Shown piece after piece: positions 1 to 64,000 of a stretch of DNA of 64,000 nt. The translations under genes were made by a program, and so were the position numbers. This DNA comes from Selaginella tamariscina. Its lineage: Eukaryota; Streptophyta; Lycopodiopsida; Selaginellales; Selaginellaceae. The stretch spans positions 1,267,722 through 1,331,721 of the forward strand of contig PUQB01000058.1 in NCBI GenBank assembly GCA_003024785.1, given 5' to 3'. Position 1 is the first letter of the stretch, and each line of letters begins with the position of its first letter. The notes beneath the pieces are model-generated. The model saw nothing but the letters and a program-made list of their open reading frames with translations, made no database searches and was not told the origin of the DNA.

Positions 1-2580
1 ATATTGCAGTTCTTGACAAGGAACTATGAGTGGGATGCTCACATGTCATACGAACCATCTTGATTAGGAACCTTTGAGAGGGTGACTCACAGTTCTTGGG
101 TAGGAACTGCGAGTGTCTAGTTCGCAATCCATATGGAAGCCATGTGGTCACCTCCAAAATCTGCACAGATTGTGCAATCTATGCACAACTACATAAATGA
201 TGCAATACATAAATTGTGGGCAAATGCAAAAATCCATGGGAAAACATGGAGAAAATGCACATTCTAGAGAAATAAAATTACCCTATTAATCATCATTATT
301 TTATGGTTCTTTGAGTGACTCTACAAGAAAACACAAAAATTTGAAGTCTCACCACTCTTTTAAACCTTGACCTAACCCTCAAAAATTAGGTTTTTGGGTT
401 TTATATGTTTAAATTAATTTTTAAATGAACAATTTATTTATATTCATTTATCCTTGGGTATAATAAAATATATACTAATTTGTTATTTTATACAAATTGC
501 TCGCACACAAGTTCGTTATATTAATTTTTACCTTGTTATAAATATCAAATTTTAATATCTTAATATATAATATGTATATTTATTGAATTATATATATACT
601 TAAATATGTGTGTGTGTGTGTGTATAATTTTTAAATATCATTAAATTCCTAAATCCCACAAACATATAAATTTAAATTGCTATGTTGCTCACAATATAAA
701 ATTTTAATGCATATAACATTTAGATAATTTATATATTTATATAGTTACATAAGTCTATATTTTAATATTTAAATAATTAATATATTTATAAATCAAATAT
801 CTCTATAAATTTAAAATAAAAGAATTTATTAATTAGTAAAAATATTTCTTTTAAGGAAATAAACAACAAAGATTATTTTTAATTCTTGTACTCTATGATT
901 AGGACTACGCTAGAAAAATAAACCAATAACTTAATAAGCAAGGAAAAAACCTAGACAATATTGTACTTGGCATTAGAACCCTAACCTAGACAATAACTTT
1001 TTAATCTATTGGGATCAAAGAATATCATATAAGGTCATTGTAGAAGATCATGCACAAACTAAAACTTAACCTTAATACTTGTCATGTGACTGATGTGGAA
1101 AGTTAACTAGCGGAATAACAATGCCATTAACATATTCACACTTACGCCCTTGCACATCTACACAATCACACCTCATGAAAGTAAAAAATCACTAAAAATT
1201 ATTGAAATGTATCTATGGTAAAACATATTTTGAGTTAGGTTAATATAAAAGACAATATGAAAATCACAAAGCTTAGTCTTTTAATGCTCTGTCTCCTCAA
1301 AAGGGAAATGCAATAGTGTAGCAAGCTCTATGCAAATCACACTCATATTGTCCCTTGAGAACTTCATGTGCAACATAAAAAGCAGAGTACACATACAATC
1401 AAGTTGAAAGCATTGTTGGTATTAGAAAACCTTTGAACCCCAAAATCTATGAGTTTAAGTTTCTCGTTCTTAATTAGGAAATTCTCAACTTAACTTGAAC
1501 AATCATGATGATGGTTTTAATAGGTGGAGCATCCTATATTAAAACTTGATTATAATTAATTCTAATTATAATGTATATTAGTGAATACACACCTCTTCGT
1601 TGACATGCGTCAATCTTATTTATGACTTTATCAAATAGCTCCTCTCCTTCACAAAACTTATTAATTCATTTTTTATAAATTTTATAATTAATAATAAGAC
1701 ATGCTTTTTAATTTGTTGTGTGTACTTTTACTCATTATAAAAAATATTAAATGTGTTACATGTATATCAAAACAAAAATAATTATGCATTTTATGTAATT
1801 TTATGATGAATCGCATGGTATTTTAAAATATCTAATTTATATATAAATGATTGATCAAGATTTACAAGAATAGCTAATTTTACACTTCATTAAAGAAGTT
1901 TTAAACAATTTTTATTTGAGATATTTAAAAAACAATAAGAAATAATAACGAAATCAAGCTCAAGCCCTAGGGCTTATATGTAAAGTTGTAGGCTGTGGCA
2001 TATGATTATATATTATATGTCTTGTTTGTGTGAATATAATGATTATATATTATATGTTGTTTATGTATAATATATTCACACGTATTATCTTTGAATATCA
2101 ATGTATGCGTGTAGTGAATTTCTATAATTTGTACTTTGTGTTTTATTTTAGTTCTTGGAGCATGAGGCCAACAGTGAGCAAGGCAAAAATGTGGGCATTG
2201 GTAGGTTTCAAGAAAACACAAAATATATGACAAACACGTCCACAAAAAAGATAATTTAAGATATAAATAATATTTAAATCACAATTAACAATGAAGAGCA
2301 TACGAACTTCACATGGAATGCAGGCTGCAAGATTGTAATAACGGCATAGGAAATTCTCATGCAATTGTTCGCTTGAGAATTCAATACCAAAGTTACAATG
2401 CAAACAAGTATAAAATAGAAAAAAAAAACAATTTAGGAGAAAAAGAAGTTGAATCCAGAATAAGACAATGATTTAAAAGAAGGAGAATCTAGATCCAAAA
2501 ATAGCCACATGTGCTGTTGTGGCACTGACAACATGTTGCTCATGTTCAAGGAGTGTATGTGCATTAGGCTGCATTCATAG
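1..2580. other. AT-rich intergenic DNA, no gene found
   Basis: No reading frame here has a recognisable domain. The sequence is strongly AT-rich and has a short TG microsatellite near 607-623. The first 130 bases contain a loosely repeated phrase around 'GTTCTTG..AGGAACT', which may be the edge of an old repeat. The 60-90 codon frames near 2000-2400 overlap on both strands and look like chance. Confidence 0.5.
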
Positions 2581-2582
2581 CA

Positions 2583-3282
2583 CAAGGTGACTCACTGGGG
2601 GCAATTTGGCACAATTTGGTAATTTAATACAAGGCATACTTTGTGTACAAATAGAAGAGATGGAGCCATCTTTGTATATCAAATCACATTAAGTGTGAAA
2701 TTGATTTAATTTATTATCTTGAAATAGACCAAGAATTCGTGAGTACACCAAATAATCCTCGTGAAGGTGTGCTTAAGTTTGAGACGTTTTTATATAATAC
2801 TTCAGTATTTATAGTACGGAGCATAACTATGTATAACAAATATTCATTTCGTTCAAGAAAATCAATCCATTCTTTATTTATAAACAATCACCTTTCCCAT
2901 GAAATTGAGAAAATGTTATTTGTTTAGTACTTTTAGAGGTTTTGAGCATATTATAATGTAAATAACCAAATTCTAAGTAGTTTTCTCCATTATGATATTA
3001 TATATACAACAATTTGTCATGTGTGTTATTATTAATTACATGGCAATCTTGTAGCATGGATGTGCACAATGGAATTTACCTAGGGCCCTATTATATAGAT
3101 AGATAGATAGATAAGTGTAGGTTTTTTCTACACATTTGCATTCTTAGTGTCTTGTGGCACTTTGGAAGGTGACTCGTATACATGTGCGTGTGCCGTTCAC
3201 GGGGCAATTTGGCACAATTTGGCAGTTTATTACAAGGCATACTTTGTGTACAACTAGAAGAGATGGAGCCGTCTTTGTATAT
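2583..3282 (+). repeat. Direct repeat pair, probable LTR remnants
   Basis: A segment of about 85-95 bp at 2583-2680 recurs at about 3199-3282 in the same orientation with few differences. It starts around 'GGGCAATTTGGCACAATTTGG' minus its last base and ends at 'GAGATGGAGCC.TCTTTG'. Sequence upstream of both copies is also weakly alike. The second copy is followed by a TGGTAT segment near 3298 that could be a decayed primer-binding site, then by a gag relic. I infer remnants of an LTR retrotransposon 5' end; a simple tandem duplication is not excluded. Confidence 0.4.
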
Positions 3283-3429
3283 CTGGTGTGAGATTCTTGG
3301 TATGTCGAAAGTCTTATGCTGGTTTAAGTTGACGTGTTTGGGTGTATAATGTGTAGGGTGTTTCCAACTTCATATTAGAAATATTCTAAGTATATTCCAA
3401 GTGTTGAAACTAGGTTCTAAATGAGCAAA

Positions 3430-4040
3430 GAAAGCAACCAGAGCCTGAGGTAGAGAGGGCAGAGGCTCAAAATGAAGAGATGAATGAGGCTGATCCAGGT
3501 CGACCCACTAGAGTTAACAACGACCTAATTGGCGAGAAGTCCCTAAACAACTTCGAGGGGATGTTTGGGTTGAACGACCAAATTGATAATGTTGCGTTCG
3601 GATTCTGACAAATACTGCAGTGCCAAATGTTCCGCAACCAGACACACCGAAAAGAAGAAGAAGCATGATTCAAAGTCAGTTCCTCTAAATCAAATTCAAA
3701 AGTAGTGTTGGAGGTCCCAAACCGGTAAAGCCTTCAGATTTATGGTTCAAAGGATTACACGGTTTTGGATGACTAGTTGTATGATATGGAAAGCTATTTC
3801 GAGGCTTCCATGAAAGACAGAAAAGGTTGTATGTCAAGCAGTTTCTTAAAGGAAAAGTTAAGACTTGGTGGCGGATTGTTGAAAGTGAACATGATACTGA
3901 AACAGCTGGAAACATATGAAAAAAGAGATAAAAAGCACTATATGCCGGTTGCATTGCGTGCTGACCTTGGCACTTTGTCAAAGGGAGTCGGGTACTGAAC
4001 GACTTGCATGTCTTACCGGTGATGCCAATGAGAGGCTTTT
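3430..4040 (+). pseudogene. Ty3/gypsy gag relic
   Basis: Translated pieces in shifting frames resemble a Ty3/gypsy Gag capsid region. An acidic N-terminal stretch (about 3440-3606) runs into a stop. A 'WDMESYF'-type segment near 3776 and a 'YVKQFLKGK.KTWWRIVESE'-type segment near 3830-3890 follow in a different frame. Several stops and frameshifts interrupt it, so it cannot encode a capsid protein. It lies just after the putative LTR remnants, as gag would. I see no zinc knuckle. The assignment rests on the two short motifs. Confidence 0.5.
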
Positions 4041-4677
4041 ATGGCAAAACTAGGAGGTACAATTCCTGTACATAGGGCTTTTCTCAATTTTCATGATCAC
4101 TCTCCTTGCATCAGATGGTATCCATAGTGACTATGGACGTCATGGATGTGTTTGAAACAAGTTGAAGATTCATGTGATCGATATCAGAGTTTCTCACGTT
4201 ACACACTGCAGCCGTCTGGTCTTCAGTCTAACCATCGTGGACGACGTGCGGAAGTGAAGAACAGACTGGAGAGGTTAGCTCTATTTGTTCAGTTGTTCCT
4301 CGTTCCTCACTAGAGACTCGTTTCAACCCGAGGACGACAGGCTGAGCAAGGGATGAGTTGTTGAATTTGCTTAGGATGGAGCCTGATCGGACTTACTCAA
4401 CACGGGTATATATGTTTTAATTAAGAGTATTATAATTAAAAACATACATAGATACCTGACTGTAGACATCGTACTCTTTGCTTTCCCCAATTTGAAAAAC
4501 AAATGGAACACAAAATTAAATTGTATTGTGTTCCCACAACAACACGCGCACACACATAATGCATGCACATTGAGAAGATACGAATGTCTTTTTAGGAATG
4601 GCTAAATTATTAAATTCGACTCACAAATAAATATCCAAAAAGTGATAATGTAAACCTCCTACCTGTTCATTTTGAGG

Positions 4678-6609
4678 CTAGTATGTTTGACGGCCGGAAA
4701 ATATTAAAGTCGTGAAGGACGTAGATACCAGTGTGCCTAAGAGTTGAGGATGCCAGTGTACTTCTTTCAAGTCTTTTTGGCCCTGAATAAATAGCATCTA
4801 GAATTTACACATTCACCATAACAAACATAATCTCTTTAGTTTATAATTGCGTTCAACTCACCTAATGGACAAACAACAAAGTTCCAGGTAAATTATCTGG
4901 AGCAACCACACAATGTTGAGCTTGAGTTTCCTCTTCTGGATGGGCTCCAAGGATAAGTCCCAAACACTACATAGTCACACAAGTTATTACATATACACAT
5001 GAACACTACATAAGACACTGACGCGCATGTGCATGTTTACCTAAATGTGTTGTCAGCAGACGTTGCAACAAGCATGGGATCCTCGTGTGGGCACCACTCG
5101 ATTGATGTAATTGGTGCAGAATGGTGGCGGAGAGAAACAGCAGAGCCGGCCTAGAAAGTAATCATCAGTACATATCTTGCTATGGGTAGTACTAAGTGGG
5201 TAGAAGTATTAAACACACACCGTAAGGAACTGCCTGTGCTAGATACTGATGATGCCGTCATCACCATTAGAAGCAATTAGATCAGGTTGTTTCCTGCATT
5301 CCTAGCAATTAAAACACACACACCAGACCTATGTATATAGAAACTAACCTGCTCCAAGATATAACGTTGGCATCTGTATCGTGGATCTTCACATGTACAA
5401 TGCTAGTGCAAGTTCGTATGTCCCAAATGCAAAGAGTTCCATCCGAAGAGCAGGAAGCAAGCTCGTACTCGTTTACAGGAGACCACTGAACAGAAAAAAG
5501 GAGAATGCTCTCTCCACATTATGTAAAGGCCTACCTGCAAATCTTCAACGCTTGACGAGTGCCCAAGGAGAGTCACCACCTACATCCCAGGAACGCAGCC
5601 CCTGAGGCTGCCAAAGATGGATGACACCGTTGTTGTCGCCTGCAACAGCAAGCACAGTGAAGCTTATGCTCCAGAACCACAGTCTGCATACCAGAGGCGA
5701 GCCATCCTGATTGACTGGCCTCCAATCCAGTGCAAATCCCTCCGTCTGATGACCGGAAAAGGCTTTAAGGGGTGCTTGATGCGCAACAGGCGGATAAGAA
5801 AACATCTTCTCGTCCTCACAAGCAACGGCATCCAAAAGCTTTTGCACGTCCCAAATCTGCAGTTACCAAGAGACTTGAGCGTGCCTACATGTGGTATGCG
5901 TTATATGTACCTGAACAACGCCTGCTTCTGACCATGTTGCTACGATGCTGGGCTGCTGGGGCATGGCACGAATGCGATTAATGCAGCCAAAGTGAGCAAG
6001 CATTCGCACCTGACAAAATGCTTATTAATGAAGTACAAGCAAACAGAATTAAAGTCAACTCACATGTAACCTAGGGGCTTTCATGCTCTCGCTCTCGTCT
6101 TCTTCGTCGTCGTCATCATCATCGCTGGAGGAATCGCTTGATTCCTCGCTAGATTGAATAAGCTTAACTATCCGCTTCTTTCCAGTAATGTTGCACAGCT
6201 TTGCAACAATGAGAGCATTATCAGATGGAGTTGTTGCCTGAGCAACAGATTCAAGAGCAAGAATAAAATAGAGAATTTCCACCTGTGTTCCCGCGACACA
6301 ATACATGGTGAAGGGAAACTCGTGCCGCAATGCCCCAAGATCATCTCTAACAATGTCAAAACTGAACACATTAAGTTAGGCAAAGTGAATACTGGATAAC
6401 AAGTGTAGCGGACCTAAGGCAAGGCCAACCCAATTGAAAAGCGTGGAGCGTGTCATAGGAGACAGATCACAATGGAGTTCTTCACCTTCCTCGATTGAAT
6501 CAATACCAGGTTGCCACACTCTCGCAGGTGGCGTTGCTGCTGCTTGTCGCCTTGCTATTTCTTCTTCTTCCTCTTGCACCGTACCATTGGGAAACCCTAC
6601 AACCTTCAA
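4678..6609 (-). pseudogene. GRWD1/Rrb1-type WD40 ribosome-biogenesis pseudogene
   Basis: The conceptual translation follows plant GRWD1 (glutamate-rich WD-repeat protein; the yeast relative Rrb1 chaperones a ribosomal protein in the nucleolus). In order it shows VWQPGIDSIEEGEELHCD, a LSFDIVRDDLG block, the GTQ motif, a Ser/Asp/Glu-rich acidic stretch (about 6075-6150), and WD repeats ending in GQKDLKEVHWHPQ and a TAG at 4678-4680. Delimited exons are about 6414-6609, 6283-6361, 6064-6237, 5911-6009, 5692-5856, 5535-5639, 5349-5485, about 5235-5293, 5041-5150, about 4862-4966 and 4678-4782. Most introns are GT-AG and 45-54 nt. It is broken: no in-frame ATG at the 5' end; frameshifts near 6455, 5710, 5565 and 4945; a degenerate exon near 5240; and an apparent Gln-to-stop change at 4862-4864. 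Retained introns argue against a retrocopy, so this is a decayed duplicate or a unitary pseudogene. Confidence 0.85.
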
Positions 6610-6649
6610 AACCCTAAAACAAACATAAACGGTTAAAGTTTGACCTGCC

Positions 6650-7240
6650 TTAGGGTTTTGGTGTTTATCTAGTGCGATTCCAAGCCAAGCTTCTTATTTG
6701 GGAGACCGGAGCGGAGCTGCGCCTCCATCACAGGTACATCCTTTTGTTTGTATTATTGCACACACACGAGCGTGTGCGTGGTATATTAGACACGCACACG
6801 CTGTGTGTGTACAATAGAACATGTATGCTGTAGTATAGAGCCATGGTTATATATCATTCTTATACTATTATTCGGTAAGCCAGCAGCCCCCACAGCTTGT
6901 TGTGCTTCCAGTCGTCCATCAACACAAGCCGCCAACAGAGAAGCCAAGCCAACACCCAAACCTTCAAGTGTGTATATGCTATATCTATATATATAACTTT
7001 TATATTACTAATAGAATATTATTCAAGTGCATCACTTTTGATAATCCAATCTGGGGCTTAATGTCTAGAGATGATACATGCACTTTGATTGATAGTATGT
7101 ACACATATCATGCTCAGTACCTCAGTTTCAACTTCACGATGGTTTATTGTATTTTATTAGGACAAATCTAGAAAATAAATGGCATTTGGCTATACCCTTT
7201 ACATATATTTCATACCTTCTTTGAGCATATCATGATTCGC
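6650..7240 (+). other. Unassigned region upstream of the WD40 pseudogene
   Basis: This segment lies between the lost 5' end of the GRWD1 pseudogene and a retroelement relic. A Pro/Gln-rich open segment (about 6876-6970) sits between an AG and a GT and could be an exon of a divergent gene. I recognise no family and find no start codon with a continuing frame. There are TG-rich microsatellite bits near 6765-6815. I would not call a gene here. Confidence 0.2.
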
Positions 7241-7249
7241 TTATTGTTG

Positions 7250-8280
7250 AAGGTCATCTTGGTCACTAATGAGTGTTGGAGAAGCTCTGCCAATCCTTTT
7301 ATTGGCCCAGCATGCGTGCTAATGTGATCATATATATTCAGAGCTGTCCATTTGTCAAACTCGGAATTCCTTTATGACTTGAGCCAGAATTCATCAATGT
7401 CTCTTGCCCTTTTAAGTTAATTACAGTGAATTTAATGGGACCTTTTCCATGTTCTTCTCAGGGTAACAAGTACATCATTGTCGTATTTGATTATTTAACT
7501 CGTTGTGTGGAGGTTGGTGCTCTTTCGGATATAAATGCCATATGAATAGCTTTATTTTTGTTCGATAATGTGGTTTTGCAGCATTCTTATCTAGAGCGGA
7601 TGTTATCAATAATGGCCTCGCTTTCATTACAGAGGTATTCCAAGTATTGTGTGAGAGGTTAGAGGTAAAACACTCATTTGCCTCTTTATATCATCCACAA
7701 ACTGATGGTTTTGTAGAGCGATTAAATTGGATCTTTAAGGGTATGATTTCAAAGTATTGAACTTCAATCACATTGACTAAGATTAGTATTTGTAATGTTT
7801 GAGATTTGCTTATGTAATAGGCATTCAGAGTTCGATTGATATCTTTTCATTCAAGGCATTGTATTAATATGATCCTAAGTTGCTTAATGAATTGGGGTTA
7901 TCATCGAATCTGCCACGTGCCAAGGATGCAAAAATGTGGGCTTGACATTTAGATGCTATCTTGCCTCTTCTACATGCAAAGTCTGCTAAACATCTTAATC
8001 GAACTCAAATACGGTAGCAATCTTCTTACAATGCACGACATTAAATTCCACCAAATTATACTGATGGTGACTTATTATTGGTACGTTTTTTCCAAGTTGA
8101 CTGCACTTGGGCTTGCAACTAGTTTATTACATAAGTGACTTGGTCCCTATCGAGTATTCCGAAAGGTTGGTCATCAAGTGTATCAAGTACAATTAGTGAG
8201 ATCTCATGAGGTTGAGATAGTTCACATAATTCAAATGAAACGGTTTGTTGTTAAAGACTCGTTGAATACACCTTAAATGA
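7250..8280 (+). pseudogene. Ty3/gypsy integrase relic
   Basis: Fragments in several plus-strand frames match a Ty3/gypsy integrase. A 'GNKYIIVVFDYLTR' segment near 7462-7505 carries the first catalytic Asp. A 'SLYHPQTDGFVERLN' segment near 7680-7730 carries the catalytic Glu region. A C-terminal 'LGPYRVFRKVGHQVYQVQ' type segment lies near 8140-8195. Stops and frame changes occur throughout, so no active enzyme is encoded. It is followed by an LTR-like end, consistent with the 3' part of an old element. Whether it belongs to the same insertion as the gag relic at 3.4 kb is unclear, because a host pseudogene separates them. Confidence 0.65.
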
Positions 8281-8346
8281 GCCAACTCACACGGATCCAG
8301 GATCATCAGATCCATCACCATCTACACAACAATAGAGGGAGCATAA

Positions 8347-8560
8347 TGTAAAATATTGTATATATGTAAGATTTTATATATACACATGTGTATATACACA
8401 CATGCATAGTGACACATGGGTGGTGATCTGGCCCCATGTGTCAGCGCCATGTGTTGCATGTGTGCCACATGGCAGAAGGTCTCTGTATATAAGCAGGGTT
8501 TTTTAAGCTAAATAAAGTATCACATTCTGTGCATATTTATCTGTTATTTCAAAACATATT
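8347..8560 (+). mobile_element. Probable LTR start after the integrase relic
   Basis: About 70 bp after the integrase relic a purine stretch (GAGGGAGCATAA) is followed by TGTAAAATATT, the usual arrangement of a polypurine tract and an LTR start. Within the next 200 bp are a TATATAAGC box near 8487-8495 and an AATAAA near 8512. The far end is not defined. Without a second copy of this LTR in the window the call stays tentative. Confidence 0.35.
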
Positions 8561-8883
8561 TATAAGATGTATTATAAATGCATATAATATTATTTAAATA
8601 CTATATGTTTAAATAAATTTACATAGATATTTATATAAATATAGACAATTTATAAAATATAAGGTGATTTCATTGAAACATCGTATACTCAATGCATATG
8701 AGTATATAAATATTATTGTTACTCAAACATATAACAAAAAAATCACTACAGTTTAACCAGTGTAGAATCTTTAACCATTAGATTCGTGAGGGTGTTAAAT
8801 TTGTGAGGGTACTAGTCTAAGGGATTTGGTAATGACATAAATTAAATAAATTAAACAATAAACTATACACGCATATACGAGTG

Positions 8884-8895
8884 CGACACGTGTCG
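8884..8895. promoter_or_regulatory. G-box palindrome upstream of the TPD1-like gene
   Basis: A perfect 12-bp palindrome, CGACACGTGTCG, contains a CACGTG G-box about 75-85 nt before the ATG of the TPD1-like gene. The same ACACGTGT core is found upstream of the second TPD1-like copy, and a CACGTG before the third. G-boxes bind bZIP and bHLH factors in plants; a role here is inferred only from position and recurrence. Confidence 0.5.
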
Positions 8896-8968
8896 TTATT
8901 GCATGGATAGAAATAAGGGGAATAGATACTTAGGGTTTCTTTTTGGGACATTCGCTTGCTTATACTCT

Positions 8969-9456
8969 ATGGCAAAATCAACAATTTACAAGGCACTGCT
9001 CCTGTCTCTGATCTTCATGTTTGCTGCTCTAATAGGTAAATCAATGCATATCATGCTGCATGTGTTTCTGTTAGTTGTTTAGTTCAGGGTATTTGTGGGA
9101 ATTGACGAATGAATCTAGGTGGTTCTCGAGTGGCTCCAATATGTGGGAAGCAGGACATAGAGGTCCGCCAGGAGCGCATTATGGAGCATGTCTATGGTGA
9201 GACATACAGCGTCAGATTCCGTAATTTGTGCAAGTGCCTAGCTAGGAATGTGCACATGTTATGCGGTGACTTTGCTACTGCTATGGAGTATGGCGATAAT
9301 GAGCCTGAAATTCTTATTGAGAATCAGCCTGGTGATTGTATTCTGAGGAATGGGCGCCCACTGAAACCTTATAAGTGGTATGGGTTTAACTATACTAGTC
9401 ATTCTGGCATGATTCCTCTTGACACGGTGAGAGAGGCTGAATTCTGCAAGGAGTAG
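8969..9456 (+). CDS. TPD1-like secreted cysteine-rich protein, intact
   Basis: Two exons, 8969-9035 and 9119-9456, are joined across an 83-nt GT-AG intron in phase 1 and give a 134-residue protein. Residues 1-22 (MAKSTIYK then a Leu/Ile/Phe-rich core) form a signal peptide ending at the intron. The mature part has the TPD1 family pattern: C-G-K-x-DI near the start, a 'RNLCKC' cysteine pair, 'MLCGDF', 'GDCILRNGRPL' and a final cysteine three residues before the end. TPD1 proteins are small apoplastic ligands; Arabidopsis TPD1 signals through the EMS1 receptor kinase in anther cell fate. It is the only unbroken copy of a four-member local cluster, and a G-box lies 75-85 nt upstream. The family call is firm; the exact developmental role is unknown. 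Confidence 0.85.
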
Positions 9457-10050
9457 TAGTGCAATATCCTCTTTAATAAACTTTGTATTTGTGACTTCTT
9501 TCTATGAGTTAATAATTTCTCTACCCTATCTAAATTCTGCTAGTACTTCTTTAATAAACTATATATTTGTGAGTTCTTTCCATAAGTTAATAAGTTCTCT
9601 ATCTTGTCCTGTTGATGCAACACACGTAAGAATTTATGCTTATAATTATACGTATTAAACTATTATTATGTACTTTGTCAAGTAAAATGCTGAATTTTTC
9701 TTATCTAAGATTTTTGTGCTGTTCACTTAAACAAAAACATTTAAATTAATATCCGTAGCTAGTTTCACATTGTGGGTGTATTCGTTGTATTTGATCAAAA
9801 AGACATATATGTATATATACATACATATGTCCATTTATAGTTATTTTGTATTTGTATATATGAAAGGTATATACATAACAAATAAACACGTATAATATAT
9901 TCTCTGTATTTAGCGAGGTGGCACATAAAACTTTCAAAATCTAATCTATATCACCAATAATCAGAAAGTATGACCAGAGTTGACCACATAAAATAGAATA
10001 ACTAATTTAAGAAGATATTTTTATGCTCATAATTAATGCATACACGCATA
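9457..10050. other. AT-rich spacer between TPD1-like copies
   Basis: This is AT-rich DNA with no coding frame. A phrase around 'TCTTTAATAAACT.T.TATTTGTGA.TTCTTTC' occurs twice in tandem (about 9470-9520 and 9548-9600), which looks like a small local duplication of the 3' untranslated region of the intact gene. Confidence 0.4.
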
Positions 10051-10056
10051 CATGCT

Positions 10057-10089
10057 GACACGTGTCGTTTCCTTTTGAAGATATAAATA
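10057..10089 (+). promoter_or_regulatory. G-box and TATA box of the second TPD1-like copy
   Basis: GACACGTGTC (10057-10066) is followed 15 bases later by TATAAATA (10082-10089). The arrangement resembles the promoter of the third copy on the other strand. The coding part downstream is decayed, so any transcript would not give a normal protein. Confidence 0.45.
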
Positions 10090-10139
10090 TGAATAACTAT
10101 TTTTTTCCCTAGATTTACAATTTAGAAATTCATGCTTCT

Positions 10140-10887
10140 GTCTGGCAAGCTGGTTCCCATGGCAAATTCTGATTGCGTTGGTGTTCCTTTGCTGTGAAAG
10201 GTACACTTAATTTGTTTGTTTATTTATCTGTTTTTTTTTTTTTTTTTTTCCCTTTTTTATTATTTCTTTTTGTGTATAGATATCCAACTATTTGCCCAAG
10301 TTGGAGAATTTCTGAATTAGAATTTGTTCCACTGTGGGTTATGTATGGGTCTGTCTCTATCTCTCTCAATTAGAATTTATGGATAGTTGTGGGTCTCTCT
10401 CTATTTTGATTGGTATCAATGTGTTTTTCCTGATAAATTTGAGAATCCTTCTTGGCTATATGGGATTTGTGTGTATTCATGTAGCATTCATGTTGGGGGT
10501 ATATCCATAGTGTTCTTGTGTGGTATTTTGTGGATTTCTGGGAATTATATGTTGGGATTTTTCTGGGAATACTTACATGGGAATTGATGCAGGTCACCGG
10601 CAGGGTGGCGGAGTATGCGATGGCAACGTCTCTCCTCACCAATACACCGGTGTCCTGAGATATAGAGTGGAGATCCGTAACTTCTGTTTTGGGTGCTCAG
10701 CTAGAAATCTTCATATCAACTGTCGTGACTTTTTACCATAGATGATCTCAATGTTTGCCACGTTATTCAACCTGGGGAATGCATTGTGAGGAACGGAGGT
10801 GATCTTCCTGAAGGAGAATGGCAGGTGTTTGAGTACAATAGCACTGTTAAAGCTCTCTTCACCTACAAAAGTGCAGACTTTTGCTAG
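10140..10887 (+). pseudogene. TPD1-like copy 2, frameshifted
   Basis: A hydrophobic signal-like segment (WQILIALVFLCC, about 10170-10205) has no in-frame ATG. The exon-2 part begins after an AG near 10592 and reads through LRYRVEIRNFCFGCSARN and HINCRDF, then stops at 10741. A one-base shift in the T-run near 10731 restores the family C-terminus, including QPGECIVRNGG and a final cysteine before the TAG at 10885-10887. The intron is longer than in the intact copy. The T-run indel could be a sequencing error, but the missing start in exon 1 argues for real decay. A closely related inverted copy lies at 16.93-17.47 kb, and the similarity extends into the intron. Confidence 0.7.
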
Positions 10888-10889
10888 AT

Positions 10890-12970
10890 TCTGATGCTGT
10901 TTTAGATCACTTATTCATTTCAACATTTGTTCTTTATTATTTGTTTGCTATTATTCGGTGAGATGCATGTTCTAACATACACCTCTCTCTCCCTCCCTCC
11001 CTCTCATGCAGGCAAACACAAAGACCCACATAATTATAATTTGTTATGTACATACACACGTACAACATGGATCAGGATACATGTATTTATACGATAGGAA
11101 TTTAAGTATCTCACCAAAAATTAATTAAAAAGACTATGGTAAAAAGCAATGCCACGTCTCTTTAGGAACTCTTTGTGGACTTTCTCGTCTATACTTAGTT
11201 ACAACCGGTTCCGCTCAACTCAATTCCCTGGTGAGGAAGCTGTTCAGCTGCTATAGTAGTTATGATTCTCCCAAAAACAATGTGCATTGAAGTAGTTGTT
11301 ATGATCTCCATTTCATGAGCAGCTGCTCTGGACCAGAGAGCTTCAATTGAATATAATACCAGCCTTTCCATGATCCCTGTTCACAGCATGATCCTTAAAT
11401 CGGGCCAGATTAGCTGCTGAAGATCGTCAGATACAGCTATTTGGGCTTGCCAGTTTTGCCATGAGCTTGTCCAACTTCTGAACTTGACTGCACAACAATC
11501 TATTGAACTAAGTTTTAGTATTTTTTACTCTATTAATAAAAGCTTAATAAGTTATTATATATACCTGGTTGTGCATCTGTGCGTGAGTGCCTTCAAAGTT
11601 CAAATGTATTCTCTCTCTCGTAACATATATATTGTTCCGTAAAAAGCAAGAGAAATATTTATTTTGTAGGAAAGGAAAAGAAAGTATATTAATGCTTTTG
11701 GCCTGGTGAGAGAGACAGTTCTAGTTACCGAGTTTGCACTTAATGTGCGTGCGTGCATATATGTATGTGTCTGTCTTAACTACTGGGTATACGCTGATGA
11801 TCTGTTTTATAATACTACAGTTTACACTCAATGTGGCGCACGTGCGCGCGTGCGCGCACACACACACATACACACACATATATATGTGTGTGTGTGTGTG
11901 TTGTGGGTTATGTGCACACAAAGTAATCGCGTATAGACTCATACGGCCGTTTCTTAAAGCCCACCATTATTAAATAAAAATTGAACCCGCCGACCATAAC
12001 AATGCACAATATTGTCATTACATCCTTATCAATATTAATCTCTTATATCACATGACACCAGCAGAAATAGCATGCTCAAGGTCCCACGACACCTACTTAA
12101 ATATTCATTAAGCATGCATACTGATAATGATATATTGAGCACATAACCACCCATTTTACTTGTGTGTGAGAGAGAGAGCCTACAGGAAGTTGTGTTGGTT
12201 CAATCCAAAAACTTCATAAACATACATACATACACACGTGCACACACACACACACACATTTATATTGCTATACATATGTGTATCTATAAAGACACAAACA
12301 GATATTAATCTATTTGATTTCCACCAAACTCTTTTGCACAGACATACGTCCATGCGTATTAAACACATTCACACGCGTGCACCATGAATAAGGTTGCATC
12401 ATTTGTATATATAAAAATGAGTTACTTCTCTCTCATGAAGATTGTAGGTACGTTATATATATACATATACATATATAGAGAGGGGCGGGGGTGGGGGGCG
12501 AGAGGGGAGGGGGAGTACCATAACTAGTGCACAATACAGAGAGTTTCTTACTAAATGATCTGTCTACGATGTCTCTCTCTCACGAGAAGACCACTCACCC
12601 AATGCGAGAAGCCACAATCCAAACATCCACTCCGGCCAGAGCTCTGTGAAATAATCAGTCTTATATTAGCAGTCGGACTGTCTATCTTCTTCACACGATG
12701 CACCGCATTGATCACACCTGCAAATACAGCTGCATTTTAGGGTTCTTCCCCAAGAACCCTAGATTTAATAATATATCATAAATATCAAATGCAAGATTAT
12801 AATGATAGACTACTATATAAGCGTGGTGAGGACAAGGACGTAGAAACAGTGTTCGCTTTTAACATATGATATAATGGCCTCTCTCATATCTCTTAACGAT
12901 CTATGTGCAATTGCTTTTATAGCTAATGGACGGCATTTGCCACGATAATTTATTGTGTTCCAATGTTGTC
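10890..12970. other. Intergenic DNA with dinucleotide microsatellites
   Basis: I find no gene. There are CT-rich tracts near 10983-11005, a CA/CG/TG microsatellite at about 11838-11903, CA repeats near 12226-12263 and a G-rich tract near 12480-12515. Open frames over these tracts on both strands are repeat artefacts. The 11.1-11.5 kb stretch has more even base composition and could be an old repeat, but I do not recognise it. Confidence 0.4.
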
Positions 12971-12975
12971 TTTAG

Positions 12976-13849
12976 GTTTGGAGATTCACTTACAACGGCA
13001 AACAACAACAGTGTTGCAGCAAACGTTTCCTTACTGTATCACATACGGCATGCCCACTGGTAGATACTCATATGGTTGACTTTCTTGCTCAGAAGCTTAA
13101 CCTGGGTGATCTCTCGGTTCCACAATGGCAGTCACTTCACGGGTCTCAACTTTGCCTACTCTGGTGCCACAGTGACTACAATCCCGGCCAACCCGTTTGC
13201 AAGTCCCCACAACTTCTCACTTCAGGTCCAAGATTTCCTTGATCACAAGCCAGCAATGGAGAGCAAATTTCCCCACCTGAACCAGAAGTCTCTACTTTCA
13301 ACCTGATGCTGCAAACTATGGGATTTGATGGGGAGGTGAAGCAACCGTCCCTGTGACAATCAAGGGTTTCACCTCGAACTTATTTAAGCTGTATGAGGCA
13401 TGTACTCCTCTTCAACATGCCTCCTGCCGATTGCTCCCCAGGCAAGCTTGATGCGTACCAGAATTTCTCATGGATAACACATGACGATTTTGGCTGTGGT
13501 GTCCAGTTCGGCGACCTTAATAACCAGCTTACAGAGATGCCAAGACAGCTAAGTGCAAACTATACAGATCTCAATGTGTAATACTTTGGATGGAATGTAG
13601 CTAGCAACGAGGTGCTCAAGAACATACAGACGTACAACTTCACCATTTCCAAAGGAGCTTGCTGTGGAACCATCCACATTAAATCAGTTCGACTGTGCAC
13701 TCTTTGGTTGTGCGGGTTCTTGACTAGACGATCTGCAAGGACCCGGAGACTTATATAACATTCGATGGAGTTCACCACACACAGCACTTCTTTAATGCTA
13801 CGACATATTTCAATGCGTTTATCACTCCCCCTGTCGTTCTCAAGAGTAG
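12976..13849 (+). pseudogene. GDSL esterase/lipase pseudogene
   Basis: Starting after an AG at 12975, the frames read FGDSLT..NNN (the GDSL block I with its serine), then VDFLAQKLNLGDLSVPQWQ, then after a one-base shift GLNFAYSGATVTTIPANPF, which is typical of plant GDSL lipases. Later pieces are NMPPADCSPGKLDAYQNFSW and a C-terminal FDGVHH segment that keeps the catalytic Asp/His region, ending at a TAG (13847-13849). The parts lie in at least three frames with internal stops near 13065, 13303 and 13578. I see no clear G-x-N-D block III, and exon 1 with the signal peptide is missing. The family normally hydrolyses extracellular esters; this copy cannot. It interrupts the TPD1-like cluster. 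Confidence 0.75.
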
Positions 13850-13859
13850 ACGTCACGTT

Positions 13860-15326
13860 CCCTCCCCTCAGTTGAACTGATCTGAGTTTACAGAAGTTGA
13901 CAATGTAACTGTCTGATAGACAACTCGTCTGAATTGAAAGCTCCCTTTAATTTCTCTCTTTTAAAAAACTCCTTGTAACTTCTCTCTTTTATAAAAGGAA
14001 AGTTTTAATAACATTGATAATATACGTTCACCTGTTTGTATATTCAACAGTTTTATCTCATGTTGAATTCACTCAAGATCTTACACCAATACACCGTCTT
14101 ATTGGAGATTAGCTTCTCTCAGAAGAATCATCTTAATTTAGTAGAGCACAAAACTGTGGGATTTATAGAGCTGTTTATCAAAGACTTCCTTTTGACCTGA
14201 CAATGGTAGCTCAGCACACATAATGGCTATAGCAATATATAGATACAAGTCTTGGAACTATTGCACTTGTTACCATACTAGAAAAGTGTTACGGACATTG
14301 GCATGAAAACCCAACCTGAAACATTTGAAGGACTGAATACATACATGTGCATGCAACATATTCACGATCATCACCAGAATAGGAAGCTCCACAAGCATGA
14401 TGGTTTTATGTTAATTGCTGTTTTTATAAAGTTTTTGGCCCTGTAGGCTTGGCTCTTATTCACATGCTGAACTATCCCACACAGGATTGTATCTATCCCA
14501 TAACCTTAAGATGTTTTGTTAGACTTTTATAATTTTATTTTTAATTTTGAATTATATATAAATATCAAAGAAAGAAAATATGTTTATTATTCAACGAAAT
14601 GAATTTTGCCCATTCAGACTTATTATCTTGTTGAAAAAACTATTTCATAGAAAATAAACTCACATAAGTAAACATTTGAAAATTGAATTATATTGACATT
14701 CATACTTTTATTATAATTATCTATTATTCTTTAAATATTAAAAAATAATAAGTTAATTTATATAAATTTTTTAATAGAAGTATAAAATCAAATGTTTAAA
14801 ATTTTAATAATGTATAATTCTTTATTTTTTTTTCAAAGTATATAGTTTTATATGTAACCTTCATTTATAATATATGAGAATATATATATATATATATATT
14901 ACATTTAACATATTTTGAGTTAAATTTTGATTGCATTTTGATTATTCTGATAATAATATTTGATTTTACTCATATATATTCATTCCAAACATAGACATGA
15001 ATTATAATTATTAATCTTTACTTTAACCTTAGTTATAATTGTTACTCTGGTACTTTAACGTGAACATAGGTATTTAGAAATGCTCTTGTTGGGTCCATTG
15101 ACTTAGGGACATGTGAAGGCAACCCCTGTTTAATCCTAGTCATCATCTTCACACCCTATTGTTTATGTATTTGTACATTCTACATATTTATTTTGATATG
15201 TATCATACGACAATCATAAACAAGAGTATTAATCTTGTTCAATCCTGGGAATCCTATTCATCATCCTCTTACCTCCTGCGTTTGTTTTTAAAGATTTTAT
15301 TTATACTTTTATTAAAAAGGGCCTTG

Positions 15327-15369
<43 letters not shown>

Positions 15370-15570
15370 TACTACAAATGTATTTAGAGTTATGGTACAA
15401 ATCTTGAGTAGCTTATGTTTTTAAAGTTTGTTTTATAGTCATTAGCCTTTAATATAGCAAACAACTATACAAAGAATGTTTTAAAAAGAATTACAAAATC
15501 ATATTGATAATAATAATTTCTATTCAACAGTAGAAATGAAAGAAAAAACACAGAATCTTAAAAACACGTA
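13860..15570. other. AT-rich intergenic DNA
   Basis: There is no coding frame. It includes an (AT)n tract at about 14880-14900 and a longer one at about 15329-15367. Nothing else stands out. Confidence 0.5.
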
Positions 15571-15575
15571 GTGGT

Positions 15576-16027
15576 CTACTTGCAGAAATCAGCATACTTG
15601 TAAACAATGGGAATTTGAGTGGGAGCAGTGTACATGAAGAAGTGCCATTCACCCTGATGAATTTCCCTTCCACCCATGACAAGACAATGCCCAGGAGAAA
15701 CAACTGTAAACACATCTGGGTCGATAAGAGGTGTGGTGGGGAAGTTATCACATGTTACATGGAGCTCCTTCACTGGCACCAAGACATGAGTTGCGGATTC
15801 CCACTTCATAAGTGTAGAGATCGCCCTTCTTAGCCACAAGAGTTTGTATGATGTATATATCCCACTTACCACATTCACGGGGCATAGGCTGACCTGTGTC
15901 AATTTGAGACAATTAGACAATTTCCACAACACTCAAATACAAATATACAAGAAGAAATTCAATATGTTGTACAACACCCAGAACTAGAATAAACATGAAG
16001 ATGAAGAAGGTCCGCCGACTTTGCCAT
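15576..16027 (-). pseudogene. TPD1-like copy 3, frameshifted
   Basis: It reads on the minus strand. Exon 1 starts with an ATG at 16027-16025 (MAKSADLL) and then needs a one-base shift to reach the hydrophobic FIFMFILVLGV segment. The phase-1 intron ends at 15894, and exon 2 (15576-15893) begins GQPMPRECGKWDI and reads to a RNSCL cysteine. There a second shift is needed to enter the open frame VTCDNF, PGHCLVMGGREIHQGEW and ADFCK, with a TAG at 15576-15578. The exon structure and intron phase match the intact copy, so this is a true paralogue. Two independent frameshifts make a functional product unlikely. Confidence 0.75.
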
Positions 16028-16070
16028 GGCAATAACCTAAATTCTGTGTTTAATTAGGGCACAGACAAAC

Positions 16071-16104
16071 TATTTATATATGGATTCTTCGTGAGATCCA
16101 CGTG
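16071..16104 (-). promoter_or_regulatory. TATA box and G-box of the third TPD1-like copy
   Basis: Reading on the minus strand, CACGTG (16104-16099) is followed by TATAAATA (16078-16071), about 45 nt before the ATG at 16027. This is the third occurrence of a CACGTG motif directly upstream of a TPD1-like copy in this window. Confidence 0.45.
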
Positions 16105-16109
16105 TTGTT

Positions 16110-16925
16110 ACCGTGTGATTTCATATAGGTGCAATGAGACTTATAAAAAAACTAGCTAAGTGGCTAAAGTAAGAGATTCATTTTATTAAGAAATTCTGGG
16201 TTAGAATCAAGAAAATAATAAATATAAAAACTAATTTTTTTTAGTTTTAATAACTGAGATATAAATAAGTTAATATTACGACTCTTAATAGATATCATCA
16301 AACATTCATTACATACAATTGATAAGTTTATTACATACTACCGATATTTAGTTATTTAAGTAATTCCTCTAACACGCACATAGACAGGATCCCGGAGTTG
16401 AGGAGTAGTTCATCATCTTCTTGACAAAAACTACATGTTTTCCATAAGAATTATTGACACATAAATATGAGATAAGTACATATCATCAGTGAGTGCATTA
16501 GCTTTTAATCTACATAGATACCTTGTGTGTATATTAAGTAAAGAATCTTATTTTAATATGGTATGCATGCACATATGTATAGGGGATATAGGGGATAATT
16601 GACACACAGAGTTCCTCAAACAATTATATATCATATCATATAACATGTGTGTGTGTCTTATTTATATCTTACGTGTACAATGTATGTACAGAATAGATTA
16701 TGATGTATATGTGAGTCTTCGTGTGCTTGTATGAGAGAGAGAGGACTACCCATATGTATGTTAGAACATAAATAATAGAAAATTTTATGCAAATAAATAA
16801 TAAAGAACAAATCTTGAAATGAATACATGGATTAGAGTTTAGTAAAACCTTGCACTCTGGACACACATGATGTGTGTGTGTAGGGCGAGTTCTCATGTCC
16901 ATCCTAGTACAAAACAGATGTATTA
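16110..16925. other. AT-rich intergenic DNA
   Basis: This has no recognisable coding frame. There are short TG runs near 16647-16655. The minus-strand frame ending near 16669 overlaps the decayed TPD1-like copy 4 and is not treated as a gene. Confidence 0.4.
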
Positions 16926-16929
16926 CTTT

Positions 16930-17470
16930 ATGGTTGAAGAAGAAGTTGGACCCAAACTCATAATGCATTCATCATGTCCAATAACATGTCACACATTAGG
17001 AAAATCTAGAGTGATATATATGAAGATTTCTAATTGAGCATCCAAAACAGAAGTTATGGATGCTCACTCTGTATCGTAGGATCTTAGGACACCAGTGTAG
17101 TTGGTGAGGAGAAATTGCTCAATGTTTATGTGGTTGCCATTGTATACTCCGCCACCTTGCTGGTGACATGCATCAGAATTGCCATGTAAGTATTCCCATA
17201 GCTTCCCACAAATTCATGTGAGCAACCCATAATAAATCAGAAAATTAAATACCACACAGAAGCTAAGCAAAGATCTCGACTGCCACACTAGAGACATACC
17301 CACAACAAGAAATACACACAAATCCTATAACATACTTAGCTAATAAGGCTTCTCAAATTTATTAAGAAAGAACCACGGGAGGGGGAAGGAGGGAGAGACC
17401 ATAGCTACCCATCAACACAACCCACATATACTAGAGAGGCCAAATCCAATGGGCAGTTAAGTTTTACACT
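16930..17470 (-). pseudogene. TPD1-like copy 4, heavily decayed
   Basis: The reverse complement of about 17010-17190 aligns base for base, with scattered changes, to exon 2 of copy 2 (10585-10715), including the GGTGGCGGAGTAT and TAACTTCTGTTTTGG phrases. Homology continues on both sides: the intron of copy 2 (10390-10590) resembles about 17200-17450, and the 3' part resembles about 16930-17000. Stops are frequent and the cysteine pattern is lost. It forms an inverted pair with copy 2. Confidence 0.6.
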
Positions 17471-17539
17471 TATTTTCAAAAAACTTAATGTAAATTATGT
17501 AATTTAGGGTTTGAGGTAAAGTTTACTCAAACTATAGAA

Positions 17540-17584
<45 letters not shown>

Positions 17585-18170
17585 TTAATTTAAACTTTAC
17601 TTATATGAAGTTTATTTTTCCTTTCTGAACATTATACCTAAAAATTTCACAAAACATATTAATGTTTTTATTCATAAGTTTTCATTTCTGAGCAAAGGGG
17701 CATTGTACATTTCCAGTAGAAGCATCTAACCCACACATCTTCAATGGGCATTGGAAATTATGCATTCACCCCTTGTGTTTGTGATATAAACTTAATAGTA
17801 TTTAGTGCTAAAAGTAGATTTAATTTGATTAATAAATTTTTTATTAAGTTTCTTAACAAGGAGTGCATCTATTTGCACTAACAACATTGTCCATAAAGCC
17901 CATCTATACGGTTCCTACATTTTTAATAAAATTTATGTCAGCACATCTGTACGGTTCCTACATTTTCAATAAAATCTATGTATTGTAAATTATTTAACAT
18001 TCATACACAATGTTGTCTTTAGCACCAATGTGCCACTCTTGGCGTTAAGGACATGTACATTACGTAAAAATGTCCATTACACATTTAAATAACAATGATA
18101 AGGATATTTAGATGATGAATCGAATTGCACATTATTATACTTGTTTTTCTAAAAAAAATAAGAATGCTAA
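17471..18170. other. AT-rich spacer with TG/TA microsatellite
   Basis: A (TG)n(TA)n tract lies at about 17541-17585. A phrase 'CGGTTCCTACATTTT.AATAAAAT.TATGT' occurs twice, near 17909 and 17953, a 44-bp-spaced tandem repeat. I see no gene. Confidence 0.4.
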
Positions 18171-18171
18171 C

Positions 18172-19481
18172 TTAGGGTCTTACCTTAAGTCCTTAAAATA
18201 ACTATTCCAAACCTTAAAGGATAATCCGAGTAGACTTTAGGATTTTACCCCAAAAGACTTAGACATGTTTATGCTTTAACCCCACCAAAGTGACATGCCT
18301 TGCAAATACCCTACGACAGACCCATGGCATCATGACTTACTGCTTGAAGGATCACCCTCATCCGGGATCACAACCCTTTATGATGACAAGGGTACCCTGA
18401 ACCACAACTAGGCTTTGAGTGGCCAAGTCATACCCTAGTCCTGGGACTAGTACTTAGGACACGAGTGTGCGCCATAGGCAAACATGAGTGTTTTATTAAG
18501 TAAACTTCATAAGGCTAAGTTTGGATAATCTTAAGTACACAGCCTCACGAAAGGGCTCATGCTCTTAGTTACAAGACCTAACCTCCCTTGAGTTGATGTT
18601 CAAGGCTTAGCACCCTGATGTGAACACAAGCACGTTCGCTTATTAAAGTATCACAAACCCATGACATAACCCCAAAGGGCGTGTCTTAAGTGTCATGTGA
18701 CACTATTTCCAAGATATGGGTTATCCCACCTTAGGCCTTAACTCAAGAACTACACTTGGTGCCACAAATGCAGTTCACAAATGCTAACTCTATAACCCCC
18801 TTTGTGAATTGTTAGGAACATGGTAAAGAGACCCTGTCAACCAAGAACCCACTCCCATAGTTGGACAAGGACACGAACGTTCCCTACTTAGTTGCAAATG
18901 CTACTCTTAATTTGATGTGCAGGAGGAAGCTAGAGACATGTTTCAACCCTTTAACCCTTAAAACATGTATTTTGACAAGACCTTCCAAGCTTAGATTCAC
19001 CAACGTTAAGGATAGACTATTATACTACTTAATATATGTGACAACCCTGTTTTCATGTTTTGTGAAGTGGGCTAGCATGGATTATCATCCCCAATAGGAA
19101 TATAATTAATGAGTTTAATCGAATGACTCATCGACCCCTAAACCATAACATGAGGGGTTTAGGGCATGGGGATAGAACAACCCTAGGGTTAGGTCAACCA
19201 TAGGGGTGTTTCTACCTATATCCAACATGTCAAACTCATCAGAATCAACTAGGAACTTAATCGAGACAGAAAAAACTAAGGTAAAAGTTTTCTAAATGGA
19301 AGTGCTAACTTCATCTAGAGTTTCCTGTAAATACCTAATGACACCCGATCAGATCATCATTAAATACCCAAGTGCACTAAGTAGGTATGTTTCCCCAACA
19401 CCTAGAACTTGACAACATAGTTTAGTAGGTAACAACAATCAACGTCCAAAGTAAAGAGTAGTCAAAGTAAAATCTATGACA
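18172..19481 (+). mobile_element. 5'-truncated LTR of the solo-LTR family
   Basis: This region is collinear with the two longer LTRs at 28048-29814 and 32773-34619 but starts inside them, at a 'TTAGGGTCTTACC' phrase, and is more diverged. It ends with the family terminus CTATGACA at 19481. Shared landmarks include the GGACAAGGACACG segment (18863) and the CAACGTCCAAAGTAAAGAG segment near 19440. The 5' TGTCAGAG end is missing, so no target duplication can be read. Confidence 0.65.
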
Positions 19482-19489
19482 CATCATCC

Positions 19490-19765
19490 TCGATGTTGAG
19501 GATGGTAAATGGGCCCATAAGGTGTGAGTTTGATTTTTCATTGGGGTCATGCCCAACCTTTTACTAAAAAAAGAATCGAACTCACATCTTATGAGGCCAT
19601 ACACCATCCTTAGCACATGCAAGTTTAAACCTCTTTGGGCACATTCAATAATCTTTTGCTAAAAAGGAATTGAACTTGTAACCTTTTGGTGCCATGTAAT
19701 AACTTTTTATTAAAAAAGTAATCAAACCCGCAAAGGGTTAGATGCAATTTTTGCATTCAACTACT
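19490..19765. repeat. Degenerate interspersed repeat cluster, left part
   Basis: Several degenerate copies of a unit with the phrases CAACCTTTTATTAAAA, GAATTGAACTCACAACCTT and GAGGCCATGCACCATCCTT occur here, some with a TGAGTTCGAAT-like segment. The same units resume at 21000-21700, so this cluster appears split by about 1.2 kb of unrelated DNA. I cannot name the family. Confidence 0.45.
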
Positions 19766-20995
19766 AGTTGATTTGGCAAATACACTCTATTTATGGACAA
19801 ATAGAATTTCCAAGGGTTTGCTTGGTAGTTGCTTTTGGCATTCTTTGTTGTCTTCTTCCCCTATTACTAAGGCTTATTTTATATAGATTGTGTATTTGGT
19901 CATGCCTTCTTCTCTGGATTGTGGAGTTCTACATGTACAATGACAACTTGGTGAGTCTCAATAGTTATACTGCATGGGATTACTGCTTTGTCATGCTCTT
20001 TTGAAGCATTCCACGAGGGAGACTAGATTGTACTACCATCACCAACAAATACATGTATTGTAAGGATAATGTCTTCATATGGACCACTGCAAATAATATT
20101 TTATCTTTTGGCGAGTTGCTACCTAGATATAGCAATCTCCTTCTTGTATAAAGGGTTAGAGTGGTCTTGCAAGACAAGAAACTGCTACAGTGGACCTACA
20201 TGTTGCATTAAGATCTTTTGCATCTTTATGGTGGTTTTAATCTCAGCTACTCCACGAATTGAGTGGGAATCCAGTAGAAATTGAATGGGTCATGTCAGAG
20301 AAAACCTCCTTTCACAAGTGAGAATTCATGATATCAAAGTTGTTACTCAGACGGGGCAACATGGCTTTCATGGTAGTTCAAAGTCCAAGCTCACAATTAG
20401 ACACAAGTTTTGTGGCTGGCTTCTACTACTGGATAGCATTCTGGTTGGTTTGACTGCTAGGCCGGTTCCACTACTATGCCCATTTTGTCTTGGCAATGTC
20501 ATAAAAATTAAAGTCCATCATTTTTAGGAGTGCCATTCACCCCTTTTGTTTGGAAATCCCTATTTAGACTTAAGCTTGTAGCTCTTCTCGGATACATGGA
20601 TGCAACTTTTACATGGTACTTAGTCAAATATCTTTTAAAATGGCCATATACATATGCCTTAGGATGTATGGTTTTTACTTTAGTTTATCACATTATACCA
20701 TATTTAGCAACATAGAAACAATGTTAAACATATGAATATACTATCATTTAAAGATATGGTCATTACAACCATTTGAATCAATTTGATCTTATGCATATTA
20801 TAGAATTATATTATACATGAAAAGTAGGATCGATAACTAACATTTATACATAGTTGTGTCAGTAATAGAGATTTTGGCAAGCCATAAAAGGATGGTATTT
20901 TAATAACATAGTTTTAGGCACCATTAGAAAGTCTATGTTTTTTAATTATTATGTATAAATTTCCTTAGTTTAATATAATTACCATAATCAAACCT
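19766..20995. other. Unidentified block inside the repeat cluster
   Basis: This block lacks the repeat units found on both sides and may be an insertion. Short plus-strand frames (19768-20004, 20285-20527, 20530-20715) are Leu/Ile-rich and match no family I know. The last 300 bases are very AT-rich. No terminal repeats were found. Confidence 0.3.
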
Positions 20996-21715
20996 AACTG
21001 GGTCCATACACCAACCTTTTATTAAAAAACCTTCTGAAACCATACACCATCTTTAAAACCGAGGATGGTGCATGCATGACATTAAAAAGTTCTGAGTTCG
21101 AATTTTGTTTAGGCCATGTTCCAACCTTTTGTTAAAAGGAATTGAACTCACAACTTTATGGGCCTTTTATTAAAAGGAATCGAATTCACAACCTTATGAG
21201 GCCATAAGGGTGCATACATGGCCTTAGAAAGGTGCCAATTGAAATCTCATTCACCAACCTTTTAGTAAAAGAAACTTGTGACTTTATGTATAAGATAATG
21301 CACTAACCTTTTATTAAAAGAAATCAAACTCACAGCTTTATGGAGCCATGCACTATCTCAATGCCAAGAAGGGTGCATGCATGGCCTTGCGAATTTAAAT
21401 CTCATTTGAGCCATGCTCAACCTTTTATTAAAAAAAATCATACACACAACTTTATGTACGAGGTCATGCACCAACTTTTTATTGAAAAGGAATTGAACTC
21501 ATAGCCTTATGGGTTATACACGAACCTTTTATTAAAAGAAATCAAACTCATAGCTTTATGGGGCCTACACCATCCTCTGTGTCTAGATAATGCATAACCC
21601 CGTAAGGGTGTGAGTTCAAAATTTTTTTTAACAATAAGTTGGTGCATCGTCCAAGCGAGATTCAAACTCACAGCATGCACCATCCTTGATGCCAAGGACA
21701 TCTATTAATTATGTA
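20996..21715. repeat. Degenerate interspersed repeat cluster, right part
   Basis: At least seven units occur with the phrase CCAACCTTTTATTAAAA and an adjacent AATTGAACTCACA..CTTATG phrase, in the same orientation with variable spacing (for example near 21013, 21121, 21165, 21255, 21307, 21420, 21472 and 21524). Decay is heavy. Confidence 0.5.
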
Positions 21716-21889
21716 CAACACTATAATATAGTTGTGTGATACATAGTTTTAAGCCATGAACATGCTCGATGCCTAGGACAAGATTTTCTACTAATGGCAT
21801 GAAACATGTACGGAACGGATGTGATGACATGGTTATACGGACATGATGACATGGTTATACGGACATGATGACATGGTTGTACAGATGCT

Positions 21890-22185
21890 AACTTCAGCAA
21901 AGCTTTGGTGGATAGCGGAGCGAACGCAAACTTTATAATAAGAATTTTGCTGTCAAGCACGGGATTCGTCTACATCCTTTGAAGACTCCTGGTTCTGTAC
22001 GGGTCATTGATGGACGAAATATCAAATCTGGAGTGGTAATAAATGACACAGAGTTCGTTGAGGTTGTTGATTGCAGTGTTGTGTGCAACATCTCCTTCAG
22101 TGTTGTTTCTATTCCGGACTCTACGATTATCCTTGGTTTGCCGTGGATTGAGTTGGTGGATCTAGTTGGAGAGAACGTTTCATGA
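21890..22185 (+). pseudogene. Chromovirus aspartic protease region
   Basis: The frame reads a LVDSGANANF segment near 21908-21938, the D-S-G active-site triad of retroviral-type aspartic proteases, and later IILGLPWI near 22128, the usual second signature of Ty3 proteases. The enzyme would cleave the Gag-Pol polyprotein. A frame change lies between the two segments near 21950, so it is inactive as read. Confidence 0.65.
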
Positions 22186-22359
22186 ACAGTTTCCCAACTA
22201 TTTCAACTCCGGCCACACTCTTTGATTCCAATCCTGTTCCAGTTCCTCCTCCGCTTCAAGTCTCACATATCACCTTGAAGCAGTTCAAGAAAGATAGCCA
22301 ACATGACCTAGTCCGTGTTCGTGATCACAGTCTATCCCTGCTCTCTTAAGGATGTTTTG

Positions 22360-22990
22360 TTCTGTTCCTCCTGCCAAAGCATTATGCTGATTTCACAGAC
22401 GTCGTCGACAAAAAGAAAGCTTCTGCCTTGCCACCGCACCGTGAGTACGATTGTCCTATCGATCTCGTTGAGGGTAAGCAGCCATCCTCTGGTTCCATCA
22501 ACGGTCTCTCACCGACAGAGTTGGAGACATTGAGGAAATACATTAAGGAGAATCTTGTCACCGGATTTATCCGTCATTCGCGATCATTAGCTTGTGCCCA
22601 GTATTCTTTGTTTCCAAGAAGGATGGAAGTCTCCGGCTCGTGGTGGACTACGGATCTGAATAAGGTTACCATTCCAAACAAGTATCCTCTCCCACTCATC
22701 TTCGATATGCTCGAGCATCTTTCTGGTGCCTGGTATTTCACAAAGATCGATTTAAGAGGAGCGTACAATCTCATCCGAATTCGAGAAGGGGACGAGTGGA
22801 AAACAGCATTCCGTACACGCTACGGACATTTGAGTACGTAGTAATGTCGTTTGGCCTGACAAATGCACATGTTGTTCTCTAACACATGGCTAATGATATT
22901 TTCTGGGACTTCTTGGATTTGTTTATCATCATGTACCTAACGACATCCTAATATTTTTCAAGACTCGAGAAGAACATGAACGGCATGTAT
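22360..22990 (+). pseudogene. Chromovirus reverse transcriptase region
   Basis: A 137-codon open stretch (22428-22841) begins with [12 protein letters not shown] and carries [19 protein letters not shown] and [14 protein letters not shown], which contains the first catalytic Asp. After a stop at 22839-22841, the MSFGLTNA block (about 22844) is in a changed frame, and the position of the expected Y-x-D-D box near 22932-22950 is degenerate. The polymerase cannot be functional. Confidence 0.75.
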
Positions 22991-22999
22991 GGTTAGTCT

Positions 23000-23545
23000 T
23001 GGAAAAGCTTCGAAAGCACCATGTATGCCAAGTTGGAGAACTGCTCTTTTAGTTAGCAGTTTGTCAAGTTCCTGGGGTACATCGTTTCAACTGAAGGTGT
23101 TCACATGGATCCTGCAAAAGTCCGGACTGTATTGGAGTGGGAGAGACCATCAAATGTTAGTGACGTTCGATGTTTCCTGGGTTTGCAAAGTTCTATCGAC
23201 GTTTCGTTTAGATTTCTCCAAGATTGCATTGCCATTGATGAAGTTGACTGGCAAGGATGTTTCATTTGTCTGGTCCTCTGAGGCTGAGGAGGCGTTCGAG
23301 TTCCTAAAGAAGGCGTTCACCTTGGCACCTGTTTTTATCCATCCGACCCTGCGAAGCCATATTTTGTGAAAGTTGATGCCTCTGACTTTGTTATTAGTGG
23401 AGTGTTGTCCCATGAAGGTTCAAATCATCTTCTCCATCCCATTGCTTTCCATTCCCGCAAGTTCACTGCACCTGAATCAACTATGATGTCTATAATAAGG
23501 AGTTGCTGGTGATCGTCGATGCCTTTGAGGAGTGGTGCAGATTCC
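23000..23545 (+). pseudogene. Chromovirus RT thumb and RNase H region
   Basis: A QFVKFLGYIVS type segment near 23055 and SEAEEAFEFLKKAF (about 23277-23320) mark the connection between RT and RNase H. The RNase H start VDASDF lies near 23370, followed by HPIAFHSRKFT near 23440. Frame changes separate these pieces. Confidence 0.6.
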
Positions 23546-24180
23546 TTGAAGGTTCCCTACATGTGGTTAAGGTGTATTGTGATCACAAGAACCTCAGTAC
23601 TAGGCAACAACATGAGTTCTCAATTGGTGTCAGGCGCGATGGGCACAGTCTTTGTCCTGGTTCCGATATGTGATTATTCATGTCCCGGTTGTCTATATGG
23701 CAAAGCAGATACTTTATCTCGTCGCAGTTACTAGCTCTAATACCAAGTAAAATCCCATTTGATCACAAGAACAAACAAGTCATCATGAGCTCCAACCAGT
23801 TGTTGGTGAACGCGCTTTCCCGTTCTTTTGCTCCAATTGACACTTCATTTTTGGATTTAATCCTTGAAGGTTCCCTACATGTGGTTAAGGTGTATTATGA
23901 TCACAAAACCTCCAGTACTGGGCAACAACACAAGTTCTCAATCAGTGTCAGGCGCGATGGGCACAGTCTTTGTCCCGGTTCCGGTACGTGATTATTCATC
24001 ATCCCGATCGTCTATATGGCAAAGTAGATACTTTATCTTGTTGCAGTTACCTAGCTCCAATACCATGTAAAATCCCATTTGATCAACAAGAACAAGTCAT
24101 CATGAGCTCCGACCAGTTGTTGGTGAACGCGCTTTTTCGTTCTTTTGCTCCAGTTGACACTTATTTTTGGATTTAATTGA
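23546..24180 (+). repeat. Tandem duplication of about 318 bp in the pol region
   Basis: The segment from CCTTGAAGGTTCCCTACATG at 23546 recurs at 23864 and stays collinear, with a few percent of changes, up to about 24176. It covers the end of RNase H and the linker to integrase, including the phrase KADTLSR near 23703. The second copy has its own substitutions, so the duplication is old or was copied before insertion. Confidence 0.75.
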
Positions 24181-24299
24181 GAAAGTCTTCCTTAAGACAA
24201 GTTTACCATTGTCTTCAGGGTCACAACTATGAGATTATGTTACTTTCCATCTTCATAATGGGTTGTTGTACCACCACATGTAAATCTATGTTCCAGACA

Positions 24300-25150
24300 G
24301 AGAACTGAGGTTGCGAGCTATCCAACATTGCCATGACAACACAGCTGCGAGACATTTTGGCATTCGGAAGACGATCAAGCTAGTACAACGTGTGTTCTGG
24401 TGGCCTCGGCTTCGCATGTATGTTGAGAAATTTGTGCAATTTTGTGACACGTGCCAGCATACAAAGCTTCTTCGTCATCGACCGATTGGACTACTATAAC
24501 CTCTTCTATTGCTCAGCAGCTATGGTCCTCCATCACCATGGATTTCCTCACTGATTTACCGCCTTCTAGAGGGTTTGATGCTGTCCTAGTCATTGTTGAT
24601 CGGTTCTTAAAATGGCGCACTTTATTCCTTACAACAAGACATGTTTAGTCCTGATGCTATAGATTTGGTGTATCGGGAGGTGTTCCGTCTTCATGGTCTT
24701 CCTGATGAACTTGTCACTGATCCATTTCGGCATTCTGGCGGAGATTCCTATATCGGCTACGTATCACTGGGAAGCTGTCTACTGCACATCATTCTGAAAC
24801 AGATGGCCAAACAAAGTGCATGATTCAGACTCTGGAACAATATCTTCGATGTTTCATTTTTCATCTGCAAGATGATTGGGTCGATCTCCTTCATGCTGCC
24901 AAGTTCACGTACAACAACACGGCACACTCATCCATAGGTGTGTCGCCATTTTTCACGTTCTCTGGTGTTCATCCTTGCTGGTCCTACAACTTGCCCATGG
25001 TTCCTGGCCTTACCACTGCTACCGATGATCGTGTTGAACATCTCCAACAGGTCCATGAAAAGTGCAACATCATCTTCAATGCACTCGGGATTTGCAACAA
25101 TAATCTGCTGATCGTTCCCGTTCCTCTCTTCCAGCATTCATAGTTGGTGA
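24300..25150 (+). pseudogene. Chromovirus integrase region
   Basis: The open stretch 24311-24499 holds the HHCC zinc finger (H-x3-H after AIQHCHDN..., then C-D-T-C near 24445). [19 protein letters not shown] (24538-24600) carries the first catalytic Asp. A second Asp region, ELVTDPF, lies near 24708, and the region of the third acidic residue near 24800-24840 is out of frame. Host-range and strand-transfer activity cannot be expected from this copy. Confidence 0.7.
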
Positions 25151-25154
25151 CCAA

Positions 25155-25586
25155 GTGTGGCTCCTCCGGTGTCATTGGCTAACCACACGTCCCTGTGACA
25201 AGCTGGACTATCAATGCTTGGGCCCATTTCGCATCATCGAGAGACTCTCTAATGTGACGTTTCATCTCGAGCTTCCACCAACCATCCGAATCCATCTCGT
25301 GTTCCATGTTTCTTTATTGGAGCCATATCATGCTCCTTCTGAACCCGGCCAACTTCTTCCACCACCTCCTTCGGTTACAGTTGCTGGTGAACATGAGTTC
25401 AAGGTTGCTGCAATTCTTAACTCTAAGCTTGTTCATGGTCAGCTTCGCTATTTCGTGGACTGGGTTGGTTATCCACCCAGTGAACACACTTGGAAGCCTA
25501 ATGCTCATCTTGTTCATGCTTCTAATCTTATTGTCGAGTTCCATCATCGATATCCTGCAAAACCTAGACCAGTGACAGCATTAGAG
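25155..25586 (+). pseudogene. Chromodomain region of the chromovirus
   Basis: The open frame reads LGPFRIIERLSNVTFHLELP and HLVFHVSLLEPYH, the integrase GPY/F module, then a Pro-rich linker and a chromodomain core, RYFVDWVGYPPSEHTW (25447-25494). The aromatic cage residues Y/F and W are visible. Chromodomains guide integration toward methylated-histone chromatin. The frame runs on through 25640 into the first units of the expanded tail, so the repeat grew out of coding sequence. Confidence 0.8.
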
Positions 25587-27285
25587 CCTGCTGCTCATCT
25601 TGTTCATGCTCCTGATCTTGTTGCTAAGTTCCATCATTAATATCCTGCAAAACCTGGACCAGTGATGAGCACCAAGCCTGCTGCTCATCTTGTTCATGCT
25701 CTTGATCTTGTTGCCGAGTTCCATCATCCTTACCACTATTGCCGATGATCGTGTTGAGCATCTCCAATAGGTTCATGAAGAAGTGCAACATCATCCTCAA
25801 TGCACTCGGGATTTGCAACAACAAGCTACTGATTGTTCCCATTCCTCTCCTCTAGCATTCACAATTGGTGACCAAGTGTGGCTCCTTCGGTGTCATTGGC
25901 CAACTACACGTCCCTATGACAAGCTGGATTATCAATGCTTGCATGCTGCTCATCTTGTTCATGCTCCTGATCTTATTGTCGAGTTCCATCATTGATATTT
26001 TGCAAAACCTGGACCAGTGACGAGCACCAGAGCCTACTGCTCATCTTGTTCATGCTCCTGATCTTGTTGCCGAGTTCCATCATTGATATCCTGCAAAACC
26101 TGGACCAATGACGAGCACCAAAGCCTACTGCTCATCTTGTTCATGCTCTTGATCTTGTTGCGGAGTTTCATCATCGATATCCTGCAAATATCCTGCAAAC
26201 CTGGACCAGTGACAAACACTAGAGCTTGCTACTCATCTTGTTCATGCTCTTGATCTTGTTGCCAAGTTCCATCATTGATATCCTGCAAAACCTGGACCAA
26301 TAACGAGCACCAGAGCCTACTGCTCATCTTGTTCATGAGCACCAGAACCTGCTGCTCATCTTGTTCATGAGCCTGATCTTGTTGCTGAATCATTGATGAG
26401 CACCAGAGCCTGTTGCTCATCTTGTTCATAAGCACCAGAACCTGCTGCTCATCTTGTTCACGAGCCTAATCTTGTTGCTGAATCATTGATGAGCACCAGA
26501 GCCTGCTGCTCATCTTGTTCATGAGCACCAGAACCTGCTGCTCATCTTGTTCATGAGCCTGATCTTGTTGCCGAATTTCATCATTGATATCTTGTTGCCG
26601 AATTCCATCATTGATATCCTACAAAACCTGGATCATTGATATCCTACAAAACCTGGATCATTGATATCCTACAAAACTTGGATCATTGATGAGCACCAGA
26701 GCCTACTGCTCATCTTGTTCATGAGCACCAGAACCTGCTACTCATCTTGTTCATGAGCCTGATCTTGTTGCTGAATCATTGATGAGCACCAGAGCCTGCT
26801 GCTCATCTTGTTCATGAGCACCAGAACCTGTTGCTCATCTTGTTCATGAGCCTAATCTTATTGCCGAATTCCATCATTAATATCCTGCAAAACCTGGATC
26901 ATTGATGAGCGATCATTGATGAGCACCAGAGCCTGCTGCTCATCTTGTTCATGAGCCTGATCTTGTTGCTGAATCATTTCATGATGTTCATGAGCCTGAT
27001 CTTGTTGCTGAATCATTTCATGATGTTCATGAGCCTGATCTTGTTGCTGAATCATTTCATGATGTTCATGAGCCTGATCTTGTTGCTGAATCATTTCATG
27101 ATGTTCATGAGCCTGATCTTGTTGCTGAATCATTGATGAGCACCAGAGCCTGCTGCTCATCTTGTTCATGAGCCTGATCTTGTTGCTGAATTCCATCATG
27201 GTGTTCACCATCGAAATGGTGCTCATCTTGTTCATGAGCCTGATCTTGTTGCTGAATTCCATCATGGTGTTCACCATCGAAAGGG
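25500..27285 (+). repeat. Minisatellite derived from the chromodomain tail
   Basis: Units of about 90 bp built on GCTCATCTTGTTCATGCTCC and TTCCATCATCGATATCCTGC start inside the chromodomain coding frame (25503, 25592, 25683) and continue in ever shorter, rearranged forms to 27285. A copy of the integrase-chromodomain linker (25011-25217) is embedded at about 25728-25941. Between 26950 and 27130 the unit settles into a 39-bp repeat, and the last two units near 27160-27285 carry a new 'CATCATGGTGTTCACCATCGA' type segment. The array lies just before the polypurine tract. Confidence 0.8.
26948..27131 (+). repeat. 39-bp tandem repeat, about five units
   Basis: A 39-bp unit (ATGAGCCTGATCTTGTTGCT followed by GAATCATTTCATGATGTTC) is repeated almost without change. 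Because 39 is a multiple of three, it leaves open frames on both strands (a 13-residue MFMSLILLLNHFM unit on plus, MIQQQDQAHEHHE on minus). The near-identity of the units points to recent expansion or ongoing homogenisation. Confidence 0.85.
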
Positions 27286-27292
27286 AGTATAA

Positions 27293-27648
27293 TGTAAGTA
27301 TTATGGATTATTTTTTGCCTTTCACAAAACTTGAACTCAAAACCTTTCCACTAACACACATATGTGTTAGCCAACTTATCCGTATGATCCTGGATGTTGA
27401 ATTACACCATCAACAGCAAGGCATATATTCATACGCATGTTCCAGACCAGTTGTGGACCACACAATCCTCAGGACCTCAGATATATAAACAAGGTTTCAG
27501 TTTCAGGTTTCTTAGAATCATTCAACACCAGTCTTTGGCCTTGTGTTTCATTTTGTATTCATTTCTCTCTTGAATACAATCTCCTCCTTTCAGCTCAAAG
27601 GTTCCGCCCTTGTTCTAAAGGTTTCGCCCTTTGCACAAGGTCGTGACA
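27293..27648 (+). mobile_element. 3' LTR of the chromovirus
   Basis: A purine-rich tract (GAAAGGGAGTATAA) is followed by TGTAAGTATT at 27293. The LTR ends at GTCGTGACA at 27648, right before sequence homologous to the inner DNA transposon at 44812. At 356 bp it contains a TATATAAAC box near 27480. No matching 5' LTR exists in the window, so the insertion cannot be dated from LTR divergence. Confidence 0.75.
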
Positions 27649-30600
27649 GCTTGTTGTGATTTGTAGCATCCTCCTTTATAAGGTTCAACTCGGTTCTCCA
27701 CTGCTGAAGGATTGCCATAAGAGAAGGTGTCATCACAATGTTCTTCTTTTTGGCGTTGGCATATAATAGATTCTTGCCCAAATCTTCTGATTGGTTCACC
27801 CATTGAACAAGCATATCATCATCTGTCACATGCAAATATTTGCTGACCTCTTCGTATGTTAAAGCCAAGGTCCAACCCAGTTTGTGACAGTGTATTCCCA
27901 ACCACTCCTTGAAGTACCTAATCGTCTTCAACTTCATTGCCTTGACATGAAAAGGAGAGGTGGGGCTGCTATTGTTAATCTATAGTTTGCCATAAATCAC
28001 CAAATCAGTTAAGACATCCATCTGCTCCATTGTTGTTCCATTTAAAGTGTCAGAGTTTTAACCCAAAGGGCCAACACGTGGCGACACGTGGCTGCTAGGT
28101 GGCCATTTGGCGTCATCACCCTGTGTGAGCAACGCTAAGTTTCCCAGAACAACCCCAACGACCCTAGGGTTAGACTCTAATGCCCAAGCGGACAGAAGAT
28201 TTAGGGTTTAGCCTAAGTCTCCCTAGAATGTCTTCCCCTAGAACCCTTGAGGGATAACCCTAGTTGACTTAGGGTTTAGCCTAAGTCTCCCTAGAGTGTC
28301 TACCCCCAAATCCCTTTGAGGGATAACCCTAGTTGACTTAGGGTCTTGCCCTAGAAGACCTAGACATGCTCATGCCCTAACCCCCATCAAGGAGACGTGT
28401 GTTCCACACATACCCCTGGACAGAGCTAAGGCATCGTCACTTACCCCTTGAGGAATCACCCTCATCCGGGAGTACAATCCCTTTAGGGCGACAAGGGGTA
28501 CCCTGAACCATGACTAACCCCTAAGGGTTTGAGTGGCCAAGTTATACCCTAGACCTAGGGCTAGTACTTAGTGAGGATACGAGTGTGCGCTGTAGGCGGA
28601 CACGAGTGTTCTGCTAAGCAAACTCCCTAAGGCTAAGTTTGGGATAACCCTAAGCACATGACCTTGCGAGTGCCTCACGAAAGGGCTCCTGCTAACATGT
28701 TTAGGTTGTTCAACCCTTGAATTCCAAGGAGAACACTCCCCTAGCCAAGTGTGCCAAAGCACACCTAGTTATGAGACCTAACCTCCCTTGAGGGTATGCC
28801 CAAGGCTTAGCACCCTAGCGCGAGCACAAGCATGCCTGTTTGTCAGAGTATCCAACCCCTTGGCGACAAGCCCATGACATAACCCCAAAGGGCATGCCTC
28901 GGGCGTTGTATCGTGTGACGTTTAGCCCAGTGTCACATCTCCATGTGACACTGCCTTCCCAATGTAGGCTATCATGCCATAGCCCTTAGATTCGAGAGTT
29001 GCACCAAGTGCCACAAACATGGCTCCTAAATGCCAACTCTAGAACCCCTCAATGAACCCTCAGGAACCAAGTAACATGAACTTGTCAAACAAGATCCCAT
29101 GCTCACAGTTGGACAAGGACACGGATGTGCCTTGCTTGGCCGTGAGTGCTACACCTAGCTTGACGTGGAGGAGGAGGTTGGAGACAAGCTTCAACCTCTG
29201 CCTCTTGGAACGTGCATTCTGACAAGACCTCCCAGGCATGGATTCGCCAACGTTAAGGGTAAGCTACCCCGAAGGTGGAAAGTACCCTGGCATCTGGAAG
29301 TTAGGGCGGCACAACAGAGGGTTGTGCCTTGACGACACAAGCTAGAGCTTGCACCGGGAGAAGAGTAACGAGCTCAGTCATGAACCCAGGAACCCTCACC
29401 TATATACTACTTTATTTATGTGACAAAGCCCCCCCCCCCTGTTTTCCTGTTTACATAAGTGGGCTAGCACTGAAATCTCATTCCCAGAGGGAACATACTT
29501 GGTGAGTTATCCATCAACCCCTAAACCCTAACTTGTCAAACCTGAGGGTATTTCTAAGCATATCCGACATGCCGAACTAACCATTAATCCAACCGGGACA
29601 CGGAAAACGAGGGTAAGAGTTTTCTAGAAGGTAAGTGCTACCTTCGCTTAGAGTTTCTCGAGATATCTAAGGACAGTCGGCCGGACTACCCCTAAACACC
29701 TAAGTGCACTAAGCGGGGTTGTTTCTCACTACATCTAGGGCTTGTCAACATAGTACAGTAGGTAACAACAGTCAACGTCCAAAGTAAAGAGGAGTCATAA
29801 TAAAAACTATGACATAAAGGCTTCAATCATGTGAGCTTGAAATCGTTGTCTACATCCTTTGTAGATTGAATAGACTTAGATTTCAACATCTTACTGGGTT
29901 TCTTTACAAACTTCTCTGAGGGCTCCCCTTCACTTATCTGCTTGTTCCTTTTGCAAACGATTCCATAATCCCCACCCATTTGACAAAGATCTTATCCTCG
30001 AGGCAAGAAATCAACATCATCAAAAAGAATGTTTCCTTCCCGCCCACCTGGGCAAAATCAACTGCTGCAATTTCTTCAGCTTTCTGTAAAAAAAAAAGAG
30101 ACAGATTAAGATACTAGTGAGATAAATCCCGTAAAACAATTTACTTACCCGGTATTCCACACTTTGTTCTCTCTTGCAATAACTTTTTGTGGTTGCCCAA
30201 GATTTTCCGACATGGATCGCGTGTGTTTGAACTTTTCCCATATTTTGCTGTTGTAGTGGTTGGTGTCAGCAACATCCTATTCCGTTGATAACTTATGGTA
30301 TTACTCAATTGTGAGATTTGACTTAGATAAAAATGCCAATCTTTTTGTCAGCTTCTCACAAGTATGCTCGAAAAGTTTTGTTGCCATCGTTCCTTTATTG
30401 TGTTTATCGAGAAGTTGTTGGGCTACCGTTATTGTGTGCCACACTATCTCAGTGCCTTTCTTTCTTTCATACTATGGTCACAAAACAGCATTATGTGGAA
30501 TGGTGTAATAATTATCGTCCTTCATCTTCTCCATGAGCTTAGCTACACGTTCTTGGTTGAGTGACATGTAATTAAAGTTTGGGTTGACGCTGCAATACTT

Positions 30601-31478
30601 AATCCTACACTCGTAAATCCTATTATCCAACATCATTTCCTTGTGGTTTATTGCAGCATAGGATGCCACATGTGCAGCTAACAAAACAACAGATGATTTT
30701 CTTCTACGATCCAAATCAACATGTGTGATCCCCGACTGCAGCTGTTCTAATGTTCTTGGCACACTCTTCCAGCTTCCGAAGATTCCTAAACAAATTGAAT
30801 GTGATCTGTAAAGAACCTGGGACAGAGCCACCCTCTCAATCTCCCTAATGATGTCGCTGTGTTCTTCTTCAATAAGAAGAAGAACAATTGCTCCACTTGT
30901 GGATGTTCTGTATTATAAAGCAATATCTGTTGAGAATACACCTACTCGATGAGTATGGAGATCTTCGAAGTAAACATCTAATTGGATCCCCTCCATAGAT
31001 GGGCTTTTGTTAAGTTGAAGAAGAACTCCACGATCAACATCATTAGTGAAAACATGAATGTCATTATCCACAAGTCGACAAAACCACTCGAGATTAATGT
31101 CGTAACTGGCGACCTATGGATCCAAGAATGTGACATTGGATGAAACAAGGCATACGTGTCAAGCATTGTCTAATATGGGTTTGTAGCCTACTTTTGGGTG
31201 CTTGACTAATAAATCTAGTTTCCATTGTTTTGCTTGTCCGTGCGTTGTGATAGATGTTAGTTTAACAGCAACCATGGTTGCTCCAATGCGCTTCACGCTT
31301 ATTTTGAAATATGGCTAAGTTGATTCCAAAATCCCCCTGCCCATCTCATCTTTTCCTCTCGTTTTCAATGTCACCTCAATTCCACATCTGAATACAAAAA
31401 TGATTAGTTCTTCAAGCACATATCCTAGTATAGCAGATTTTATTATAATTCTTACCTAGAATTTAATGACAACTCCAT
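27649..31478 (-). pseudogene. Outer ParB/methyltransferase-like gene, truncated
   Basis: This is the minus-strand paralogue of the gene at 43851-46930. It starts at an ATG (31478-31476, MELSLNS then a GT splice site), continues through blocks such as VDVYFEDL, NPNFNY and TIPHNAVLC, and is split by a solo LTR at 28048-29814. The FKEWLGIHCHKLGW block survives at 27850-27910. It ends abruptly at the chromovirus LTR at 27649, so the methyltransferase-like C-terminus is lost. Many stops are present. Around 30430-30450 a deletion of roughly 95 bp relative to the inner copy removes the region before and including S-G-Q of the ParB-like motif. Confidence 0.75.
28048..29814 (+). mobile_element. Solo LTR, 1767 bp, with TAAAG target duplication
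   Basis: It begins TGTCAGAGTTTTAACCC and ends AAAACTATGACA, so the termini are TGTCA...TGACA. The 5-bp duplication TAAAG flanks it at 28043-28047 and 29815-29819. The unoccupied site is visible in the inner element at 45192-45210, where CCATTTAAAGGCTTCAA is continuous. No internal retroelement genes are present, so it is a solo LTR formed by LTR-LTR recombination. It contains about two units of a 69-bp tandem repeat (AGGGTTTAGCCTAAGTCTCC...) at 28200-28345. Confidence 0.9.
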
Positions 31479-31860
31479 ACTAATGACTCAATCTCCTTGT
31501 TTGATCAAATTGTCTTTCTACACAAAAATACACTATGAATACAATTCATATAAAAACGCACACACACTTGTATAAACTCAAATATACAAAATTAATACAC
31601 TGATAAATTCACATACACCCTTCTTTGTCTCAGAGAGAAGTGAATGGGATTAACTGTCCAAAGCTCATATTTGTGCTAGTGCAAAAAACTGATAACATTT
31701 GGTTTTTAGAACCACCACAAATGTGAGCTTTAGACAATTTCACATGGTTTACTGGCTTTTACTCAAAATATTATGATAAGATGATAGAAGTAAATAAAAT
31801 GAAATAAGCAACTTATATATATTAATACACATATATATTCACATGGAAGGGGTGGTGGAA
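29820..31860 (-). other. Outer ParB-like gene body and 5' flank
   Basis: This is the right-hand part of the interrupted outer gene (see the entry starting 27649). From 31479 to 31850 the sequence is AT-rich 5' flank matching 46931-47250 of the inner element, including a phrase around GTCCAAAGCTCA and ACCACCACAAATGTGAGCT that is almost self-complementary, so it could form a hairpin near 31657-31730. Confidence 0.5.
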
Positions 31861-32765
31861 TTAATTTCGCCACCCCTTTTATGCTTTCTGAAAGTGTGGG
31901 TGGGATTAATCTCGTCATTCTTCTTGATCCCCTAAATGGGTGTGCAGGATTAATCTCACCACCTTTCTCGATCTCAGAGAGAACTGGGCGGGATTTATTT
32001 GGCCCACTCGTTTAGGTGATCAAGAAGGGTGGCGAGATTAATCTTGCCCACCATGGAAGGGATGATGGAATTAATCTCGCCACCCTTCTTAGTCTCCTAA
32101 ACTGGTGTGTTGTATTAATTCTGCCACCTTTCCGTCTCAGACAGAAGTGGTCGGGATTGATTTGGCCCACTAGATTAGAAGATAGTGAAGGGTGGCGGGA
32201 TTAATCCCGCCACCCCTTCCATGCTTAGTTAGAGAAATTAATCCCGACCATGACACTTTCATTTGGATAATGGCGGTGGGCCGGATTAATCCCGCCCCAC
32301 ACTCAGTGAGACATAAAGTGTGGCAGGATTAATCCTGCCACCCCTTCCATGCCCGATGAACAGAATTAATCCTTTCACCACCTCCACGCCTCCTTGGACG
32401 GTCAGTGGGATTAATCCCGCCACCCCTTCCATGCCTGTTTAGGGGAATTAATCTCGACCACAACACTTTCATTTGGATAATGGCGGTGGGCGAAATTAAT
32501 CTTGCCCCACACTCATTAAGACATAAGTGTGGCAGGATTAATCTCCTTGCCTTTCACACATGCCCTTCCTGCAGGGCATGGGCGGCGGATTAATCCCGCC
32601 GCGCATGAGGTTAACTAAAGAGCCTGCGTGGCGGCAGGATTAATCCTGGCACCCATGACCTGTAGGAAGGGCCTACATGAAAGGCGGCGGGATTAATCCC
32701 GCCGCTCATGACCTGCGGGAAGGGCCTATGTTAAGGGCAGCGGGATTATTTACGCCACCCATGGC
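31850..32765. repeat. Palindrome array, outer copy, leftward-gene side
   Basis: About twenty degenerate copies of the palindrome GGCGGGATTAATCCCGCC stand at irregular 40-60 bp spacing. Many carry G-to-A or C-to-T changes at CpG (for example GGCAGGATTAATCCTGCC). The array lies upstream of the minus-strand ParB/methyltransferase-like gene, as in the inner element (47263-48310). The solo LTR at 32773 inserted at its right edge. Confidence 0.85.
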
Positions 32766-32772
32766 CTACTCA

Positions 32773-34619
32773 TGTCATAGTTTTTACTATGACTCAACCC
32801 TTTACTTTGAACGTTGACTGTTGTTACCTACTGTACTATGTTGATAAGCCCTAGGTGTAGAAGTAATAGGCCCGCTTAGTGCACTTGGATATCTAGTGAT
32901 GGTCCGGTCGGGTGTCATTAGGTATTTACAAGAAACTCTGGGCGAAGCTAGCACTTCCATCTAGAAAACTCTTACCTTGGTTTTCCGTGTCCCGGTTGGG
33001 TTAATGGCTAGTTCTGGTGAGTTCGGCATGTCGGATATGCTTAGAAATACCCCTAGGTTTGACAGGTTAGGGTTTAGGGGTCAATGGATAACTCACCAAG
33101 TATATTTCCTCTGGGAATGAGATTTCAGTGCTAGCCCACTTATGTAAACAGGAAAACAGGGGGGGGCCTCTGTCACATAAATAAGGTAGTATGTAGTGGG
33201 AGAGCTCCTGGGTTCATGACTGAGTTCGTTGCTCTTCTACCGGTGCAAGCTCTAGCTTGTGTCGTTAAGGCACAACCCTCTGTTGTGCCGCCCTAACTTT
33301 CAGATGCCAGAGGTACGTCCCACCTTTGGGGTAGCCTACCCTTAACGTTGGCGAATTCATACCTGGGAGGTCTTGTCGGAATGCACGTTCCAAGAGGTAG
33401 AGGTTGAGGCTTGTCTCCAGCCTCCTCCTCCACATCAAGCTAAGAGCAACACTCACAGCTAACCAGGGCACGTTCGTGTCTTTGTCCAACTGTGGTTGTG
33501 GGTTCTTGATTGATAAGGGTTTCCTTATCGGGTCTTGAGGGATAATTGAGGGGTTCTAGAGTTGGCATTTAGGAGCCATGTTTGTGGCACTTGGTGCAAC
33601 TCTCGAATCTAAGGGCTATGGCATGATAGTCCACATTGGAGAAGGCAGTGTCACATGGAGATGTGACACTGGGCTAAACGTCACACGATACAACACCCGA
33701 GGCATGCCCTTTGGGGTTATGTCATGGGCTTGTCGCCAAGGGGTTGGATACTCTGACAAACAGGCATGCTTGTGCTCGCGCTAGGGTGCTAAGCCTTGGG
33801 CATACACTCAAGGGAGGTTAGGTCTCATAACTAGGTGTGCTTTGGCACACTTGGCTAGGGGAGTGTTCTCCTTGGAATTCAAGGGTTGAACAACCTAAAC
33901 ATGTTAGCAGGAGCCCTTTCGTGAGGCACTCGCAAGGTCATGTGCTTAGGGTTATCCCAAATTTAGCCTTAGGGAGTTTGCTTAGCAGAACACTCGTGTC
34001 TGCCTACAGCGCACACTCGTGTCCTCACTAAGTACTAACCCTAGGTCTAGGGTATAACTTGGCCACTCAAACCCTTAGGGGTTAGTCGTGGTTCAGGGTA
34101 CCCCTTGCCGCCCTAAAGGGGTTGTACTTCCGGATGAGGGTGATTCCTCAAGGGGTAAGTGACGATGCCTTAGCTCTGTCCAGGGGTATGTGTGGAACAC
34201 ACATCTCCTTGATGGGGGTTAGGGCATGAGCATGTCTAGGTCTTCTAGGGCAAGACCCTAAGTCAACTAGGGTTATCCCTCAAGGGTTTTGGGGGCAGAC
34301 ACTCTAGGGAGACTTAGGCTAAACCCTAAGTCAGCTAGGGTTATCCCTCAAGGGTTTTGGGGGTAGACACTCTAGGGAGACTTAGGCTAAACCCTAAGTC
34401 AACTAGGGTTATCTCTCAAGGGTTCTGGGGGCAGACATTCTAGGGAGACTTAGGCTAAACCCTAAGTCTCCTATCCACTTGGGCATTAGAGTCTAACCCT
34501 AGGGGTCGTTAGAGTTGTTTTGGGAAACTTAGCATTACTCACACAGGGTGATGACGCCAAATGGCCACCTCGCAGCCACGTGTTGCCACGTGTTGGCCCT
34601 TTGGGTTAAAACTCTGACA
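32773..34619 (-). mobile_element. Solo LTR, 1847 bp, inverted, ACTCA target duplication
   Basis: This is the reverse complement of the same LTR family as 28048-29814: it starts TGTCATAGTTTTTACTATGA and ends GTTAAAACTCTGACA. The 5-bp duplication ACTCA is seen at 32768-32772 and 34620-34624. It is very similar to the first solo LTR. The extra length comes largely from a third and fourth unit of the 69-bp tandem repeat (34255-34465). No internal domain is present. Confidence 0.9.
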
Positions 34620-34680
34620 ACTCATCTTGTATGTATATCATGTGTGTGCGTGTGTGTGTTAAATAAATTAAATTATACAG

Positions 34681-34726
<46 letters not shown>

Positions 34727-34986
34727 ATACAGGGGTGTGTGCCAGAGATAGATAAATCAATAAAATTATACAAATACACACACACACACACACATATATA
34801 TGTGTGTGTGGTGTGTATGTCTAGGAGTGTGCGTGTGTGTGCGAGAGATAGATAAATAAATAAAATTATACAGATACACACACATAATATATGTATGTAT
34901 ATATGTATATAGGTATATATATATATGTGTATATATATATCGTGTGTATGCATGTGTGAACTAAACAAATAAAATTATACAGATAA

Positions 34987-35020
<34 letters not shown>

Positions 35021-35200
35021 GTATGTATGTATGTATATGTATATGTATATATGTATAGGAGTGTGCATGTGTGTGCGAGAGATAAATAAATAAATAAAAT
35101 TATACATATACACACACATAATATATGTATGTATATATGTATATAGGTATATATATATGTGTGTATATATGTATATCGTGTGTATGTGTGTGTGAGCTAA

Positions 35201-35239
<39 letters not shown>

Positions 35240-35415
35240 CCAATATATGTGTATGTATATACAGGAGTGTGATGTGTGTGCGAGAGATAGATAAAACAAA
35301 ATTATTATATAGATACACACAGATATAAATGTATATGTAAATACAGATAAATAAATAAATTTTCTATCACACACAAATATATATACACAGGAGTGTGCGT
35401 GTGAGAGAGAGATAT
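34620..35415. repeat. TG/TA microsatellite block, outer element
   Basis: Repeated blocks of (TG)n, (TA)n and (CA)n are separated by a recurring phrase around GCGAGAGATAGATAAATAAA and AATTATACAGATA. It corresponds to 48310-49085 in the inner element. All long open frames here on both strands are repeat artefacts. Confidence 0.85.
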
Positions 35416-38025
35416 TTCACTTGTGTTTCAAACCCTATTGCACTGCCGTGCCTTTTTACACCACCACGCCTTCTGAGAAAGAGATCTATTGATCTATGGC
35501 ACAGTCGCTTTCACATTCCACCGCCACCGCCTTGTCTTGCTCCTCCTCCGTCGCCTTTCTTTTTGAAACCTTAAGAATATACCTGAACCCTAAAAAGAAT
35601 AAAATATATATTAACCCTAATCAAATATTCCTTCTAAGAATATACCTAAACCCTAAAAAGAATAAAATATATATTGATCTTAAACGAATATTTTTCATTA
35701 TATTATCATAATTTTCAATTTGTGTGTGGGGGGGTGTGTGGATGCATTACATACACCCCAAAAATATAAATCATGCAAGGGTTTAACATATGTGTGTTTA
35801 TGAGAGTGTTAAATTTTCACGTGTAGCAATACATATATATACACATATAATATTATACACAACATACATACATAGTACATAATATTGTCACGTCAATACA
35901 TATTATAGATCATGCAGGGTGTGTATGTATGAGAGAAGAGAGACAATACATATTATGGATCATGTATGGTGTGTATGTTTGAGAGAAGAGAGACAGTACA
36001 TATTATGCATGGTGTATATGTTTGAGAGAAGAGAGATAGTACATATTATGGATCATGCATGGTGTGTATGTATGAGAGAAGAAGAGTATTAAAAAATTAA
36101 TTTCGCACACATTACATATATTAGTACACATATATATATACACATGTGTATATACATAGGCATACATATATTACATGTGTAAATTCAATGCATTACATAC
36201 ACATAAACTGAGTACATATAGATCATACATGCGTTGAACATACTGTTTTCAATAAAGAAGCAACATATCTCTCCAGTTTGGTTTAGGGTTTAAACCCAAT
36301 GCAAGTATTTTATTATTAAATGTTAATATTTGTATAAAAAGTTTATTATTCATATAAAAACACGCATAAAGAATTGTTGATAATCAAGTAGATAAAAATA
36401 AAATCACAAATCATTCTACTGATTTGTCAATTAATTTAAAAAACTTCATTTTTAAAAATGCAAATTATAATTTGCTCATATTTTAAAATTGTATGTATAT
36501 ATTTGAATTTTAACCAATTTTAACTTAAAATGACATAATGATATTAAAACACATTTGAAAGCAATCATAGCACATAATATATATATTAGTATAAAATCTT
36601 TATACTAATATAAACTAAATCCATGCACATTTTTCTAATTATTTAATATAAACTTACTCTAAACATTAAACATATGTAAGTCCTAGTGTAAGTGTGTGTA
36701 ACTATAAATGTTTGGTTTGGTATTTAAACTTTAAATCGTAAATACAAAGCAAAGTTAGATGCTTTATTTATATCGTGATACACTCATCGGCTTATGCATG
36801 TGTGTACATATGTGTCTTTATAAGTGCTTCTAATGTGTGTGCACGTGTATATATAAATTTTTGATTGTGTTTATATGTGTGCAAAAGAAACATTGAATTA
36901 AAGTGAAAATGATATTAATATACACACTATGAACATATTTTAAATTATACATAATAATATATCATTTTATCTAATATATACTCATATATAGTTTTAATAA
37001 TACATATGAATTTAATATTGATAATAAGGTTTAACATTGGAATATTCTTGAAATAAGAAATTAATTGAGAAAATCCCATTAATATATACAAATGTAGAAC
37101 AATTACTAAAATAATTAACTAAATTAATTATGATAAGCATGTTTAATATTGGAATATTCTTAGAATAATAAGAAAATAATAAAGAATATCCCATTAATAA
37201 AAAGAAATATAGATTAATTACTCGAGTAATTAAGAAAATGATATTAATATACACACTATGAAAATATTTTAAATTATACATAATAATATATCATTTATTT
37301 ACTATATAGTCATATATAGTTTTAATAATATATTAATTTAATATTAATAATAAGGTTTAACATTGAAATATTCTTGAAATAATAAAAATTAATTGAGAAA
37401 ATCCCATTAATATATACAAATGTAGAATAATTACTGAAATAATTAAGAATATATACTAATTTAATTATGATAATCAGGTTTAATATTGGAATATTCTTGG
37501 AATAATAAGAAAATAATAAAGAATATCCCATTAATATAAAGAAATGAAATTAATTACTCTAGTAATTAAGAAAATAATATTAATAAACACATTATGAATA
37601 TATTTTAAATGATACATAATAATATATCAATTTTTTTATTGTATAAGTATATATTTATAATATATACTAGAATATTAAGAATGTAAAATAATTATTAAAA
37701 GTTTGTAATATTAAACAGCTTGAATCACTTGAATCACATTAAATGTAATTTATAAAACTCATTGAAATTAGAAAGTATATATGTCAAAGTGTCGATTATT
37801 TGTGTCAATTCATCTTCAATTTTATTTTTTTTTTTCAAAATTTTTGAATTTTAACATATGTATTGTCGATCTGACATATAAATTTGAAAATGCATTTAAT
37901 TTCTCACTCAAATTTAGATCTGGCTCTTTTTCCGACAAAGGTTTCTTCATTTTGTAATTTCAATATTCAGATCTTCTTTTTTCTTGATAGTGTTCACCTC
38001 CAGAGCGACATTAAATTGAGTGTTA
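35416..38025. other. AT-rich spacer of the outer element
   Basis: There is no gene. It starts with a C-rich stretch and two copies of AATATACCT.AACCCTAAAAAG near 35573 and 35637. A minisatellite of about 50 bp (ACATATTATGGATCATGCAT.GTGTGTATGT.TGAGAGAAGAGAG) runs four times at about 35885-36085. A tandem duplication of about 330 bp covers 36908-37236 and 37237-37575. The same features occur in the inner element at 49085-51480. Confidence 0.6.
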
Positions 38026-38068
38026 TTATTTATAGGAAAACACGGCGGCTTTAATGCTGTTTACAAGT
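38026..38068 (+). other. Possible 5' exon of the outer DUF7869-like gene
   Basis: A short conserved stretch ends at TTTACAA before GTAAGTATT, a strong splice donor, and the same arrangement exists at 51450-51486. In one frame it reads GKHGGFNAVYK, which looks like a protein-kinase glycine loop. If spliced to the 3' site before the first ATG of the DUF7869-like gene, the palindrome array would lie in an intron. This is inference from conservation of the two copies. Confidence 0.3.
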
Positions 38069-38214
38069 AAGTATTATAAATAAATTTAGAAATAGTTATA
38101 AAGATTTAAAATTAGAATTTAGGGGTTTAGGAATTTATTAGGATTACTTTATATTCCATTAAGGATTTATTCTATTTAAACATCCTTTTTACTTAATATT
38201 CTCGTTAGTCATGG

Positions 38215-39205
38215 CAGCATGATTAATCCGGCCATTTCTTTTTGCCTCTTTAAAGAGGTGGCGGGATTAATCTCGCCAACAACTTTTTGAAACATGAAAG
38301 CCGTGGCAGAATTAATTCGGCCAATGCTTCTCCGCCTTTTAAAAAGAGCAATGGGATTAATTTCGCCGATAACTCTCTGAAATGATGAAGAGTTAATAGA
38401 ATTTATTAAAAAAAGTTGTCCGCGGGATTAATTCCATCAACCATTCTAGGAGGCAGAGAAGGGGTGGCGGGATTAATCTCGCCATCACTTTCTGCTTTTA
38501 AAAGATTTGTGGGCAGGAATTTATCTCGTTGGTCAGTTTAGAATGCAGAGAAGCATTGGCAAGATTAATCCCCACCCCCCCTTGAGATGTCTCTGAAATC
38601 ATAGTTTCAGAGAGAGTTGTGGGCGGGATTAATCCCGCCACCTATTCCCCGTCAGTGAGAGTTATGGGTGGGATTAATCCTGCCGACTCTTCCTCGTCGG
38701 AGGGAGTTGGTGGCGGGATTAATTCTGCTGCCTCTCTACAATGAGGAAGAGCCGATGGCAGGATTAATCCTACTGACTCTTCCTCATCGGAGGGAGTAAA
38801 TGGCGGGATTAATCCCGTTGCCTCTCTCCGACGGAAAGAGCCGTTGGCGGAATTAATCCCATTGACTCTTCCTCATCGAAGGGAGTCAACGGCAGGATTA
38901 ATGCCGTCTGCTCTTCCTCGTCGGAAAGAGTGGCGGTGGGATTAATCCCACTGCCTCTTTCCCGTTGAAGGGAGTTGACGATGGGATTAATCCTGCCGAT
39001 GCTTTCCAACTGGGAAGAGTCAACAGCGGGATTAATTCTGCCAACTCTTCTTGTCGGAGGGAGTCAACGGCAGGATTAATCCCATCGACTCTCTCCAATG
39101 GAAAAGTCCCGCTGACTCTTCCTCGTCGGAGGGAGTCGTGGCGGGATTAATCCCGGCCACGATTTTATTGGACGGGGAAGGGGTGGAGATTAATCCCGCC
39201 ACCAG
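38215..39205. repeat. Palindrome array, outer copy, transposase side
   Basis: About twenty palindromes of the GGCGGGATTAATCCCGCC type occur, the later ones about 45 bp apart with spacers around GACTCTTCCTCGTCGGAGGG. Most are imperfect, with CA/TG replacing CG. It lies directly upstream of the DUF7869-like gene and matches 51650-52364 of the inner element. Confidence 0.9.
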
Positions 39206-39353
39206 TTGTATTAATTAAGTAAGAGATATTATCCCTATACATAATTATATATTATTGCACGTGCATATTATTAAGCACCCTCGACTCAGATTTTTTAGAA
39301 ATATTGCATAAACAGATATCATAAATAACACAATTATTTATGCACATGACAAT

Positions 39354-42109
39354 ATGTTTAATACTGAAGATAAAGTATGTCTTCTTTGGAACAATGAGAT
39401 AGTTGGCACTGGAACTGTGGAAGTTCGAGATGATAATGCATTATGTTAAATATTGCCCAAGGATCTTTTGTGTACATATGGGTGAACACCATTTGCAAAA
39501 ATGTTGAGATTCCATGAATGGAATTTGAAGAGGGTTCTCATGTATTGTGGAATATAGATGAAGTCAAGGCTGACACAGAATATGTAAAGTGACAAACAAA
39601 TAATAGTATGAGTTCACCAGATGATGGCTTGCCTGCTATGATGGATGAGGTGATTCTCTTTCTTCATGAGATCGAGGTTGGGAGAGGCATAATTACAGCT
39701 ATAAATCCAATGGAAGCTATCAGAAAGAAACTAGGGGCCGACTTCGTGGGTGTAGTTGTGACAGAGGTTTCACCTAATGGCACATTGCATCCTGGATCCC
39801 TCGTGAGGTGGCAAACATCTGAATTAAAATGGCAAGATGGTTCAACATATTCTGGGTTGGATTTCAATAATAACAACTCGGAAGGACAACCATATTTGAA
39901 AGGTTCCTTGCATTGGTCCTATAGTAAGAAAAAGGCGATTCATGGGTTGCAGATCTTCCCCTGCAAGTTTCGCAAGAGGGTCAAGATGGATCCTACATCT
40001 TCAGCAAGTATTTCCACGATTGACTGTTGCAAGAAGAATGTTTGTCAGATGGCAAACCGGAATGAAATTACCCAATGTAGACATGTCTTTCATACACTCA
40101 CCCAAAAGCAAAGGCATGAGTTTGTATATGCTGCACTAACTGGGTGTATTGATGGAATGGCCGGACACAGGTTATCAGAGTACATCCATGGTATTTAATA
40201 AGGTGGCCATCTGCTTCAAAGCTTGGTACAGTATATACGGGATCCCAAAGACCACGTTCTACCGTCGGAGGGATGAGTGGCTAGATGGAGCGCGAACCTC
40301 AGTACATGGGAACACTCGCTTGGTCAAAACCCGCTCTCACATTATGGCAGCCATAGAGATACTCAAGGCTTTTGTGGAAAGCAAATGCAAACAAGATGCT
40401 TTACAAATGCCGAACCACAAATGCAGGGGTCAAGAAAAATCTCAAGGTTTTGCCTTCAATCTACACTCAATTGAAGCTATGTGAACATGTCAACAAGTGC
40501 CTCAGTTTGATGGGGCTCCAAGTAATCTACACTGGTACCTTTAACAACATATGGAATACTCATTTTAAGGATGTGGAGATTCCAAAACACTCTAGTTTTT
40601 CCAAGTGTGACACTTGTACATCATTGAAGGCTGCAAAGGCTTGTGCAAAAACCTTGGTGGAGATCATTGCCATTTTAAAAAAAAGATGGAGGCCCACATG
40701 ATTGCATAACAAATTTGCCGATCTCAGTACTATGCACACCGCATGCTTTCTGTGTCACGCCCATGAGAATACCTATGCTTGATCCATGACAAGATGGATC
40801 ATTCAAAGACCAGCATTCTAAGGCTCATTGCAACACCAAAGTGCCTTGGGAATGTCATGAAATTTTCGATTTTATTGACATGTGTGCTAACATATGGACA
40901 CAGTTGTGAATCATATGGACACTTTTCACTTCCACATTGGTCTAACGACTCCAATTTCACTATTGGGTCATTGGCTATGTGTTCAGAAACCTTGAAGCCC
41001 ACTCACAAACAAGTCTTATGAGTGATCTCAAAGTGAAGAAACAACACCTTCAACCTTTACATAATGCTCTCATGAACACGTCTACACTTGAGGCTACTTA
41101 GGAATATGAGAGGCACTGTCAGCAGCTTGAACAAAAAACAGATGGCCCTGTTGAAAGTTCTGGTTCAATGGAGGGATTTAACTTAAATAGTGTACATGTG
41201 TACTCAACATCAAATAAGCTTCCTCGTCATTTGCTTTTAAAGATTAATAATTGTGTGGGCAAGAACAAAAATAGGTAAATCATTTTAGTTAAGGGTTTCT
41301 CAAGCTCATACTTACTTTTATTTTCTAGATATGTACTAGCATACTTGTCAATGCTTGTTGCCAAAGGTGTGTTTGAGACAATCACGCTGAGTTTCCTTAT
41401 GGTTGGTCACACTCATGAAGATATTGATGCATTCTTTAGCAAGGTCTGCAACTCTATAAAAAGGACAAGTGCACTTACCTTACCACATATGATGGATCTT
41501 TTTAAAAATTGCATCTCCAAAAAAAATTGTGCTTTGCTTGTGACTGAGGTGCTAGACTTCAAAAAGTTTTTCAAAGAGTATATAAAAGAGGGGAGCGATT
41601 CTTTAGTTGGTCACCTTGTGCCACTACAATTCTTTTTCTCTATAAGAGATGGTATACCTATTATGCAGTACAAGTTACGGCCATCAGAGCAGGAGTGGTT
41701 ACCAAAAGAGGGCTTAATGCTCTTCAAAAGTGGAGAGGATAGAAAGCCACTTCTCCCAGAAGGACAACCAGACCCTATTTCATTGAGTGCCCAGCTCAAG
41801 GAACAAGAGCTTATTATTGATGGCATCAAAAAATATGTGGCATGAGTTTAAAAAATCGATGTCAAAGAATTTTAATAAACCAACTGGTTACTCAAAACTA
41901 TAAGCATATGGTCGACTATTGGGAGACTTTTGTTCGAGAGTTAAAAGGGCCTATTGTCACAAGTACATAATTGCAACACCCTTTTGGCCTAAAATAAGGT
42001 GGCGAAAGGAGATTGAAATAACATCAATGAGCACAGACGACTTAGAAATTAGTAGTGATGTGGAAGTGCAACCCCACACTTTGTTATACAAAAGAACCAA
42101 AAACCTAAA
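39354..42109 (+). pseudogene. Outer DUF7869-like transposase gene, disrupted
   Basis: The first ATG is at 39354 (MFNTEDKVCLL). A 196-codon open stretch (39608-40198) covers IILFLHEIEVG-like, FVGVVVTEVSPNGTL, STIDCCKKNVCQM and FVYAALTGCIDGM. After a frameshift come WYSIYGIPKTTFYRRRDEW, KHSSFSKCDTCTSLKAA, IHDKMDHSKT, NKNR, a 54-nt intron (41275-41328), and FLMVGHTHEDIDAFFSKV (41396-41448). It has several internal stops. At 42109 it is cut by the inner element within the stretch corresponding to NQKPKAYFD; the last part resumes at 56143. The family is widespread in eukaryotes as DUF7869 (name from memory). Three conserved acidic sites (HDKMDH, DNC.GENKNR, HTHEDID) suggest a DDE/DDD-type nuclease. 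Confidence 0.75.
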
Positions 42110-42136
42110 ATGCACGTTGTAATTAAAGTGGGCATG
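42110..42136 (+). repeat. Left terminal inverted repeat, inner element
   Basis: It begins ATGCACGTTGTAATTAAAG and ends GGGCATG, matching the reverse complement of 56116-56142 at 24 of 27 positions, and of 56935-56961. It is directly preceded by the TAAA target duplication. Confidence 0.85.
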
Positions 42137-42645
42137 ATACGTGAAATTGGGAATATAAAATAAATTACTAATTAATACTTAAGTTTTAATTATTAATTAA
42201 TCATTTAATTAATATGTAATTAAGCCTTAAATATTAATTAATTAATTAATTAATCCTTCAATAACCTTACTTAGTAAGGAATATTCCTAAAATATCTTAG
42301 AATATTCATATTATTCTAAAAATAGTTTACAATAATGAAGAAATACTATCAAACATAATTACAAATGAAATCATTTTCTTATCAACATGTTAATTTATTT
42401 ATAAATACTTTCTTCCTAACCATACAGAAATCTCCTCATTTTGTCTAAATCATCACTCTCCGGATTAATCAAATCATTTTGGTCAATATCTTGATGTTGT
42501 TGCCACCACCTAACACTCTCACGAATGCAATTGGGAGTTGCCATCCTTGTTAATACATAAGATGTAATAAGACCAGGTCTGCATAAAGGCTCATCTAAAA
42601 ATGACGTTCCTTAAGAATAATATTATAAAGCGCCCGGTTGCTATC
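42137..42645. other. AT-rich subterminal DNA of the inner element
   Basis: There is no coding frame. It has a run of ATTAATTA-type repeats (42170-42260) and several AATATTC phrases like those in the right subterminal region (56000-56060). It is the likely 3' flank of the leftward transcription unit. Confidence 0.5.
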
Positions 42646-42647
42646 CT

Positions 42648-43660
42648 TCATTTTATAAAATTCAAAATCACGAGAAAGAAAAGCTTCAGGAAATGTTGAT
42701 ACGGTGGATACTGCTCACAAAAATTTTCGAGATTCTTCTTTCTGAGGCACGTATCCAAGTAGTTCACTAGCTCATCCATGATATCGGTATCAGAATATGG
42801 ATCGAAAGTGATTGGATGAATACAAGCAATGTTTTGGTTGAGCATAGCCTTCTGAGGAGAGTCGTCTACTACTAAGATATGTGCATTCTTCATTATCCTT
42901 AAGCGACTGATCTCCCCATGAGTCCCAATTATTCTTTCATTCTTGAAGAAGTATGGCTTGCTTTCCTTTCTTATATTGTGAAATTCGAGAGGTTTATAAC
43001 ACATTCGCTGGTCAAAAATCCAATCTTTACGAATCACCTCTTCTGCAACACTACAATGTTTCTTAAGCAAATTCAACAGCGGTGTTAAGTTATGAATCTG
43101 CATGCATGACCAAATCCCCACAAGCGCACCCATCTCCTTAAGCTTTTGAAAGAGACGATCCAACCCTGGACGAAAAATAATATCATATCGAAATTTACCA
43201 TGACAAGGAATGAAATCTCCTTGTTTGATTTCTTTTTTCCTATCCTCGGGCCTTTGTCGATGAAGCAGAACACCATTGACATCCAACAACACAATATGGC
43301 CATGAGTAACATGGATAGCGTTGCCTCTTGAATACTTTGCAAATCACTTGTTTGCTCCCTTTCACATTTATCCGTTGCCACTATCTCGTTGCCTATCCCT
43401 TCATCATTTAATTGTACATCATCCTTACAAGATTCAGATATTGCATGCGCTGAAGAAATTGATTTCGGAACTGAAGCCAATAAAAATGATGATGAAAAAA
43501 CTGAAGTGGCCCCCATGGTAACGATGTTTTGAGCTGCATTATTATCCATTTCCTGCATGAACTCTGTCATTCTGACATGTGGCACAAGAAATTGTCGCCA
43601 AACCCCTCTCTTACCTCATGCCAATGCTGAAAATCCATGTTCTCAATTGTTTCATTACAT
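42648..43660 (-). pseudogene. NIF/FCP1-type HAD phosphatase-like segment
   Basis: The open stretch 43292-42648 reads LLDVNGVLLHRQ near its start, the HAD motif I in the D-x-N-G form found in plant NIF-domain proteins. It continues with FRPGLDRLFQKLKEMGALVGIWS (motif II region, about 43115-43185) and LVVDDSPQKAML (42838-42875, the motif III acidic pair). Such proteins are related to CTD phosphatases. Upstream sequence to 43660 (a VPHVRMTEFMQEMDNN block, 43540-43585) is in another frame, so at least one shift near 43310 breaks it. An exon at 43712-43772 joins 43660 across a 51-nt intron, so it may be the C-terminal part of the methyltransferase-like gene rather than a separate gene. The first Asp of motif I is kept, but the second is Asn, so catalysis is doubtful. 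Confidence 0.6.
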
Positions 43661-43850
43661 CTGCAAAATGATAATTAGCTGACCTTAAAATTATCAAGGT
43701 ATATTATTTACCTTGTTAATGTGTGACCCATGTTTGAACTAAAAGCTTCATTAATCCTTGAGAATTTATTTTCTGTACAAATATAAACGAAATATACAAA
43801 AATGCCTTATGTTACACTCATTTACAACTATTCGTCACTCTAAGAACTCA

Positions 43851-44590
43851 TTAACAATTCTTCTTCGCTATTACCTTCTGAGTGAGGCGAAGAAGGTCTA
43901 AGCCGCTTGTGAGATGGTTCAGATCTTCTGTATCTTCTATTGATGTTTCCATGGGTAATGGAGTGTGCGAATGTTCTGTACTCCTCGAGATAACTTCCGG
44001 TCTAATATCTGATTGAAGTTCGTCCTCAGACTCCGACATTGAACCAGATTCGTCTTCAGAGCTATCGCACTTATCTGGAGGGAACTTTCTCAAATACTCC
44101 TTTATGGATTCGTTGGGGTAGTCAGTTGAGAACCTATCTATCCACTTGTTCAGGTCCTCAACCATGGTCTTATCCTTTTCAACGGCAAATACACATGTAT
44201 GCCGAAGGTAACACTCCTTCAAGACGGACCCCCTAGTGCAGTAGTCAAAAACCCACGCATCACTGTGAGGACCCCTGATCAAGTTGACGATGCTCCGTGC
44301 CGCTTGACTTGTGATGTTTGGATAACGTACATTGCCGAATACGTCACTCTCACCTATCGGTGTATCGGATGGAGGTTCAGGGCCGTTGGAGTGCAAACAG
44401 ATGCCTGGCCAGTCATTTGGAAGTTTGAAACTGTTTGGCGCATTCCTAACAACCAAGTGAACAACCGAATCAATGCACTTCGGATCAGCATCATTCATAT
44501 AAAATCCTGTCCAACGATGTTATTCCTCTTGGCAAAGGAGAAGGCAAAGGTATCGGTGACATGAGCAAGAATCAAGAAATAAATACCTGA
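43851..44590 (-). pseudogene. DNA N6/N4-methyltransferase-like segment
   Basis: The open stretch 44498-43851 follows a HVTDTFAFSFAKRNN block (about 44555-44510). It carries DVFGNVRYPNITSQAARSIV, then DAWVFDYCTRGSVLKECYL (44210-44265) and FAVEKDKTMVEDL (about 44145-44190). This resembles the C-terminal half of type-II-style DNA amino-methyltransferases, where a D-x-x-x-G-x-G-S motif and a later Glu bind SAM. Here one glycine of the loop is Arg. I do not find a clear D/N/S-P-P-Y/W catalytic motif in the upstream exon (44640-44830 has VMDRRV at about the place expected). A Ser/Asp/Glu-rich tail (43990-44090) follows. It could be an inactive or divergent enzyme. The end near 43870 is probably a splice donor, not the true stop. 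Confidence 0.5.
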
Positions 44591-44619
44591 AAAGTATATC
44601 AGTCAAGAGTGCAAGTATG

Positions 44620-46930
44620 AATTCAATAATAAATACCTTCTTTGTACATACTTGCACGGCTAAGTTTCTCCACCAAATCCTCTAGTGTCCTGTCTGTCGA
44701 AGGATTTTTTGACACCCGCCGATCCATCACGAACAATTGAAACGGTTTCCTACAAGCAGTGATGTACCCCATAAAGTCTCCGAATCCAACAACAAACATC
44801 TGTAGGGCTTGTCGTGATTCGTAGCATCCTCCTTTATAAGGTTCAACTCGGTTCTCCGCTGCTGAAGGACTGCCATAAGAGAAGGCGTCATCGCAATGTT
44901 CTCCTTTTTGGCGTTGGCGTGCAATAGATTCTTGCCCAGATCTTCCGATTGATTCACCCATTCGACAAGCATATCATCATTTGTCACATGCAAATATTTG
45001 CTGACCTCTTCGTATGTTGAAGCCGAAATCCAACCCAGTTTGTGGCAGTGTATTCCCAACCACTCCTTGAAGTGCCTGACCGTCTTCAACTCCATTGCCT
45101 TGAGATGAAAAGGAGAGGTGGGCTGCTGTTGTTAATCTGTAATTTGCCATCAATCACCAAATCAGCCAAGACTTCCATCTCCTCCATCGTTGTTCCATTT
45201 AAAGGCTTCAACCATGTGAGCTTGAAATCGTTGTCTACATCCTTTATAGATTGAACAGACTTAGCCTTCGGCGTCTTACTGGGTTTCTTTGCAGACTTCT
45301 CTGAGGGCTCCACTTCACTTGTCTGCTTCTTCTTCAGTGTTCCTTTTGAAAAGGATTCCATAATCCCCAACCATTTCGCAAAGATCCTATCCTCGGGACA
45401 AGAAATCAACATCATCAAAAAGGATGTTTCCTTCCCGCCCACCTGGGCAAAATCAACTGCTACAATTTCTTCAACTCTCTGAGAAAAAGACAGATTAATA
45501 TACCGGCGAGATAAATCCCGCCCAAACAATTTGCTTACCCGGTAGTCCGCAGATTGTGTATTCCCTGCGGTAGCTCTTTGTGGTCGCTGAAGAGATTCCC
45601 ACACGGCTCGCGTGTGTTTGAACTTCTCCCATATTTTGCTGTTGTAGTGGTTGGTGTCTGCAGCGTCCCATTCCGCCGATAACTTATGGTACTGCTCGAT
45701 TGTGAGATTCGGCTTCGCTAAAAACGCCGATCTTTTTGTCAGCTTCTCACGGGTATGCTCGGAAAGTTTTGTTGCCATCGTTCCTTTGTTGTGTTCGTCG
45801 AGAAGTCGTTGGGCTGCCGTTATTGTGTGCTGGCCACTAATGATGTAGTACTTGATGATTTTCTATTCTCCGTCTGAACCTTCCTCATTTGTTCCGGTGT
45901 TGTGATCCACACTTTGTCAGCGCCTTTTTTCTCAGTAGTATGCACACAAAACAGCATTATGTGGAACGGTGTAAGAATTGTCGTCCTTCATCTTCTCCAT
46001 GAGCTCAGCTACACGTTCCTGATTGAGTGGCCTGTAATTGAAGTTTGGGTTGACGCTGCAATACTTAACCCTACACTCGTAAATCCTATCATCCAACATC
46101 ATTTCCTTGTGGCTTATTGCAGCATGGATGCCACAGGTGCAGCTGACAAAACGACGATTTTTTTTTACGATCCGAATCAACATGTGTGATCCCCGATTGA
46201 TGCTGTTCTAATGTTCTCGGCACACTCTTCCAGCTCCCGAAATTTGCTAAGCAAATTGAACGTGATCTGTAAAGAACCTGAGACCAAGCCACCCTCTCAA
46301 TCTCCTTATGATGTCGCTGTGTTCTTCTTCAATGTGAAGAGGGAAGATTGCTCCACTTGTGATTTTCTGTATTGTGAAGCAATCTCCTGACAATACACCT
46401 ACTCGATGAGTCTGAAGATCTTCGAAGTAGACATCCAGTTGGATCCCCTCCATAGATGGGCTTTCGTTGAGTTGAAGAAGAACTCCAAGGTCAACATCAT
46501 TAGTGAACACGTGAACGTCATTATCCACAAGTCGACAAAACCACCCGAAATTAATGTTGTAACTGGTGACCTCTGGATCCGAGAACGTGACATTGGATGG
46601 AACAAGGCATATGTGTCGAGCATCGTCAATCTGGGTTCGCAGCATGCTTTCGGATGCTTGACTAGACACCCACTTTCCATTGTTTTGCTTGTCCATGCGA
46701 TGTGACAGAGGTTAGTTTGACAGCAACCATGGTTGTTCCAATGCGCTTCCCGTTTAGTTTGAAATATGGCCAAGTTGATTCCAGAATCCCCCTGCCCATC
46801 TCTTCTCCTGCTCTCGTCTTTAATGTCACCTCAATTCCACATCTGAATACAAAAATGATTAGTTCAAGCACATATCCGAGTATAACAGATTTTATTTTAA
46901 TTCTTACCCAGAATTTGACGACGACTCCAT
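44620..46930 (-). pseudogene. ParB/DGQHR-like N-terminal part of the leftward gene
   Basis: Exon 1 is 46930-46908 (MESSSNS) and a 65-nt intron ends at 46843; exon 2 starts CGIEVTLKTRAGEEMGRG. Further blocks are LVPSNVTFSDPEVTSYNI, YFEDLQTHRVGVLSGDCF, then CSVNPNFNYRPLNQERVAEL (about 45990-46085), TTPEQMRKVQTEN and YYIISGQHTITAAQRLL (45805-45865). The last three fit a ParB-type domain, in which an I-x-G-x-x-x-x-x-A-A motif forms the nucleotide-binding turn. A coiled, Lys-rich linker and the FKEWLGIHCHKLGW block (45000-45095) follow, leading to the methyltransferase-like segment. Single-base shifts occur near 46690, 46260, 46140 and 45865. A 60-nt intron (45479-45538) is phase 0. ParB domains fused to DNA methyltransferases are known from phages and bacterial mobile elements. 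Confidence 0.55.
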
Positions 46931-47262
46931 ACTAATGACTCGATCTCCTTGTTTGATTAAATCGTCCTTCTGCAAAATAATACACTATGAATACAAATCA
47001 TATAAAAACGCACACACACTTGTATAAACCCGAATATACAAAAATAATACACAGAGAGAAGTAGACGGAATTAACTGTCCAAAGCTCACTTTGTGCTAGT
47101 GCAAAAGAAAGATAACATTTCGTTTTAGAACCACCACAAATGTGAGCTCTGGACAGTTTTACATAGTTTCCTAGCTTTTACTCGAAATATATGATGATAA
47201 AAGTAAATAAAATGAGATATGCAACTTATATATACTAATACACATATATATTCACATGGAAG
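46931..47262. other. 5' flank of the leftward gene, inner element
   Basis: This is AT-rich, with a CA-rich bit near 47010-47017. Two phrases around TGTCCAAAGCTCAC (47076) and GTGAGCTCTGGACA (47141) are imperfect inverted repeats about 50 bp apart, able to form a hairpin; the outer copy has the same. No TATA box is obvious. Confidence 0.35.
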
Positions 47263-48310
47263 GTGCGGCGGGATTAATCTCGCCACCCCTTCAATGCCTC
47301 CTGAAAGAGTGGGCGGGATTAATCTCGCCACCTTTCTGGAGGCCTTGAACGGGAGTGCGGAATTAATCTTGCCACCCTTCTCGGTCTCAGAGAGAACTGG
47401 GCAGGATTTATTTCACACCCCTTCAGTGACTCCAGAAAGGGGCGGGATTAATCTCGCCCACCATGTAAGGGATGGTTAAATGAATCTCGCCACCCTTCCC
47501 AGCCTCTCCATTGGTATGTTGTAAACCTTCTACGTCTCAGACAGAAACGTTTGGGATTGGTCCGACTCACCAATGGAGAAAAAAAGGGTGGCGGGATTCA
47601 TTCCTCCAACAGGCATTGAAGGCTCGGCGGGATTAATCCCGCCGCCCAGGCCTTTCACTCGGTCCCTTTGCTGCGAGATTAATCCCGCCGGACGCCAATG
47701 CCCTACGCGGAATCGGACGGGATTAATCCCGCCGCCTAGGCCCTTCAGGCAGGCCTTTGGCAGCGGGATAAATCCCGCCCAATTCCACGCAGGGCATGCG
47801 TACGCGGCGGGATTAATCCCGCTGCCCAGGCCCTTCACTCGGGCCTTAGTCAGTGGGATTAATCCCGCCGGACGCCAATGCCCTGTGCGAAATCTGACGG
47901 GATTAATCCCGCCGCCTAGGCCCTTCAGGCAGGCCTTTGACGGTGGGATAAATCCCGCCCGATTCCGCGCAGGGCATGTGTACGCGACTGGATTAATCCT
48001 GCCACCCAAGCCCTTCACTCGGGCCTTAGTCGGCGGGATTAATCCCGCCGGACGCCAATGCCCTGTGCGGAATCCAACGGGATTAATCCGTCGCCTAGGC
48101 CCTTTAGGCAGGCCAATGGCGGCGGGATAAATCCCACCTGATTCCGCGCAGGGCATGCGTAGGCGGAGGGATTAATCCCACCGCCCAGGCCCTTCACTTG
48201 GGCCCTGTGCGGAGGGATTAATCCCACCGCTCATTTGGCTAACCGAATAACCTACCTGAAATGGCGGCGGGATTAATCCCGCCGCCAAGTGGCTAATTAT
48301 ATAGCGGCGG
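47263..48310. repeat. Palindrome array, inner copy, leftward-gene side
   Basis: Copies of GGCGGGATTAATCCCGCC start at 47626, 47672, 47716, 47762, 47806, 47852, 47896, 47942 and 47986, so spacing alternates 46 and 44 bp. Spacers follow a fixed order, giving a higher-order unit of about 180 bp with four palindromes, repeated about three times. Every fourth palindrome has ATAAAT instead of ATTAAT. Because the palindrome has no stop in two of three frames, long open frames appear on both strands (47573-48130 plus, 47530-48156 minus); I do not consider them genes. Confidence 0.9.
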
Positions 48311-48725
48311 ATTAATCCTACCGCTACACACACATAGATATATATATATGTATATGTGTGTGTAGGAGAGTGCGTGTGTGTGTCAGAGATAGTCAAATCA
48401 GATAAAATTATACAGATACACACACCACATATGTTATGTATATACAGGAGAGTGCGTGTGTTGTGCGAGAGAGAGAGAAAATAAAATAAAATTATACAGA
48501 TACTGGTACACATAATATATGTATGTATACATAGGTATATATATATATATATGTGTATATGTATATCGTGTGTATGCGTGTGTGAAACAAATAAAAATCA
48601 TACAGATAAACAACACACACACACATATATATACAGGAGTGTGCGTGTGTGTGCGGAGATACAATTAACAAATCAATAAAATTATACAGACACACACCAC
48701 ACATATATATAGATAAATAAATAAA

Positions 48726-48764
<39 letters not shown>

Positions 48765-48856
48765 GTGTCACACATATATATAATATCTACGTGTGTATAT
48801 GTATACGAGTGTGCGTGTGTGTGAGAGATAGAGATCTATAGAGAAGAGAGAGAGAA

Positions 48857-48937
<81 letters not shown>

Positions 48938-49085
48938 CTATGTGTGTATATGTATACGAGTGTGCGTGTGTGTGCGAGAGATAGAGATCTAAATTATATT
49001 ATTAAGATACACACACATATAAATATATATGTGAATAAAAATAAATAAATAAACTCAGAGGAGTGCGTGTGAGAGAGAGAGATCT
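48311..49085. repeat. TG/TA microsatellite block, inner element
   Basis: Blocks of (TG)n/(TA)n with the recurring phrase AGGAGTGTGCGTGTGTGTGC and AATTATACAGATA correspond to 34620-35415 in the outer element. It contains a nearly pure (AT)n tract of about 75 bp at 48859-48932. Confidence 0.85.
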
Positions 49086-51445
49086 CACCTGTGTGAGAGA
49101 GAGAAGGAGATTTCGCGCCGCCGCGCCTTACAAACCCTAGGAATATACTTAAACCCTAAAAGGAATAGAATATATATTAACCCTAATCGAATATTCCTTC
49201 TAAGAATATACTTAAACCCTAAAAAGAATAAACTATAGATTCGCCCTAAACGAATATTCTTTCATTATATTATCAGCGTGTGCGTGTGCGTGGGTGTATC
49301 ACATACACCCCAAGAATAAATATCATGCAAGGGTTTAACACGTGTGTGTCCATGAGAGTGTTAAAGTTTCACGTGCAGCGATACATATATACACACATAG
49401 TATTATACACATAGACATACATACATATTAGTACATATTAATATTAGAGAGACAGAGTACAGATCATGTATGGTGTGTATGTATGAGAGAAGAGTGACAA
49501 TACATATTATGGATCATGCATGGTGTGTATGTTTGAGAGAAGAGACAGTACATATTTACATGGATCATGCATGGTGTGTATGTATGAGAGAAGAGAAAGA
49601 GTGTTAACAAATTAAATTCATACACAATGTCATTGCATATATTAGTACACACATATACATACACACGTGTATACACACAAACATACATACATATTACATG
49701 TGTAAATTCAATGTGTTACATAGGGTTTAGGGTTTAGGGTTAGGATGGATCATGCATGGTGTTTATGTATGAGAGGAGTGAGTGTTATACACAGATATAC
49801 ATTATACATATTACATAATATTGTAACATCAGTACATATTATGGATCATGCATGGTGTGTATGTATGAAGAAGAGACAGGCTACATATTATGGATCATGA
49901 TCATGCATGGTGTGTATGTATGAGAGAAGGGATTATGCATGGTGACACTGTGTATGTATGAGAGAAGAGATAGAGTGTTAACAAATGAAAACCGTACACA
50001 TTGCATATATTAGTACACATATATACATACACACGTGTATACACACAACATACATATATATTACATGTGTAAATTCAATGTGTTACATACACACAGATTG
50101 AGTACATATAGATCATACATGCGTTGAACATGATGTTTTTCAATAAAGAAGCAACATATAATTTCTCAAGTTTGGTTTAGGGCAATGTGCATGTGTGTGC
50201 ATATGTGTCTTTGTAAGTGCTTCTAATGCGTGTGCACGTGTATATATAAATTTATAATCGTGTTTATATATAATATGTGCAAAACAAACATCGAATAATT
50301 AAGAAAATAATATTAATATACACACTATGAACATATTTTAAATTATACATAATAATATATGATTTTATCTAATATATAGCCATATATAGTTTTAATAATA
50401 TATATTAATTTAATATTGATAATAAGGTTTAACATTAGAATATTCTTGAAATAATAAGAAATTAATTGAGAAAATCCCATTAATATATACAAATGTAGAT
50501 CAAGTATTGAAATAATTAACTAAATTAATTATGATAATCATGTTTAATATTGAAATATTCTTGGAATAATAAGAAAATAATAAAGAATATCACATTAATA
50601 TAAAGAAGATTAATTACTCAAGTAATTAAGAAAATGAATTAATATACACACTATGAACATATTTTAAATTATACATAATAATACATCATTTTATCTAATA
50701 TATAGTCATATATAGTTTTAATAATATATATTAATTTAATATTGATAATAAGGTTTAACATAGGAATATTCTTGAAATAATAACAAATTAATTGAGAAAA
50801 TCCTATTAATATATACAAATGTAGAATAATTACTGAGATAATTAAGAATAAGACTAATTTAATTATGATAATCAGGTTTAATATTGGAATATTCTTTCAA
50901 TATTAAGAAAATAATAAAGAATATCCCATTAATAGTAGGAAATGTAAATTAATTACTCGAGTAATTAAGAAAATAATAATAATAAACAGACTATGAATAT
51001 ATTTTAAATGATACATAATAATATATCAATTTATTTATTGTATTAGTGTATATATATATATATATATATAAACTCAATATATATACTTGAATATTAAGAA
51101 TGTAGAACAATTACAAAAATTTCGTAATATTAAACAGCTTGAAGCACTTGAATAACATTAAATGCAATTTTAAAACACTCATTGGAATTGGAGAGTATAT
51201 ATGTCAGACTGTCGGTTATTTGTTTCAACTCATCTTAAATTTTCTTTTCTGTTATTTCAAAAATTTGAATTTCTGACATAAGTATTATCAGTCTGACATG
51301 TAAATTTGAAAATACATTTAATTTCCCACTCAAATTCAGATCTGGTTCTTTCTCCGGCAAGGGTTTCTTCATTTCTTTATTTTTCAAGATTTTCTTTTTT
51401 CTTCTTAGTGATCAGCTCAGGAGCGACATTAAATTGGGTGCGCTA
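49086..51445. other. AT-rich spacer of the inner element
   Basis: No gene is visible. It holds two AATATACTTAAACCCTAAAA phrases (49140, 49205), a minisatellite of about 50 bp around ATTATGGATCATGCATGGTG (49440-49600 and 49740-49980), a short TTTAGGG-type run (49723-49742), and a tandem duplication of about 330 bp (about 50305-50630 and 50631-50975). It matches the outer spacer 35416-38025. Confidence 0.6.
49722..49743 (+). repeat. Short telomere-type TTTAGGG run
   Basis: Three consecutive units, TAGGGTTTAGGGTTTAGGG followed by TTAGG, carry the standard plant telomere repeat. It has no counterpart in the outer element at the same place, so it arose after the copies separated or was lost from the other. 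Confidence 0.7.
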
Positions 51446-51486
51446 TTGTTTATAGGAAAGCACGGCGCCTTCAGTGCTGTTTACAA
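51446..51486 (+). other. Possible 5' exon of the inner DUF7869-like gene
   Basis: A conserved stretch ends TTTACAA before GTAAGTATT. It reads GKHGAFSAVYK in one frame. A matching acceptor could be the TTTATGTGCAG just before GACAATATG at 52513. In that case the intron of about 1 kb holds the second palindrome array. Confidence 0.3.
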
Positions 51487-51649
51487 GTAAGTATTATAAA
51501 CAAATTTAATATATTTATAAAGATTCACTCTCTTACATTCTCTCTTAAATTTTAGAATTTAGGGATTTAGGAATGCATTAGGATTACAATATATTCTGTT
51601 AGGGATTTATCCCGTTTAAATATACCTTTAACTTAATATTCTCGGTTAG

Positions 51650-52364
51650 CCGGGGCGGCGGGATTAATCCGGCCATTTTTTTTCGCCTCTTTGAAGAGGT
51701 GGCGGGATTAATCCCGCCACCATCTCTTTCATAGTTATGGCAGAATTAGTTCGGGCAATGCTTCTCCGCCTCTTAAAAAGAGCGGCGAGATTAATCCCGC
51801 CGATAACTCTCTCAACTGATAATGATTTACTTGAATTTATTAGAAAGAGTTGTCGGCGGGATTAATCTCGCCAACCATTTTAGGAGGCAGAGAAGGGGGC
51901 GGGATTAATCTCGCCAATACTTCCCTGTTTTAAATATTTGTGGGCAGAATTCATCCCGAATCTCTTTGAAATCATAGTTTCGGAGAGAGTTGTGGGCGGG
52001 ATTAATCCCGCCGCTTATTCCCCGTCGTCAGAGTTGTGGGCGGATTAATCCCCGCCTATTCTCCGTCGTCAGTGTTGTGGGCGGGATTAATCCCGCCCCC
52101 TCTTCCTCGTCGGAGGAATTTGCGGCGGGATTAATCCCGCCGACTCTCACAGACGAGGAAGATCCGGCGGCGGGATTAATCCCGCCGGTACTTCCTCGTC
52201 GGAGGGAGCCCGGCGGGATTAATCCCGCCGCCTCTCTCCGACGAGGAAGTATCGGCGGCGGGATTAATCCCGCCGACTCTCTCCGATGGGGTAGAGTCGA
52301 CGGCGGGATTAATCCCGCCGACTCACTCTGAAGGGGTAGAGTCTGCGGCGGGATTAATCCCGCC
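51650..52364. repeat. Palindrome array, inner copy, transposase side
   Basis: About fifteen palindromes occur; seven consecutive perfect 18-mers GGCGGGATTAATCCCGCC start at 52080, 52124, 52169, 52212, 52257, 52302 and 52347, at 43-45 bp steps. Spacers carry GACTCTCTCCGACGAGGAAG-like sequence and its reverse in alternation. The array ends about 150 bp before the first ATG of the DUF7869-like gene, a position suited to promoter, enhancer or transposase-binding functions. The open frame 51990-52331 across it is an artefact of the palindrome. Confidence 0.9.
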
Positions 52365-52518
52365 CATCAGTTATATTAATAAAGCATGAGATATTATCTT
52401 TATACATAATTATGTATTATTGCACATGCATATTATTAAGCAACCGCAGTTATGATTTCTTAGAAATATTGCATAAACAGATATCATAAATAACACAATT
52501 ATTTATGTGCAGGACAAT

Positions 52519-55500
52519 ATGTATAATACTGGAGATAAAGTATGTCTTCTTCGGAACAACGAGATAGTTGGCACTGGAACTGTGGAAGTTCGAGATGATA
52601 ATGCATCATGTCACAATATTGCCCAAGGATCTTGTGTGTACGTATGGGTGAACACCATTTTCAAGCATGTTGAGGTTCCTGGAATGGAATTTGAGGAGGG
52701 TTCTCCTGTATTGTGGAATTTGGATGAAGTCAAGGCTGACACAGAATATACAGAGTCACAAAACAAACAGTAGCACGAGTTTTCCAGATGATGGCTTGCC
52801 TGCTGTGATGGATGAGGTGATTCTCTTTCTTCATGAGATTGAGGTTGGGAAGGCATCATCACAGCTATAAATCCAATGGAAGCAGTGTCAGAAGAGAAAC
52901 TAGGGTCCGACTTCGTGGGTGTAGTTGTGACAGAGGTTTCACCTAATGGCACTTTGCATCCTGGATCCCTCGTGAGGTGGCGAACATCTGAATTAAGACG
53001 GCAAGATGGTTCAACATATTCTGGGTTGGATTTCAATAATAACAACCCGGAAGAACAACTCATATTTGAAGAGGTTCCTTGCATTGGTCCTATTGTAAGA
53101 AAAAGGCGATTCATGGGTTGTAGATCTTCCCCTGCAAGTTTCAGCAAGAGGGTAAGATGGATCCTACATCTTCCGAAAGTGTTACGAGCATTTCCACGAT
53201 TGACTGTTGCAAGAAGAAGTGTTGTCAGATGGCAGACCGGAATGAAATTACCCAATGTAGACATGTCTTTCGTACGCTCACCCAAAAGCAAAGGCATGAG
53301 TTTGTATATGCTGCACTAACTGGGTGTATTGATGGAATGGCCTCGGACACAGGTTATCAGAGTACATCCATGGTATTTAATAAGGTGGCCATCTGCTTCA
53401 AAGCTTGGTACAGTATATACGGGATCCCAAAGACCACGTTCTACCGTCGGAGGGATGAGTGGCTAGATGGAGCGCGAACCTCAGTACATGGGAACACTGG
53501 CTTGGTCAAAACCCGCTCTCACATCATGGCAGCCATAGAGATACTCAAGGCTTTTGTGGAAGCAAATGCAGACAGGATGCCTCACAAATGCCGAACCACA
53601 AATGCAGGGGTCAGGGAAAATCTCAAGGTTTTGCCTTCAATCTACACTCAATTGAAACTGTGTGAACATGTGAACAAGTGCCTCAGTTTGATGGGGCTCA
53701 AGCAATCTGCACTGGTACCTTCAACAACATATGGAATACTCATTTTAAGGATGTGGAGATTGCAAAACACTCTAGCTTTTCCAAGTGTGACACTTGTACA
53801 TCATTGAAGGCTGCAGAGGCTTGTGCAAAAACCTTGGTGGAGATCACTGCCATTCAAAAGAAGATGGAGGCCCACATGATTGCACAACAAACTTGCCGGT
53901 CTCAGTACTATGCACACCGCATGCTTTCTGTGTCACGCCCATCAGAGTACCTGTGCTTGATCCATGACAAGATGGATCATTCAAAGACCAGCATTCCAAA
54001 GCTCTTGCAACACCAAAGTGCCTTGGAAATGTCATGAAACTTCCGATTTCATTGACAGGTGTGCTAACACATGGACACGGTTGTGAGTCATATGGACACT
54101 TTTCACTTCCACATTGGTCTAGCGACTCCAATTTCACTATTGGGTCGTTGCCATGTGTTTCAGAAACCTTGAAGCCCACTCACAGACAAGTCCTATCAGT
54201 GATCTCAAAGTGAAGAAACAACACCTTCAACCTTTACATAATGCTCTCATGAACACGTCTTCACTTGAGGCTACTTGGGAATATGAGAGGCATTGTCAAC
54301 AGCCTGCACAAAAAATAGATGGCCTTGTTGAGAGTTCAGGTTCAGTGGAGGGATCTAGCTCAAATAGTGTACATGTGTCCTCAACATCAAATAAGCTTCC
54401 TCGTCATTTGCTTTTACAGATGGATAATTGTGCAGGCGAGAACAAAAATAGGTAAATCATTTTACTTAAGGGTTTCTCAAGCTCATACTTACTTTTATTT
54501 TCAAGATATGTGCTAGCATACTTGTCAATGCTTATTGTTGCCAAAGGTGTGTTTGAAACAATCACGCTCAGTTTTCTTATGGTTGGTCACACTCATGAAG
54601 ATATTGATGCGTTCTTCAGCAAGGTCTCCAACTCTACAAAAAGGACAAGTGCACTTACCTTACCACATATGATGAATCTTTTTGAAAACTGCATCTCCAA
54701 AAAAAGTTGTGCTTTGCTTGTGACTGAGGTGCCAGACTTCAAAAAAATTTTCAAGGAGTATTTAAAAGAGGGGAGTGATTCTTTAGTTGGTCACCTTGTG
54801 CCGCTACAATTCTTTTTCTCCATACGAGATGGTAGACCTATTATGCAGTACAAGTTACGGCCTCAGAGCAGGAGTGGTTACCGAAAGAGGGGTTAATACT
54901 CTTCAAAAGTTGAGAAAATGGAAATCCACTTCTCCTAGAAGGACAACCAGACCCTATTCCATTGAGTGCCCAGCTCAAGGAACAAGAGGTTATTATTGAT
55001 GGCATCAAAAAATATGTGGCATGGGTTCAAAAATCGATGTCAAAGAATTCTGATAAGGCAACTGGTTACTTAGAACTATATAAGCATGTGGTTGACTATT
55101 GGGAGACTGTTGTTCGAGAGTTGGAAGGGCCTACTGTCACAAGTACAGAATTGCAACACCCTTTTTGGCCTAAAACAAGGTGGCGAGAGGAGATTGAAAT
55201 GACATCACTAAGCACAGACGACATAGAAGCCAGTAGTGATGTGGAAGTGCAAACCCCACATTTTGTTGGACAAAGGAACCAAAAACCTAAGGCATACTTT
55301 GATTGCTGCTAGGATCTTCAAAAACTAATGATGGTTCTCATTACTCCAGATGCATCATATAATCAGCCTATTTGGATGGGTCAAATTATCAACACACCTG
55401 AAGTAATCACAAAAAATAGTATTGTTAAGGTTGCATGGTTCAAACCACAGAAAAGGCGACACGAGAAGGAGAGCGAAAGATATAATGGATGCCTAGAGAA

Positions 55501-55540
55501 ACATGGTCTCCCAATCAAAAAGACCCAGCATGTTTTATAA
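52519..55540 (+). pseudogene. Inner DUF7869-like transposase gene, frameshifted
   Basis: The first ATG is at 52519 (MYNTGDKVCLLRNNE), after a possible splice acceptor. Segments in order: GSPVLWNLDEVKADTEY; DFVGVVVTEVSPNGTL; a Cys-rich STIDCCKKKCCQM; FVYAALTGCIDGM; YGIPKTTFYRRRDEW (helix-turn-helix-like); SKCDTCTSLKAA (C-x2-C); LIHDKMDHSKT; HGCESYGHFSLPHW; LQMDNCAGENKNR; a 54-nt intron (54452-54505); FLMVGHTHEDIDAFF; and a C-terminal WMGQIINTPE..KVAWFKP module like a BAH or Tudor-type fold. The three acidic/His clusters resemble a DDE-type catalytic core. Frameshifts near 52770, 52860, 53140, 53690, 54020 and 54870, plus a stop at 55309, break it. The breaks differ from those of the outer copy, so the parent gene was probably intact. 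Confidence 0.75.
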
Positions 55541-56115
55541 ATGTTAAATCCATTCGATATGGGTGGATGTCAAGAAGCGTTGATAAAGTCACGATTAACA
55601 AAACTGCAAGGGAATGTATGTTTTCTGAAGCTTAAAGCAATTACAAAATTATAAATATCATATATTTAATATTTATAATTATTATAAACTCTTTAATAAT
55701 AGTACCAAATTGTTTACTTAACTATATAAATTTAAAAAATGATATGGAAGATTGACTATATTATATAGGATTTTATATATATATTATTACTACTACAAAT
55801 TTTTAATTAATAATGTTATATTTAAATATTAATATTTTAATAACAACATCAATATTTATAATAATGTACCTCTTATGCTCTTCCTTAATTGTTATATTAG
55901 GCAATATATTATATAATTTAATACCTTCTACTTTTATAATGTTATTAATTTTTGTTCAATGAATGCTATAATTTATTAAAGGGTCGAATACAAAATAGAA
56001 TATTTTAAAGAATATTCTGTTTTTCAAACATATATTCTAAAGAATATTCCTTTAATATTAAAAAATGCTAATTAAATAGCTAAAATTGCTAATTATTAGG
56101 AAATGGGACTATAGC
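55541..56115. other. Right subterminal DNA of the inner element
   Basis: This is AT-rich, non-coding 3' flank of the DUF7869-like gene. It contains several AGAATATTC/GAATATTC palindromic phrases (about 56000-56060). It is matched by 56380-56934, which belongs to the outer element. Confidence 0.6.
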
Positions 56116-56142
56116 CATGCCCATTTTAGTTACAACATGCAT
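56116..56142 (-). repeat. Right terminal inverted repeat, inner element
   Basis: It starts CATGCCCATTTTAGTTAC and ends ATGCAT; its reverse complement matches 42110-42136 at 24 of 27 positions. TAAA follows at 56143-56146. Confidence 0.85.
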
Positions 56143-56961
56143 TAAAGCATACTTTGATTACTGCAAGGATCTTTAAAAACTAATGATGGTCCTTATTACT
56201 CAAGATATTAGCACACCTGAAATAATAAAAAAAATAGTATGGTTAAGGTTGCATGGTTCAAACCATAAAAAAGGCGACGTGAGAAGGAGAGTGAAAGATA
56301 TAATGGATGCCTAGAAAAAACATAGTCTCCCAATCAAAAAAATTCAGCATATTTTATAAATGTTAAATCCATTCGATATGGGTAGATGTCAAGAAGCGCT
56401 GATAAAATTATGATTAACAAAACTGTAAGAAAATGTATGTTTTCTGAAGCTTAAAGCAATTACAAAATTATAAAATATCGTATATTTAATATTCATAATT
56501 ATAATAAACTCTTTAATAATAGTACCAAATTGTTTACTTAATTATATAAATTTATAGAAAGATATGGAAGATTGACTATATTATTATAGGATTTTGTATA
56601 TTATATATATATTATTACTAGTACAAATTTTTAATTAATGTTATATTTAATATTAATATTTTAATAACAACATCAATATTTATATAATGTACCTCTTATG
56701 CTCTTCCTTAATTTTTATATTAGACACATACAATCTTAAATATAATATATTATATAATTTAATACCTTCTACTTTTATAATGTTATTAATTTTTGGTTCA
56801 TAATTTATTAAAGGGTCGATTACAAAATAGAATATTTTGCCTTCAAATATATATTCTAAAGAATATTCCTTTAATATTAGAAAATGCTAATTAAATAACT
56901 AAAATTTCTAGTTGTTAAGAAATGAGACTCTAGACATGCCCATTTTAGTTATAACATGCAT
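56143..56961 (+). mobile_element. Outer element, right end resumed
   Basis: From TAAAGCATACTTTGATTAC this segment continues the outer DUF7869-like gene cut at 42109. It is collinear with 55285-56142 of the inner element, including KVAWFKP-like coding remnants near 56245 and the TAAATGTTAAATCCATTCG phrase, but with a deletion of about 32 bp near 56208 and more substitutions. It ends in a terminal repeat (56935-56961) with ATGCCCATTTTAGTTATAAC. Taken alone it looks like a tandem duplication of the element's tail; nesting explains it better. Confidence 0.85.
56935..56961 (-). repeat. Right terminal inverted repeat, outer element
   Basis: It differs from the inner right repeat (56116-56142) at one position (TTATAAC for TTACAAC). 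The next four bases, ATTA, would be the target duplication, but the outer left end is missing so it cannot be confirmed. Confidence 0.75.
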
Positions 56962-57775
56962 ATTACCTCTAGTAAGGGATATCCTTAACAGATGTCCTCC
57001 CTCCCATGATTTTGTAGCTGATCTCTAATCAGCTGTGGCTGTGGGTATTCTCAGTCGAGGCCTGGGTTGGTATGGGCCATCGGTGATGGTTAGGTCTACT
57101 ATCGGGATTGGGTCTGGCCCTACATAGGTGGTGCTCCTGTATGGCCATGGTACGTCCAAGTTATTCCTTAAGGATTACGAAGGTGGTTGGTGATTTGATC
57201 CATGAGCTCCCATACTGTATTGTATTGCATCGCACTTTGGGCGTTCCCCTTACGGCCCTCTACTTGCCTGCATGGTGCCTTCCCTAGTGGGGGCCCTCGT
57301 GACTTACGCGGGGCGAGCCTTGTGGGTGGGTGCGGAATGCCGCTACTTCATTGTTGTTCAGTCCTATGTGCCCGCTTGGCCCTTGGTATTCTAGCGCTCG
57401 GAACTCATGCAAGGGTGCCTGGACTTGCTTCATTAACACGGATATCAATCCCCTCTTGGTGTGGAATCTTACCTGCTTATCCCCTCTTGGCGTGGAATCT
57501 TACCTGCTTGTGTTCCTAGTCATGGTGCACCTTTGCGCCCTTAAGCCAGGGCAACCTAAAAGCACGCCAAATCCCCTGTTGTGTGCATGTTGAGGATGAC
57601 GACATTTACTAAAATTTAATAGTTTGAATCTCGACTTGCATTGCCCTTAGGATACGTTGGGTGTTACCTTGGCTTGGTTTTACCATGCGTACATGGAAGG
57701 GAGCAAGCTTCAAGGTTGGCATACCTAGCTCTCAATGAAGTTCCGTTAAGATGATATTCACTGATTTTATATGTT
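56962..57775. other. GC-richer block, unidentified
   Basis: Base composition rises sharply compared with both sides. A 30-bp phrase around CCCCTCTTGG.GTGGAATCTT is repeated in tandem at 57451 and 57481. Overlapping plus-strand frames (57202-57519 and 57330-57593) have no recognisable domain. It may be part of an unrecognised retroelement or LTR. Confidence 0.3.
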
Positions 57776-58384
57776 TTGTTTTCATCACACCTTACACATA
57801 TGTACACCATGCTAATTAGCATGCTCTTTTATTTTAATGTATTTGTCCATATGAATTTTAGTGCATGCTTATTACTATATTATATGTATTTGTGTATGAA
57901 TTTTGATATTTGTTTTACGACGAGAGATGGTAAGTATGAATATGGTCAGACTAGTGGATATTCATATGGGCAAACTATATCCAATTATGAGATTGATAGC
58001 AGTGAATATGCATATACTCGGAATGTGCTTCATGGTAAGTATGATTGTACTCATGCTACCTATGATCAAGGTGGACATTTCCATGAGAAATATTATTACA
58101 AAGAGGACTCTAACAAGCAGGGTATAAGGCAAACTCCAATTAGGAACACGCGAGCTCGTGTTGCAGATGTAGAGGTGATAGCTAAGCAAGTTACAAAAGT
58201 AGACAGTGCTCGCGAGAAGATGGATATCAAGATGAACACAACTATTGTTGAGACTAGGGCAACCACTACAAAGACTACCCTCCGTATATGGAAGAAGGTG
58301 ATTGCAGGGGATCCAATGATCAGTATCACCAAGACAAGAGATTTATTGCTGGTAGAGATGGCAAAAGGTATCATCCAGAACTAG
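57776..58384 (+). CDS. Hypothetical Tyr/Lys-rich ORF
   Basis: The 202-codon open frame has two parts. The first 48 residues are hydrophobic and look like translated AT-rich DNA or an intron. From about 57918 (RDGKYEYGQTSGYSYGQ) it is rich in Tyr, Asp, Gly and Lys, like an RNA-associated or disordered protein segment. In the last 130 bases another plus frame (YKDYPPYMEEGDCRGSNDQ, ending KRYHPELGFGRRV and TAA at about 58409) looks more protein-like, so a frame change or an intron near 58255 is possible. I recognise no family. It may be an exon of a broken gene. Confidence 0.25.
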   Translation: MFSSHLTHMYTMLISMLFYFNVFVHMNFSACLLLYYMYLCMNFDICFTTRDGKYEYGQTSGYSYGQTISNYEIDSSEYAYTRNVLHGKYDCTHATYDQGGHFHEKYYYKEDSNKQGIRQTPIRNTRARVADVEVIAKQVTKVDSAREKMDIKMNTTIVETRATTTKTTLRIWKKVIAGDPMISITKTRDLLLVEMAKGIIQN

Positions 58385-58409
58385 GGTTTGGTAGAAGGGT
58401 TTAAGGTTT

Positions 58410-61400
58410 ATATTATTATGTATCAAAACAAAATCGAAAAATATAAATTAAAAGTGAATTCTAGTAACGCAATTTACTATAAGCAAATGCTTTAATTGAA
58501 TGGTTTTAAATTTGATATGCATCTGTGCAATGTGTGTGTGTGTGTGTCTCTCTCTATATATGTCTGAGTGTGAGTATTATTGATACATAGATCACACGTG
58601 TGTGAGAGAGAGTGTGTGTGTTAAAAGTTCTTAAATTTATGATGTTTTGTAGACTATAGTATAACAACTGCTGTACCTCAATATGGGGATGATAAATGGT
58701 ATGCAATAAGGTTACATATACAAAAGGGTAAGCTAGCCCTTTATCAAGATGTGAACACAAAAAATATATTATCACTTTCAATCTTTTCATTATAATTTTT
58801 TCTTCACTTTTAAAGTGTTTTCTTTGGATTATCTTTTAGAGTTTTGTTTGGATAAATAATGTGTGTAAGAGAGATAGAGAAATTGTTAAAAACTTAACAT
58901 AACTCGTACTGTATTACTTCAACATAAACTCTGCATGAATGGTATATCTATCAAGTTTGATAAGTTTTCTTTATTAAATTTTATTTATAAAAGTCATTTA
59001 TATTTCAGAAAATTTATATTTCTTGTGTGTGTGTGTGTGAAGTGTATATATAGCACGGATAATTTTTTTAATAATAAATTTGAATGTGTTATTAACATTG
59101 GTAGATTTAATTAATACTAAATTATAAATTTCACATAATTGATTAAGATATTCAGTTAAACTTTGTTTTGAGTTACACTTCACCTTTTAAAAGTTCAATT
59201 GAAAGTTTGAGTAATATTAAAAGTTAATTCAATCAATGACATTTTAACACAAGTCAATTGAAAATTAACAACAATAACATGAACCTTAATACTACATGTG
59301 GCCATTTGCATTTTCAATCAAATCAAACAAGGCAACAACAAATAAAATGTGGCGAACATGCTATGGTCACCCATGGGTTCTACCAAGTGAGCCTAAAGTA
59401 TTCTTCATTAAGCTCTTCCTAACTAATTAATAGTTGAAAGCTGTGTTTTCTCGTTTCTTATTGTAAAGTGAGACTTCATTCGAATAATAAGATGTTCATA
59501 AAGAATTAAATTACACACAATGAAAATAAAAAACATAAAAGTCGTCAATAATGTTAAAGAAGTGACTAAATTATTAGGACATCAACTTGAAAAGAAATTA
59601 TTTTATAAAAGATTTAATAAAAAAGAATTGATAAGGAGATTAGCATTAATTTCTACTAAAGTCATGTTTATATGCTTAGAAACTATATGAAAAGATTCTT
59701 GAGCTATACCACAAAAAATATATTGGCATCCACCATAATAAATTCACAATAACTTAACTAAATTGTAGAAGAATAATTTAAAATTTCTATAAGTAAAATA
59801 CTATTAATAAAATTTATTGATTCTCCTACAATCATGTAAATATAATCAGCTTGATTAACACAATAATACATGTTATATTACAAGATCTCTGAGTTCATAG
59901 TAAAGACATAAAATAAAATGTGAGTAGCTAAAAGTTGAAAGTGAAAGGAATGTTATTAATAATGATGAATAAATTATGTATTTCTTAATAGTTCTCATAT
60001 TAAATTTGAAAGGCTAAACAAAGTCTTCGATAATAATTTCCTCGTGAAAATATTAAAATGAAGATTCCAATTGAGAATGTCAATAATATATTGGTTAAAA
60101 CATTGACATAGCTAGACTTTCAAATGGGCAAGAGTTTAACAAAGATTTTTCAAAAATGCATTGGTTAAACCATCTACATGATCAAACTTTATAATAAAAA
60201 AGCTTAACCCAATTATGGCACTATTGTGAATATTCTTATGAATCTAAGTGATAACCATATAGAATTTATATTAATGGAACTCAAAACTTAATGAAAAATT
60301 CAAGTTATAATCATTGAAAAATTATAAGTTGGAATATGTTTTTCACCAATAACCTTAATTTATTGTATAATGAACTTTTAGAAAGAATTGATTCAATATG
60401 AGCATAATTGCACTAATCCTTAGGACTTGAGAATGTTGATAATAATATTTATGAAAGTTAATGTTTACAATGAAATATAAAGTATTTATTATCTATTAGG
60501 GACAAAGTTGTGACAAAGTTGCTAATTAAATTTTATTATACATCATATTATAAAAAATGATTCACACATACGCATATAGAAAGATAGATATAGATATATG
60601 TGTGTGTGTGTGTGAAAACAAACCTTCTATGATGGAAAAATACATATATAATAAGAATATAAAGGTTAAATTATGCTACATTTTTATTGTTTTTATAATT
60701 TCTTTGATTCTTTAAAATCTTAATTCTTATTAATGTTATAATTTCCTAGAATAAATGAAAAACACATCGTGATCACTAGTGGGTCTTATTAAACAAGTTT
60801 GTGAAAGATACCTAATGCAATAAGAACTTAGATATCAATAATGCAATACACTTTAAAATTATGTTGTAGTTGAATTAATCAAATTTTATTTAATAATATG
60901 AGTGTTTATTTCTTACATGTCAACATGAACAAATTCTTTACCATCTAAAATTTTTATGTGTGTGGATTTACATTACTCATCACCATTTAAAGATTTAATA
61001 TTCCAAATAATAATCATATAAAGTAATAATAATAATCTAAGGATATAGATATATAAATATACATATAATTCAAACCATGTGTGAAATGGAACTTTCAACT
61101 TATTCATATAAATAAGAAAATTAAATTTTGATATTGTAAGAATTGTCAAAGACAAGAGGTTCATGTTTAAAATGAACTATATATCATATAAATATGATTA
61201 TACTTACATATCTATATGTACATATGTAATTAATACACATATATTTAATATGTTGTCAAGGGTTTTTTTTTAAAGTTGTAGGCATAGAAATATATATTAT
61301 AGCTCTTTTAAAAAATTTAAATTAATTTATAAAAATCTCTTATTAATTTATTATAGTTTATAATTATACTAATGAACACTAGAAAATGATTTGGATACAA

Positions 61401-61588
61401 TTTAGTATATTCTAATATGTTCTAGCATTTTACATTCCTATTGTGAAATAATTATATTTAAGATGGGGCAAACAACATACCTAAGATTAACAAATAAAGG
61501 AAAAAGAAAAGTGTTTATAACCTAATTTAAAATGTTTTACCTATCTACTATTTGGCCTAGTTGTCTCAAACACATACATAAGAACTAT
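58410..61588. other. AT-rich intergenic DNA
   Basis: I find no convincing gene in about 3.2 kb. TG microsatellites lie at 58531-58546, 59023-59038 and 60599-60614. Some stretches between 59300 and 60500 have a repetitive flavour that could be an eroded retroelement, but no domain can be read. Confidence 0.45.
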
Positions 61589-61651
61589 TTTAAGAAAAAT
61601 ATTAGATAATGAGATTAACACATGTTTAAGGCAAGATTAAACTTGGCATAA
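61589..61651. repeat. Left copy of a 63-bp direct repeat (tandem F-box unit)
   Basis: The 63 bases at 61589-61651 recur without visible change at 63938-64000, the last bases of the window, 2349 bp apart. The repeat spans the stop codon and last codons of the F-box gene, so it marks the start of a second tandem unit. Confidence 0.9.
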
Positions 61652-62676
61652 AAACAATGTATGAATCCAGGCCTTGCGTTCCCTCTTAATGTTGAAGTTA
61701 TCGAGGGGGTTGTCCATGTAGAATGGGTTATATTATATGCTTTTGTATATTCTGCACCATAACTCACCAAGGACCACAGTATCACATCCCCTATAAGTTG
61801 GCTCCTCTCTATTCCAAATTGTGTCTCACTTCCATACAGGTCCTTGAAGCTCACACAAGACAATAATTTCCACATTGCCCTCTCCCAATCCACTTCCCAC
61901 ACTTGAAGGCCTGAGTTAATGCGAGAAACGAATATGCATCTTCCTTTATAGTTGAACATATTTTTATATACAACACCATGTCGAATATCACCATAGTTAC
62001 TCACGAGCATGTGACTCCATGTGTTAAGGCCTTGGTCATATGTTACTAGAAGGTTTTTCTTGAGAAACACATAAGGACACGAAAGAGGCATACAATTAGC
62101 ATAGAGTTTGCTACGGTGTAAGTCAAATGGCGGAATAGAAATCCACTTGCCAATTAGAGAGTCGTATATGTAGATATCCCCAGACATATGCAAGGCCACA
62201 CAAATCTTATAACCATCATAATTGGCATCCAAGTCAAACATAGTTAGGACTAATTGATACCTTTCATCATAGTTAACATCCATGTAAAACCTAGTAACGG
62301 TTGGATAAGACAAGATAGGAATCTTCTTCCAGATATTTAAGATTGGGTTACCCACAGTTAGTTGCAGACCAAACCAGCTTAATTGATCCACAATGCAAAC
62401 CAAACCATTGGATGATGTTACTCGTTGGTATAAGCTGGAAAATATCTCATTTGTTTGCATGACACATAAGTCTGCACATTGGTTGTGTTTCTCCCATATT
62501 GTTCTGAACTCAAGTGAAAGAGTGACTCTGTACCACTCCTTGCACACATGTCTAGCATTGACTAAGGATTTTGGATTGAGAAGAGATAGTATCACTAAGA
62601 CCAAGTTAGTTCCATAGAGATTCTCAAATATCCCACAGCAACCTGGACCATTATCTCGACAATCTATAGAATCCAT
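61615..62676 (-). CDS. F-box protein, intact single-exon gene
   Basis: The uninterrupted 353-codon frame runs from ATG at 62676 to TAA at 61615-61617. Residues about 20-62 form an F-box: TNLVLVILSLLNPKSLVNAR, then HVCKEWYRVTLSLEFRTIW, with the usual Leu-Pro-like start weakened (NLVLVIL). The rest, with repeated short blocks such as GNPILNIWKKIPIL, GDIYIYDSLIGKWISIPPF and LQVWEVDWERAMWKLLSCV, resembles a kelch or F-box-associated beta-propeller. F-box proteins recruit substrates to SCF ubiquitin ligases through SKP1. A TATA box lies 60 nt upstream. Lineage-specific tandem F-box genes are common in plants, and a second copy begins at the right edge. The substrate is unknown. Confidence 0.88.
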   Translation of the reverse strand: MDSIDCRDNGPGCCGIFENLYGTNLVLVILSLLNPKSLVNARHVCKEWYRVTLSLEFRTIWEKHNQCADLCVMQTNEIFSSLYQRVTSSNGLVCIVDQLSWFGLQLTVGNPILNIWKKIPILSYPTVTRFYMDVNYDERYQLVLTMFDLDANYDGYKICVALHMSGDIYIYDSLIGKWISIPPFDLHRSKLYANCMPLSCPYVFLKKNLLVTYDQGLNTWSHMLVSNYGDIRHGVVYKNMFNYKGRCIFVSRINSGLQVWEVDWERAMWKLLSCVSFKDLYGSETQFGIERSQLIGDVILWSLVSYGAEYTKAYNITHSTWTTPSITSTLRGNARPGFIHCFYAKFNLALNMC

Positions 62677-62735
62677 AGAACCAATGAGAGAAACAAAACA
62701 AACAAAACCTAATGAAAAATCTAAGAAACCCTAGG

Positions 62736-62743
62736 CTTTTATA
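62736..62743 (-). promoter_or_regulatory. TATA box of the F-box gene
   Basis: TATAAAAG on the minus strand, 60-67 nt before the ATG. The short leader between contains a pyrimidine-rich GTTTTGTTTCTCTC segment just before the start, typical of plant 5' leaders. Confidence 0.55.
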
Positions 62744-62759
62744 CTCTGGCTACCACGCA

Positions 62760-63937
62760 AATAATAGTCATGGATCCAATGGCCAACACGAATATTCCAT
62801 TAGAAATGAGCCATATCCGATGGCTACATTTTTTTTGTCTCACTCACATGGCGTAATATCAATACAGACATTTTAATTCTAACACATTGTGTGAAATATC
62901 AATGTGGAGTACATATCCACGTGGAGTATTCCTTATCTACCCAGGATTGTTTGTTTGCACTTTGAAATACTCCCTCTTTCTCATTTTTGCACGTATTTTT
63001 GTCTCAAAGATACCGTAGTTTAGCTCATGTTCTAAAAATGTTTAGTTTGGATTTGCAAATCGTGTTATAATGAAGAAGGAGATGCAAAAGTCTAAAATAA
63101 GGCCATAGCCATGTTAGGTTCACGAGTTGTTGATCCAAATGTTCCTCTTAGTGGGTTGTTACCAAGTAGATTACTTTGATATGTCAAAAAGCCTCGAATC
63201 TGCTGCTTAAATATGTAGCAATTTTTCAATGAATAATCAGCATAGTTAATTAAATTATGGCAATAAGGGCAAGAATGAGATGAATTAAGGTAAAAAGACA
63301 TAAGAGAGTGCAATCGACATATGCATGTGGTTTTATAAAATTGAGATGTAAGTTCATTAGGACCTAGGACCAAGCATAACTATGGACAAACATTATCAGA
63401 ATCTACATCCAAAAATAAACATATTCTTCCACTACTTGCAACATATCCAATATTTTTTAGTATGTTTATGTGTCTCTTCAAGCATGCTTTTAAAATTCTG
63501 TACTTAGGGTTTGCAAATGGATGCATTAACATGTCAAGATAGATGTGTTATATACGTTTAAAAACTTTTGGCTAAAAATAAGATTGCTTTAAATTGAGAA
63601 TGACATCTATATAAGCTTTGATTAGTATTATAGTGAACATTTGTAGACATGTGTTATGCATAAAAATCATATATACGAAGATAGTATTATTAGTCATGAT
63701 TATGTAAACAAAATCAAATTGTAATGCAAGTGTTATAGTTTATTATTTTAATTAGTAACCCATTTACTGCTGATGTAAATGTTAGTCCATCTTTAACATC
63801 CCAACATGACCTAAACTTGAACTACTTTATAATTTACAAGTTACAACTACCCCAAAAGAAACACATGCACACATTTTTAAGTATATGAAACTATGGCATC
63901 TTTGAATGTTTGTATGTACAATTAATAAGCACACTGT
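62760..63937. other. Intergenic DNA upstream of the F-box gene
   Basis: This separates the F-box gene from the next tandem unit. A minus-strand frame at 63092-63373 has a CPYCHNLINYADY..NCY segment faintly like a retroelement zinc knuckle with wrong spacing; I do not call it a gene. Nothing else can be supported. Confidence 0.4.
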
Positions 63938-63963
63938 TTTAAGAAAAATATTAGATAATGAGA

Positions 63964-64000
63964 TTAACACATGTTTAAGGCAAGATTAAACTTGGCATAA
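63964..64000 (-). CDS. Second F-box copy, 3' end only
   Basis: The last 37 bases encode YAKFNLALNMC followed by TAA (63964-63966), the same C-terminus as the F-box gene at 61615. The rest lies beyond the window edge. Direct evidence covers only the final codons; that a full second gene follows is inferred from the 2349-bp tandem spacing. Confidence 0.65.
   Translation of the reverse strand, partial: YAKFNLALNMC

Follow-up and report, generated by a model that had tools for sequence, protein, structure and literature searches.

A giant, probably Sola-type DNA transposon family with 4-bp target-site duplications in Selaginella tamariscina

Ends and insertion site

The window analysed here, a stretch of 64,000 nucleotides from Selaginella tamariscina, contains a 14-kb segment with short inverted ends and the same four bases on either side, which raises the question of what kind of element this is and how it came to lie there. 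In our assessment the segment, element B, very probably belongs to a family of giant DNA transposons that was active recently, Sola1-like, with a putative DDD transposase of the DUF7869 type, a 4-bp target, a ParB/methyltransferase-like accessory gene and arrays of candidate binding sites.

Element B occupies positions 42110-56142. The two TAAA copies of its target-site duplication (unstranded) are located at 42106..42109 and 56143..56146. The left terminal inverted repeat (TIR) lies at 42110..42136 on the plus strand, with the sequence ATGCACGTTGTAATTAAAGTGGGCATG, and the right TIR at 56116..56142 on the minus strand. The TIRs are 27 bp long and match at 24 positions, with three mismatches between the left end and the inverted right end. 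An earlier note on this DNA had described the same ends and flanks, and both were recovered.

The insertion of B splits an older copy of the same family, copy A, whose parts lie on the plus strand at 27649..42109, where homology to B starts at 27649, and at 56147..56961, with A's own right TIR at 56935-56961. Copy A was taken as left-truncated because no further TIR with up to eight mismatches was found in the 64-kb window. The earlier note had stated that removal of B and one TAAA restores collinearity with the gene of a related copy. When A without B (38832-42109 joined to 56147-56961) was aligned to positions 51981-56142 of B, the alignment continued unbroken across the junction. The related copy of the note is this older element A, and the gene is A's own transposase gene; the event is a self-insertion and not an insertion into a host gene. 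The uninterrupted site AACCAAAAACCTAAAGCATACTTTGATT was present in 9 of 14 right-end pieces of sister copies (eight exact, one with one extra A), which provides the empty sites that the note had asked for. It was unmatched in the other five, where the site may fall outside the 2-kb piece.

Copies in the genome

The left-end pattern, with Y at one position, had 1,099 exact matches in the 300.7-Mb genome and the right-end pattern, with two variable positions, had 1,346, while the reversed patterns had none. A partner right end was found for only 40 of the 81 listed left ends, and the paired copies had a median length of 14.6 kb, typically 14-15 kb. These 40 pairs, a second sample selected purely on the TIR pattern, were narrowed to 29 by setting aside eight of more than 16.5 kb, two whose right end also served a different pair, and the already covered L027, an internally deleted copy of 8.36 kb that kept both ends. 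Perfect 4-bp duplications flanked 17 of the 29 pairs, with 17 different tetranucleotides and none longer than 4 bp; the remaining 12 had no perfect duplication. Shuffled pairing of the ends gave a mean of 0.8 perfect duplications. Chance or an assembly artefact is ruled out by the genome-wide end counts, the zero reversed controls and the resolved duplications.

The query for the first copy sample included TAAA, so that A-rich left flanks were over-represented in it. The 20 fetched copies all began at the identical base and had other flanks, except that L015 and L022 share one site. The further copies and duplications that the earlier note had proposed to look for were therefore found in number. 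If all 1,099 left ends belonged to full-length copies of 14.6 kb, the family would, as a rough estimate, amount to about 16 Mb, or about 5% of the assembly. In the same genome, five tandem units of TTTAGGG had 177 overlapping matches.

Probable transposase gene

A gene for a DUF7869 (PF25273) protein, a probable DDD transposase, lies at 52519..55635 on the plus strand and contains a probable GT..AG intron of 54 nt at 54452-54505, with an in-frame TAA. The gene is frameshifted in B as assembled and open in other copies. Open transposase or accessory frames were seen in dozens of scored copies; since these copies were the top-scoring ones among 6,526 and 6,704 candidates, the sample is enriched in open frames. 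Even copies with almost no substitutions between them differ by small insertions and deletions, and for this reason some of the frameshifts may be assembly errors.

A protein search with the DUF7869 protein gave 168 relatives, and among the 120 matches listed the nearest named relatives came from mosses and a liverwort. An alignment of 72 relatives contained four invariant Asp, and invariant Asp lie at RNase H-like places in the predicted structure of one relative. The predicted fold of this relative was RNase H-like and nearest to transposases and integrases. Among the best 50 structure matches listed, the first 32 were transposases or retroviral integrases, while those further down also included proteins of the Argonaute type and an unrelated protein from Tetrahymena. 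These matches mainly span residues 193-560 and bear little on the rest of the protein. The model and the alignment suggest that the DUF7869 protein is the family's probable transposase, of DDD type and with putative catalytic activity. In viral contigs, 54 stretches matched a pattern of the DUF7869 alignment, none of which was confirmed, and no exact TIR of the family was found.

Opposite-strand genes and palindrome arrays

An ORF with an NIF (NLI-interacting-factor-like) phosphatase domain (PF03031) is located on the minus strand at 42648..43343 and is longer in copy L014, at 363 codons. A large gene on the same strand is present in pieces at 43851..46830, including ORFs 43851-44519, 44727-45131, 45086-45862 and 46247-46711 and their neighbours. 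The large gene is under purifying selection, and the accessory-gene frames are shifted in B as assembled. By eye, ParB-like motifs can be made out in its protein near 45.8-46.1 kb, and the C-terminus, near 44.2 kb, looks methyltransferase-like, with the segment FDYCTRGS. For the ParB-like part, searches of Pfam, PHROGs, PDB sequences and phages yielded nothing significant, the single phage match being at chance level, and the methyltransferase-like part likewise had no significant match in profile and sequence searches. Searches with the opposite-strand protein gave only sub-threshold, unrelated profile matches and no protein relatives. It is probably an accessory protein of ParB-like and DNA-methyltransferase type.

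An unexpected feature of the family is its palindrome arrays, which in B flank the starts of the two divergent genes. Array 1 (47267..48283, unstranded) adjoins the start of the minus-strand gene and consists of GGCGGGATTAATCCCGCC and matches with up to three mismatches, mostly 44-46 bp apart; array 2 (51657..52364, unstranded) adjoins the start of the plus-strand gene. Between them lies an AT-rich tandem repeat with a 326-bp period (50296..51038, unstranded). GGCGGGATTAATCCCGCC is a perfect 18-bp palindrome, and the exact 18-mer occurs 27,128 times in the genome. The arrays are most likely candidate binding sites of the accessory protein or of the transposase. With about 1,000 near-identical giant-transposon ends, dozens of scored copies with open frames and readable duplications in one genome, the role of the puzzling accessory gene and of its possible DNA target is directly testable.

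Classification and proposed mechanism

The earlier note had found that the ends and the 4-bp duplication did not match the rules of hAT, CACTA, Mutator, piggyBac or Tc1 elements, and for these five superfamilies the 29 pairs and the ends bear this out. PiggyBac and Kolobok elements resemble the family in their 4-bp duplications and DDD/E enzymes, but they target and duplicate only TTAA, a rule at odds with the 17 different tetranucleotides. hAT elements make 8-bp duplications, and the longest here was 4 bp; CACTA/EnSpm elements have CACTA-type ends and 2-3-bp duplications, and here the ends are ATGCA.. and the duplication is 4 bp. Ginger elements share TIRs and 4-bp duplications with the family but have TGT ends and an integrase-like enzyme, in contrast to ATGCA ends and DUF7869. 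Ginger is known in plants (PMC10741241). Mutator duplications measure 7-12 bp and Tc1/mariner duplicates TA (PMC10741241); no duplication exceeded 4 bp, the 4-bp duplications do not follow the TA rule, and the fold resemblance to Mos1 is general.

The note had, however, missed Sola, a superfamily with a DDD transposase and 4-bp duplications in which some elements exceed 15 kb, although most measure 2-9 kb, and in which TIRs are 11-1124 bp long (PMC10741241, PMC3627910). The TAAA of B and the duplications of its sister copies, the 27-bp TIRs, the invariant Asp with their RNase H-like placement and the size of the elements all agree with the descriptions of Sola, although 14-15 kb is more than most members reach. 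Giant Sola-1 elements have been described, among them Sola1-1_Ec32 of Ectocarpus, of 21.5 kb, with a transposase and a large opposite-strand gene, ParB-like plus DNA methyltransferase (PMC12477816). The layout of B and other copies, with a large gene opposite the transposase strand, is the same, whereas our elements are shorter and their ParB and methyltransferase parts were recognised by eye. The passage of PMC12477816 on that element mentions neither palindrome arrays nor an NIF phosphatase. Because size, duplication, enzyme and layout resemble these giants, the family is probably Sola-type and best filed as Sola1-like, a likeness by description. That DUF7869 enzymes instead form a separate superfamily with 4-bp duplications and the same transposon biology we consider unlikely: our searches linked DUF7869 to no named superfamily and a literature search for it found nothing, but the agreement with the Sola and Sola1 descriptions speaks against separation, and one named host of DUF7869 relatives is Physcomitrella, which is also listed as a Sola1 host (PMC9033089).

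In the Sola1-like reading, a DUF7869-type DDD transposase, about 1,020 residues long provided that the short intron is removed by splicing, would recognise the 27-bp inverted ends, excise the element and insert it at a staggered 4-bp target, with hardly any preference for particular sequences. The very large element of the earlier note stands with its complete ends, duplication and size, while we infer its cut-and-paste movement from the enzyme class and the duplication. The accessory protein, kept by selection and probably of ParB-like and methyltransferase type, or the transposase would most likely bind the arrays between the divergent genes. That the arrays are mere satellites or promoter-proximal selfish repeats, with no dedicated binding protein, is a serious possibility that falls somewhat short of convincing us; core number varies as in satellites (from 3 to 19 in 19 of the 20 copies read in part), but the exact 18-mer has been kept in so many copies and B's arrays adjoin both gene starts. 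The ParB-like protein might bind the arrays as ParB binds parS and mark, silence or activate the element's own promoters, a self-addressed epigenetic or partition-like system that amplification would have seeded at about 27,000 sites in a 300-Mb eukaryotic genome; we regard this as rather improbable. Because its own transposase reads frameshifted in the assembly, B itself may owe its move to sister copies whose frames are open and which acted in trans. A stronger version seems doubtful, namely that B, dead or non-autonomous, could travel solely as a passenger mobilised in trans and that the family is no longer active. It fits the shifted transposase and accessory frames of B and the internally deleted L027, but some shifts may be assembly errors, open frames persist among the best-scoring copies, and over 3.8 kb B is 0.998 identical to its nearest neighbour, the corresponding values for the 20 other copies being 0.991-1.000.

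Element B and its insertion into a related copy

Element B, the 14-kb transposon, was located at window positions 42110-56142 and was flanked by TAAA on both sides. Its left terminus was ATGCACGTTGTAATTAAAGTGGGCATG and its right terminus, inverted, was ATGCATGTTGTAACTAAAATGGGCATG; the sequence at both termini thus bore out the inverted ends and flanking TAAA described in the earlier note. Self-comparison of the window showed that B is nested within A, an older, left-truncated element of the same family. As the note had also stated, removal of B restored collinearity with a related copy: the A pieces 38832-42109 and 56147-56961 aligned without a break to B 51981-56142, with 89% and 83% identity left and right of the junction, respectively. 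A is closed by its own right TIR at 56961, its homology to B starts at 27649, and no left end of A was found in the window. Of 14 right-end pieces searched, 9 contained the empty site with its single TAAA; the other five, which may not reach the site, contained no match to it.

Outside the window, the left flanks of copies L016 and L023 matched family sequence, the flanks of copy L012 resembled the phosphatase region of the family, and a copy at C80:563980 began 249 bp within another starting at C80:563731. Nesting of family members in each other is not peculiar to the window.

Copies across the genome

The genome searched comprised 300,702,823 bases in 1,391 contigs. The best 40 of 992 candidate left-end matches, including the window's own copy, showed 99-100% identity to B across ~295 bases. 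Twenty of the other 39 were retrieved, and all 20 started at the identical base with varying flanks, except L015 and L022, which represent one common site; further copies with the same ends, which the note had proposed to look for, therefore exist. Copy L027 was complete at 8,361 bp, without the 49.9-55.1 kb part of B. Exact ends numbered 1,099 left and 1,346 right genome-wide, while the backward-read patterns used as a control gave 0 and 0 matches, respectively. Among the first listed ends (contigs C1-C169), 40 of 81 left ends could be paired with a right end in the correct orientation at a distance of up to 40 kb; the median length of these pairs was 14.63 kb, and 25 of the 40 spanned 13.65-15.09 kb. 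In L016 (G000:C1175), taken with L034, the left flank matched B in plus orientation and the right flank resembled the minus strand of B, which suggests rearrangement or misassembly between copies.

Target-site duplications

A perfect duplication, exactly 4 bp in each case and comprising 17 different tetranucleotides, was present in 17 of the 29 pairs whose junctions were read; 2,000 shuffles of the right flanks gave 0.79 such pairs on average and never more than 6. Several insertions with 4-bp duplications, as proposed earlier, were thus found. The other 12 pairs had no perfect 4-bp duplication; mispairing, recombination of one copy with another, or a switch of the assembly from one near-identical repeat to the next may account for these. 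The right end lay within 11 of the 14 pieces retrieved for it in the first sample, and 12 copies, including L027, had both ends. The 4-bp duplication was flush in L015 (same site as L022), L019, L025 and L026, carried one additional A at the left end in L012 and L023, matched at 3 of 4 bases in L027, was ambiguous in L014, and was absent in L016, L024 and L028.

Classification and divergence

Sola elements are described as having a 4-bp duplication, a DDD enzyme, TIRs and possible sizes >15 kb (PMC10741241), and a Physcomitrella Sola1 is listed among plants (PMC9033089). The family of B agrees with Sola in duplication length, probable DDD enzyme, TIRs and size. "Sola1-like" is therefore the best-supported label, for a putative rather than established membership. 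A search of the literature collection used returned no paper on DUF7869 (PF25273), the domain of the probable DDD transposase encoded on the plus strand of B.

Across the first 3.8 kb, B and the 20 retrieved copies formed two groups, with 99.3-99.8% and 97.0-97.3% identity to B; nearest-neighbour identity was 99.1-100% for the copies and 99.8% for B. Because small indels distinguish even copies nearly free of substitution differences, the frameshifts of B may partly be assembly errors.

Palindrome arrays

The 18-mer GGCGGGATTAATCCCGCC, a perfect palindrome, occurs in two arrays within B (47.27-48.28 and 51.66-52.36 kb) next to where the two divergent genes begin, mostly with 43-46 bp from unit to unit. 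Its 12-bp core was found 18 times in B and 25 times in the whole window, and was absent from 1-27648 and 56962-64000. In the first 6-9.8 kb of each retrieved copy, 3-19 cores were present in 19 of 20; in the remaining copy the place of the arrays is taken by 5 kb of N. The 18-mer occurred 27,128 times in the genome and its backward reading 0 times. Among the 100 places listed, which all fall on contig C1, 95 had an exact end no more than 12 kb away and lay inward of it, a rule covering 6.2% of that stretch, and this clustering indicates that the arrays travel with the transposon family. In the boldest reading, the arrays would be parS-like, putative binding sites. An AT-rich tandem repeat with a ~326-bp period lies between the two arrays, mid-element in both B (50296-51038) and A (36896-37682).

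Opposite-strand genes

A large minus-strand gene lies left of the palindrome arrays. In copy L014, a 478-codon frame contains the segments NPNFNYRPLNQERVAELMEKM and IISGQHTITAAQRLL, which were judged by eye to be ParB-like, and a 273-codon frame contains WVFDYCTRGSVLKECYLRHTCVFAVEKD, which, also by eye, resembles amino-methyltransferase motif I. The DPPW/DPPY motif expected for a methyltransferase was not seen; its expected place reads DRRV, identically in the 20 copies and B. Protein search found no homologue of the opposite-strand protein. For the ParB-like and methyltransferase-like parts, profile searches gave sub-threshold matches to unrelated families only, and comparison with PDB sequences and phages gave nothing or chance-level rows. 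The 478-codon frame was open end to end in 56 of 89 scored copies (best 89 of 6,704 candidates). The ORF nearest the left end encodes a NIF-type phosphatase (PF03031), with E values of 1.3e-12 in B and 3.1e-11 in L014.

Between the two copy groups, dN and dS were 0.013-0.020 and 0.10-0.14 for the middle part of the opposite-strand gene, 0.026-0.065 and 0.068-0.171 for the ParB-like part, 0.034-0.041 and 0.061-0.089 for the methyltransferase-like part, and 0.006-0.010 and 0.015-0.020 for the NIF phosphatase, respectively. From these values, the middle part is clearly under constraint, the other parts less so. The methyltransferase-like part carried one stop in 9 of 9 group-1 sequences.

Other features

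A further repeat of ~1.7-1.8 kb forms an inverted pair (28048-29815 and 32772-34619), about 92% identical. Compared with B, element A is interrupted by the copy at 28048-29815, which lies between two stretches of TAAAG, has the ends TGTCA..TGACA, and is probably another small mobile element. ORF fragments at 24721-25637 resembled, by eye, a Gypsy-type retrotransposon integrase region, and a 371-codon open frame was located on the minus strand at 61618-62730, outside A and B. Elsewhere in the genome, TTTAGGG arrays were repeated about every 5 kb in G000:C165 14153-34323.
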